This document shows, piece by piece, positions 1-41,893 of a stretch of DNA of 41,893 nt. Each line of letters begins with the position of its first letter. Within the stretch, counting starts at the first letter, position 1. The notes under the pieces are model-generated. The model saw only the letters and a program-made list of their open reading frames with translations, was not told the DNA's origin and did no database searches. Position numbers and translations under genes: made by a program. This stretch comes from Clostridia bacterium (GTDB lineage Bacteria; Bacillota; Clostridia; Oscillospirales; CAG-272). Where the stretch lies: positions 1-41,893 of the forward strand of contig JAFTNJ010000053.1 of the NCBI GenBank assembly GCA_017451915.1, in the 5' to 3' direction.

Positions 1-4
1 GAAC

Positions 5-52
5 ACCTCATCCGGCAGCCTTCGGCTGCCACCTTCCCCCACTGGGGAAGGC
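5..52. repeat. Short two-hairpin intergenic repeat
   Basis: Two stem-loops lie back to back. GGCAGCC (14-20) pairs with GGCTGCC (24-30) across a TTC loop, and CCTTCCCC (32-39) pairs with GGGGAAGG (44-51). From memory, elements of this form are scattered through genomes of gut Oscillospirales and relatives, usually between genes. The function is unknown and other copies cannot be checked here. Confidence 0.6.
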
Positions 53-97
53 TTACTGTTGTTTGCGCTCTCGATTATGGAGGGTGAGTTTGCTCAA

Positions 98-190
98 AGC
101 TTTTGCAAAGCAAAAGCCAGCGGCTTGAGCCGCTGGCCGGTAGTATTGGGCTTTTAGCCCTCGTGCAAACCATCCGTTTGACGGGTGGTT
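98..190. repeat. Run of four consecutive stem-loops
   Basis: Four inverted repeats follow each other: GCTTTTGC/GCAAAAGC (99-117), CCAGCGGC/GCCGCTGG (117-136), GGGC/GCCC (148-160) and AACCATCCGT/ACGGGTGGTT (168-190, one G-U type mismatch). They fill the space just beyond the 3' end of the minus-strand regulator gene at 202-570. None has a clear T-tract on the minus strand, so this is not a textbook terminator, though the last hairpin could protect or end that transcript. No credible gene is seen in 1-201. Confidence 0.5.
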
Positions 191-201
191 ATGATTTGCA
201 T

Positions 202-570
202 TTAGGAAAGGGCGGAAAGCCGCTCCTTCATTTTGTCAAATACCTCGTCGCTGATGATATGCTCCATTTTGCAGGCATCATCATCCGCAGTTTCGGGGGA
301 AACGCCCAGAGAGACTAAAAAATCGGTGATAATGCGATGACGCTCTAAAATTTTACCCGCCAACGCCTTGCCCCCGGGGGTCAGGGAAATATAGCCGTTG
401 AGATCCACCTCGATGTGTCCGTTTTTCTTTAACAGACCCATGGCACGGCTGACGCTGGGCTTGGTATAGCCCGTTTGGTGTACAATATCGATGGCGCGAA
501 TTTGCGGACGCTTCTCCTGCAAGAGCAGAATGGTCTCCAGGTACATTTCGGCAGATTCGGTTGTTTTCAT
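202..570 (-). CDS. DtxR/IdeR-type metal-dependent transcriptional regulator, short form
   Basis: A 122-residue DNA-binding repressor expected to sense Fe(II) or a related divalent metal. An N-terminal winged helix (about 1-65, with TGYTKPSVSRAM as recognition helix) is followed by the metal-binding dimerisation domain. Residues M9, C100, E103 and H104, in EMYLET and ACKMEH, match the DtxR primary site (Met10, Cys102, Glu105, His106). MntR has Asp instead of Met/Cys at the equivalent positions, so the site looks iron-type. The SH3-like C-terminal domain of DtxR is absent. The ATG at 570 is chosen because AGGAGG lies 7 bases upstream; the GTG two codons earlier is too close to it. No metal transporter is adjacent, so its targets are unknown. 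Confidence 0.85.
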   Translation of the reverse strand: MKTTESAEMYLETILLLQEKRPQIRAIDIVHQTGYTKPSVSRAMGLLKKNGHIEVDLNGYISLTPGGKALAGKILERHRIITDFLVSLGVSPETADDDACKMEHIISDEVFDKMKERLSALS

Positions 571-597
571 TTGCACACCTCCTTTTCTTCTTTCTAC

Positions 598-626
598 AGT
601 ATATCACAAGTTGGAGGTAAAATCAA
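598..626 (-). promoter_or_regulatory. Promoter of the DtxR-type regulator gene
   Basis: On the minus strand, TTGATT (626-621) and TATACT (603-598) are separated by 17 bases, a good sigma-A promoter ahead of the start at 570. It is divergent from the promoter at 682-710. No obvious DtxR or MntR operator palindrome overlaps it. Confidence 0.7.
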
Positions 627-681
627 GCAACATTTGAAAAAGTTTTTTGCATTTTTTATTCCCGTGACTTGCAAAAAACGG

Positions 682-710
682 TTGACTTTTCTTTTTTTTT
701 AGGGTATAAT
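682..710 (+). promoter_or_regulatory. Sigma-A promoter of the rpiR-cmk-ispH/rpsA operon
   Basis: TTGACT (682-687) and TATAAT (705-710) are separated by 17 bases, which include a T-run. Transcription should begin near 717, giving a leader of about 37 bases before the ATG at 754. Confidence 0.85.
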
Positions 711-753
711 AATACGTATGTATGTAGATCGACGTTTGGAAAGGATTTTAACC

Positions 754-1620
754 ATGAACTGTGACGTGCTCAAGTTGATCGAAAACGGCATGAGCTCTTT
801 TTCCAAAGGGCAAAAGCTGATCGCCAATTATATCTTGTCCCACTACGATAAGGCCGCGTACCTCACCGCCTCCAAGCTGGGAGCCTACGTGGGCGTTTCC
901 GAGTCCACCGTAGTACGCTTTGCCATTGAGCTGGGCTACGAGGGCTATCCCGAGTTTCAGCATTCCCTGCAGGAGATCATTCGCAACCGCCTGACCTCCT
1001 TTCAGCGCATCGAGGTCACCAACAGCCTCATCGGTGACGAGAATATTCTGGAGCGCGTGCTTCTTTCCGATGCCGAAAAGATCCGCCGTACCTTGGAGGA
1101 GGTAGATCACGCATCCTTTGAGGAGGCCATTGAGAAGATCGTCTCCGCCGACCACATTTACATCATCGGCGTACGCTCCTCCTCCTCTTTGGCAAGCTTT
1201 CTCAATTTCAACTTCCGCATGATCTTTGATAACGTAAAGTTCATTCAAACCACCTCGGGCAGTGAAATGTTCGAGCAGATCATGCAGATCAAGGAGGGCG
1301 ATGTGATGATCGCCATCAGCTTCCCTCGGTATTCCAAGCGGATCATTAACGCCGTGGAGTACGCGCGCTCCAAAAACGCCAACGTGGTAGCCCTGACCGA
1401 CAGTAAGGTCTCTCCCATCGCGGCCTATGCCAACCAGCTGCTCATCGCCCAAAGCGATATGATCTCCTTCGTGGATTCCCTGGTGGCACCCTTGAGCATC
1501 ATCAACGCCATCGTTATGGCGGTTTCCCGCAAAAAGCAAAAGGAAGTGACCGAGCGTCTTCGCGTTCTGGAGGCGGTTTGGGATCAGTATGAAGTCTATG
1601 ACAAAAAGCATGAATCTTGA
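754..1620 (+). CDS. MurR/RpiR family transcriptional regulator
   Basis: 288 residues, typical for the family. An N-terminal HTH_6 domain (about 1-75; the YVGVSESTVVRF stretch fits the helix-turn-helix) is followed by a SIS sugar-phosphate-binding domain (about 115-250; IYIIGVRSSSSLA and VMIAISFPRYSK fit the SIS phosphate-binding loops). Members usually control amino-sugar or sugar-phosphate genes in response to a phosphosugar ligand. The ATG at 754 is preferred over one at 718 because it has an AAAGGA site 8 bases upstream and 718 lies at the predicted transcription start. It opens an operon and its end overlaps the next gene by 32 bases. The target cannot be read from the neighbours. Confidence 0.85.
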   Translation: MNCDVLKLIENGMSSFSKGQKLIANYILSHYDKAAYLTASKLGAYVGVSESTVVRFAIELGYEGYPEFQHSLQEIIRNRLTSFQRIEVTNSLIGDENILERVLLSDAEKIRRTLEEVDHASFEEAIEKIVSADHIYIIGVRSSSSLASFLNFNFRMIFDNVKFIQTTSGSEMFEQIMQIKEGDVMIAISFPRYSKRIINAVEYARSKNANVVALTDSKVSPIAAYANQLLIAQSDMISFVDSLVAPLSIINAIVMAVSRKKQKEVTERLRVLEAVWDQYEVYDKKHES

Positions 1621-2869
1621 GTCTGACGCACGCCATGTAATTGTGGTGGGAGGCGGTGCCGCGGGAATGATGGCGGCTATTACCGCCGCCGAATGCGGTG
1701 CGCGGGTGACCTTGTACGAGCGGAATGACCGTGTGGGAAAAAAACTCCGCATCACGGGGAAGGGGAGATGCAACGTGACCAACGATTGCGACCTCAATAC
1801 CTTTCTGGCCAACGTGCCCACTAATCCCCGCTTTTTGTATGCCGCGCTTTCCCGCTTTTCCACCGAGGATACCAAGAATTTTTTTGAGTCCCTGGGCGTT
1901 CCCTTGAAGACCGAGCGTGGCCGACGGGTCTTTCCCGTCTCCGACCGCGCCGCCGACATCGTTTCGGCTATGGAGCGAAACTGTCGCGCCTTGGGCGTTG
2001 CCATAGAGCATCGCCGTGTGCAGGGAATCCAAGTGGAGGACGGACGGGCGTGCGGTGTGATCCTGTCGGGTGGGGAAGTGGATGCTGCCGACGCGGTGAT
2101 CCTTTGTACCGGCGGTCGCTCTTATCCTCTGACCGGATCGGATGGCGACGGTTATCGCTTTGCCAAGAGCCTGGGACACGAGATTGTTCCGCCCCAACCC
2201 TCCTTGGTGCCTTTGGTTTGTGCAGGAAAGCTCTGTCCCTCCTTGCAGGGACTCTCCCTGAAAAATGTGACCCTTCGTATTACCGAGACCGAAACCGGGA
2301 AGCCTGTTTATGAGGATTTTGGAGAGATGCTTTTTACCCACTTTGGTCTGACCGGCCCCTTGGTGCTGTCGGCGTCGGCGCACTTGCGGGATCTGACCCC
2401 GGGGAAATACACAGCGCACATCGACCTCAAGCCCGCGTTGGATGAAAAGACACTGGATGCCCGTTTGCTTTCCGATTTTCAAAAGTATCAGAATCGGGAC
2501 GTGATTAACGCTCTGGACGATCTCCTGCCTCAAAAGCTGATCGCGCCCTTTATCTCCCTTTGCGGGATCGATCCCCGCAAAAAGATCCATTCGGTCACCC
2601 GTGAGGAGCGGGAGGGAATGGTGCGCACCTTAAAGGATATCACCGTTTCCATTCAGGGCTTCCGTCCCATTGACGAGGCCATCGTGACCCGCGGAGGCGT
2701 CAACGTCAAGGAGGTGCGTCCCAAAACCATGGCCTCCAAGCTGGTGAGCGGGCTCTATTTTGCCGGTGAGCTTCTCGACGTGGATGCTTATACCGGCGGC
2801 TTTAATCTTCAAATTGCATTTTCCACCGGAGTGGTTGCAGGCTCTGCCGCCGCTTACGGAGAGGAATAG
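1589..2869 (+). CDS. YhiN/HI0933-family FAD-binding flavoprotein (NAD(P)/FAD-dependent oxidoreductase)
   Basis: 426 residues. A dinucleotide-binding motif, GGGAAGMMAA (about 21-30), is followed by an acidic end of strand 2 (YERND) and the family hallmark GKGRCNVTN. The C-terminus has the second FAD-contact block, YFAGELLDVDAYTGGFNLQIAF. Genome annotations often call this family aminoacetone oxidase or BaiN-like flavoprotein, but its true substrate is uncertain. The start overlaps the regulator gene by 32 bases; in-frame ATGs at 1598 and 1610 are alternatives, since the Shine-Dalgarno evidence is weak. In many Clostridia this gene lies upstream of cmk, as here. Confidence 0.85.
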   Translation: MKSMTKSMNLESDARHVIVVGGGAAGMMAAITAAECGARVTLYERNDRVGKKLRITGKGRCNVTNDCDLNTFLANVPTNPRFLYAALSRFSTEDTKNFFESLGVPLKTERGRRVFPVSDRAADIVSAMERNCRALGVAIEHRRVQGIQVEDGRACGVILSGGEVDAADAVILCTGGRSYPLTGSDGDGYRFAKSLGHEIVPPQPSLVPLVCAGKLCPSLQGLSLKNVTLRITETETGKPVYEDFGEMLFTHFGLTGPLVLSASAHLRDLTPGKYTAHIDLKPALDEKTLDARLLSDFQKYQNRDVINALDDLLPQKLIAPFISLCGIDPRKKIHSVTREEREGMVRTLKDITVSIQGFRPIDEAIVTRGGVNVKEVRPKTMASKLVSGLYFAGELLDVDAYTGGFNLQIAFSTGVVAGSAAAYGEE

Positions 2870-2881
2870 AAAGGAACCACC

Positions 2882-3559
2882 ATGATTCAAATTGCCATCG
2901 ACGGTCCCAGCGGCGCGGGAAAATCCACCGTGGCCAAGGCTCTTGCCGCCAAGCTGGGAATCATTTACGTGGATACGGGCGCGCTTTACCGCACCGTCGG
3001 CTATTATGTCCGCTCCCGGGATACCGATCCCAAGGACGCCGCTGCCGTAGAGGCACTCCTGCCCGGGATCCACGTGGAATTGAAATATGAAAACGGCACC
3101 CAGATCGTCTGCCTCAACGGAGAGAATCTGGGGGATAAGATCCGCACGCCCGAAATGTCCATGTATGCGTCGGCGGTTTCTGCCATTCCCGCTGTGCGTG
3201 CGTTCCTCCTGGATACCCAGCGAGAGATTGCCGCAAAGAACAGCGTGATCATGGACGGCAGAGATATCGGAACCGTGATCCTGCCCAATGCCGACGTTAA
3301 GATTTTTCTGACCGCCAGCGACGAGTGCCGCGCCCAGCGGCGTTGCGATGAGCTGAACGCCAAGGGGATCCCCTCCACCCTGGAGGAGGTGCTCTCGGAT
3401 ATGCGTCAAAGAGACCTGGCGGACAGTACCCGCGCCGTGGCTCCCGCCGTGGCCGCCGAGGACGCGATTCTCTTCGATAACTCTTGGATGACCCCCGACG
3501 AATGCACCGCCAAGCTGGCCGAGGTGATCGAAGCCACCCTGGCCGCTCGCCGTGCTTGA
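2882..3559 (+). CDS. cmk: Cytidylate kinase
   Basis: 225 residues, the normal length for bacterial CMP kinase, which phosphorylates CMP and dCMP with ATP in the cytosol. The P-loop GPSGAGKST is at residues 8-16. The CMP-binding motifs VDTGALYRTVGYY and IMDGRDIGTVILP and the LID-type segment RRCDELNAKG are all visible. An AAAGGA site lies 7 bases before the ATG. It is 12 bases from the flavoprotein and 9 bases from ispH/rpsA, so co-transcription is likely. A cmk - ispH/rpsA order is common in Clostridia. Confidence 0.95.
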   Translation: MIQIAIDGPSGAGKSTVAKALAAKLGIIYVDTGALYRTVGYYVRSRDTDPKDAAAVEALLPGIHVELKYENGTQIVCLNGENLGDKIRTPEMSMYASAVSAIPAVRAFLLDTQREIAAKNSVIMDGRDIGTVILPNADVKIFLTASDECRAQRRCDELNAKGIPSTLEEVLSDMRQRDLADSTRAVAPAVAAEDAILFDNSWMTPDECTAKLAEVIEATLAARRA

Positions 3560-3568
3560 GGCTTTACC

Positions 3569-5587
3569 ATGGCAAGTATCACCGTTGCAAAGCACGCCGG
3601 CTTTTGCTTTGGCGTTAAGCGGGCGACCGATCGCTTGGAGCAGGCACTCCAAAACGCCCTTCCGGGAGAAAAAATCTTCACCTTGGGACATCTGATCCAC
3701 AACGAGGCTTACAACCGCGCCATGGAGGCACGGGGCGTTGTTGCCGTGGAGGCCGATGCTATTTCCGATCTTTGCGCCCGGGCCACCGCGTCCCATCCCG
3801 TCTCGATCCTGGTGCGCGCCCACGGCTGTCCCCGGGATACCGTGCGCCTTTTGGAGGAGCTGTCTGCCGGCAATCCCCATTTTCGCTGGATCGACTGTAC
3901 CTGTCCCTACGTGGAGAAGATCCACCAAATTGCCGCCGATACCAACCCGGAGGAGCAGTTCTTTGTTCTCATCGGTGCCGCCAACCACCCCGAGGTGGTA
4001 GGGATCATGAGCTGCTTTGACGGCGAAAAGTACGTTTTTTCCTCCCCGGAGGAGCTGGAATCGTCACTTTCACAACAGGCAGTGGACAATTTGAACAAAA
4101 AGACCCCCGTAATGGTGGCGCAAACGACGCAAAATTTGGGTAATTGGTACCAAAGTCAAAAAAAATTAAAAAAACTATATACAAATGCAAAAATTTTTGA
4201 TACAATATGTAGAGTGACCGAACTTCGCCAGACCGAGGCAACCGAGCTTGCAAAGGTATGCGATTTTATGGTTGTCATCGGCGGCAGGGCAAGCTCCAAC
4301 ACCGCCAAGCTCTACGAGATCTGCCGCAAGGAATGCGGCAACACCGTCTGGATCGCCACGGCCTCCGAATTGGACAAGAGCCTGCTTTCCGGACATCAAC
4401 ACATTGGAATCGTCGCCGGTGCATCGACGCCGAGCGAGGAAATAGAGGAGGTATATAAAACCATGAGCGAAATGAATTTTGAAGAAATGCTCGAAACGCA
4501 ATGCGTAACTTTAAATACAGGAGATGTCGTTACCGGAACCGTTACACACGTGTCTGATGCAGAGCTGCAGCTCGACGTTAGCGCGGGCGTGACCGGCTAC
4601 ATAAAAGCGGAACAGATCAGTGATGATCCCTCTTTTAAGCTGACCGAGAACTTTAAGATCGGTGACAAGGTAGAAGCCTTCGTTATCCGCGTAAGCGACA
4701 TTGAAGGCGTTGCCGAGCTGTCCAAGAAGAGAGTGGACGCAGACAAGAACTGGCAGAACATCGTTGCTGCCTGCGAAGAGAAGACCGTGCTGGAAGGCAA
4801 GGTTGCCGAGGCTGTTAAGGGCGGCGTAGTTATTTTCTGCGACGCAAACCGCGTATTCGTTCCCGCGTCCCAGACCGGTGTTCCGAAGGACGGCGATCTT
4901 TCCAGCATCGTTGGCACCACCGTTCAGTTCAAGATCATCGAGACCAAGCCCGGCAAGAAGGCCATCGGTTCCATCCGTCAGGTACTTCGTGAGGCTCGCC
5001 GCGCACAAGAGGCAGAGTTCTGGGCAAACATCGAGGTTGGCAAGACCTACAACGGCGTTGTTAAGAGCATGACCACCTACGGCGCATTCGTAGATCTGGG
5101 CGGCGTAGACGGCATGGTTCACGTAACCGAGCTGTCCTGGAAGCACATCAAGAGCCCCGCAGAGGTTGTTGAGATCGGCCAGAACCTGACCGTATTTGTA
5201 AAGAGCTTTGACGCAGAGAAGAAGCGCATCTCCCTGGGCTACAAGACCGAGGAGAGCAACCCCTGGAACATCTTCAAGTCCCAGTATGCCATCGGCGACA
5301 TTGCTTCGGTTAAGATCGTTAGCATGATGCCCTTTGGCGCATTTGCCGAAATCGTTGACGGTGTAGACGGTCTGATCCACATTTCTCAGATCGCAATGCA
5401 GAGAATTGCAAAGCCCGCCGACATTTTGGCCATCGACCAGGTTGTTGACGCTCGCATCATCGACATTGACGATGAGAAGCAGAAGGTAAGCCTGTCCATT
5501 CGTTCTCTCCTGGAGGAGGCCGCTGCTGCAGCCGAGGCTATGCCCGAGGAATTTGCCGCTGAGGAAGCTCCTGCCGACGCAGAATAA
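3569..5587 (+). CDS. ispH: IspH (HMBPP reductase) fused to ribosomal protein S1
   Basis: 672 residues. The N-terminal part (1 to about 290) is 4-hydroxy-3-methylbut-2-enyl diphosphate reductase, the last enzyme of the MEP isoprenoid pathway. C13, C112 and C214 (HAGFCFGVK, CTCPYV, DTICRVT) are the expected [4Fe-4S] ligands, and H140/E142 of NHPEV are active-site residues. The C-terminal part has four S1 RNA-binding domains (about 316-385, 402-470, 489-558, 573-643) and an acidic Ala/Glu tail. This fusion is well known in Clostridia. Odd points are an A+T-rich stretch inside the IspH part (about 4110-4215) and a strong internal ribosome site and ATG at 4463, at the domain junction. The start at 3569 has only a weak GAGG. 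Confidence 0.93.
   Translation: MASITVAKHAGFCFGVKRATDRLEQALQNALPGEKIFTLGHLIHNEAYNRAMEARGVVAVEADAISDLCARATASHPVSILVRAHGCPRDTVRLLEELSAGNPHFRWIDCTCPYVEKIHQIAADTNPEEQFFVLIGAANHPEVVGIMSCFDGEKYVFSSPEELESSLSQQAVDNLNKKTPVMVAQTTQNLGNWYQSQKKLKKLYTNAKIFDTICRVTELRQTEATELAKVCDFMVVIGGRASSNTAKLYEICRKECGNTVWIATASELDKSLLSGHQHIGIVAGASTPSEEIEEVYKTMSEMNFEEMLETQCVTLNTGDVVTGTVTHVSDAELQLDVSAGVTGYIKAEQISDDPSFKLTENFKIGDKVEAFVIRVSDIEGVAELSKKRVDADKNWQNIVAACEEKTVLEGKVAEAVKGGVVIFCDANRVFVPASQTGVPKDGDLSSIVGTTVQFKIIETKPGKKAIGSIRQVLREARRAQEAEFWANIEVGKTYNGVVKSMTTYGAFVDLGGVDGMVHVTELSWKHIKSPAEVVEIGQNLTVFVKSFDAEKKRISLGYKTEESNPWNIFKSQYAIGDIASVKIVSMMPFGAFAEIVDGVDGLIHISQIAMQRIAKPADILAIDQVVDARIIDIDDEKQKVSLSIRSLLEEAAAAAEAMPEEFAAEEAPADAE
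4178..4206 (+). promoter_or_regulatory. Possible internal promoter inside ispH
   Basis: TATACA (4178-4183, four of six consensus bases) and TACAAT (4201-4206, five of six) have a 17-base spacer within an A+T-rich island of an otherwise G+C-rich gene. It would give a transcript covering the S1 half only. This is inference from pattern; the A+T richness could also reflect the Lys/Asn-rich protein segment. Confidence 0.3.
4445..4465 (+). promoter_or_regulatory. Internal ribosome binding site and in-frame ATG at the IspH-S1 junction
   Basis: GAGGAGG (4445-4451) lies 11 bases before an in-frame ATG at 4463 (residue M299 of the fusion). Initiation there would make a free-standing S1 protein of about 374 residues starting MSEMNFEEML. 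The Shine-Dalgarno codes for Glu-Glu in the fusion, so it may be coincidental, but it falls exactly at the domain boundary. Confidence 0.45.
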
Positions 5588-5597
5588 GAATGAAACC

Positions 5598-5632
5598 AAA
5601 TGGGATACTTCGTTTGAGGTATCCCATTTTTT
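5598..5632 (+). terminator. Rho-independent terminator after ispH/rpsA
   Basis: AAATGGGATAC (5598-5608) pairs with GTATCCCATTT, which runs into a T-tract (5619-5632). It begins 10 bases after the stop codon and ends 17 bases before the next gene. Confidence 0.85.
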
Positions 5633-5648
5633 AAAAAGGGGTGTTAAA

Positions 5649-6425
5649 ATGTCTGTAAAAATCAAAGTGATGACCTTCAATCTCAGAGTCCCCTCCGACG
5701 TTGACGGGGAGAGTCATTTCAACTTCCGCAAGGATAAGATCATTGAGACGATTGATGCCGAGTCCCCCGATATCATCGGCTTTCAGGAGGCTGCGGATGT
5801 ATCCTTTGATCTGCTCAAGGAGCGTCTTACCAATTATTACATCGTGGGACACGGAAGAGATAAGCGCTATCACGGGGAAGGGATCCCGATCGCCTTTCGC
5901 AAGGATGTCTTTTCTCTGTGTGGATTCCGCCAGGAATGGCTGTCCATAGAGCCCCACAAGCCCGCAAGCTACCTCAAGGGCTCGGATCAGAGCAAGTGTC
6001 CGCGCGTGTATTCCTGCGCCGAGCTGCTCCATAGAGATTGCGACGTGCCTTTTGCCTTTTACAATATTCACAGTGACCACAGAGGGGAGACGGCAAAAGT
6101 CATTGAGAGCGCCATCCTCATGCGCGATATTGCGGCAAATCCCTATAAGTTCGTGCTGACGGGAGACTTTAACGCCCGTTGTCCCGCTCCTTCCATTGAC
6201 GTGATCCTTGCCAGCGCCGAAACCCTTGGAACGGTGGACGCTACGGCGAACATTGAAGGCTCCTTCCACGGCTTCTCCAAGGCAGAGCCATGGCCCGGAA
6301 AGATCGACTATATCTTTACCAATCTTCCCACCAACCCCGAGGAGTCCTACGCGGTAATCGATGATAACAAGGACGGGCCTTTTTACTCGGATCACCACGC
6401 CTTGTGCGCGTTTGTGGAGCTTTGA
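5649..6425 (+). CDS. Endonuclease/exonuclease/phosphatase family protein
   Basis: 258 residues, no signal peptide, so cytosolic. The metal-dependent EEP (DNase I-like) fold is indicated by all its blocks in order: MTFNLR at the N-terminus, GFQEA (metal-binding Glu), YNIHSDH, LTGDFNAR (catalytic Asp and Asn), KIDYIF and SDHHALCA at the C-terminus (catalytic Asp-His). The family includes DNases, AP endonucleases and sugar- or lipid-phosphate phosphodiesterases, and the motifs do not identify the substrate. The ATG at 5649 gives the family's usual short lead-in to MTFNLR; upstream is AAAAAGGGG. No separate promoter is clear, so expression may depend on read-through from the upstream operon. Confidence 0.85.
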   Translation: MSVKIKVMTFNLRVPSDVDGESHFNFRKDKIIETIDAESPDIIGFQEAADVSFDLLKERLTNYYIVGHGRDKRYHGEGIPIAFRKDVFSLCGFRQEWLSIEPHKPASYLKGSDQSKCPRVYSCAELLHRDCDVPFAFYNIHSDHRGETAKVIESAILMRDIAANPYKFVLTGDFNARCPAPSIDVILASAETLGTVDATANIEGSFHGFSKAEPWPGKIDYIFTNLPTNPEESYAVIDDNKDGPFYSDHHALCAFVEL

Positions 6426-6443
6426 ACTGATTTTTGAGTATGC

Positions 6444-6473
6444 AAAAAAGGCAGAGGTTTTCTCTGCCTTTTT
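6444..6473 (+). terminator. Rho-independent terminator after the EEP-family gene
   Basis: An A-run plus GGCAGAG (6444-6456) pairs with CTCTGCC followed by TTTTT (6462-6473). The symmetrical A/T flanks could allow action in both directions. Confidence 0.8.
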
Positions 6474-6512
6474 ATGAGGAATGTTTTTAAAAATGACGGG
6501 AATGAGAACCCA

Positions 6513-6586
6513 AACGTGCGGTAATATGCGGATCTTGTCCACAGGCAGATTTGCCGCACGTTATGGCAAAACGCATAGCGTTTTGC
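6513..6586. repeat. Pair of intergenic palindromes
   Basis: AACGTGCGG (6513-6521) pairs with CCGCACGTT (6554-6562) around a 32-base loop. It is followed at once by GCAAAACGC-ATA-GCGTTTTGC (6566-6586), a 9-bp stem. No T-tract follows either. The stretch between the EEP gene and the tRNA has no credible protein gene. Confidence 0.45.
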
Positions 6587-6611
6587 GGGGTTCTGATTCG
6601 TATAATGTGCT

Positions 6612-6651
6612 AAAAAAAGAAGAGAGACTCTTTGAGGCTCTCTTCTTTTTT
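6612..6651 (-). terminator. Terminator of the tRNA-Gly transcript (symmetrical)
   Basis: AAAAAAAGAAGAGAG and CTCTCTTCTTTTTT flank a short loop. Read on the minus strand, the hairpin with its T-run starts right after the encoded CCA end of the tRNA at 6651. Confidence 0.8.
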
Positions 6652-6724
6652 GGAGCAGATGACGGGAATCGAACCCGCGTATTCGGCTTGGGAAGCGGAC
6701 ACTCTGCCATTGAGTTACATCTGC
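6651..6724 (-). tRNA. tRNA-Gly, anticodon CCC
   Basis: Read on the minus strand from 6724: a 7-bp acceptor stem (GCAGATG with CATCTGC), a D arm with ACTC/GAGT, an anticodon loop TTCCCAA with anticodon CCC, a T arm with loop TTCGAAT, discriminator T and an encoded CCA. The anticodon stem TCCGC/GCCGA has a C-C mismatch at its middle pair, which is unusual. A consensus promoter upstream and a terminator downstream show an independent single-gene unit. Confidence 0.92.
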
Positions 6725-6737
6725 AGGACGCCCCTAC

Positions 6738-6766
6738 ATTATAATACAAAAACGGGAATCTGTCAA
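6738..6766 (-). promoter_or_regulatory. Consensus promoter of tRNA-Gly
   Basis: On the minus strand a perfect TTGACA (6766-6761) and a perfect TATAAT (6743-6738) are separated by 17 bases. The -10 box ends 13 bases before the mature tRNA 5' end. This is as strong a sigma-A promoter as can be expected, fitting a stable-RNA gene. Confidence 0.9.
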
Positions 6767-6838
6767 GTGGCAATTCTCAAAATTTTCATTTTTTCATCGC
6801 CAAAAACGACATTTTTCGGAGGCTTTTTTTATTTCCTC

Positions 6839-6867
6839 TTGACATTCTGCGTCAAATGTGATATAAC
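6839..6867 (+). promoter_or_regulatory. Promoter of the cobalamin riboswitch operon
   Basis: TTGACA (6839-6844) and TATAAC (6862-6867) have a 17-base spacer. The predicted start, near 6874, gives a leader of over 300 bases before the first gene, which holds the riboswitch. Confidence 0.85.
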
Positions 6868-6899
6868 TATCCTACACAAAAGAATAAACACAGTTCATC

Positions 6900-7147
6900 G
6901 CGAGCCCTGTGGCTCGGTTGTCGGGAGCGCTGCCGGACGGCGTTTCTCGGGGATAAGGAAATCGCAGTGAGAATCTGCAGCAACAGCCATTGCCGTATCT
7001 TCTTTTTTGCAAAAGGAACAAGTCGGAATGCTTATCGTTCTGTGCCTCGTAAAGGTCTCTTGGGCAACGTGGGGAGATGCAGGCGATGCGGGATACGGCA
7101 GGGTATCCCTTCTTCGGTATGCAAGCACCCCATGGGAGGGTGCTTTT
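6900..7147 (+). promoter_or_regulatory. Cobalamin (adenosylcobalamin-type) riboswitch with terminator platform
   Basis: The 5' leader carries the conserved core in order: GGTTG (about 6917), then AAGGAA (6955-6960), CAGTGAGAATCTGC (about 6965-6978), GCAACAGCCATTGCCGTAT (about 6977-6998), then the B12-box-like AAGTCGGAATGC (7020-7031). Downstream are a GGGATAC/GTATCCC hairpin (7090-7109) and a second hairpin, AAGCACCC/GGGTGCTT with TTTT (7123-7147), that can act as an intrinsic terminator. Ligand binding should reduce expression of the lipoprotein and ECF component that follow. Outer boundaries are approximate, and the subclass (adenosyl- or aquocobalamin) was not resolved. Confidence 0.8.
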
Positions 7148-7192
7148 ATGTTATCCTTTTCGTGAAAAAACACACTTGAAAGGATGTTCAAA

Positions 7193-7621
7193 ATGAAAAA
7201 AACAATCACTTCCGTTACGTCAATTCTTCTCTCCGTTCTGCTCCTGGTCTGCGTTGTGTCCTGCGGCAATACCGTAGATGCCACCGGACTTTGGGAAAAC
7301 GCCACCTACCGTAAGGATACCTCGTTTGGCAACGGCGCCAAAACCGTTATGGTAGAGGTCAAGGCAGGGGAGGATTCGGTCACCTTTACCATCAAGACCG
7401 ACAAGACCACCCTTGGCGATGCTCTGTTGGAGCATGATCTGATTGCCGGTGACATGGGCGACTACGGCCTTTACGTCAAGGTTGTGAACGGTATTACCGC
7501 CGATTACGACGTGGATCAAAGCTACTGGGGCTTCTACAAGAACGGGGAATACATGATGACCGGCGTGGACGGCACCGAGATTGCGGATGGAGAGCATTAT
7601 GAGCTCGTTTACTCCAAGTAA
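7193..7621 (+). CDS. DUF4430-domain lipoprotein, probable cobalamin-binding protein
   Basis: 142 residues. A lipoprotein signal peptide ends in the lipobox VVSC with C24 as lipidation site, so the protein should sit on the outer face of the membrane. The rest is a single DUF4430 domain (about 40-142): VMVEVKAGEDSVTFTIKTDK, TTLGDALLEHDL, and a YWGFYKNGEYMMTGVDGTEI stretch typical of the fold shared with the C-terminal domain of transcobalamin and intrinsic factor. The cobalamin riboswitch in the leader and the overlapping ECF S-component gene support a role in catching B12 for uptake. The ATG at 7193 is 8 bases from GAAAGGA; an ATG at 7184 overlaps that site. Confidence 0.82.
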   Translation: MKKTITSVTSILLSVLLLVCVVSCGNTVDATGLWENATYRKDTSFGNGAKTVMVEVKAGEDSVTFTIKTDKTTLGDALLEHDLIAGDMGDYGLYVKVVNGITADYDVDQSYWGFYKNGEYMMTGVDGTEIADGEHYELVYSK

Positions 7622-8168
7622 CGAGCAGGAATCCTCTGTTTCTTCCGTGCGAAGACGTTCCCGCCACGTGCTGGAGCTCTGCGTATTTGCCATGCTGGGT
7701 GCCTTGATGTTCTGCTCCAAGATCATCATGGAGATTCTGCCAAACATTCACCTGCTCGGAATGTTTACCATGGTATTCACCCTCGTTTTTCGCAAACGGG
7801 CGTTGATTCCCATTTACATCTACGTTTTCGTCAACGGATTGTACGCAGGCTTTGCTACCTGGTGGGTTCCGTATCTTTATATTTGGACGGTTCTGTGGGG
7901 AATCACCATGCTTCTCCCGCAAAAAATGCCAAGGCGGGTTGCCTTTGTGGTCTATCCGTTGATCAACTGCCTGCACGGATTGGCCTTTGGAACTCTTTAC
8001 GCCCCGGCCCAGGCACTTTTGTTTGGAATGAATCTTCAGCAAACGGTGGCCTGGATTATCACTGGGCTTCCCTGGGATCTGCTTCACGGAGTGAGCAATC
8101 TGTTTGTGGGAATCCTGATTCTGCCCCTGTCCGAGCTTTTGCGAAGACTGATGCAACGGGCGATGTAA
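7599..8168 (+). CDS. ECF transporter S component, probable cobalamin specificity
   Basis: 189 residues, with about six hydrophobic segments after a short basic N-terminus (RRRSRHVLEL). The segment LELCVFAMLGALMFCSK fits the first helix of ECF substrate-binding components, where an Ala-rich face docks to the T component. Length and layout fit the family. The cobalamin riboswitch and the DUF4430 partner suggest B12 (CbrT/CblT-like); this specificity is inference. The ATG at 7599 has GGAGAG 4 bases upstream and overlaps the upstream gene by 23 bases, implying translational coupling. The EcfA/EcfT energy module is not in this window and is presumably shared from elsewhere. Confidence 0.8.
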   Translation: MSSFTPSNEQESSVSSVRRRSRHVLELCVFAMLGALMFCSKIIMEILPNIHLLGMFTMVFTLVFRKRALIPIYIYVFVNGLYAGFATWWVPYLYIWTVLWGITMLLPQKMPRRVAFVVYPLINCLHGLAFGTLYAPAQALLFGMNLQQTVAWIITGLPWDLLHGVSNLFVGILILPLSELLRRLMQRAM

Positions 8169-8179
8169 CCCATCCAAGA

Positions 8180-8224
8180 AAAGCACTTGAAATGCGCTTT
8201 TGGCGTGTTTCAAGTGCTTTTTTT
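8180..8224. terminator. Bidirectional terminator between convergent genes
   Basis: AAAGCACTTGAAA (8180-8192) and TTTCAAGTGCTTTTTTT (8208-8224) form a 13-bp stem with A-run and T-run flanks. It lies between the ECF gene and the convergent M23 peptidase gene and can serve both. Confidence 0.85.
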
Positions 8225-8228
8225 CGGT

Positions 8229-8948
8229 TTATTTTCCGGCTTCGTCCTCAAAGGCGGTGTCCTGGGAAAGGCTTGCGATCACCGCCGCGCTGAAATAGTC
8301 CATGGGATCTACCTGCAGCCCCTTGACCGTCATTTCCATGTGCAGGTGAGGCTCGTCGGCAATTTCCATCAGGGCGCTGTCTCCAACGTAGCCCAGCAGC
8401 TGTCCCTTGTGCACCGTCATCCCCTCGGCCAAGCCTTCGGCCAGCTCGGTGGCAAGGTTCTTATAGACCGTAATGCATTCGCCGGAGTGGGAGAGTGCCA
8501 CGCACCAGCCCATCATCGGATCCTGCCAGATCTTTTCCACGGCACCGTCCGCGGCGGCGTAGACCGGAGCGTCAGCCTCGGTCATAATGTCAATGCCGAG
8601 ATGCACCCGCCAGTCCTGCATGGTCTGGGAAAAGACCTGCACGTCTACGCTGTGATTTTTGGTCAGCTTTCCCGAGACGGGGGAAGCCATTTCGGGGATC
8701 AGCTCCTTGTCGGTGGGGAGGGTCGAGGTTCCGTTGTCCTCGGGGGTTGCCTCGGGCTCGGTAACGCCGGGGGTCTGGGTAGAGTCGGTGGGGGTCTCGG
8801 TGCGCTTTGCGCGATTGGTTGCCGCCGTAATGGCCAGTACTACGGCAAGAGCGAGCAGGATGACGACGGCGGAAAGGTAGAGGGCCCGGTTGACCCGTAC
8901 TCTTTTCAGCCTTTCATAAAATTCTGATTCTTTCCATTTTTTCCACAT
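8229..8948 (-). CDS. Membrane-anchored M23 (LytM-type) peptidase
   Basis: 239 residues. A basic N-terminus and one membrane segment (about 22-43) are followed by a Thr/Pro/Glu-rich linker and a C-terminal M23 domain (about 88-220). The zinc ligands are intact: H116 and D120 in HLGID, and HLH at 201-203, so it should be an active peptidoglycan endopeptidase or a binding domain that keeps its metal. Architecture and length resemble SpoIIQ, the forespore partner of SpoIIIAH, but no other sporulation gene is nearby, so this identity is only possible. The ATG at 8948 follows AGGAG. It is convergent with the ECF gene and shares its terminator. Confidence 0.82.
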   Translation of the reverse strand: MWKKWKESEFYERLKRVRVNRALYLSAVVILLALAVVLAITAATNRAKRTETPTDSTQTPGVTEPEATPEDNGTSTLPTDKELIPEMASPVSGKLTKNHSVDVQVFSQTMQDWRVHLGIDIMTEADAPVYAAADGAVEKIWQDPMMGWCVALSHSGECITVYKNLATELAEGLAEGMTVHKGQLLGYVGDSALMEIADEPHLHMEMTVKGLQVDPMDYFSAAVIASLSQDTAFEDEAGK

Positions 8949-9257
8949 GATCGGAACTCCTTTTTTTGAAATTGCGGCGTGCCAAGAGAAAACCGTCAAC
9001 ACGCGTGTGCTGTTTCTATTTTTGCCTATGATGGGCGGTTTATGCAAAAAAAGCAAAAAAACTTTATTTTTGAGCGTTTGTTTTTGGGTTTGTAAAGCAA
9101 CACACAAAAAACACAAATTTTTCATAAAGTCCATTGGAGATTTTGTTCTGTATTCATAATGTATTCATATTTTTGTGATAAAATAAACTTTGTATTTTGA
9201 ATAAGACTGTGTCGAATGAAAAGAACGAAATTTTACGGAAAGGAAATTCTGTTTTCT
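8949..9257. other. Divergent intergenic region with an 11-base-period direct repeat
   Basis: About 309 bases separate the M23 gene (minus) from the ABC operon (plus). No gene is seen. TGTATTCAT occurs twice (9149-9157 and 9160-9168), one helical turn apart. TAAAAT (9179-9184) could be the -10 box of the ABC operon, but no convincing -35 box lies 16-18 bases upstream. The operon promoter is therefore not firmly located. Confidence 0.4.
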
Positions 9258-10358
9258 ATGATAAAAATTGAACATCTTGTCAAAAATTACGGTTCCAACT
9301 GCGCGGTGGACGACATCAGCTTTGAGGTCGAGACCGGCGAGATCGTAGGATTCCTCGGCCCCAACGGTGCGGGAAAGAGTACCACGATGAATATTCTCAC
9401 CGGGTATCTGTCCTCTACCTCGGGCAAGGCTTCCATTGCGGGCATTGATATTTTGAGTGACCCCATCGGTGCCAAAAAGCTGATCGGCTATCTGCCCGAG
9501 CAGCCCCCCCTCTACCTGGATATGACGGTAGAGGAGTACCTCAATTTCAACTACGAGCTCAAGTGCTGCAAGCTCAATAAGGCCGAGCACCTGGCCCAGG
9601 TTTGTGAGACCGTAAAGATCAAGGACGTGTATCACAAGGTGATCCGCACCCTTTCCAAGGGATACCGCCAGAGAGTGGGTATTGCCCAGGCACTCATCGG
9701 CAATCCCAAGGTGATCATTTTTGACGAGCCCACCGTAGGCTTGGATCCCAAGCAGATCATCGAAATCCGGAACCTGATCCGAGGATTGGGCAAGGAGCAT
9801 ACCGTTATCCTCTCTACGCACATTCTGCAAGAGGTGCAGGCGGTATGTGACCGTATCATCATCATCAACAAGGGCAAGATCGTTGCCAACGAAAAGACCG
9901 AGAACATCACCAACGTGGTGGCCAACAACCGCCGCTTCAACATCAAGATCTCGGGACCGCAGAGAGAGATCCTTTCTTTCCTCAAGGGAATGCAGGGCCT
10001 ATCTTACGTGGAAGCCCTGGCAGAGCGCGACGGTGACGCGTATACCTACATGATCGAGAGCGAGATGGGCATTGACATCCGCAAAAAACTGTTCTTCTCT
10101 TTGGCAGAACGTGGCTGGGCCATCATTGGCATGGAGGCTCTGGGCATGAACCTGGAGGACATCTTCATTACCGTTGTGGACAAGTCCGAGGAGATCAAGC
10201 TGACGCGAAGCAACGTTAAGAACCGCATTACCCGTCGCCAGAGAGGCAAGGAAAAGAGTGCTCTGGAGCAGGAGCTGGGCGAATCCCTGTACGAGAGCGC
10301 ACAGCGACAGAGAGCCGAGTCGGCCCTCACCGAGGTCTCCGAGGACGAGGACGATTAA
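9258..10358 (+). CDS. ABC transporter ATP-binding protein, GldA-like
   Basis: 366 residues. The nucleotide-binding domain (about 1-230) has Walker A GPNGAGKST (34-42), a Q-loop near YLPEQPPLY, signature LSKGYRQR (131-138), Walker B VIIFDE (151-156) and a switch His in ILSTHILQEV. A C-terminal extension (about 230-366) ends in a charged Arg/Glu-rich tail, longer than a minimal ABC-2 ATPase. It should energise the permease encoded next and belongs to the Gld-type set with two GldG-like proteins and a DUF4340 protein. The ATG at 9258 is chosen because the conserved domain begins there; AAAGGA is 14 bases upstream, a long spacing. The substrate is unknown. Confidence 0.9.
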   Translation: MIKIEHLVKNYGSNCAVDDISFEVETGEIVGFLGPNGAGKSTTMNILTGYLSSTSGKASIAGIDILSDPIGAKKLIGYLPEQPPLYLDMTVEEYLNFNYELKCCKLNKAEHLAQVCETVKIKDVYHKVIRTLSKGYRQRVGIAQALIGNPKVIIFDEPTVGLDPKQIIEIRNLIRGLGKEHTVILSTHILQEVQAVCDRIIIINKGKIVANEKTENITNVVANNRRFNIKISGPQREILSFLKGMQGLSYVEALAERDGDAYTYMIESEMGIDIRKKLFFSLAERGWAIIGMEALGMNLEDIFITVVDKSEEIKLTRSNVKNRITRRQRGKEKSALEQELGESLYESAQRQRAESALTEVSEDEDD

Positions 10359-10448
10359 TTCCGGCGATTTGTTTTCCAACGAAAAATTCAGGGGCGCGGA
10401 TAATTCCCGTCAAGGCGGGAGCCCCGTGTAACAGAAAGGATCATCACT

Positions 10449-11219
10449 ATGTTTGCCATCTACCGCAAAGAGATGCGCTCTTATTTCATCAATCCCATCG
10501 GTTTCGTTTATATGGGAATCTTCTTGGTATTTTCCGCTTTGCTGTGCTGCTACACCACCATCATTTCGGGAAGCTACGATACCTCCAATTACTTTACCTT
10601 TTTGATCATTGCCTTTATCATTCTCATTCCCATCCTCACCATGCGCCTGTTTGCCGAGGAACGGAAGCTTCGCACCGAGCAGTTGCTCCTGACCGCGCCG
10701 GTTACCATTACGGGCATGGTCCTGGGCAAGTATTTTGCCGCTCTGACCATTTTTGTCAGCGGAATTCTCCTTTCCTGCATTAACTTCATTCCCCTTTACG
10801 TGATCAGTGCCGCTGAGCGGGCAGGGGAGGATAGTGCTCTCAATCACATCGGTCCTGTGACCGGTGAGATCGTTGGCAGCGTTATTGCCGTGATCCTGCT
10901 GGGCGCGGCGCTGATCGCTGTGGGTACCCTGATCTCGGCCTTGACCGAGAACCAGCTTTCCGCCGCCGTTGTAACCATCGGTGTGATCGCGGCCATGGTT
11001 CTTTTGAATTTTGTAAACGTTCTGACCGACAGCGACGGACAGCCCATCATCGGTAGCTACGTCATCCGTGCCGTGGTGGATTGGATTTCGGTGCTGAGCC
11101 GTTTTTCTGCCTTCAGCAACGGTATTTTTGATTACTCCTCGTTGCTGTATTATATTTCTCTGTCCTTCGTATTCCTGTTCCTCACCGTCCGCGTTTACGA
11201 AAAGCGCCGTTGGGGCTGA
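10449..11219 (+). CDS. ABC-2 type permease, GldF-like
   Basis: 256 residues with about six membrane segments. The start, MFAIYRKEMRSYFINPIGF, is typical of GldF-like permeases, with an amphipathic helix before the first membrane span. ERKLRTEQLLLTAPVT fits the cytosolic coupling segment after the second span. It follows the ATPase by 90 bases containing a GC-rich hairpin without a T-tract, and has AAAGGA 9 bases before the ATG. It should form the membrane channel of the Gld-like transporter. Confidence 0.88.
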   Translation: MFAIYRKEMRSYFINPIGFVYMGIFLVFSALLCCYTTIISGSYDTSNYFTFLIIAFIILIPILTMRLFAEERKLRTEQLLLTAPVTITGMVLGKYFAALTIFVSGILLSCINFIPLYVISAAERAGEDSALNHIGPVTGEIVGSVIAVILLGAALIAVGTLISALTENQLSAAVVTIGVIAAMVLLNFVNVLTDSDGQPIIGSYVIRAVVDWISVLSRFSAFSNGIFDYSSLLYYISLSFVFLFLTVRVYEKRRWG

Positions 11220-11241
11220 TTGACACGGAGGAAGCAGATTC

Positions 11242-12786
11242 ATGAAAAAGACCTTTATCAGGAATCGAAAGGTACGTTACGCAAGCATTACCGTAGTGCT
11301 CACGGTGCTGGTCATTACCGTCACCGTGCTGGCCAATGCGGTGTTCAGTACCCTTGCCAAGCGTTATACCTGGTATTCCTACATGATTTCGGAAGGCTCC
11401 TACGACGTCACCGAGGATTGCTACACCCTTTTGGGGGAGGCGTTTGCCCAGGTTCCTTCCAAGGAAGTGGAGATCATTTTCTGCGATCTCCCCAATGAGA
11501 AGAACGCCATGGAGGACAGCACCCTGGACTATGTGTATCAAACGGCACTCTCCCTGGCCGCCCGCTATCCCGAGCGCATCCGTGTGACCTGCCACGATAT
11601 TTGGACCAATCCCACTACCGTAAAGCAGTACAACACCATGAAGGATCCCTTTACCGGGGAGACTTCGGAGATCAGCATCAAATCCACCAGCGTGATCCTG
11701 GTGGGCGAGGATTACCATCGCGTATATTCCTACCAAGAGTTTTTCGTCTTCTCCAACGATGCCGATACCTCCAGCGTGTGGGCGTATAACGGCGAGAAGA
11801 AGCTGGCCGCGGGAATCCTGCGCGCCATCAATGCCGACTCCCAGGTGGTTTGCCTGACCAACAACCACGGCGAGGCCTTTTACGATTACGAGCTCCTGTA
11901 TCTGCTGGACGATGCCGGATATACCATTCGCTACATCGACCTGCACCACGAGGAGATCCCCGAAAATTGCCGCCTGATCATCAGCTACAATCCCAACTCG
12001 GATCTGATTGCCGACGCGGTGTCGGCCAAGTCCGAGATCGAGATCCTGGAGACCTTCCTTTCCAAGGAGGGGAACAGCTTCCTGGTGATGATCGAAAACG
12101 GTACCCCGAGCCTGCCCAATCTGGAGAGCTTTTTGGAATCCTGGGGCGTGGACTGTGACTATTATACCGATCGCACCACCGAGCGCGCCTATCGCTACAT
12201 GGTACAGGATGCCGCCCAGTCCCTGACCTCGGACGGTTACACCATTTACGGCGAGGCCGTTGGGGAAGGGAAGTCCGCCACCATTCTGGAGGGACTGGAG
12301 CGTCCCGTGGTATTTAAAAATGCCACCGCTCTCAGCGCCGCCCAGGGCTTCGTCAACAACGGTGACGGTAGCTTTACCAAGGAGAACCGCACCCTGTATT
12401 CCCTTTACGAGAGCTCGGATGGCTCCTCCTGCTGGGCAAACGGTAAGGTCGTGGACGGCGGTAACGCCATGCTCATGACCCTGACCGAGCAGACGCTGAC
12501 CAACGGCTCCTCTCACGTGGGCGTGATCGCGTCGTCCGACTTCTCGGAAAAGACCTTCCTGCAGTCTGCCGTTTACGGCAATACCGACACCCTGCTGCGT
12601 ACCCTGGATCACGTTGGCAAGGATCTGGTTCCCGAGGGATTGACCATTAAGCCCTTCAGCTCTACGGAGATCAGTACCATTACCACCTCCCAGATGCTGC
12701 GCTGGACCCTGGTGCTTTCCCTGACCCCCGCCGTTGTGATCACCCTGCTGGGCATCGGGATCCTGGTAAAGCGCCGTCGCGCTTAA
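11242..12786 (+). CDS. GldG-family ABC-type auxiliary protein (copy 1)
   Basis: 514 residues. An N-terminal membrane segment (about 15-37) after basic residues, a large extracellular part and a C-terminal membrane segment (about 485-508) followed by KRRRA suggest that both ends are cytosolic. The extracellular part fits the ABC_transp_aux/GldG family: VEIIFCDLPNE, RIRVTCHDIWTNP, then VVCLTNNHGE and the LHHEEIPENCRLIISYNP block. It is a paralogue of the next gene (IIFC, EEIPENCRLII and NHGE are shared). GGAGG lies 10 bases before the ATG. In gliding Bacteroidetes GldG pairs with GldA/GldF; in Clostridia the role is not established. Confidence 0.85.
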   Translation: MKKTFIRNRKVRYASITVVLTVLVITVTVLANAVFSTLAKRYTWYSYMISEGSYDVTEDCYTLLGEAFAQVPSKEVEIIFCDLPNEKNAMEDSTLDYVYQTALSLAARYPERIRVTCHDIWTNPTTVKQYNTMKDPFTGETSEISIKSTSVILVGEDYHRVYSYQEFFVFSNDADTSSVWAYNGEKKLAAGILRAINADSQVVCLTNNHGEAFYDYELLYLLDDAGYTIRYIDLHHEEIPENCRLIISYNPNSDLIADAVSAKSEIEILETFLSKEGNSFLVMIENGTPSLPNLESFLESWGVDCDYYTDRTTERAYRYMVQDAAQSLTSDGYTIYGEAVGEGKSATILEGLERPVVFKNATALSAAQGFVNNGDGSFTKENRTLYSLYESSDGSSCWANGKVVDGGNAMLMTLTEQTLTNGSSHVGVIASSDFSEKTFLQSAVYGNTDTLLRTLDHVGKDLVPEGLTIKPFSSTEISTITTSQMLRWTLVLSLTPAVVITLLGIGILVKRRRA

Positions 12787-12798
12787 TTTGGAGAAAGG

Positions 12799-14505
12799 AT
12801 GTGTAAATCAGATATGAAAAGTGGTTTTACTCGCAGATTACAGCGGGGAACGCTCAACATGGCTCTTTGCGCCGCTGTGATTGCCGTTGTCATCCTGCTC
12901 AACGTCCTTGTGACCGCCCTTTGCTCCAAAAACAGATGGTTTATCGACATGACCTCCGGGCATTTTACCGATGCCAGGGTGGATATGTACGAGGGTATGT
13001 ATACCCTGACCGATGACGCGCAGATCATGCTGCAAAACACCTTTGATGCGGTCAACGCCAACCGCACCGAGGAGAATGCGGTCAAGGTAGAGATCATTTT
13101 CTGCGCCGAGCCCGACCTGCTTTGCCTCAACGATCAGATGCGGTATATCTACTATACCGCCCTGGAGATGGAAAAGGCCTTCCCGGATAGTATTGAGGTT
13201 TCCACCACCGACGTTTGGTCCAATCCCTCCTCGGTGGATGCTTACCGCACCAACTCCTATTCCTCTATCTACCAGACCAACGTGATCGTTGCCAGCGGAA
13301 CCGAGTTCCGCGTATACAATCAGCGTGCCTTCTATACGTACAGCGAAACCACCGATACCGACCCTTGGGCATACAGCGGTGAAAAGACCTTTGTTAAGGG
13401 CATTATCGCGGTCACCAAGGCCGAGGCTCCCATCGCCTGCCTGACCTACAACCACGGCGAGCCCTTTGCCACCGAGGAAGGGAAGGCGCAGTACAGCCAG
13501 TTCCTTAAGGTTCTGGATAGCGCCGGCTACGAGGTACAGTTCCTGGATCTGAAGAATGAGGAGATTCCCGAGAACTGCCGTTTGATCATTACCATGGATC
13601 CGCAGGAGGATTTTGCTTCCAGCTTCATGACGCAGAACGGCGTTTCGGAAATTGACAAGCTGGATAAGTTCCTTGGCAAGGCCTACTCCTTTATGATCCT
13701 TGCCGACGCCGATACCCCCAAGCTCACCAACCTGGAGGAGTTTCTGGAGGAGTGGGGCATTTCCTTTAACCGTTATTCCGATTCCAAGTCCGCCGGCGTA
13801 ATCTATGACGGCGACAACGCTCTGGACGGTAAGGGCTTGACCTTCATGGGAATTTACGAGGAAGAAGCGTTGGGTGGCTCGGTAACCAAGGATATGCGTG
13901 AGGTTGGCGGCAATCCCAAGATCGTTTTCTCCAACGCCCTGGGCATTTCCTATTCTCCCTCCTACGAGCAGGGCTACGCGCTGGCCGATGAGGAGGCCGG
14001 AACCGGTGCCTTCACCTACGGTTATTACAGCAGTAACAGCTGGTCCCGTGACATTTACGATCTCTTCCGCGCCAGCGAAACCGCGTTGATTTATGAAAAG
14101 GAGAACGGGCAGGTGACCGACCGCATTGCCGACACGGCAGGCTCCTTCAAGCTGATGACTCTTTCCCGCGAGAACCGTACCATCGGTGAAGGACAGGGCT
14201 ACACCAGCGTCAACGACGTTTCCTATGTTTGCGCCATTGGCTCCACCGATTTTGCAAGCAACGAGGTGCTTTCCTCCAATGCGTACGGAAACACCGACCT
14301 GCTCCTTTCGGTACTGCGTACCATCGGCCGTGAGATCGTGCCCGTTGGTATCAATTTCAAGCCGATGTATAGCGGAGAAGCCAGTGAGACCTATCTTGTC
14401 AATTACAATACCACCGCGCTGACCGTTGTATTGATTCTGATTCCTGCTTTGGCATTTGCGGGCACCGGAACCGTGGTTCTGGTGAAAAGAAAATTCCGCA
14501 AATAA
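12799..14505 (+). CDS. GldG-family ABC-type auxiliary protein (copy 2)
   Basis: 568 residues, built like its upstream paralogue: an N-terminal membrane segment (about 22-42), a large extracellular region and a C-terminal membrane segment (about 538-560) ending in KRKFRK. Shared landmarks include VEIIFCAEP, YNHGEPF and LKNEEIPENCRLIITMDP. It is 54 residues longer than copy 1, mostly in the second half. The start is uncertain: ATG 12799 has GGAG 5 bases upstream, whereas ATG 12814 aligns better with copy 1. The tandem pair suggests duplication and perhaps a heteromeric complex. Confidence 0.83.
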   Translation: MCKSDMKSGFTRRLQRGTLNMALCAAVIAVVILLNVLVTALCSKNRWFIDMTSGHFTDARVDMYEGMYTLTDDAQIMLQNTFDAVNANRTEENAVKVEIIFCAEPDLLCLNDQMRYIYYTALEMEKAFPDSIEVSTTDVWSNPSSVDAYRTNSYSSIYQTNVIVASGTEFRVYNQRAFYTYSETTDTDPWAYSGEKTFVKGIIAVTKAEAPIACLTYNHGEPFATEEGKAQYSQFLKVLDSAGYEVQFLDLKNEEIPENCRLIITMDPQEDFASSFMTQNGVSEIDKLDKFLGKAYSFMILADADTPKLTNLEEFLEEWGISFNRYSDSKSAGVIYDGDNALDGKGLTFMGIYEEEALGGSVTKDMREVGGNPKIVFSNALGISYSPSYEQGYALADEEAGTGAFTYGYYSSNSWSRDIYDLFRASETALIYEKENGQVTDRIADTAGSFKLMTLSRENRTIGEGQGYTSVNDVSYVCAIGSTDFASNEVLSSNAYGNTDLLLSVLRTIGREIVPVGINFKPMYSGEASETYLVNYNTTALTVVLILIPALAFAGTGTVVLVKRKFRK

Positions 14506-14544
14506 GCGGAACATTCCATAAGAAAGGGAATACGGGCAGTATTC

Positions 14545-17046
14545 ATGAAAATAGAACAAACGATAGTAAATATCATATTTGATCCCGCCAAGGGATCGGT
14601 ATCGGTTGCCAGCCGTGAGGCGGCCAGCGGTCAGCCCATTGGTGCGCTGCCGCGGCCGATCCGTCCGGGATATGCCTTTGAGGGCTGGTATCTTGAGGGC
14701 GCGCCGGTGACCGAGGAGACGGTTCTGACCGCCACCGAGGATGTTTGCCTGGTCGCTCACTGGGCCAAAAAGGCAGGCGACAAAAAGGTGACCATGTACA
14801 AAAAGCAAAAGCTGGCGGTCATCGTGCTCTCGGTACTCACCGTAGTGCTGATCGCGGCGTTGCTGGTAGCCAACCACGTGGTGGCTATCTACGGCCTTTC
14901 CGACGTGTATTACGGCGAGGACGGCACCGAATACACCGAAAAGTATTACGTCAAAAAGAAGAACGGCGTGTACGGCCTTTACAGCAAGTCGGGGGATAAG
15001 ATGGAAACCAACGACGACGGCTATTACATTGCCAAGAGCGGAAACCAGTACGTGATCGACGCCGAGACCGGCGAATGGGAGCTCTACGCCGTGGTGGACT
15101 ACGACGCGGCCGAGGGAGAATCCCTGGGCTTTAGCGACCGCATCATGATGTATCCCCAGATCAAGCAAAAGTACGTTTCCTCCATCGAGGTCACCAACGA
15201 GTACGGTACCTATAAGTTTTATCGCAACGATGCCGGCCAGGTAACCATTGAGGGCACCGAGGACGACATTATGACCTACGATGCCACCCTCTACGCCAGT
15301 CTGTGCGTCAGCTGCGGATATATGCTGACCATGCAAAAGCTGGACTTTACCTCGGAGTTAGCCCCTCGACTTCCCGACGGTAGCATCGACTACTCAGCCT
15401 ACGGATTGTCGGATGCCGATTCTCCCGCCATCTTTACCATTACCGGAAAGCATTCCGAGGGCGGCGAAACCGTTTCCTACTCGGTCAAGGTGGGCGACGC
15501 CATTCTTTCGGGCGGCGGCTATTACGTTCAAACGGTTGGCAAAAAGTCGGTCTATATCGTCAGTGCCGACATTCAGGATACCGTCCTGCAGCCGGTGGAG
15601 GCCCTGGTAACGCCTATGGCTGTGTATCCCACCAGCCTTTCCCAGTATCTTCTGGTGTACGATTTCGTTCTTGCCAAGGCAAAGATGAACGGCGGCACCG
15701 ATGCGTCGGCGCTGGATGTGATCGCAACCTTCACCTACGATGACCTGGAGGCCCGCAACAACACCCTGTATAACTCCAAGGCGTTCATTTCTCTTTCCGA
15801 GATGATGAAGGGATACGATATCAACGACGATAACGCCAGCCTGGTGCTTGGCAATATGTACGAGATGCAGTTTATCGCCTGCAAAAAGCTGGGCATCACC
15901 AAGGAGAGTCTGGCGGAGTTTGATATGGACGGCGACGTGTACTACATGACCTATCTTTCCGCCATGGTGGATTCCAACGGTGCCGGATTGAAGGATGAGG
16001 ACGGCCAGCAGCTCTACGCCAAGAACGAGCTGTTGATCAGCCCCAAGACCTCCCGGGGAACCTATTATATCGCGTCCTTTCTCTGCGATATGATCGTTGA
16101 GGTGGATCAGTACTACCTCTCCTTCCTGGAATGGGAAAAGAGTGATTGGTACGATCAGTACTTCTTTGGAAGCAATCTTGCCTACGTAACCGATTTCGAA
16201 TTTACCATGAACGGTGAGACCTTCACCTTCCGCATGGACAACACCCTTTCTTACGCCTTCTATGAGGATTCCGATGGCGAAATGACCCTGGTGGATCTTA
16301 CCAAGGGCAAGGTGGTTGCCAACGAGAACGGCGGATATACCTACGTGGATGCCTCCGGCGTTAAGCATGAGGTAAAGCTGGTGGATTTCTCGAATGAGGA
16401 CGCGTTTAAGATCAGCGGAACCAAGATTATTTATACCGATCCCGATGGAAAGCAGTACGAAATGACCGTTGGCTCCTCCAATATGCTGATCTATTGCGAT
16501 CAGTTCACGGGTGGTAAGGATCACGCCAACCTGCTGGACTATATCATCCCCTACACCTACGCCACCGATAGCGGCGGAGAAAAGACCAAGCAGATCTCGG
16601 GCATCGACAACTACCGCAAGCTGTATCAGATGTTCCTGTACGCTTCCATCGAGGGCGACGTGGATGAGGCCGAGTTCGAGAAGAACCTTGGTATGAGCAA
16701 GGATGCGTATATTGCCCAGGGCGACGGTGTTTGCCAGGCGATCCTGAAATACCGCGTGGCGGACAAAGCCTCGGTGTTGAACCAGTACACCTACACCGAT
16801 GAGAACGGAAAGGTGAAAGAACGTTGGACCGAGGATAACGAAATGGACGTGGTGATCCGCTTCTACCGCTACACCGAGCGCAAATCGCTGCTCACCATTG
16901 AGGTGATCGAGGATTACGACGAGAACGGAAATCCCATTTCCGATCCTACCAAGGCCGTTGGTAGCTTCTACGTGCTTTCCTCGTACCTGAACGATCTTCT
17001 GGACGCAACCCACCGCTTGATGAACCAGGAGCGCGTAGAACAGTAA
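14545..17046 (+). CDS. DUF4340-domain membrane protein with N-terminal InlB B-repeat-like domain
   Basis: 833 residues. Residues about 8-73 look like an InlB B-repeat/Flg_new domain (FDPAKGSVS, then RPGYAFEGWYLEGAPV, then LVAHW). A Lys-rich stretch (74-89) and one membrane segment (about 90-113) follow. The large remainder resembles DUF4340, which often ends GldA/F/G-type operons. By the positive-inside rule the InlB-like domain would be cytosolic, the reverse of its usual surface location. AAAGG is far from the ATG, but a GAATAC/GTATTC hairpin (14528-14544) lies between and would shorten the distance. A strong terminator follows. Confidence 0.78.
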   Translation: MKIEQTIVNIIFDPAKGSVSVASREAASGQPIGALPRPIRPGYAFEGWYLEGAPVTEETVLTATEDVCLVAHWAKKAGDKKVTMYKKQKLAVIVLSVLTVVLIAALLVANHVVAIYGLSDVYYGEDGTEYTEKYYVKKKNGVYGLYSKSGDKMETNDDGYYIAKSGNQYVIDAETGEWELYAVVDYDAAEGESLGFSDRIMMYPQIKQKYVSSIEVTNEYGTYKFYRNDAGQVTIEGTEDDIMTYDATLYASLCVSCGYMLTMQKLDFTSELAPRLPDGSIDYSAYGLSDADSPAIFTITGKHSEGGETVSYSVKVGDAILSGGGYYVQTVGKKSVYIVSADIQDTVLQPVEALVTPMAVYPTSLSQYLLVYDFVLAKAKMNGGTDASALDVIATFTYDDLEARNNTLYNSKAFISLSEMMKGYDINDDNASLVLGNMYEMQFIACKKLGITKESLAEFDMDGDVYYMTYLSAMVDSNGAGLKDEDGQQLYAKNELLISPKTSRGTYYIASFLCDMIVEVDQYYLSFLEWEKSDWYDQYFFGSNLAYVTDFEFTMNGETFTFRMDNTLSYAFYEDSDGEMTLVDLTKGKVVANENGGYTYVDASGVKHEVKLVDFSNEDAFKISGTKIIYTDPDGKQYEMTVGSSNMLIYCDQFTGGKDHANLLDYIIPYTYATDSGGEKTKQISGIDNYRKLYQMFLYASIEGDVDEAEFEKNLGMSKDAYIAQGDGVCQAILKYRVADKASVLNQYTYTDENGKVKERWTEDNEMDVVIRFYRYTERKSLLTIEVIEDYDENGNPISDPTKAVGSFYVLSSYLNDLLDATHRLMNQERVEQ

Positions 17047-17049
17047 AAT

Positions 17050-17092
17050 AAATAAAAAACGGTTGCAACCGCGGTTGCAACCGTTTTTATTT
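17050..17092. terminator. Bidirectional terminator, long perfect palindrome
   Basis: AAACGGTTGCAACC and GGTTGCAACCGTTT form a stem around GC, extended by A-run and T-run flanks. It serves the Gld-like operon on the plus strand and the convergent methyltransferase gene, whose stop it overlaps. Confidence 0.9.
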
Positions 17093-18092
17093 ATCCCTTT
17101 GGAAAGCGAAATTGCTTCAACGATTCCTCGGAGAGAAGCTGAGCGAGCGGGACGCCGTGAGAGGGAAGGGGCTTATTGGGATCGGTGAGACGTTCGTAAA
17201 GGATCCGGCGCAGTGTGGCCAAAAGCGTGGGCTCAATCCAGTAGTCTATCCGGGCGCCGTGTGCGTTTGGTTCCATCGTTTTCAGGCGGAGATACATCTC
17301 CAAGCCGTCGGAGGCATCGTGCCATAAATCGGCAAACACCGTGTCATATGCGGCTTTGGGGAGTTCCTTTTCCATATAGTCAAAGGCATCGGCGTGAACG
17401 ATGCGGATCTTTTCCCCGTGGGGAAATTGGGGCAGAATCCACTCCCGGAAAAGAAAGATGGCCTCGGCATCTCGCTCAATCACGGTTACGCTCTCCACCT
17501 CGGGCTTTTGGGATGCGTGAAAAGCAAAGTAGCCAAACCCCAGTCCCAGGGTCAGCACCCGGCCGTGGGCGGCGCGGATGGGCTCCTTCATGGTTTCCAC
17601 CTCGTTGGGCTTTACCGACATCCATTCCACTCCATCCTGATGGATGGCGGGGAAGGTGAATTCTTCATCAAAATAGCCGATTTGGGGGATCTCCCGAAAA
17701 TCGGGAAGGATCAAGGGATCGTTCCAAACAAAGGGCTCGTAGGGGGCGTAGGAGGCGGTAAGCGTTTCCCAGCGCCCGTGCGCGCGGTGGGGAAGTTGAA
17801 CGGTTTGAAAATACGCATCCTCCCGATAGATTGTGGGATCCAGCTTTTTTACGCCGGGGATCACGTAAAGGCGCTCCAGGCGGCGGTGCTCGGGATCGTC
17901 CACCGTATCCAGCCCCATAGCGGCGGTCAGCAGCAAACGGTAGGCCGCCTCGGCGGTGGTATTACATTCCCTTGCCAGATCCTCCACCATGTCCTTGGTA
18001 ATAAATCGGGGGGTGTGATTAATATAGCGGCTGTACGCATAGGTGATCAGCGCGTTTTGCTCCATGATGCGGTTGAGCTTTTCAAGTGCCAT
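17091..18092 (-). CDS. SAM-dependent methyltransferase-like (spermidine-synthase-like) protein
   Basis: 333 residues. An N-terminal helical region (1 to about 130) carries no domain I recognise. A Rossmann-fold methyltransferase core follows (about 175-290): VLTLGLGFGYFAF fits the SAM-binding motif I, VTVIERD the acidic end of strand 2, and IVHADAFDYM with TVFADLWHDA the later motifs. The order resembles spermidine-synthase-like methyltransferases, but the polyamine-site Asp pattern is not clear, so the substrate is unknown. The ATG at 18092 has GGAGAT immediately upstream; longer reading to 18155 would start upstream of the -10 region and is unlikely. It has its own promoter and stands alone. 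Confidence 0.7.
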   Translation of the reverse strand: MALEKLNRIMEQNALITYAYSRYINHTPRFITKDMVEDLARECNTTAEAAYRLLLTAAMGLDTVDDPEHRRLERLYVIPGVKKLDPTIYREDAYFQTVQLPHRAHGRWETLTASYAPYEPFVWNDPLILPDFREIPQIGYFDEEFTFPAIHQDGVEWMSVKPNEVETMKEPIRAAHGRVLTLGLGFGYFAFHASQKPEVESVTVIERDAEAIFLFREWILPQFPHGEKIRIVHADAFDYMEKELPKAAYDTVFADLWHDASDGLEMYLRLKTMEPNAHGARIDYWIEPTLLATLRRILYERLTDPNKPLPSHGVPLAQLLSEESLKQFRFPKG

Positions 18093-18126
18093 GGGATCTC
18101 CTTTTTTGGAATCAAGTCTTACATTT

Positions 18127-18155
18127 ATTATACACTTTTTTATCTCCAAAGGCAA
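18127..18155 (-). promoter_or_regulatory. Promoter of the methyltransferase-like gene
   Basis: On the minus strand, TTGCCT (18155-18150) and TATAAT (18132-18127) are separated by 17 bases. The -10 box lies about 35 bases before the start codon at 18092. Confidence 0.75.
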
Positions 18156-18158
18156 GAG

Positions 18159-18215
18159 CTTTTTGAAAGATCTTGTTTTTTTGAAAGGATCTTGCTTTTT
18201 TTAAAAAAGAACTTG
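18159..18215. repeat. Imperfect short tandem repeat between divergent promoters
   Basis: TTTTTTGAAAGATCTTG-like units occur at about 18159-18175 and 18176-18194, with a degenerate third unit to about 18215. They lie between the two divergent promoters and run into the -35 box of the plus-strand one. This could be slippage-prone DNA or repeated binding sites. Confidence 0.45.
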
Positions 18216-18241
18216 TAATTTCGTCCTGTTTCATGTAAAAT
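18213..18241 (+). promoter_or_regulatory. Promoter of the sugar phosphate isomerase/epimerase gene
   Basis: TTGTAA (18213-18218) and TAAAAT (18236-18241) have a 17-base spacer, about 30 bases before the ATG at 18271. Confidence 0.65.
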
Positions 18242-18270
18242 GAAGGCAGAAAATACCGGGAGGACGAGAA

Positions 18271-19176
18271 ATGAAAAAAATCGGAATCAGTATCGGCGCC
18301 CTGCAGGCGCGGTACGGCGTGGAGCGTGCCCTGGAGATCTGCGCCGAGAGCGGCTTTGACGCCGTGGATGTGAATCTCAAGGCCTACGGCAGGGGCGACT
18401 TTCCCGTGTATGCCGACGGAGAGGCGGCCGTAATCCAGCATTTTTCCCGCATTGGAGAGTATGCAAAACGCCTGGGACTGGAGATCAGCCAGACCCATGG
18501 CCGTACCCGTATTGCTACCAAAAAGGAGTCCTTTTGCGAGGAAATGAAGTGGGTCAGCCGTATGGATCTTTTGGCTACCAAGGCCATGGAGGCACCGGTT
18601 TGCGTGATTCACAGCGTAACCACCAAGGCGTTTCCCGAGGCCGACGCCGCGTTTATGCATCAAAAGAATAAAGCCTTTTTTGACGCCCTCGCCCCTTATG
18701 CAAAAGACTGTGGCGTTTGCTTTGCCCTGGAGACCTTTGGAGACGCCGAGGCCAACGGGATGCGCGTCATTGATTTCTTTGGGGATTCCAGAGAACTGAA
18801 AAAGACCTTTGATGCCATCGAATCTCCAAACAAGGTGTTCTGCCTGGATACGGGCCACACCAACAAAGCCCATTCCGTTGGAGGCCGGGACGGTGGGGCA
18901 GTACCCGACGTGGTGGAGACCATTCACCTGCTGGGGAAGGACATCAAGGTCCTGCACCTCAACGATAACAACGGATTTACTGATCAGCACCTGCCGCCCA
19001 TGTGTAAGATGGAGGGCGGTGTCAACTGGAGCGAGGTGTACGCCGCCCTGGAGGAAATCGGCTATGACGGCGTTTATAATTTTGAGCTTTCCCTTGCCAA
19101 TTTTGGCGCAAGCCTGGAGGACGCGGTGCATTTTCTCGGTGGCTACCTGCGAAAATCGGTAGAAGGCAAGCTGTAA
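18271..19176 (+). CDS. Sugar phosphate isomerase/epimerase family protein (AP endonuclease 2-like TIM barrel)
   Basis: 301 residues, cytosolic. The xylose-isomerase-like TIM barrel is indicated by GFDAVDVNLK near the N-terminus, SQTHGRT, then VCFALETFGD (metal-binding Glu), FCLDTGHTN (Asp and His ligands), VLHLNDNNG and YNFELS (final Glu). Family members isomerise or epimerise sugars, inositols or related compounds using a divalent metal; the substrate is not identifiable. GGGAGGA lies about 6 bases before the ATG. It is a single-gene unit with its own promoter and terminator. Confidence 0.85.
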   Translation: MKKIGISIGALQARYGVERALEICAESGFDAVDVNLKAYGRGDFPVYADGEAAVIQHFSRIGEYAKRLGLEISQTHGRTRIATKKESFCEEMKWVSRMDLLATKAMEAPVCVIHSVTTKAFPEADAAFMHQKNKAFFDALAPYAKDCGVCFALETFGDAEANGMRVIDFFGDSRELKKTFDAIESPNKVFCLDTGHTNKAHSVGGRDGGAVPDVVETIHLLGKDIKVLHLNDNNGFTDQHLPPMCKMEGGVNWSEVYAALEEIGYDGVYNFELSLANFGASLEDAVHFLGGYLRKSVEGKL

Positions 19177-19197
19177 CGTATATTAAAAATAACTTTC

Positions 19198-19240
19198 AAA
19201 GCATCCCTCGCCGGGAGAATTCTTGGCGAGGGATGCTTTT
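19198..19240 (+). terminator. Rho-independent terminator after the isomerase gene
   Basis: AAAGCATCCCTCGCC (19198-19212) pairs perfectly with GGCGAGGGATGCTTTT (19225-19240) around a 12-base loop. Confidence 0.88.
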
Positions 19241-19290
19241 GATTCCAAATTTTGGAGATCAAATATTTTTTGCAAAAAAACGCGAAGGAA

Positions 19291-19319
19291 TTGACAAGGT
19301 TCTAAAAAAATGATATAAT
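19291..19319 (+). promoter_or_regulatory. Perfect consensus promoter of the TerB-ATPase-helicase operon
   Basis: TTGACA (19291-19296) and TATAAT (19314-19319) match the consensus exactly with a 17-base spacer. Transcription would start near 19326, about 45 bases before the first gene. Such strength suggests constitutive or repressor-controlled expression. Confidence 0.9.
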
Positions 19320-19370
19320 AAAATATTCAGAAAAATAAGTAGAATACCAAAGAGGAAAGGAGGCTTTGCC

Positions 19371-21068
19371 ATGAGCGAATGGGACGAAAAGAAGGATCCC
19401 AAGGCGAGGGAGCAGGAGTTGGATCGCTTTTGGGATATTGACGCATTGATCCCCAAAAAGAGGGCTCCCATCTATCCCGCCAATACCGATACCGCCGAGC
19501 TGATCCTGGAGCCTCCCACCGCTACGCCTTCGGGGGCGCAAGAGGAGGGCAAGGTCGCCAAGCCCCAGCCCCTGCCTCCTGCCGAGGAGCCAGAGCGTCA
19601 CTATATTCCCCCCCATTCGGCGGCTACGGAACGCAAGACCGACACTCCCGACGAAAGCTACGCTCCCTCCAACGCTCTGTTGCGGTGCGTCCGTCTTTAC
19701 CGTTGGAAGAACGAATATCGCTACTACGAGGCATTCGTACGGGACGCGATTCGCCTATATCCCATTCGGGGCAAGGAGGCACCGCGCGCGCATTTCTTCT
19801 CCTACGTCCCCCAATATTCTCAAATGAGCCTGCCTCAGCTGGAATGGTACCTCTGGTGGCGGGAAAATATGCGCAAGGGAGTTGCCCTGGATACCGATTA
19901 CAGCTATCTGTTGCTCTATACCTACGAGCTGATCAACCTGGCCGAGAATATCGGGGCGCAGGTTGCCCGGGAGGCGTTGTTCACCCTTTGGATCTCCTAC
20001 CGACAGACCTTCCGTCAGTTGGACGGCTATCTGCCCGAGTGGATCTGCGATATGGGGCTCATCCATCGTTTGCCGCCCCCCAAGGAGTGCCGCGGAAAGT
20101 ATCTCGCGGCGGCCATGTCCCATTGCGCCCTGCGGGAGTACTACGTTTGCTACGACGGTGCCCGTAGCTATGCCCATGCGCTGTTGGCCTTTTGCTCGAA
20201 TTACGATTACCATAAAAGTAAGTTTTACACCGAGGAGAATGCCCCGCTGTTCGATCAGGCCGTGGTAGGAGCCTTGCAGGAGATCTCGGATAAGACCAGT
20301 GAGGACGGAAAGCTCTTTTCCATGACCCGCATGGACGACAGTAAGATGCTCCGCGACGCCTACTCGGGAGCCCTTTGCTCCTATCGCTTCAAGCGAAAGA
20401 TCGAGGTGGAGTATTGCTCCTTCTCCCGCTCCCACGAGCTTCGGTTTTTGGTGACCGATCTGGTCAAATACACCGAGAATCAGATCCGCGCCGCCCTGGG
20501 AATCCGCTCCCGTTTGACGGTCAACGCGCTTCCCACCGAGATCAAGCCACTTTTGGATGCCTATCTGGAGGGGATCCTCCCCAAACGGAGTCGGATCCTC
20601 CCGCGCCCCGAGCCTGTGGCGGAATACGAGCGGCAGTACGATCTGCCTCGCACGCCTCTGTCCCTCGCGGCTGCCGACGAGATCGAGGAACGCTCCTGGA
20701 GCGTGACCCGCCGCCTGGTGGAGGCCTTTGAGGAGGAGAATGAAGTGCCTCCCATTCCCCCCGCGCTGCCAACGGAGCCGGTCGATCCTCCGTCTGCTTT
20801 GGAGGAGCTTCCAACCGAGGCGTTGCCCTTTGCTCCCTATCGCGCCTTTTTGCGTGCCGCCCTGGAAGGGAACGGCCAAGAGCAGGAGCGTCTTGCCCGT
20901 GCCACGGGAACATTGACGGATGGCGTTGCCGATGCCATCAACACCCTTGCCGCCGATCTTTTTGGCGACGTGTTGCTGGAGGACGCGGACGGCTGTTACA
21001 CCGTCATTGAAGATTATCGGTCTTTGGCAGAGGATCTGCTCAAGACGTTGGATGGAAAGGAAGAATAA
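19371..21068 (+). CDS. TerB-N/TerB-C domain protein
   Basis: 565 residues, cytosolic. A disordered Pro/Glu-rich N-terminus (1 to about 105) is followed by a TerB-N-type domain (about 130-320), recognised by SYVPQYSQMSLPQLEWYL, WWRENMRKG and DTDYSYLLLYTYELINL. The middle region (about 320-460) is not recognised. The C-terminal 85 residues fit TerB-C (INTLAADLFGDVLLEDADG, then YTVIEDYRSL). TerB-N and TerB-C are known from predicted tellurium-resistance/Ter stress-response and DNA-processing systems. It begins an operon whose next gene, 2 bases away, encodes a BrxD-like ATPase. GAGGAAAGGAGG precedes the ATG. Its biochemical role is unknown; a scaffold or sensor for the ATPase and helicase is inference. 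Confidence 0.8.
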   Translation: MSEWDEKKDPKAREQELDRFWDIDALIPKKRAPIYPANTDTAELILEPPTATPSGAQEEGKVAKPQPLPPAEEPERHYIPPHSAATERKTDTPDESYAPSNALLRCVRLYRWKNEYRYYEAFVRDAIRLYPIRGKEAPRAHFFSYVPQYSQMSLPQLEWYLWWRENMRKGVALDTDYSYLLLYTYELINLAENIGAQVAREALFTLWISYRQTFRQLDGYLPEWICDMGLIHRLPPPKECRGKYLAAAMSHCALREYYVCYDGARSYAHALLAFCSNYDYHKSKFYTEENAPLFDQAVVGALQEISDKTSEDGKLFSMTRMDDSKMLRDAYSGALCSYRFKRKIEVEYCSFSRSHELRFLVTDLVKYTENQIRAALGIRSRLTVNALPTEIKPLLDAYLEGILPKRSRILPRPEPVAEYERQYDLPRTPLSLAAADEIEERSWSVTRRLVEAFEEENEVPPIPPALPTEPVDPPSALEELPTEALPFAPYRAFLRAALEGNGQEQERLARATGTLTDGVADAINTLAADLFGDVLLEDADGCYTVIEDYRSLAEDLLKTLDGKEE

Positions 21069-21070
21069 CC

Positions 21071-22426
21071 ATGGAACAACAAGAAATGCAACGCGTTCCC
21101 AAGCGCATTCTCACCTCGCTTCTGGCTTCGGTCTCAGCGGGCGTGGTGCCGCGCGCGGGAGCTCCCTATATTGCCATTGGCCGCACCGACGAGATCAACG
21201 CTCTGCTTTCGGATCTGGAAACGGTCAACGACGGTGGCGGCTCTATGCGCTTTTTGATTGGCCGCTACGGAAGCGGAAAGAGCTTTTTGATGCAGTTGAT
21301 TCGCGGCTACGCCCTGGAGCGCGGCTTTTTGACCGCCGACGCCGACCTTTCCCCGGAACGTCGCCTGTACGGTACCGGAGGGAGCGGTGTGGCAACCTAT
21401 CGGGAGCTGATCAAGAATCTGGCCTCCAAGTCCTCTCCGGACGGTGGTGCTCTGCCCAAGATCATTGCCCGTTGGATCGCCGATCTGCAGGGCAAGGTGG
21501 TGGCAAAGGGAATCCTTCCGGAATCCCCCGGCTTTTCCGCGGCCCTGTTGCAGGAAGCGTTGGACACCTTCCGTGAGATGGAATTTTTGGTGGGCGGCTT
21601 TGATTTTTCCCGCGTGCTCACCGAATACTACCGCGCCTATACCGGCGGCGACGAGGAACGAAAGAGCGCCTGCCTGCGATGGTTGCGAGGCGAATACTCC
21701 ACCAAAACCGAGGCCAAGCGGGAGCTGGGCTTCTCGGTTTCCATTATCATCGACGACGAGAACTGGTACGATTTCCTGAAGCTTTGGGCCGGTCTGGCAC
21801 AACGCATGGGTTATCGGGGCCTGGTGGTGTTCATCGACGAATGTGTCAATCTCTACAAAATTTCCCATCGGGTCAGTCGGGAGAACAACTACGAAAAGAT
21901 TCTGTCCATGTTCAACGATACCCTCCAGGGGCGAGCACCGGGGCTGGCCTTGGTGCTGGGCGGTACCCCCCAGTTTTTGGAGGATACGCGACGGGGGCTT
22001 TTCAGCTACGAGGCCCTGCGTAGCCGTCTTTGTGACAGTCGCTTTGCCCTGGAGGGCTTTAAAAACCTGATCGGCCCCGTCATTCGCCTGCGCCGTCTTT
22101 CCGACGACGAGCTCTTCGCCTTGATCCGTCGCATCACCAAGCTTTACGCTCAAAACTATGGGAGCGAGCCGCGGATCTCCCAGGAGCAGATGGCAACGTT
22201 TTTGCAGATCTGCCTGGATCGGGCAGGGGCGGATAGCATGATCACCCCCCGTGAGATGCTCCGTGACTACATGACGGTGCTGAACATTCTGATGCAAAAT
22301 CCCGAGATCTCCTTTGAGCAGGTGATTGGAAGCGCGGTGACCCTGAAGACCGACGGGGCACCGGGCAACGGAGGGGATGCCCCTGCTGCCAATCCCACCT
22401 ATCGCATTGAGGACATTGAATTTTAA
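21071..22426 (+). CDS. BrxC/BrxD-like P-loop ATPase (DUF2791 family)
   Basis: 451 residues. An AAA/STAND-like ATPase with Walker A GRYGSGKS (64-71) and Walker B VVFIDE (252-257). A region near GTPQFLEDTRRGLFSYEALRSRL (written here as landmarks GGTPQFLED and LFSYEALRSRL) fits the sensor region of DUF2791 proteins, and an Arg-rich C-terminal helical part follows. BREX systems carry BrxD, an ATPase of this family, next to the helicase BrxHI, and this operon also has such a helicase. No PglX, PglZ or BrxC/PglY is present, so it is not a complete BREX locus. It starts 2 bases after the TerB gene, with AAAGGAAG upstream. Confidence 0.82.
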   Translation: MEQQEMQRVPKRILTSLLASVSAGVVPRAGAPYIAIGRTDEINALLSDLETVNDGGGSMRFLIGRYGSGKSFLMQLIRGYALERGFLTADADLSPERRLYGTGGSGVATYRELIKNLASKSSPDGGALPKIIARWIADLQGKVVAKGILPESPGFSAALLQEALDTFREMEFLVGGFDFSRVLTEYYRAYTGGDEERKSACLRWLRGEYSTKTEAKRELGFSVSIIIDDENWYDFLKLWAGLAQRMGYRGLVVFIDECVNLYKISHRVSRENNYEKILSMFNDTLQGRAPGLALVLGGTPQFLEDTRRGLFSYEALRSRLCDSRFALEGFKNLIGPVIRLRRLSDDELFALIRRITKLYAQNYGSEPRISQEQMATFLQICLDRAGADSMITPREMLRDYMTVLNILMQNPEISFEQVIGSAVTLKTDGAPGNGGDAPAANPTYRIEDIEF

Positions 22427-22436
22427 GGAACGAAAA

Positions 22437-23279
22437 ATGATCACTTTACAAAATCTGCACACCCACAGTCAATGGTGTGACGGAAAGAACGGCGTGGAGG
22501 AGCTACTTTTAAACGCCATGGAGCAGGGCTTCGACTCGGTGGGCTTTTCGGGACATTCTCCCATGTTCTACGCCCCCGAGCACGGCATTGCCGAGGGCGA
22601 CGTTCAAGGCTATATTGCCGACGTGCGCACCATGAAGGACAAATACCGCGGTCAGATGGAGGTATTTTGCGGAATCGAGCTGGATCTGTATTCCAGGCTG
22701 GATCTGGAGCCCTACGATTATATCATCGGCTCGGTCCATTATCTGAAGATCCACGGGGAATACGTTGGCTTTGACCGCAACGCCGCCACCGTAAAGAGCG
22801 TCATCGACACTTATTTCGGCGGGGACGGTCTGGCCTATGCCAAGGCCTATTACCAAACCCTTGCCACCCTCCCCACCCGGGGAAGGATCGACGTGGTGGG
22901 GCATTTCGATCTGATCACCAAGCATGCCGAGAACGTCAGCTTTTTCGACGAGGATTCTCCCGCTTACCGTCGTTTGGCCCTGGAGGCCATCGAGGCTCTG
23001 CTTCCCAAGGCTCCCTTGTTTGAGATCAATACCGGTGCCATTGCCCGGGGCTACCGCACGACCCCCTATCCCTCCGCCTTTTTGTTGCGAGAGATCCAAC
23101 AGCGGGGCGGCGGGATCATCATCAGCTCGGATTGTCACGATATGCACCGTTTGGGACAAAGCTTTGGCGATGCCATTGCCCTGGCGCGGGAGTGCGGCTT
23201 TACCCACACCCATGTGCTCACCGAGCAGGGCTTTGTTCCGATTTCTCTGAACGATATGGAAAGGAAGCTGAAGGCATGA
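22437..23279 (+). CDS. PHP-domain phosphatase, HisJ/histidinol-phosphatase-like
   Basis: 280 residues, cytosolic. The metal-dependent PHP fold is shown by LHTHSQWCDGKN near the N-terminus (H8, H10), GFSGHSP, FCGIELDL, IGSVHYL, VVGHFDLITKH and ISSDCHDM near the C-terminus, which supply the His/Asp/Glu ligands of the trinuclear metal site. The family includes histidinol-phosphatase, but no his gene is nearby, so another phosphate ester is possible. It lies 10 bases after the ATPase gene and overlaps the permease gene by 4 bases (ATGA), so it belongs to the same transcript. GGAA lies close to the ATG at 22437. Confidence 0.82.
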   Translation: MITLQNLHTHSQWCDGKNGVEELLLNAMEQGFDSVGFSGHSPMFYAPEHGIAEGDVQGYIADVRTMKDKYRGQMEVFCGIELDLYSRLDLEPYDYIIGSVHYLKIHGEYVGFDRNAATVKSVIDTYFGGDGLAYAKAYYQTLATLPTRGRIDVVGHFDLITKHAENVSFFDEDSPAYRRLALEAIEALLPKAPLFEINTGAIARGYRTTPYPSAFLLREIQQRGGGIIISSDCHDMHRLGQSFGDAIALARECGFTHTHVLTEQGFVPISLNDMERKLKA

Positions 23280-24361
23280 ACTACGTGACCCTCCTTATGG
23301 CGGGCTTCTCCCTGTTGGGGGCCGCCGACCGTATATTGGGAAACAAATTCGGGCTTGGAAAAGAGTTTGAGCGCGGCTTGATGCTGCTGGGAACCATGGC
23401 ACTTTCCATGATTGGTATGTTGGTGCTGGCACCGCTGTTGGCCGAGCTTCTCAAACCCGCCCTGCAGGCCATGTCCGAGGTGCTGCCCTTTGACCCTTCC
23501 ATCATTCCCGCATCGCTTTTGGCCAACGATATGGGCGGCGCGCCCCTGTCCGTGGAGGTAGCCAAGGATCCCGCCATTGGTGCCTTTAACGCCATGGTGG
23601 TATCCTCTATGATGGGATGCACTATATCCTTTACCATTCCCTTTGCCCTGGGATTGGTGGACAAGAGCCTGCATCGTGAGACCCTGATCGGTCTTTTGTG
23701 CGGCTTGGTAACCATTCCCGCGGGATGCTTGGCTGCGGGATTGGTGTCAGGCATCGCCCCGGGACCCTTGCTCTTGAATCTGATTCCTCTGATCCTCTTT
23801 TCCGGGCTGACGGCCTGGGGGCTTTTGAAGATCCCCAATATCTGCGTTGCTATTTTTCATGCTCTTGGTGTGGTGATCAAGATTCTGATCACCTTCGGCC
23901 TTGCCATTGGAATTTTTACCTTTTTGACCGGGATCGAGTTGCTTCCCGGTGTTGATACCTTTGAGAACACCGCCGGCGTTGTCCTGAATGCCGCGGCGGT
24001 TATGACGGGAGCCTTTCCCTTGCTGTTTGTCCTGTCCAAGCTGTTGACCAAGCCGCTGCAATGGCTGGGACAGCGGATCGGGATCAATTCCACCGCGGCC
24101 ACGGGGCTCTTTTCCACCCTGGCCAGCAGTATGATCACCTTTCCCATGCTCAAGGACATGGATCAAAAGGGAGTGGTTCTTAATTCGGCCTTTGCCGTGT
24201 CGGCGGCCTTTACCTTTGCAGGGCACCTGGCATACACCCTGGCGGTGGATGCGTCGTATCTGTTTTGCATGATCGTTGGCAAGCTGGTGGCAGGGGTGCT
24301 GGCAGTTTGTATGGCATTGCTGATCTATCGGAGAGTGTTTGAAAAGAAGGAAGACAACTAA
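23276..24361 (+). CDS. EutH-like ethanolamine permease family protein
   Basis: 361 residues, about ten membrane segments. The family signature ASLLANDMGGAPLS lies near residues 78-91, and STAATGLFSTLASSMITFP in the second half matches EutH. EutH is thought to help ethanolamine enter the cell at low concentration or low pH. No other eut gene (ammonia-lyase, microcompartment shell) is in the window, so the substrate here is open. The start ATG overlaps the stop of the PHP gene in ATGA (23276-23279), with GGAAGGAAG upstream, indicating translational coupling. It lies between the ATPase and helicase genes of a DNA-processing operon, which is unexpected. Confidence 0.82.
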   Translation: MNYVTLLMAGFSLLGAADRILGNKFGLGKEFERGLMLLGTMALSMIGMLVLAPLLAELLKPALQAMSEVLPFDPSIIPASLLANDMGGAPLSVEVAKDPAIGAFNAMVVSSMMGCTISFTIPFALGLVDKSLHRETLIGLLCGLVTIPAGCLAAGLVSGIAPGPLLLNLIPLILFSGLTAWGLLKIPNICVAIFHALGVVIKILITFGLAIGIFTFLTGIELLPGVDTFENTAGVVLNAAAVMTGAFPLLFVLSKLLTKPLQWLGQRIGINSTAATGLFSTLASSMITFPMLKDMDQKGVVLNSAFAVSAAFTFAGHLAYTLAVDASYLFCMIVGKLVAGVLAVCMALLIYRRVFEKKEDN

Positions 24362-24384
24362 CGAATTATCAAAGGAGGTAGCCT

Positions 24385-26616
24385 ATGAGTGAAATTTTTT
24401 ATCGGTTTCCCGAATTCATCCGTGAGTTTATCTATTCTCACGGCTGGGAATCTTTGCGGGGGATCCAGGTGGCGGCGGCGGAGACCATTTTTCAAACCGA
24501 CCACAACCTGCTCCTGACCTCCTCTACCGCCAGCGGTAAGACCGAGGCAGCCTTCTTTCCCATCCTTGCCGAGCTTTGCGAGGATCCGCCGTCCAGCGTG
24601 GGTGTGCTTTACATCGCGCCCTTGAAGAGCCTGATCAATGACCAGTTCTACCGCATTGAGGAGCTGATGGAGCAAAGCGGGATCCCCGTGACCCATTGGC
24701 ACGGCGACGTTGCCCAGTCCCATAAGAAGAAGCTGTTGGATAAGCCGCGGGGCATTTTGCAGATCACCCCCGAATCTTTGGAGGCCATGCTGATCAATCG
24801 AAGTAACGATTTATTGCGGTTGTTTGGCGATCTGCGCTTTGTGATTATCGACGAGATTCACACCCTCACGGGGAGTGACCGAGGCAACCAGATCCTGTGT
24901 CAACTGGCGCGCATTGGACACATCATCGGTCACCATCCCCGCCGCGTGGGACTTTCGGCTACCATTGGTGACCCCGCCCGCGCCGCGGCCTGGCTGGGGG
25001 CGGGAAGCGGACGCGAGACCGACGTTCCCGCCGTTCCCGTGGAGAAGATCCGTTGGCGTCTTGGGATGGAGCATTTCTATATTCAAAATGCCAAAACCGC
25101 CCAAACGCCCGAGCCCAAGGAGCAGACCGAGCCTCCCGCCCCTCCCGTAGCCTACGATGCGGGCTATTCCTTTATGTACGATTGCGTCAAGGACAAGAAA
25201 TCTCTGGTGTTTTCCAATTCCCGGGAGGAAACCGAGTATCTTTGCGCCACCTTCCGTCAGATTGCGCGGAACCGAGGGGATAAAGACATCTTCCTGATCC
25301 ACCATGGCAATCTTTCTGCCTCCATTCGGGAGGAGGCAGAGCTGAAAATGAAGGACGAGGAGGAAATGGCGGTTACCTGCGCTACGGTCACCATGGAGCT
25401 GGGCATCGACATTGGACGCTTGGAGCGAGTGTTGCAGAACCAGTCGCCCAATTCGGTCACCTCCTTCCTGCAACGCCTGGGACGCTCCGGGCGTCGGGGG
25501 CAGCCCCCCGAAATGATGATGGTCTTCCGTGAGGAGGATCCGCTTCCCAACACGCCGCTCCCGCAGCTGATCCCGTGGGAGCTGCTCAAGGCCATTGCCA
25601 TTGCCCAGCTCTATATTGAGGAACGCTTCATCGAGCCTCCCAATATGCGCAAGCTGCCGTACAGCCTGCTGTTTCATCAAACCTTGAGCGTTCTGGCGTC
25701 CTCCGGGGAATTGACCCTACGGCGTCTGGCCGAGCGCGTGCTCTCCCTGCCGCCCTTTGCTCACGTGCCCAAGGAGGATTACAAGGCGTTGATCCTTTCC
25801 ATGCTCAACCAGGATTTCTTGGAAATGACCGAGGAAAAGACATTGATCGTGGGATTGGCAGGAGAACGCTTGCTTCGCAGCTTCAAATTTTACGCCGTGT
25901 TTAAGGATTCCGAGGACTATACCGTGCGGTGTGGCTCGGACGAAATCGGAACCATCACCACGCCGCCCCCCGTAGGGGATCGCTTTGCCTTGGCTGGGCG
26001 CGTCTGGGAGGTGGAGGAGCTGGACATTCAACACAAGCTGATCTACGTCAAAAGCGTGGAAGGGAAGATGGAGGTCTCCTGGCCCGGCGATTTTGGCGAG
26101 GTGCATACCCGCATTGTGGAGCGCATGAAGCGGGTGTTGCAGGAGGACACGGTCTATCCCTATCTCAAGCCCAACGCCCAAAAGCGGTTGGAGGTGGCAC
26201 GCCGTGTAGCACGGAATACCGGAATGCTGGAGCATTCCCTGGTGCATCTGGGAGGATACTCCTGGTGCCTGTTCCCATGGCTGGGGACCCGTTCCTTCCG
26301 TGCCATTCGCCGCATGATCAAGCAAATGAGCGGACGCTTCCGTATCTCGGGCGTGGAGTACGAGGGCTGCTATTTTATCACCTTTAAAATGGCGGCAGGG
26401 AACGACGCCCTTCTGATCCACGAGCTGGCCGAGCTTTGTCGCAGGGGTGCCATGTGTGGTGACGAGCTGGTTTCCTCCGGAGAGGCTCCCGTGTTTGAAA
26501 AATATGACGATTACGTTCCCATGCCCCTGCTTCAGCACGCCTACGCGGTGGATAAGCTGAATCCCGAGGAGGCGGCAAGCCGTCTTTTGGAGATCGAGCA
26601 GGAGCTGGAGGAATGA
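24385..26616 (+). CDS. Lhr/BrxHI-like superfamily 2 DEAD/DEAH-box helicase
   Basis: 743 residues. The SF2 motifs occur in order: motif I TASGKT (48-53) in the Lhr-type context SSTASGKTEA, Ia APLKSL, Ib ITPESLEAM, II DEIH (156-159), III SAT (191-193), V TMELGIDIG and VI QRLGRSGRRG. The C-terminal half (about 400-743) fits the winged-helix and beta regions of Lhr-core helicases. It should translocate on nucleic acid using ATP. BREX type 2 uses an Lhr-like helicase, BrxHI, together with BrxD. Here it ends the operon, 23 bases after the EutH-like gene, with a strong AAAGGAGG site. Confidence 0.88.
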   Translation: MSEIFYRFPEFIREFIYSHGWESLRGIQVAAAETIFQTDHNLLLTSSTASGKTEAAFFPILAELCEDPPSSVGVLYIAPLKSLINDQFYRIEELMEQSGIPVTHWHGDVAQSHKKKLLDKPRGILQITPESLEAMLINRSNDLLRLFGDLRFVIIDEIHTLTGSDRGNQILCQLARIGHIIGHHPRRVGLSATIGDPARAAAWLGAGSGRETDVPAVPVEKIRWRLGMEHFYIQNAKTAQTPEPKEQTEPPAPPVAYDAGYSFMYDCVKDKKSLVFSNSREETEYLCATFRQIARNRGDKDIFLIHHGNLSASIREEAELKMKDEEEMAVTCATVTMELGIDIGRLERVLQNQSPNSVTSFLQRLGRSGRRGQPPEMMMVFREEDPLPNTPLPQLIPWELLKAIAIAQLYIEERFIEPPNMRKLPYSLLFHQTLSVLASSGELTLRRLAERVLSLPPFAHVPKEDYKALILSMLNQDFLEMTEEKTLIVGLAGERLLRSFKFYAVFKDSEDYTVRCGSDEIGTITTPPPVGDRFALAGRVWEVEELDIQHKLIYVKSVEGKMEVSWPGDFGEVHTRIVERMKRVLQEDTVYPYLKPNAQKRLEVARRVARNTGMLEHSLVHLGGYSWCLFPWLGTRSFRAIRRMIKQMSGRFRISGVEYEGCYFITFKMAAGNDALLIHELAELCRRGAMCGDELVSSGEAPVFEKYDDYVPMPLLQHAYAVDKLNPEEAASRLLEIEQELEE

Positions 26617-26630
26617 AAAAGTCGGCAAAT

Positions 26631-26650
26631 ATTACAAAAAATATTGTAAT
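26631..26650. promoter_or_regulatory. Candidate operator palindrome overlapping a -35 box
   Basis: ATTACAA (26631-26637) and TTGTAAT (26644-26650) form a perfect 7-base inverted repeat with a 6-base gap. Its right arm is the -35 box of the promoter at 26644-26672. A repressor bound here would block transcription of the metallophosphoesterase genes. The regulator is unknown; a weak terminator role for the helicase operon is an alternative. Confidence 0.35.
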
Positions 26651-26672
26651 TTAAAAATCTTTATGCTATAAT
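26644..26672 (+). promoter_or_regulatory. Promoter of the metallophosphoesterase lipoprotein genes
   Basis: TTGTAA (26644-26649) and TATAAT (26667-26672) have a 17-base spacer. The leader is about 110 bases long and no riboswitch was recognised in it. Confidence 0.8.
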
Positions 26673-26790
26673 GTTGACAACCTCTATAAAAATCCGAATG
26701 CATAGATCGCATACGGTATTTTCCAGATAGCATTCACCTTCTGATCTTACGGGGCTCTGCGGATCCCCTTGACCCGAAAGGAGCAAATCC

Positions 26791-29088
26791 ATGAACAAAT
26801 CCATGCATTGGTTTACACGCGGCCTGGCCTGGTTGCTGGCTCTCGTCCTGGCAATGGGACTGATGGGCTGCCTTCCCGAAGGAGGCCCCGTGGACGGTAC
26901 TACCGCCTTTTCCACTGCCTCCACCACAGAGGAAAAAACGACCACGGATGGAATTACCACCGAGGAACCGCCCCACGAGCATTTGTTCGAGCGTGTTCAG
27001 GTCACCCACACCCCCTGTATCCTTGCCGGGGAGCAGGTTGCCACCTGTGCTTGCGGAGAGGTTATGACCTCAACCCTTCCCGCCACGGGCGTTCACGTTT
27101 ATGAAAACGGTGTCTGCCTGGGTTGTGGGCAAAACGAGATCCCTCTCACGGCGGTGTCCTCGGTCTACGACGCGGACGGCGACGGGCAGAACGACGTTTA
27201 CTATTTCTCTCCGCTGCTGACGAACCGGTTAGATCACGCTATCCACGTAAGCGCGGGGGACTATGATCCCACCCTTTCCTCCGCAAAGGTCAGCACAACC
27301 ACTGCGGGGGAGGGCGGCATTCGCCATTGGTACGTTGCCTACGGCGCCAATGAGTACATCGTTTACCGTGTCAACGTTCCCGAGGATGGGCTTTACGAAA
27401 TGGTGATCCATTTCCGCATGAAGGACGCCCAACTGCGTGGCGCAAAATATACCGTCAACGGCGGAACCGATCAGGAACAGATCTTTGAGACCTCTCACAG
27501 CTTTGAAGGAACCGGATACGAGCAGGTCAGAGACAGTGCAACGCTCACCTCTTATATGTACGGCATCACGGTCAACCTGAAAAAGGGTGAGAACATCATC
27601 AGGATCGACCAACCCTCCGTAGGTGATAAGACCCAGCATTTCAGAGACTTTTACTTTGTAAAGGTTGGGGAGACCCACTTCCATTCCTATGAGAATGCGA
27701 TCGTGGCCTTGGCTGCCACCTGTGTTGATGACGGTGTGGAACGTGCCGTTTGCGCTTGCGGCCGGAACCGTGTAGCGGTTCTCCCGGCTACGGGGGAACA
27801 TACCTACGTCAACGACGTCTGCTCGGTCTGCAACCGCGTTTACCGGGAAAACGGAATCCTTTATTACGATTTTCTCTACGACCTGCCCGGCTTTGCCGGC
27901 GGAACCGTGGAATTTTGTCCCGAGGTCACCGATACCTACACCTTCTATTGGGGCGACGCCAACGGCAAGCTGAAGGACTATACCATGCTCTATTCCGAGA
28001 CCTTTGAAAAAGATGTTACGGCAGAGCTGACCGTTCAATCCTTTACCGCAATTCCCAAAGGGGCTACCCATTTGCTGGCCGTCAGCTCCGGGGGAAGCCA
28101 CAATTATGCGTATGAAATTCCCGCCGCGCGGAGATTTGGCGCAACCGAGCTCTATTCCTTTGGCGCACTTTCGGATTCGCACCAGGGAACCCGCTACGGA
28201 TCTAATACCATTCCTTACAACCATTTTGTGGAGGCGTCCAGAACCCTTTACGAAAAGGGCGTGCTGGCCATTGGTCTTTGCGGAGACTTTTCCTATGACA
28301 ACATCGAGTCGGAATACATTTTGCATGCCGACGCGGTGAAGGAGATCTTCGGATTCGCTCCCCAAATGCCCATCTTTACCACCACCGGCAACCATGAGTC
28401 CAAATACACGGGATTCTCCGGGGATTGGTATCTCAAATACGCCCGCGATGTGATAGACCACTATGACAGCGATCTGAAAAAGATCTTCTTCCCCGGGGAT
28501 GATCTGGATTACGTAGTGGAGCTCCCCGACGGAAGCGTCATGGTTTATCTCCACCAGGTGTACTACGACTACAACAAGACCACCTCCCGTCTTTTGGATG
28601 ACTACCAGCTGGATTGGCTGGGCGCGCGACTCGAGCAGTACAAGGATCGCACCGTGTTCCTCTTCTTCCATACCTTCTTGGATGGGGAGGCGGGAGACGC
28701 CCAAACCTCCACCGGTAAGGAGTACGGTCTGCCTCTGATCGCGGGCACGGTGGATCACACCCGCTTGACCCAGTATTTGACCCAATACAAAAACGTGGTC
28801 TATTTCAGCGGACACTCCCACCAGTCCTTTGATCTCCAGTTCATGAAGCCCAAGGCAGGGGACAAATCCAATCTCTACACCAACATCGATAACAACAACG
28901 GCACCTTTGCCACCATGGTTCACATTCCGTCGGTTGCGGCCACCCGTTCCGGCACCGGCCTTTCGGATGCCAAGAACCGATCCGAGGGGTACATCGTGTA
29001 TGTGTATGAGGATTGCATCGTATTCGAGGGGTATGATTTTGTAAACGATCAGGCCTTCGCCTACGCAACCTACATTATCCAAAAGTAA
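26791..29088 (+). CDS. Metallophosphoesterase lipoprotein with CxCG/CxxC repeats (copy 1)
   Basis: 765 residues, exported; lipobox LMGC, C27 lipidated, then a Thr-rich linker. Two zinc-ribbon-like repeats (C86/C88-C109/C112 and C321/C323-C344/C347, each with LPATG between) flank a beta-rich region (about 140-295) resembling a carbohydrate-binding module. A DADGDGQND loop (about 127-135) resembles a calcium site. The C-terminal calcineurin-like domain (about 455-765) has D462/H464, D499, N534/H535 (GNHE), H627 and GHSH (674-677), a complete dinuclear metal site. Substrate unknown; a cell-surface phosphodiesterase or phosphatase is likely. AAAGGA precedes the ATG. It is followed by a terminator and a close paralogue. 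Confidence 0.83.
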   Translation: MNKSMHWFTRGLAWLLALVLAMGLMGCLPEGGPVDGTTAFSTASTTEEKTTTDGITTEEPPHEHLFERVQVTHTPCILAGEQVATCACGEVMTSTLPATGVHVYENGVCLGCGQNEIPLTAVSSVYDADGDGQNDVYYFSPLLTNRLDHAIHVSAGDYDPTLSSAKVSTTTAGEGGIRHWYVAYGANEYIVYRVNVPEDGLYEMVIHFRMKDAQLRGAKYTVNGGTDQEQIFETSHSFEGTGYEQVRDSATLTSYMYGITVNLKKGENIIRIDQPSVGDKTQHFRDFYFVKVGETHFHSYENAIVALAATCVDDGVERAVCACGRNRVAVLPATGEHTYVNDVCSVCNRVYRENGILYYDFLYDLPGFAGGTVEFCPEVTDTYTFYWGDANGKLKDYTMLYSETFEKDVTAELTVQSFTAIPKGATHLLAVSSGGSHNYAYEIPAARRFGATELYSFGALSDSHQGTRYGSNTIPYNHFVEASRTLYEKGVLAIGLCGDFSYDNIESEYILHADAVKEIFGFAPQMPIFTTTGNHESKYTGFSGDWYLKYARDVIDHYDSDLKKIFFPGDDLDYVVELPDGSVMVYLHQVYYDYNKTTSRLLDDYQLDWLGARLEQYKDRTVFLFFHTFLDGEAGDAQTSTGKEYGLPLIAGTVDHTRLTQYLTQYKNVVYFSGHSHQSFDLQFMKPKAGDKSNLYTNIDNNNGTFATMVHIPSVAATRSGTGLSDAKNRSEGYIVYVYEDCIVFEGYDFVNDQAFAYATYIIQK

Positions 29089-29100
29089 CGTTCACTCTTA

Positions 29101-29140
29101 TGGCCACCACGATCCCTCCTGTATTGTGGTGGTCATTTTT
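29101..29140 (+). terminator. Terminator between the two metallophosphoesterase genes
   Basis: TGGCCACCACGAT (29101-29113) pairs with ATTGTGGTGGTCA (29123-29135), then TTTTT. The next gene's AGGAGG begins a few bases later, so the second copy may depend on read-through; no separate promoter was seen. Confidence 0.8.
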
Positions 29141-29154
29141 AAAAGGAGGATCCA

Positions 29155-31392
29155 ATGACAGCAAAACGAATCATATCCGTAGGTCTGCTCCTTTGTCAGC
29201 TTCTGATTTTGGTGGGGTGCAGTCCCGCAACGGTTCCTGCAACTCCTACCGCGGGTATCGTCACCACCGAGGAGCCGCCTCACCAGCATAAATTCGAAGG
29301 TGTTCAGGTCACGCAAACGCCCTGTATCGTTGCCGGGGAGCAGCTCGCTGCCTGTGCCTGCGGAGAGACGGTGACCTCGCCCCTTCCCGCCACGGGCCTT
29401 CACGTCTATGAAAACGGTATCTGCCTGGGGTGCGGACAAAACGAGATCCCACTGACCGCCGTTTCCTCTCTTTACGACGCGGACAGCGACGGTAAAAATG
29501 ATGTTTTCTATTTTTCGCCCCTCCTCTCGGATCGGTTTGCCAACGCGGTTCACGTTTGGGCCGGGGATTATGACAAGAGCCTGTCCTCGTCCAAGATCAG
29601 CAACACCACCGCGGCAGACATCCGACATTGGTATATTGGAGACGAAAGCCAGTCCATTGTTTATCACGTTACTGTGCCCGAGGCAGGACTTTACGAAATG
29701 GTGATCCACGTGCGTATGAAGGATGCCCAGGCCCGCGGAGCCAAGTACACGGTCAACGGCGGAACCGACCACGTGCAGATCTTTGAAACCTCTCACGCAT
29801 TTACGGGTGTGGGCCACGAGCAGGTGCGGGACGCCGATACGCTTTCTTCGTATATGTACGGCATCACCGTCAATCTGGTAGCGGGGGAAAACACGGTTCA
29901 GATCCAACAATCCTCGGCTTGTTCCTTGAGTCAGCATTTCAGGGATCTTTATTTTGTTCGTGTTGGAGATCCCCATGTTCATTCCTATGAAACGATCACC
30001 GTAACCCTTGCGGCAACCTGTGCCGATGACGGAGAGGAACGCGCCGTCTGCTCCTGCGGCCGGACGCGCGTGGCGGTGCTTCCTGCCACAAAAGCGCATA
30101 CCTACGTCAACGACGTTTGCAGCGTTTGTCATCGGGTTTACCGAGAAAACGGAATTCTTTACTACGATTTCCTCTACGATCTGCCCGGTTTTGCGGGGGG
30201 AACCGTGGAATTTTTACCCACCGCTACCGATACGTACACCTTTTATTGGGGCGACACCAACGGCAAGCTGAAGGACTATACCATGCTCTATTCCGATGCC
30301 TTTGAACAGGGCGTTACAGCGGAGGTGTCGATTCAGTCCTTTACCGCGATCCCCGAGGGGGCGACCCGCTTGCTGGTCTGCAACCGAAGTGGGGAGGTGG
30401 TCTCCTCGTACGACCTTCCCGAGGAACGCCTGTTCACCCGGACCGCCCTGTATTCCTTCGGCGCCATTTCCGATACCCATCAGGGAACCCGTTACGGCCC
30501 CACCAGCTTTGCCTACGAACGTACGCTCCACGTGCTGAAGACCCTTGCCGACCAAGGCGTTTCCTTGGTGGGGATCTGCGGCGATATTACCTACGTCAAC
30601 GAGGAATTTGAGTATATTCTTCACGCCGAGGTTATTCAGGAGTTTTACCGGTATGCGCCCCGGGTGCCTGTTTACACCGTCAGCGGGAACCACGAGGCAA
30701 AATTCACGGGCTTTTCCAAGCTTTGGTATCAGACCTACGCGCAGAATGCCGTGACGTATGATACCGATTTGAAGCCGATCTTCAGCGACGGAAACGATCT
30801 GGACTTTGTGGTAGAGCTGCCCGACGGAAGCGTGATGATCTATCTGCACCAGATCTATTACGATTACGGAAAGAAGACCTCCCGTCTGTTGGATGACTCC
30901 CAATTGGATTGGCTGGGGGCACGGTTGGAGCAGTATCAGGACCGCACGGTCTTTCTGTTCTTCCACACCCAACTGGACGACGAGGTTGGCGATGCCACCA
31001 GCATCGGCGGCGTGGAGGGATCCCTGTCGTTGATTGCCGGTACCGTGGATCATACCCGCTTGACCGAATATTTCACCAAATACACCAACGTGGTTTATTT
31101 CAGCGGACACTCCCATTTCCCCTTTGACGTGCAGTTCGTCACTCCCAAGGCGGGAAAGACCAACTACAATAAAAACATCGACAACAAAAACGGCACCTTT
31201 GCCACCATGGTTCACATTCCTTCTGCGGCGGCGGTGAGCGAGATCAGCGACGAATCCACCTCCTCCAAGGCCAATAACCAACGCTCCGAGGGCTACATCG
31301 TGTACGTGTACGAGGATTGCGTGGTGTTCCGCGGATATGATTTTGTTGGTCAGCAGACGGTGGCCTACGCCAATTACATCATTCAAAAATAA
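29155..31392 (+). CDS. Metallophosphoesterase lipoprotein with CxCG/CxxC repeats (copy 2)
   Basis: 745 residues, the same architecture as copy 1: lipobox LVGC with C22, CACGE and GCGQNE zinc-ribbon-like repeat, beta-rich middle region with a DADSDGKND loop, second CSCG/CSVC repeat, then the phosphoesterase domain with SDTHQGTRYG, ICGDITY, SGNHE, FFHT and SGHSHF. Long stretches match copy 1 almost exactly around the catalytic core, while signal peptide and linker differ. This points to a tandem duplication kept under selection. AGGAGG lies 6 bases before the ATG. The substrate is unknown. Confidence 0.83.
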   Translation: MTAKRIISVGLLLCQLLILVGCSPATVPATPTAGIVTTEEPPHQHKFEGVQVTQTPCIVAGEQLAACACGETVTSPLPATGLHVYENGICLGCGQNEIPLTAVSSLYDADSDGKNDVFYFSPLLSDRFANAVHVWAGDYDKSLSSSKISNTTAADIRHWYIGDESQSIVYHVTVPEAGLYEMVIHVRMKDAQARGAKYTVNGGTDHVQIFETSHAFTGVGHEQVRDADTLSSYMYGITVNLVAGENTVQIQQSSACSLSQHFRDLYFVRVGDPHVHSYETITVTLAATCADDGEERAVCSCGRTRVAVLPATKAHTYVNDVCSVCHRVYRENGILYYDFLYDLPGFAGGTVEFLPTATDTYTFYWGDTNGKLKDYTMLYSDAFEQGVTAEVSIQSFTAIPEGATRLLVCNRSGEVVSSYDLPEERLFTRTALYSFGAISDTHQGTRYGPTSFAYERTLHVLKTLADQGVSLVGICGDITYVNEEFEYILHAEVIQEFYRYAPRVPVYTVSGNHEAKFTGFSKLWYQTYAQNAVTYDTDLKPIFSDGNDLDFVVELPDGSVMIYLHQIYYDYGKKTSRLLDDSQLDWLGARLEQYQDRTVFLFFHTQLDDEVGDATSIGGVEGSLSLIAGTVDHTRLTEYFTKYTNVVYFSGHSHFPFDVQFVTPKAGKTNYNKNIDNKNGTFATMVHIPSAAAVSEISDESTSSKANNQRSEGYIVYVYEDCVVFRGYDFVGQQTVAYANYIIQK

Positions 31393-31393
31393 G

Positions 31394-31438
31394 AACAAAA
31401 AAGCAATGCTATGTGAAAATAGTATTGCTTTTTTTGTT
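31394..31438 (+). terminator. Terminator after the second metallophosphoesterase gene
   Basis: AACAAAAAAGCAATGCTAT pairs with ATAGTATTGCTTTTTTTGTT around a short loop. Its last bases form the start of the next promoter's -35 box. Confidence 0.85.
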
Positions 31439-31465
31439 GACAAGGGGAGAGCGGTAGAGTATAAT
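31437..31465 (+). promoter_or_regulatory. Perfect consensus promoter of the AraC-type regulator gene
   Basis: TTGACA (31437-31442) and TATAAT (31460-31465) match the consensus with a 17-base spacer. It is fused to the end of the preceding terminator. Confidence 0.88.
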
Positions 31466-31499
31466 AAAAGAAAGACGACACGAAAGGAGCTCTTCGGCC

Positions 31500-32387
31500 A
31501 TGCGCAAGAACCAAACCGTTATTCATTATCCCGGAACCGCCGAGCATAGCGGCTATACCGTGCGGATCTACGAGAGCACGGTGGATTTTACTCATCGGGA
31601 TTTTTTTCAGCACAAGCATTCGGATTTTGAATTTTCCTATATCGTTTCGGGACGCGGTCTTTACGCGTTGCGGGACGGGGCCTGCGCCATTGCCGCGGGG
31701 GATGTGTTTTTGTTTGGTGCCAACCAGGTGCACTGCATTACCGATGCCGCCGAGGACGAGCCCATGGTGCTTTTTAATGTGCAGTTTGAGTCGCGCCTGA
31801 TCTGGTCGCCGCTTTCCAATATGCTCAACGAGCAATATTTGCAGCTGTTTAACGGAAAATGCGAGCGATTGGATCCCGCCGCCCCATCCACTCCGCGCAT
31901 TGCCGAAAAAATGCGGCGAATCATGGCCGAAAACGCCGAACAGAAGGTGGGCTACCAACTGATGATCAAGGCCTATTTGTATGAGATCATCGGGGAACTG
32001 GTGCGGGGATGCGGCGTTTATCTGCCCGATGCCACCGACGGCGCACGCAGAGAGAGCCTGCTTTGCATGGATCGGGCAATGACCTACATCAACGAGCATC
32101 TGGACGCACCCATGACCCTGGAGGAGATCGCGGGGCACGCCGGCTTTACCCGTACTTATTTTTCCGCGGTGTTTACCGAGCTCAACGGTTTAACTACCTG
32201 GGATTATATTACCATTCGCCGCATTGAGCGGAGCTGTGAGCTATTGAAAACCACCAATCTTTCGATCATTGAGGTGGCCCAGGGATGCGGGTACACCAAT
32301 CTCTCCAACTTTAACCGTATGTTTTTGCGGATCGTGGGAACATCCCCCTCCAAATACCGAAGATCTCACGCAAGCATAAAATCGTAA
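31500..32387 (+). CDS. AraC family transcriptional regulator
   Basis: 295 residues. An N-terminal cupin-like sugar-sensing domain (about 20-110; HKHSDFEFSYIVSGRG, AAGDVFLFGANQVH) and a C-terminal double helix-turn-helix (about 185-290; MTLEEIAGHAGFTRTYFSAVF, given here as landmarks LEEIAGHAGF and TYFSAVF, then VAQGCGYTNLSNFNRMF and the closing GTSPSKYR). It should activate nearby carbohydrate genes on binding a sugar. AAAGGAGC lies about 10 bases before the ATG. It is strongly transcribed itself and lies just upstream of a promoter with a weak -35 box, the expected arrangement for an activator and its target. Confidence 0.9.
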   Translation: MRKNQTVIHYPGTAEHSGYTVRIYESTVDFTHRDFFQHKHSDFEFSYIVSGRGLYALRDGACAIAAGDVFLFGANQVHCITDAAEDEPMVLFNVQFESRLIWSPLSNMLNEQYLQLFNGKCERLDPAAPSTPRIAEKMRRIMAENAEQKVGYQLMIKAYLYEIIGELVRGCGVYLPDATDGARRESLLCMDRAMTYINEHLDAPMTLEEIAGHAGFTRTYFSAVFTELNGLTTWDYITIRRIERSCELLKTTNLSIIEVAQGCGYTNLSNFNRMFLRIVGTSPSKYRRSHASIKS

Positions 32388-32416
32388 CATAGTATCACTT
32401 TTAAAAAATATAGCAG

Positions 32417-32445
32417 TAGAATCCATCCTATCGGTTTGTTATAAT
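32417..32445 (+). promoter_or_regulatory. Activator-type promoter of the GH10-dehydratase-SDR genes
   Basis: A perfect TATAAT (32440-32445) has only TAGAAT at the -35 position (32417-32422, 17-base spacer). A good -10 with a poor -35 box fits dependence on an activator such as the AraC-type protein encoded just upstream. Confidence 0.5.
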
Positions 32446-32503
32446 GAATACAACAATGGGTAATCTTCGAAAAGATACCATCGAATTTTAAAGGAGGCAC
32501 ACT

Positions 32504-33907
32504 ATGGAAACCAACCGTCAACCCCTGGATATGGACCGCATCCGTGAAATGCTGGCATCCGAGGACCAAAAAACGAAGGTCGCCGCGTTCCGTATGCTCT
32601 GCATGGAAAAGTTCGATCAGGCCGAGGATCTTTTCCAAAACTGCATCGAGCCCAACATCGAAAAGTACCGCAAAGGCGATTGCGTTTTGCGTCTGACCGA
32701 TGAACAGGGAAAGCCCCTGGCCAATCAGCGGGTGAAGATCAATCAGACCGGTCACGATTTCAAGTACGGAGCCAACATCTTCCTTTTGGATGAATTTCCT
32801 ACCGAGGAGGAGAATCAAAAGTACCGTGATTTCTTCCATCAGTACTTCAACCTGGCAACCGTTCCTTTCTACTGGGCAGAGCTGGAGCCCGAGCAGGACA
32901 AGCCCCGTTACGCGGCGGACAGCTACAAGATCCATCGCCGTCCCGCCCCCGATCTTTGCGTGGATTACTGTAACGAGAAGGGAATCCTTCCCAAGCTGCA
33001 TTGCCTGTTCTACGATAAGTTCATCCCCTCTTGGCTTCCCAAGCAGGATGCGGCAGAAATGAAGCGTTTTTACGAAAAGCGCTTTGCCGAGATCGCCGAG
33101 CGTTACACCGGTAAGATGTATGAGTTTGAGGTTTCCAACGAGCTTTTGGACGAGTGGAAGTGGGACGCACAGTCGGTGCTCTGCAGTGAGCGGGACATTC
33201 TTGTTTGGGCTTACGATCTGGCAAGAAAGTATTTTCCAAACGAGACCCTGGTGATTAACGAGTCGAACCGTACGCCCGAGATCGGCGAGCAGGACTATCG
33301 CAGTCCCTATTTCATGCTCATCGAAAATCTGCTTCTCAAGGGAGCGTCCATCGATAAGATCGGTATTCAGAACCATATCTTCTGTAGCACCAGATACAAG
33401 CAGGAGGACGTGATCTACAACTACCTGCAATACTTTGATCCCGAAAAGCTGCTCAAGGGTCTGGGTCACCTCTCCGAGTTCGGCAAGCCCCTGGAGATTA
33501 CCGAGATCACCATTCCCACCTTTGGGGAAGGGGAGGAGGCCGAGCAGCTGCAGGCCGACCTCTTGAACCGACTGTATCACGTATGGTTCTCGGTTCCCAA
33601 CATGGAGACCCTGGTTTACTGGAACACCGTGGAGGGCATGGCGTACCGCCGTCCCGACGGTGCCAGCGACGAGAACCGCGTGCGCGGAGGCATTTTCCGC
33701 CGGGATCTCACTCCCAAAAAGGCGGCTCTGGAGCTCAAACGCCTCTTTACCGAGCAGTGGCACACCGAGGTTGAGCTGGTGACCGACGCAGAGGGCTGTG
33801 TTTCCTTCCGTGGCTTCTACGGCAATTACAGTGCCGACGTGAACGGAAAGACGCTGACCTTTGGTTTGCACAAGAACGAAGAAATTCAACAAAATCTGAT
33901 CGTATAA
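32504..33907 (+). CDS. Intracellular glycoside hydrolase family 10-like enzyme
   Basis: 467 residues without a signal peptide. An N-terminal helical/beta region (1 to about 110) precedes a GH10 TIM barrel (about 110-400). The catalytic pair is visible: acid/base E213 in EVSNELLDEW and nucleophile E334 in LEITEI; YWAELEPEQ fits the WxxxEP region near the start of the barrel. GH10 enzymes are mostly endo-beta-1,4-xylanases, but a cytosolic form would act on imported oligosaccharides. The C-terminal 60 residues look like a small beta domain. AAAGGAGG precedes the ATG; the dehydratase gene follows after 22 bases. Confidence 0.8.
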   Translation: METNRQPLDMDRIREMLASEDQKTKVAAFRMLCMEKFDQAEDLFQNCIEPNIEKYRKGDCVLRLTDEQGKPLANQRVKINQTGHDFKYGANIFLLDEFPTEEENQKYRDFFHQYFNLATVPFYWAELEPEQDKPRYAADSYKIHRRPAPDLCVDYCNEKGILPKLHCLFYDKFIPSWLPKQDAAEMKRFYEKRFAEIAERYTGKMYEFEVSNELLDEWKWDAQSVLCSERDILVWAYDLARKYFPNETLVINESNRTPEIGEQDYRSPYFMLIENLLLKGASIDKIGIQNHIFCSTRYKQEDVIYNYLQYFDPEKLLKGLGHLSEFGKPLEITEITIPTFGEGEEAEQLQADLLNRLYHVWFSVPNMETLVYWNTVEGMAYRRPDGASDENRVRGGIFRRDLTPKKAALELKRLFTEQWHTEVELVTDAEGCVSFRGFYGNYSADVNGKTLTFGLHKNEEIQQNLIV

Positions 33908-33929
33908 AAAAGAAAAAGGAGAAAAAGAG

Positions 33930-35288
33930 ATGAAAAACTACACCCCCGAATCCGTCAACCGTTGCTCCGCTCCCTCGGAGCTCAAGATCACCGACATTCG
34001 TGTTTGCAACATTGACGGCATTCCCAAGCATTGCATCCTGATCAAGGTTTACACCAACCAGGGCATCGTAGGCTACGGCGAGGTGAGAGACGCTTCCAGT
34101 GCCACCTACGCCCTCATGCTCAAGTCTCGTCTTGTGGGTGAAAATCCTCTCAACGTGGAAAAGCTTTTCCGCCGCATCAAGCAGTTTGGCGGTCACAGCC
34201 GTCAGGGCGGCGGTGTTTCGGGTATTGAGATCGCCCTGTGGGATATCGTTGGTAAGGCTTACGGCGTTCCCGTATATCAGCTCCTCGGCGGCAAGTACCG
34301 GGATAAGATCCGCATCTACTGCGACACCGACGTGGACGGTAAGCACACGGGTACCGATATGGGTCACGCCCTGAAAAAGCGCATGGAGATGGGCTACACC
34401 TTCCTCAAAATGGATCTTGGCATCGAGCTGATGCTGGACGAGCCCGGTTGCCTCAACGCTCCCTCGGGGATGCTGGAGGACATTAAGAAGTACTCCATGA
34501 AGGCCATCAACCACCAAAAGGGCTCCATCGACCGCGACATGATGCTGGGCAAGAACTACGAGGTCTTTACCATTCCTCACTATGCAACCGGCATCCACGT
34601 GACCGAAAAGGGCATGGATTATCTGGAGAATTACGTTAAGGAAGTGCGTGACGTGATCGGTTACGAGGTTCCCCTTGCCATCGACCACTTCGGCCACGTT
34701 GCCGTGGAGGACTGCATCCGCTTCGCAAAGCGTCTGGAGAAGTACAACATTGCCTGGATGGAGGATATTTCTCCCTGGCAGTACACCAACCATTTCAAAA
34801 AGCTGGCCGAGCACACCACCGTTCCCGTGTGCACGGGCGAGGATATCTACCTTGCCGAGAACTTTGAGCCTCTGATGCAGGCAGGCGCGGTTCAGGTGGT
34901 TCATCCCGATATGCTGACCGTCGGCGGCTTCGGAGAGATCAAAAAGGTGGCAAACCTTTGCGATAAGTACGGCGTTGCCATGGCCATCCATATGGCTGAG
35001 TCGCCCATTGGTATGATGGCGGCAATCCACGCGGCGGCAGCCATTCAGAACGTGCTGGCCGTGGAGTATCACTCCACCGATTGCCCCAAGTGGAACGATC
35101 TTGCCTTTGGCATTGACAATCCTCTCATCGTAAACGGCTTTGCCAAGGTTCCCGACACCCCCGGTCTCGGTATTGAGGCGCTGAACGAGGATCTGATCCG
35201 CGAGCATCTGCACAAGAAGTATCCCGGCCAGTGGGAGCCTACCACCGCATGGGACAACGAATGGGCAAACGATAGAGAATGGTCGTGA
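33930..35288 (+). CDS. Enolase-superfamily (mandelate racemase/muconate lactonizing) sugar-acid dehydratase
   Basis: 452 residues, cytosolic. An N-terminal capping domain (about 18-130) is followed by a TIM barrel. The Mg ligands D252 (AIDHFGH), E278 (WMEDISPW) and E304 (CTGEDIY) are present, as are a candidate base K160 in FLKMD and HPD (325-327) plus H354. This set fits acid-sugar dehydratases that turn aldonic or uronic acids into 2-keto-3-deoxy acids. It lies in one operon with an SDR dehydrogenase, 4 bases away, that could make its substrate. The exact sugar acid is not identifiable. AAAAGGAG precedes the ATG. Confidence 0.85.
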   Translation: MKNYTPESVNRCSAPSELKITDIRVCNIDGIPKHCILIKVYTNQGIVGYGEVRDASSATYALMLKSRLVGENPLNVEKLFRRIKQFGGHSRQGGGVSGIEIALWDIVGKAYGVPVYQLLGGKYRDKIRIYCDTDVDGKHTGTDMGHALKKRMEMGYTFLKMDLGIELMLDEPGCLNAPSGMLEDIKKYSMKAINHQKGSIDRDMMLGKNYEVFTIPHYATGIHVTEKGMDYLENYVKEVRDVIGYEVPLAIDHFGHVAVEDCIRFAKRLEKYNIAWMEDISPWQYTNHFKKLAEHTTVPVCTGEDIYLAENFEPLMQAGAVQVVHPDMLTVGGFGEIKKVANLCDKYGVAMAIHMAESPIGMMAAIHAAAAIQNVLAVEYHSTDCPKWNDLAFGIDNPLIVNGFAKVPDTPGLGIEALNEDLIREHLHKKYPGQWEPTTAWDNEWANDREWS

Positions 35289-35292
35289 TCCA

Positions 35293-36009
35293 ATGAAAAA
35301 GAAAATATTGATTACCGGCTCTACCCAAGGAATCGGTAAAGCCCTGGCAACGGCGTTTGTGAAGGAGGGCTATGATGTGATCGTTCACGGATCCTCCAGC
35401 ATGAAAAAAGCCGAAAGCGTCAGGGAAGAGATCGGCGCGTGGAAGGCGGTTACGGCGGATCTATCCAAGATCGAGGAGATCCGTTCTCTCCGTCAAAAAA
35501 CGGGGGACGTGGACGCGCTGATCCTCAACGCCTCGGTGCAATATAAAGAGCCTTGGGATCATATCAGTGAGGAGACCTTTGACATGCAGGTCACGGTCAA
35601 CCTCAAGAGCACGCTGCTGTTGATCCAGGACTATGCTCCCGCCATGAAGGAGCAGGGCTGGGGACGCATCGTCACCGTGGGTAGCGTTAACCAGTACCGT
35701 AACCATCCCGAGCTTCCCATGTACGCGGCCACCAAATGCGCCGTCATGAGCCTTGTGAAGAACATCGCAAAGCAGGTAGCTTCTTACGGTGTTACGGTCA
35801 ACAACATCGCCCCCGGTGCCATCGCCACGCCGAGAAACGCGGCGATCTACGAGGACGATGAAAAACGAAAGGCCGTGGAGAACTCGATCCCCATGGGTCG
35901 CTTCGGACAGCCCGAGGATTGCGTGGGAGCGGTTCTGCTCCTTTGCTCGGATGCGGGAGCATATATCACGGGAAGCGATCTGGTTATGGACGGCGGGTTG
36001 CGTCTCTGA
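35293..36009 (+). CDS. SDR family NAD(P)-dependent oxidoreductase
   Basis: 238 residues, classical short-chain dehydrogenase. The cofactor motif GSTQGIG (9-15), NAS (78-80) and the catalytic S130, Y143 and K147 (YAATK) are present, then PGAIATP after the active site. It should oxidise a sugar or alcohol using NAD or NADP; given the neighbours, oxidation of an aldose to an aldonic acid or lactone, or of a sugar acid, is plausible. It starts 4 bases after the dehydratase stop with only a weak ribosome site, so translational coupling is likely. Confidence 0.87.
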   Translation: MKKKILITGSTQGIGKALATAFVKEGYDVIVHGSSSMKKAESVREEIGAWKAVTADLSKIEEIRSLRQKTGDVDALILNASVQYKEPWDHISEETFDMQVTVNLKSTLLLIQDYAPAMKEQGWGRIVTVGSVNQYRNHPELPMYAATKCAVMSLVKNIAKQVASYGVTVNNIAPGAIATPRNAAIYEDDEKRKAVENSIPMGRFGQPEDCVGAVLLLCSDAGAYITGSDLVMDGGLRL

Positions 36010-36052
36010 ACCAAAATGTAAAGAAACCGCATATTTTTGTTGCTTTTTGAGA

Positions 36053-36081
36053 TTGCATATCAGCCTTTCTTTCTGTATAAT
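36053..36081 (+). promoter_or_regulatory. Promoter of the GH39-RraA unit
   Basis: TTGCAT (36053-36058) and TATAAT (36076-36081) have a 17-base spacer, about 38 bases before the ATG at 36119. No clear terminator separates it from the SDR gene, so both read-through and separate initiation are possible. Confidence 0.7.
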
Positions 36082-36118
36082 AGAGTTGTATATTATAGCG
36101 TAAGAGAGGATTTTGATT

Positions 36119-37600
36119 ATGATTCGCATCACCGAAAATCGGATTCGCAAGCAACAAAATTTTTGGAATCACTGTCTGTTCCATCCCACCGATGCCGTTG
36201 AGGACGCTTGGGGAAAGCGGATCCTTGACCGTATGTCCGAGGATGGTGCGATCCAAACGGTCCGAATTTACACCATGTTTGAGGACATCGTCTACCGGGA
36301 TGAGGACGGAAAGCTGCTCTATGATTTCCGTGTCAACGATCTCCGCTTGGATTACCTTGTGGAAAAGGGCTACGATCTGATCCTTGCCTACGGCGGTATG
36401 CCCGATTGCATTGCCAGAAACACCCATGCAAAGACCTCGGTTTCCAAGGGCAAGACCCGTTACAAGGGCAAGCTTTGGAACACCTCGCCCCCCTCGGATC
36501 CCGCTCTTTGGGAGGAGATTTGCTACGAATACACAAAGCACATTGTGGAGCGTTACGGCATTGAGCGCGTGTCCTCTTGGCATTGTCAATGCTTCAACGA
36601 GCCGGATATCGCGTCCTTCTTTATGGCGGAGCTTCCCAGGGAAGCCTCGGTGGAGCGCGCCGTGGAATATTGCAAGATGTACGAAGCCTTTGAGCACGGT
36701 GTTCGCCGTGTTTCCGATCGTATTTGCATCGGTGGCCCCACCTTGGCGCACCGTTACGCCTTTTTGCCTACGTTCCTGGACTACGTAAAGGAAAAGAACC
36801 TCAAGCTGGATTACCTCGCCCTGCACAATTACGGAACCTCTCCCACCAAGCTCAACGACGGAACCGGGCGTTTGTGCGTTGCCAATCACCTTGCCCGTGA
36901 AAAGGAATATATGGACATCATTGAGGAAAAGGGCTTTGGGGACGTGGAGCTGGTGTATGACGAATGGGGCGCGTCGAGCCACGGATTTCACAACATGGAG
37001 GAAAGCCCGGCCTTGATCTTCCGTGAGACCGAGGTCTACGCGGCGTATTATGCCAAGGTGATTCACACCTTCCTGCATAACAAGCGTGTTCCTTCTAAAA
37101 TGTTGCTCTGTCTTTCGGGGCAGCACGAGATGGTGACCGATTTTTCGGGCTTCCGCAATTTCTTTACCCTCAATTTCATCAAAAAGCCGATCTATAATGC
37201 CTTTATTCTGGCATCCAAGCTGGGTGAGGATCTGATGGGGGCCGAGATCGATGACAAAAATATTTTTGTAGTCCCCACCAAAAATGCAAAAGGAGACTAC
37301 GCCGTTTTGCTTTCCTATTCCTCCGAGTATTTTGAGGAGGATCTTCCCGCAAAGCAGGAGACGGTTTGCTTTGCGGAGGATGTGCGCGGCAAAACGGTTA
37401 CTCTGTACTGTATCGATAAAAATACCACCAATCCCTACCGTTTGTATGAAAAAACAGGCGTGGAGGAGCCCGACAAGGCTTTGATCGCAAAGCTTCGTGA
37501 GGAAGGCAATTTGAAGTCCGTAGCCGTGCAAAAGGGTGACGAGCCGATTTGCCTGAATCTGACGGCAAACTGTACTTATTTGATTACGATTACCGAATAA
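36119..37600 (+). CDS. Glycoside hydrolase family 39-like enzyme
   Basis: 493 residues without a signal peptide. The clan-A TIM barrel has acid/base E161 in CFNEPD and nucleophile E282 in VYDEWGAS, with a C-terminal beta region (about 370-493). GH39 includes beta-xylosidases and alpha-L-iduronidases, and the HCQCFNEPD context fits the family. A cytosolic GH39 next to a cytosolic GH10 suggests hydrolysis of imported xylo- or related oligosaccharides to monosaccharides. The ATG at 36119 has GAGAGGA 8 bases upstream. The RraA-like gene follows after 13 bases. Confidence 0.78.
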   Translation: MIRITENRIRKQQNFWNHCLFHPTDAVEDAWGKRILDRMSEDGAIQTVRIYTMFEDIVYRDEDGKLLYDFRVNDLRLDYLVEKGYDLILAYGGMPDCIARNTHAKTSVSKGKTRYKGKLWNTSPPSDPALWEEICYEYTKHIVERYGIERVSSWHCQCFNEPDIASFFMAELPREASVERAVEYCKMYEAFEHGVRRVSDRICIGGPTLAHRYAFLPTFLDYVKEKNLKLDYLALHNYGTSPTKLNDGTGRLCVANHLAREKEYMDIIEEKGFGDVELVYDEWGASSHGFHNMEESPALIFRETEVYAAYYAKVIHTFLHNKRVPSKMLLCLSGQHEMVTDFSGFRNFFTLNFIKKPIYNAFILASKLGEDLMGAEIDDKNIFVVPTKNAKGDYAVLLSYSSEYFEEDLPAKQETVCFAEDVRGKTVTLYCIDKNTTNPYRLYEKTGVEEPDKALIAKLREEGNLKSVAVQKGDEPICLNLTANCTYLITITE

Positions 37601-37613
37601 AAGGAGAAAAGAC

Positions 37614-38516
37614 ATGAAATTCAACAGCAGAGAAGAAATTATCGCATTGACTCCCGAATGGAAGGGCGAGCGTTTCCCCGATGGCCGTCCCCGTGTGCCG
37701 GACAAGTACCTGGAGGCTATGCGCAAGATGACCCTGGAGGAACTTTGGAAGCCCATCTTCGTTAAGGGGTACATCAGCCAGTTTGAGGGCGATCTCAAGA
37801 CCCTGCACAACGACGGCCGCAAGCTGATCGGACGTGCCGTGACCTGTTCCTTCGTTCCCACCCGTCCCGACCTGCACGAGGTTGCTTTTGCCACTGGCGC
37901 GGCAGAGGGGAGAAAGGGCAATTACAACCAGTGGGTCATCGACTCCCTGGTAGAAGGTGACGTTGTGGTTGCCGATATGTACGATAAGATCTTCAAGGGC
38001 ACCTTCCTTGGAGGTAACCTGACCAAGGCCATCAAGACCCGTACCAAGACCGGCGGTGCCGTCATCTGGGGCGGTATTCGTGACGTGGAGCAAATGGTAA
38101 CCCACGAGGGCGTACAGGTTTACTACCGCGGTATCGATCCCACGCCCATCCGCGAGTTTATCATGAAGGACTTCAACAGCATCACCCGCATCGGTAAGGC
38201 CACCGTTCTTCCCGGTGACATTGTGTTCGGTGCCGGTGGCGGCGTGCTCTTCATTCCCGCACATCTGGTGCAGGAGGTGGTAGAGGGTGCTGCAAAGACC
38301 CACGTCAAGGACGATTTTGGCTTTGAGATGATTGGTCAGGGCAAGTTTACCACCGCTCAGATCGACCGCGCTACCTGGACCGAGGAGATGCTGGATCTCT
38401 TAACCGATTGGATCAAGAACGATCCCCGTGGCGAGGAGTACCGTGACCTGGATTGGTCCGAGGAATACGAGCTTGCCCGTAACGGCGATCCCAACGATAC
38501 CCAGACCGCTCTGTAA
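37614..38516 (+). CDS. RraA-like aldolase/decarboxylase family protein
   Basis: 300 residues, longer than a minimal RraA (about 160-230) because of an N-terminal extension (1 to about 45) and a C-terminal tail (about 240-300). The core has GDVVVADMYD, GGNLTKAIKTR and GGAVIWGGIRDVEQM; R156 and D157 match the catalytic and metal-binding Arg-Asp of class II HMG/CHA aldolases. Such enzymes cleave keto acids to pyruvate and an aldehyde or keto acid. With the dehydratase and SDR upstream it could split a 2-keto-3-deoxy sugar acid; this is inference. AAAGGAGAAAAG precedes the ATG, and a terminator follows. Confidence 0.82.
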   Translation: MKFNSREEIIALTPEWKGERFPDGRPRVPDKYLEAMRKMTLEELWKPIFVKGYISQFEGDLKTLHNDGRKLIGRAVTCSFVPTRPDLHEVAFATGAAEGRKGNYNQWVIDSLVEGDVVVADMYDKIFKGTFLGGNLTKAIKTRTKTGGAVIWGGIRDVEQMVTHEGVQVYYRGIDPTPIREFIMKDFNSITRIGKATVLPGDIVFGAGGGVLFIPAHLVQEVVEGAAKTHVKDDFGFEMIGQGKFTTAQIDRATWTEEMLDLLTDWIKNDPRGEEYRDLDWSEEYELARNGDPNDTQTAL

Positions 38517-38535
38517 AAAGAATAACAGTAGGATA

Positions 38536-38571
38536 CAAAAAAGAACGCTGTCACAGACAGCGTTCTTTTTT
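38536..38571 (+). terminator. Terminator after the RraA-like gene (symmetrical)
   Basis: AAAAAAGAACGCTGTC and GACAGCGTTCTTTTTT pair perfectly around ACA. The following stretch to the next promoter holds nothing recognised. Confidence 0.9.
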
Positions 38572-38665
38572 AGGGTGGAGTACACTATTTTTTCTGTTTG
38601 TGGAAGCATTTTGTATAAAATGGAGGACGGCTTTTGTGGATAAGTGAGAAAATCGCAAGGGATTC

Positions 38666-38695
38666 TTGACACAGGTGTAAAAAAAATGATATAAT
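38666..38695 (+). promoter_or_regulatory. Promoter of the MBL-fold lipoprotein gene
   Basis: TTGACA (38666-38671) and TATAAT (38690-38695) are exact consensus boxes with an 18-base spacer, about 45 bases before the ATG at 38741. Confidence 0.85.
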
Positions 38696-38740
38696 ATATA
38701 GGAATCGGGGCGCAAGCCCACTTAAAAATGAGGTGAAAAA

Positions 38741-40849
38741 ATGAAAAAGATCGTTACGTTTCTTTTGGCACTTGGTCTTTTGGGAACCGCATTGGTTGGA
38801 TGTGGAAATACGGAACAGCCTCCCGAGGTGGTGGAGAAAGATCCCGTTACCCATATTCAGATCACAACGGAGGCCGATCCACATGAGCGGATCACATCCT
38901 TGGCAACCACGCTGGAGCAGTATTTGTCGAACCTTGGCTATACGGTAACGGTGGTGGAGGACAACGGTATCCCCGCCGCAGAGGAGGTTTGTGAGATCCT
39001 CCTTGGCAGCGTGAACCGGGCACCCACCACGACTCTGACCCAGCAACTGGGAGATTGTGGCTACGGCTCGCGCGTGGAGGGCAATAAGCTCTACCTTGCG
39101 GCCAGCTGTCCTGCGTTGGTGCAAATGGCCTTTGAGGATCTGCCTGCCCAAGCCTTCTGCGATCGTACCAATCCCTTTGGGATCATCGACGGACAAACCA
39201 AGGTGTTTGATTCCTTTGTCTACCTGATCCGTGACGGTGTTTCCGATATTGATTTTGTGGTGCAGACCGAGGACGAGGCCTTTTCCGAGATCGCTTCCAT
39301 GTTCCAGATGAAGCTGGCCAACCACACCCGCAACAGCGTGGATAAGCTGGTGGGCGGCAGCAAAAAGCTGGAGCTGATCAAGCTGGAGGCCAGCGACGGC
39401 TTTGATTACAATACCTACGCCATTCGCGGCTCCCAGGACGGCGTCCGCGTTTATGCCGTTGGATTGGAGGCCATGCAAAAGGCCGTGGACGATCTTTATG
39501 CCATGCTGGTGGGAATCAGCTCCTTCAAAACCTCCAAGCATCTGTATTTCCCTGCGGAGACCCTGACGGTTCGCGTGTCCTATGATGTTCCCGTGCTTCC
39601 CTTTGAGAGCGGGGCAGGGCAGTACACCGCAAACGTCAACGGCTCCTATACGCTGACCTGGGAGAACGCCACTCTCCAGACGATGGAGTCCTACGCCGCA
39701 CGTCTGTCCTCCCTGGGTTACACCCAGACCGATTCCCGCGAGACCACCTATGAGTGGACCAAGTCCGACGATTACTACGTAGAAGGCAAGACCTACACCA
39801 ATACCTTCCGCACCTACAGCAACGGCTTGTATGACGTTTATATGTATTTCCTGGAGGGAACCCAGAGCGTCCGTATCAGCGCAACCACGATTGCCGAAAA
39901 GAAGGCTTTGGCGGCACTGGAGGCCGAGGGGGCTACCACAGGATCGGAGACCCCGTCTTTCACGCTGTTGAACATTGGCGGCGAGAGCGAGGACGGTATT
40001 GATTTTATGACCCACAGCGGTATGTGCTTTGCCTTCAAGCTTTCCGACGGCCGCTTTATTATGGTGGACGGCGGTGAGTGGCGGGATGCTGATACCAACG
40101 CCTCCGACGTAACGCGTCTTTACAATTGGCTCAAGGAGAACTCCAATAACGGTGAGATCGTGATTGCCGCATGGTTCCTGACCCACCATCACAGCGACCA
40201 TGTAAACGTTGCCTGGAAGTTTGAGCAAATGTACGGTAACGACGTGACGATCCAGCGTTTTATGTATAGCTTCCCGTCCATGGATTATGCCCTCACGGCT
40301 CCCGAGTCCGACGTGAACAAGCCCTACTACGATAAGGTGTTCCCCCGTACCATGTCCATGCTGAGCAAATATGAGTGCATCGTTCCCAGAACCGGTCGCG
40401 TTTTCAAGATCGGAGATGCCGAGATCGAGGTTCTTTATACCCACGACGATTTCTATCCCAACCCGTTGAAGGATTATAACAATTCCTCTACCACGGTGCG
40501 GATCACCCTTGGCGGAAAGAGCTTCCTGATTGCGGGAGACCTGGAGGAGCCCGGTCAGCTCATTGCCTGCCGTCAGAACGGCACCCGCCTGGATAGTGAC
40601 TACGTTCAGTCTACCCACCATAGCTGGAACGGCTTGGAGCTGTTCTTCCGCTACGGCATTGGAACCGACGGAAATTCCTCTGCCATCTGGCCCCTGAACC
40701 ACGGGGTTCGTTGGCCCAAGGTGGAGCAGGACGGCATTGAGTATAATAATACCTATTATCGGACGCTGGCCGCAAATAACTGGCTGTATGAGAACAGCGT
40801 TAACGATTACTTTGCATATCACGGAATTCAAACCATTCCCCTTGGCTGA
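38741..40849 (+). CDS. Lipoprotein with C-terminal metallo-beta-lactamase-fold domain
   Basis: 702 residues, exported; lipobox LVGC with C21 lipidated. The N-terminal part (about 30-290) is alpha/beta and I do not recognise it; it mentions no clear carbohydrate or peptide module. A beta-rich middle (about 295-400) leads to the MBL domain (about 410-702), with DGGEWRD, THHHSDH (H482, H484, D486, H487 = HxHxDH), AGDLEE (D600) and STHHSWNG (H626 or H627). The metal site therefore looks complete, so a surface hydrolase is likely, but the substrate is unknown. It is a single-gene unit with its own promoter and terminator; AGGTG precedes the ATG. Confidence 0.8.
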   Translation: MKKIVTFLLALGLLGTALVGCGNTEQPPEVVEKDPVTHIQITTEADPHERITSLATTLEQYLSNLGYTVTVVEDNGIPAAEEVCEILLGSVNRAPTTTLTQQLGDCGYGSRVEGNKLYLAASCPALVQMAFEDLPAQAFCDRTNPFGIIDGQTKVFDSFVYLIRDGVSDIDFVVQTEDEAFSEIASMFQMKLANHTRNSVDKLVGGSKKLELIKLEASDGFDYNTYAIRGSQDGVRVYAVGLEAMQKAVDDLYAMLVGISSFKTSKHLYFPAETLTVRVSYDVPVLPFESGAGQYTANVNGSYTLTWENATLQTMESYAARLSSLGYTQTDSRETTYEWTKSDDYYVEGKTYTNTFRTYSNGLYDVYMYFLEGTQSVRISATTIAEKKALAALEAEGATTGSETPSFTLLNIGGESEDGIDFMTHSGMCFAFKLSDGRFIMVDGGEWRDADTNASDVTRLYNWLKENSNNGEIVIAAWFLTHHHSDHVNVAWKFEQMYGNDVTIQRFMYSFPSMDYALTAPESDVNKPYYDKVFPRTMSMLSKYECIVPRTGRVFKIGDAEIEVLYTHDDFYPNPLKDYNNSSTTVRITLGGKSFLIAGDLEEPGQLIACRQNGTRLDSDYVQSTHHSWNGLELFFRYGIGTDGNSSAIWPLNHGVRWPKVEQDGIEYNNTYYRTLAANNWLYENSVNDYFAYHGIQTIPLG

Positions 40850-40855
40850 TTTTCA

Positions 40856-40882
40856 GGGTGCCGCAACGCGGCACCCTTTTTT
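40856..40882 (+). terminator. Terminator after the MBL-fold lipoprotein gene
   Basis: GGGTGCCGC (40856-40864) pairs with GCGGCACCC (40868-40876), followed by six T. Confidence 0.9.
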
Positions 40883-40920
40883 AAATTTTTATACATTCAG
40901 CAAAAAATTGGAGAGAAACA

Positions 40921-40949
40921 TTGACTTTTTTCGAAGAACGAGGTATAAT
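40921..40949 (+). promoter_or_regulatory. Promoter of the COG0523 GTPase gene
   Basis: TTGACT (40921-40926) and TATAAT (40944-40949) have a 17-base spacer, about 33 bases before the ATG at 40983. No Zur- or NikR-like palindrome was recognised around it. Confidence 0.85.
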
Positions 40950-40982
40950 ATAAGGTGATATTTTTTACAGAAGGTGAATATT

Positions 40983-41893
40983 ATGACGAAAATTGATATT
41001 TTTTCCGGCTTTTTGGGCGCGGGCAAGACTACGCTGATCAAAAAGCTTTTAAAGGAAGCCTACGCAGGCGAGCAGCTGGTGCTGATCGAAAACGAATTTG
41101 GTGAGATCGGCATTGACGGTGGCTTTTTGCAGGACGCAGGCATTCAGGTGACCGAAATGAACAGCGGTTGCATTTGCTGTTCCCTGGTAGGGGACTTTGG
41201 CAAGGCCCTGGTGCAGGTGCTGGAGCAATACCATCCCGACCGTATCCTGATCGAGCCCTCGGGCGTTGGTAAGCTTTCCGACATCATCAAGGCAGTGCAG
41301 GGAATTCCCTCCGAGGATGTAATTCTCAACGGCTTCACTACGGTGGCCGACGTAAAGAAATGCAAGATGTATATGAAGAACTTTGGTGAGTTCTTCAATG
41401 ATCAGATCGAGAATGCCGGTTGCATCGTTCTTTCCCACACCCAGAGTGCCACCGACGCCAAGATCGCCGAGACCGTGGCGCTGTTGCGGGAGCACAATCC
41501 CACGGCCACCATCGTTACCACTCCCTGGGATCAGTTGGACGGAGCGCAACTGCGCTTGGCCATGGAGCGGCAGGATACCATCGAGGCCGAGCTGAAGCGG
41601 CTTGCCGAGGAGGCCGAGCACCATCACCACCATCATCACCACGGTGAAGAGTGCGACGATCCCCATTGCTGCTGTCACCACGATCACGATCATGAGCATC
41701 ATCATGAGCACCACGATCATGAGCATGAGCATGAGCACGAGCATGAGCACGAGCATGAGCACCATCACCACCATGGCGAGGAGTGCGACGATCCCCATTG
41801 CTGCTGTCACCACGATCACGATCATGAGCATCATCATGAGCACCACGATCATGAGCATGAGCATGAGCACGAGCATGAGCATGAGCATGAGCA
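40983..41893 (+). CDS. COG0523 (CobW/CobW C-like) metal-chaperone GTPase, truncated at the window edge
   Basis: At least 303 residues, with no stop before the window ends. The G3E GTPase domain (1 to about 180) has Walker A GFLGAGKTT (9-17), switch region ENEFGEIGID, the metal-binding CxCC motif in GCICC (about 63-67), and IEPSGVGK. The usual CobW C-terminal domain is not apparent. Instead, from about residue 213 the chain is a His/Glu/Asp-rich tail with two near-identical units, each holding GEECDDPHCCC and HEHEHE runs. COG0523 proteins deliver Zn, Co or Ni to client enzymes; the tail suggests metal storage or buffering. GAAGGTG lies about 7 bases before the ATG. The metal and client are unknown. 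Confidence 0.88.
   Translation, partial: MTKIDIFSGFLGAGKTTLIKKLLKEAYAGEQLVLIENEFGEIGIDGGFLQDAGIQVTEMNSGCICCSLVGDFGKALVQVLEQYHPDRILIEPSGVGKLSDIIKAVQGIPSEDVILNGFTTVADVKKCKMYMKNFGEFFNDQIENAGCIVLSHTQSATDAKIAETVALLREHNPTATIVTTPWDQLDGAQLRLAMERQDTIEAELKRLAEEAEHHHHHHHHGEECDDPHCCCHHDHDHEHHHEHHDHEHEHEHEHEHEHEHHHHHGEECDDPHCCCHHDHDHEHHHEHHDHEHEHEHEHEHEHE
41619..41893 (+). repeat. In-frame tandem repeat coding a His-rich metal-binding tail
   Basis: Two copies of a unit coding His-run, GEECDDPHCCC and (HE)n lie from 41619 and from 41760. The Cys-rich core recurs at a 132-base (44-residue) spacing, nearly identical at the DNA level. The second unit has five leading His against eight in the first. Near identity and CAT/CAC-GAG runs suggest recent duplication or replication slippage. 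The repeat continues past the window end. Confidence 0.88.

Follow-up and report, generated by a model that had tools for sequence, protein, structure and literature searches.

Does a run of genes for a TerB-domain protein, a P-loop ATPase and an SF2 helicase in a bacterium of the CAG-272 family (Clostridia) form a new defence system, a known one, or a device for the upkeep of the cell's own DNA? The window, i.e., the whole stretch of DNA analysed, comprises 41,893 nucleotides. Judged by sequence comparison, the three genes are Shango (sngA, sngB, sngC), a published three-gene anti-phage system that reportedly goes back to Millman et al. 2022. The system is thus already known, and the proposal of a novel candidate system in an earlier, sequence-only reading has to be given up, as the best PADLOC match of each of the three proteins was a Shango component.

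Identity of the Shango genes and organization of the locus

The gene sngA (19371..21068, + strand) encodes a protein of 565 aa that matched TerB_N (E 1.5e-20) and TerB_C (E 5.3e-10), both above the Pfam cut-offs, and the PADLOC family SngA (PDLC03958, 6.6e-51) over residues 100-555. For the region between the two domains no Pfam model, PF05099 included, was found at E 0.01. A sequence search of SngA against solved structures gave no match at E 0.1. Fold matches of the AF2 model (pLDDT 84.9, pTM 0.62; LysR/MarR-like folds were compared) predict a winged-helix-like domain for residues 481-565. SngA diverges faster than its partners, with 43.2% where SngB has 77.3% and SngC 75.7%.

The adjacent sngB (21071..22426, + strand) encodes a BrxD-like P-loop ATPase of 451 aa (Pfam BrxC_BrxD, 3e-157). 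In PADLOC it was closer to the SngB than to the BrxD family (553.6 vs 169.2 bits; 9.2e-167 vs 4.1e-50), and it stayed under the cut-off of the NCBIfam BrxD equivalog (167.7 vs 350). Its Walker A motif, GRYGSGKS at residue 64, is identical in all 79 rows covering this site in an 80-row alignment, and the DE of Walker B (VVFIDE at residue 252) is kept in 80 of 80 rows. A sequence search against solved structures found no match at E 0.01; Foldseek, started from a weak model (pLDDT 66.1), returned ClpY/HslU (3.5e-4), RdrA (7.6e-4), ORC (1.4e-3) and BrxC (5e-3), with an rmsd of 9.5 to 17 in most of the top rows.

The third gene, sngC (24385..26616, + strand), is immediately preceded by the ribosome-binding site AAAGGAGG and encodes an SF2 helicase of 743 aa related to BrxHI (Pfam DEAD 1.6e-27, Helicase_C 1.9e-15). 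Its PADLOC scores favored SngC over BrxHI, which was the best family after SngC itself (801.1 vs 419.5 bits; 3.1e-241 vs 6e-126). Motifs I (SSTASGKTEA), II (DEIH), III and VI (QRLGRSGRRG) are kept, and the motif I lysine as well as D, E and H of motif II are conserved in 69 of 69 rows. Among solved structures, 48 sequences matched, with ATP-dependent DNA helicases and YprA at the head of the list and Brr2-/Ski2-type enzymes after them. The earlier description of the three products as a TerB-N/TerB-C protein, a BrxD-like ATPase and an Lhr/BrxHI-like helicase holds, although the term "Lhr-like", while fair, is loose: WH_Lhr remained under its Pfam cut-off and the Lhr-type NCBIfam models far under theirs (PRK13767, 178.1 of 849 bits).

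Within a single locus the three genes follow each other on the same strand in the Shango order A, B, C, with a PHP gene and a EutH gene between B and C; the whole run of ORFs, sngA, sngB, PHP, EutH and sngC, lies on the + strand. The single strand had been recognized before, and so had the perfect consensus promoter, a sigma-70-type sequence at 19291..19319 (TTGACA-17-TATAAT, TG before the -10 element) matching the consensus at 12 of 12 positions. The 8.1 kb scanned contain 6 promoter-like sites, of which it alone scores 12/12; in shuffled sequence, sites of whatever quality number 3.9 on average.

Co-occurrence, linkage and inheritance within the family

Among 146 genomes of the family, 103 possess all three genes, five some of them and 38 none, i.e., 103 of the 108 genomes with any sng gene have the whole trio, so that the missing co-occurrence which would have refuted the sequence-only reading was not seen. 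For comparison, HsdR was found in 39 and Cas1 in 25 of these genomes. Weak matches were treated as unrelated and stand outside the counts (SngB in G134, E 1.5e-4; SngC in G027, G039, G082, G089 and G134, E 1.3e-10 or weaker). Restricted to genomes with a completeness of at least 90% and a contamination of at most 5%, SngB occurred in 76 of 103. Congeners mostly agree on SngB, 37 of 45 multi-genome genera being unanimous where 20.6 are expected by chance. Two congeners, G020 and G127, kept sngC alone, and the congener G090 is among the 38 genomes with none of the genes.

The genes are dispersed in many genomes. sngC and sngB were located on different contigs in 44 of 104 genomes, and the partner gene was absent from the fetched flank in all 20 unlinked cases inspected; thus, the trio is retained in an unlinked state. 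In one genus sngA is also located elsewhere. The linkage state changed four times on the housekeeping tree compared with a mean of 12.4 for shuffled states, and none of 500 shuffles was as low.

Agreement of the Shango trees with those of two housekeeping genes is partial. Mantel correlations were 0.59 for SngB-IspH, 0.44 for SngB-RpoB, 0.32 for SngC-IspH and 0.25 for SngC-RpoB; without the three divergent genomes G006, G008 and G139, whose sporadic Shango copies are apparently imported, they rose to 0.73, 0.54, 0.68 and 0.56, respectively, with 0.78 between IspH and RpoB as the reference. Inheritance hence ran in good part along the species trees, and in this family of gut bacteria Shango resembles an ordinary, inherited module of the chromosome more than a mobile defence cassette of patchy distribution. 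Among the literature matches listed, no title or abstract opening mentioned vertically inherited or core Shango, a weak indication because part of the search results did not contain the word Shango.

Genomic surroundings

The neighbors of the operon in the window are housekeeping or metabolic genes. Some neighbor families recur around the loci of other genomes, in four to six genera each; presumably these are alaS, truB, rbfA, nrnA and ribF, which they resemble, and ribF was confirmed as riboflavin kinase. We also scanned for defence islands, using up to two ORFs upstream and downstream of the operon from 29 of 40 fetched linked loci; this covered 108 of 147 ORFs, some of them possibly spurious antisense frames, and concerned linked Shango loci only. 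PADLOC at 1e-10 yielded mad3 four times, SngA twice (the Shango genes themselves) and 16 further families once each, including mad2, PD-T4-2_B and ThsC2. A rescan of ten larger neighbor proteins gave one with mad3 and mad8, one DinG, one RecD-like protein and several PDC models; these proteins look like generic ATPases and helicases. A defence gene may lie beside Shango in a few genomes.

Phage defence or genome maintenance

We consider it fairly probable that the locus is a chromosomal Shango with an unrelated PHP-EutH insert, and that it serves the family as a surveillance system which is resident, is passed on mainly by vertical descent and would act against phages in this host as well. Anti-phage activity is published for Pseudomonas aeruginosa PA14 and, per the same paper, for Escherichia coli (Johnson et al. 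2023, PMC10250203). The mechanism is listed as unknown in a 2026 review (PMC12926258). According to the former paper, the PA14 system has in common with the window a TerB protein, a BrxD-like ATPase and a DEAD/DEAH helicase, in the same gene order (PA14_RS11735, 11740, 11745). In contrast to PA14, where Shango sits in a defence hotspot, the locus studied here has metabolic surroundings, two metabolic genes between sngB and sngC, a near-core inheritance in its family, and relatives many of which have sngC unlinked.

Functionally, SngA could be the fast-changing recognition subunit, using its predicted C-terminal winged-helix-like domain to contact DNA or a partner; SngB, as a putative AAA+-type ATPase, would load the complex onto DNA or remodel it there, and SngC would translocate on or unwind DNA, so that replication of invading DNA could be blocked with no nuclease in the operon. 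Selection would keep the three genes together even where sngC, or in one genus sngA, sits elsewhere.

Alternatively, sngABC might serve mainly genome maintenance in this family (repair, replication restart or chromosome surveillance), with phage defence as a side effect or a specialization of mobile copies. The high frequency of SngB in high-quality genomes, inheritance that in good part follows the species trees, the unlinked but retained trio, the housekeeping or metabolic neighborhood with its recurring families, and the two genomes with sngC alone are all consistent with this alternative. We nevertheless regard it as rather unlikely: SngA changes rapidly, which is what a recognition subunit engaged in conflict would do, the system is dispensable in view of the 38 genomes lacking it, G090 included, homologous Shango blocks phages (PMC10250203), and SngB homologs, part of them possibly BrxD, occur on 692 of 72,556 plasmid records. 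SngC matched four of 50,697 phage records, and in one of these the match spans 80% or more of the query. What we infer for the family is a resident DNA-surveillance role, be it defence or genome upkeep. The remark in the sequence-only reading that a role in repair or stress was "equally open" is partly borne out, since the module descends through this family in much the way of a core function.

Multi-gene defence systems are usually expected to be patchy and clustered; an unlinked, widely retained Shango runs counter to this expectation. Tentatively, near-core Shango may be an ancient three-part chromosomal module, its parts co-selected whether they are neighbors or not and routinely surveying own or incoming DNA, with the plasmid and island versions as mobilized relatives. 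The retained but unlinked trio offers a natural way of testing which of its parts have to act jointly, and if the resident form has a cellular function, this would open a direct route to the mechanism of the mobile form. A homology-based defence call can also fall on a chromosomal module whose behavior is much like that of a core one.

The genes between sngB and sngC

The two genes between the ATPase and the helicase, missed when a three-gene operon was proposed, encode a PHP-domain phosphoesterase of the HisJ family (22437..23279, + strand; PF02811 5.1e-16, TIGR01856 1.9e-30) and a EutH-like permease (23276..24361, + strand; PF04346 1.5e-109), which overlap at ATGA. The junctions from sngB through PHP and EutH to sngC measure 10 bp, a 4-bp overlap and 23 bp, and because of this tight spacing we count the run as five genes, not three. 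Both are probably passengers inserted between sngB and sngC, as the pair was found away from Shango contigs, or without Shango, in five other genomes (G026, G069, G128, G084 and G056), two of which, G084 and G128, lack sngA, sngB and sngC alike. That they are functional Shango accessories, e.g., an effector in the membrane together with a phosphodiesterase acting on a nucleotide signal, appears very improbable to us, although their spacing in the window is tight and the sngB-sngC junction of other loci contains EutH (L003 and L004), PHP (L005) or EutH-PHP (L011). Either gene was at this junction in only four of 80 loci compared, unrelated genes occupy it in other loci, EutH occurred in just 21 of 146 family genomes, and presence of the insert was unclustered on the trees of SngB (30 rows) and SngC (25 rows).

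Relation to BREX and to other TerB systems

The ATPase and helicase families of BREX type 2 are homologous to SngB and SngC of the window, which in addition has a TerB protein; BREX is not known to have one of the SngA kind. That the locus is a type 2 BREX system in decayed or minimal form can practically be dismissed, despite BrxD and BrxHI being the next-best PADLOC families, because SngB and SngC clearly outscore them and the partner genes are missing: the genome has a single BrxC_BrxD match, no BrxC was found, and a Pfam scan of 28 window ORFs yielded neither PglZ nor a methylase of the BREX type such as PglX. The earlier view of a compact system distinct from BREX, with neither methylase nor PglZ alongside, holds in this respect. 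Shango and Bunzi are both listed under PF05099 (PMC10952713), and Dionysus is counted among TerB systems (PMC12926258). The window SngA shares TerB-type domains with TerB, Bunzi and Dionysus, but they are TerB_N and TerB_C, and not PF05099 at E 0.01. For the helicase, another study groups SngC, BrxHI, DruE and DpdJ as a "potentially distinct clade" (PMC12278908).

Identity and organization of the operon

Judged from its sequence, the operon belongs to an already known system, Shango. In PADLOC, the best matches were SngA for the first protein (6.6e-51), SngB for the second (9.2e-167) and SngC for the fifth (3.1e-241), with BrxD and BrxHI far behind SngB and SngC. Pfam confirmed the TerB, BrxD-family and helicase domains proposed in the sequence-only reading: TerB_N and TerB_C in sngA (19371-21068), BrxC_BrxD in sngB (21071-22426) and DEAD/Helicase_C in sngC (24385-26616). 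That reading had also described a three-gene operon on one strand behind a consensus promoter. The promoter is present at 19291-19319 and the tight plus-strand run holds, but the genes number five, as a PHP gene (22437-23279) and an EutH gene (23276-24361), both identified by Pfam between sngB and sngC, had been overlooked. The whole draft genome (2.2 Mb, 79 contigs, 87% complete) contains a single BrxC_BrxD match and thus no second BREX ATPase.

According to Johnson et al. (PMC10250203), Shango of P. aeruginosa PA14 consists of a TerB-like protein, an ATPase and a DEAD/DEAH helicase and gives 10-100-fold protection on plates against many phages but not all; E. coli is reported there as a further source. 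Among named genomes, the nearest relatives of the window's genome are MAGs from Clostridia and Oscillospiraceae, and the names of many refer to the ruminant gut. Shango is among the systems that DefenseFinder reported in bovine rumen genomes (PMC13356809). Restriction systems are described as co-localising with Shango outside defence islands (PMC10924106).

Protein parts and proposed mechanism

Motif conservation was assessed on near-full-length rows from the 80-locus set of Shango relatives, window included (80 for SngB, 69 for SngC). Almost no variation is seen in SngB at the Walker A and B residues, or in SngC at the core positions of motifs I, II, III and VI. SngA is far more variable: across 455 pairs with SngB identity of at least 75%, the median identity was 43.2% for SngA, compared with 77.3% for SngB and 75.7% for SngC. 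The predicted structure of SngA is good (pLDDT 84.9, pTM 0.62), and its last 85 residues are modelled as LysR/MarR-type winged-helix-like, a match below the safe fold-match level. The SngB model is weak; its fold matches are AAA+ proteins, BrxC among them. Taken together, motif conservation, SngA variability and the SngA and SngB models suggest that SngB and SngC may form a DNA-bound ATPase-helicase machine, of which SngA would be a changeable recognition or adaptor subunit. Since a Pfam scan of the operon genes found no nuclease, the likeliest action of Shango here would be to block or displace replication or transcription on invading DNA.

Distribution within the family

An even draw of 146 genomes from 71 genera represented the source's bacterial family. 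SngA was found in 105 genomes, SngB in 106 (105 without one weak match) and SngC in 111 (106 without five weak matches); the complete trio was present in 103 genomes and absent altogether from 38, with a partial set in 5. Among the comparison genes, the housekeeping IspH-S1 was present in 144 genomes and the defence genes HsdR_N and Cas1 in 39 and 25, respectively. In the whole order, 55 of 245 genomes had a SngB match, one of them weak.

Presence of the Shango genes tends to be shared within a genus. Of the 45 genera with at least two genomes, 37 were unanimous for SngB (20.6 expected), 26 for HsdR (21.4 expected) and 35 for Cas1 (27.9 expected). Among pairs of congeners in which one or both carried the gene, the fraction with it in both was 0.81 for SngB, 0.84 for SngC and 0.79 for SngA, and 0.27 for HsdR and 0.36 for Cas1 (random expectation 0.56, 0.57, 0.56, 0.15 and 0.09, respectively). 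Cas1 is likewise clustered by genus well above chance, and the contrast between Shango and Cas1 is partly one of prevalence. Resident inheritance is still the best explanation, and we rate it and the near-core reading slightly lower because Cas1 clusters similarly relative to chance.

Within genus g21, two genomes (G020, G127) keep sngC (57% identity), whereas searches for sngA and sngB gave no match; G083, of the same genus, carries the full set, its sngC on a separate contig. Another genome, G052, carries on contig C374 a second, divergent Shango-like locus made up of a SngB fragment and two adjacent SngC-like genes (44 and 46% identical to SngC of the window); sngA, sngB and sngC also occur on other contigs of this genome.

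Inheritance and linkage

Trees covered 51 genomes, namely that of the window plus 50 from a chosen set of 60 (40 with linked and 20 with unlinked genes, in most cases one genome per genus); the other 10 had no usable IspH or RpoB. Mantel correlations were 0.78 for IspH-RpoB and 0.79 for SngB-SngC; SngB correlated with IspH at 0.59 and RpoB at 0.44, SngC with IspH at 0.32 and RpoB at 0.25, the last not above its permutations (maximum 0.375). Of 48 splits, 18 were common to IspH and RpoB, 13 to SngB and SngC and 11-17 to Shango-housekeeping pairs, versus at most 4 in shuffled Shango-housekeeping pairs. Strongly supported conflicting splits numbered 1-4 in Shango-housekeeping pairs, 1 and 1 in IspH-RpoB and none in SngB-SngC.

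Three genomes (G006, G008, G139) form a long separate branch on the Shango tree but not on the housekeeping tree, and other sampled members of the genera of G006 and G139 lack SngB. We take the sng copies of all three as probable imports. With the three excluded, a post hoc choice made after the data were seen, correlations were 0.73 (SngB-IspH), 0.54 (SngB-RpoB), 0.68 (SngC-IspH) and 0.56 (SngC-RpoB).

sngA and sngB were linked in 96 of 104 genomes; in genus g18 they lay on different contigs in all three sampled species. sngB and sngC were at most 6 kb apart in 60 of 104 genomes; the other 44 had them on different contigs. Some of these splits are contig breaks, probably among them G070 and G043, where SngB starts at a contig edge. 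In the 20 split genomes inspected, the partner gene was not found in the flank fetched around the sng genes; the contig continued beyond 3 kb on both of the sides that mattered in 14 and on one of them in 6. In G009, with 330 kb of contig downstream of sngB and 184 kb upstream of sngC (about 6 kb read on each side), the two genes are far apart, since the contigs differ. The sngB-sngC linkage state was uniform in 28 of 32 genera with at least two genomes holding both genes. On the housekeeping tree the unlinked state required 4 changes versus a shuffled mean of 12.4, and none of the 500 shuffles needed so few. One supported group of 18 contained all 14 unlinked genomes.

Of specialist interest would be the resident, near-core, partly unlinked Shango form beside apparently imported copies within one family. 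We found no published statement of such a form in the accessible literature, which is weak evidence given the many journals outside the search.

The PHP-EutH pair and the operon's surroundings

We read the PHP-EutH pair as a passenger cassette and the sngB-sngC junction as an insertion-tolerant spot. EutH matches occurred in 21 of 146 family genomes. The two genes are adjacent in G026, G069, G128, G084 and G056, on contigs that carry neither sngB nor sngC, and G084 and G128 lack all sng genes. At the junction in the 80-locus set, EutH was found in L003 and L004, PHP in L005 and EutH-PHP in L011, while 0.5-3.7 kb of assorted other genes lay there in L024, L027, L033, L035, L036, L038 and L044. 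Insert presence was unclustered on the SngB tree (5 changes versus a shuffled mean of 4.7-4.8). A HisJ-like PHP phosphoesterase gene directly 5′ of an EutH-like permease gene recurs across several genera.

The ORFs scanned around the operon are metabolic or housekeeping: an IspH-S1 fusion, cytidylate kinase, ABC exporter parts, a xylanase and sugar-pathway genes. One gene upstream, a minus-strand ORF (17091-18155) gave weak methyltransferase matches, Methyltransf_25 (0.0021) and MTS (0.0047), both under cut-offs. After the operon, 26791-29088 (765 aa) and 29155-31392 (745 aa) each encode a calcineurin-like phosphoesterase domain in the C-terminal half. The stretch 9216-17046 holds ABC transporter ATPase and membrane genes, then two ABC_transp_aux-matching proteins, and one protein with DUF4340 and a Listeria-Bacteroides repeat, an ABC gene set reminiscent of gliding-type exporters.
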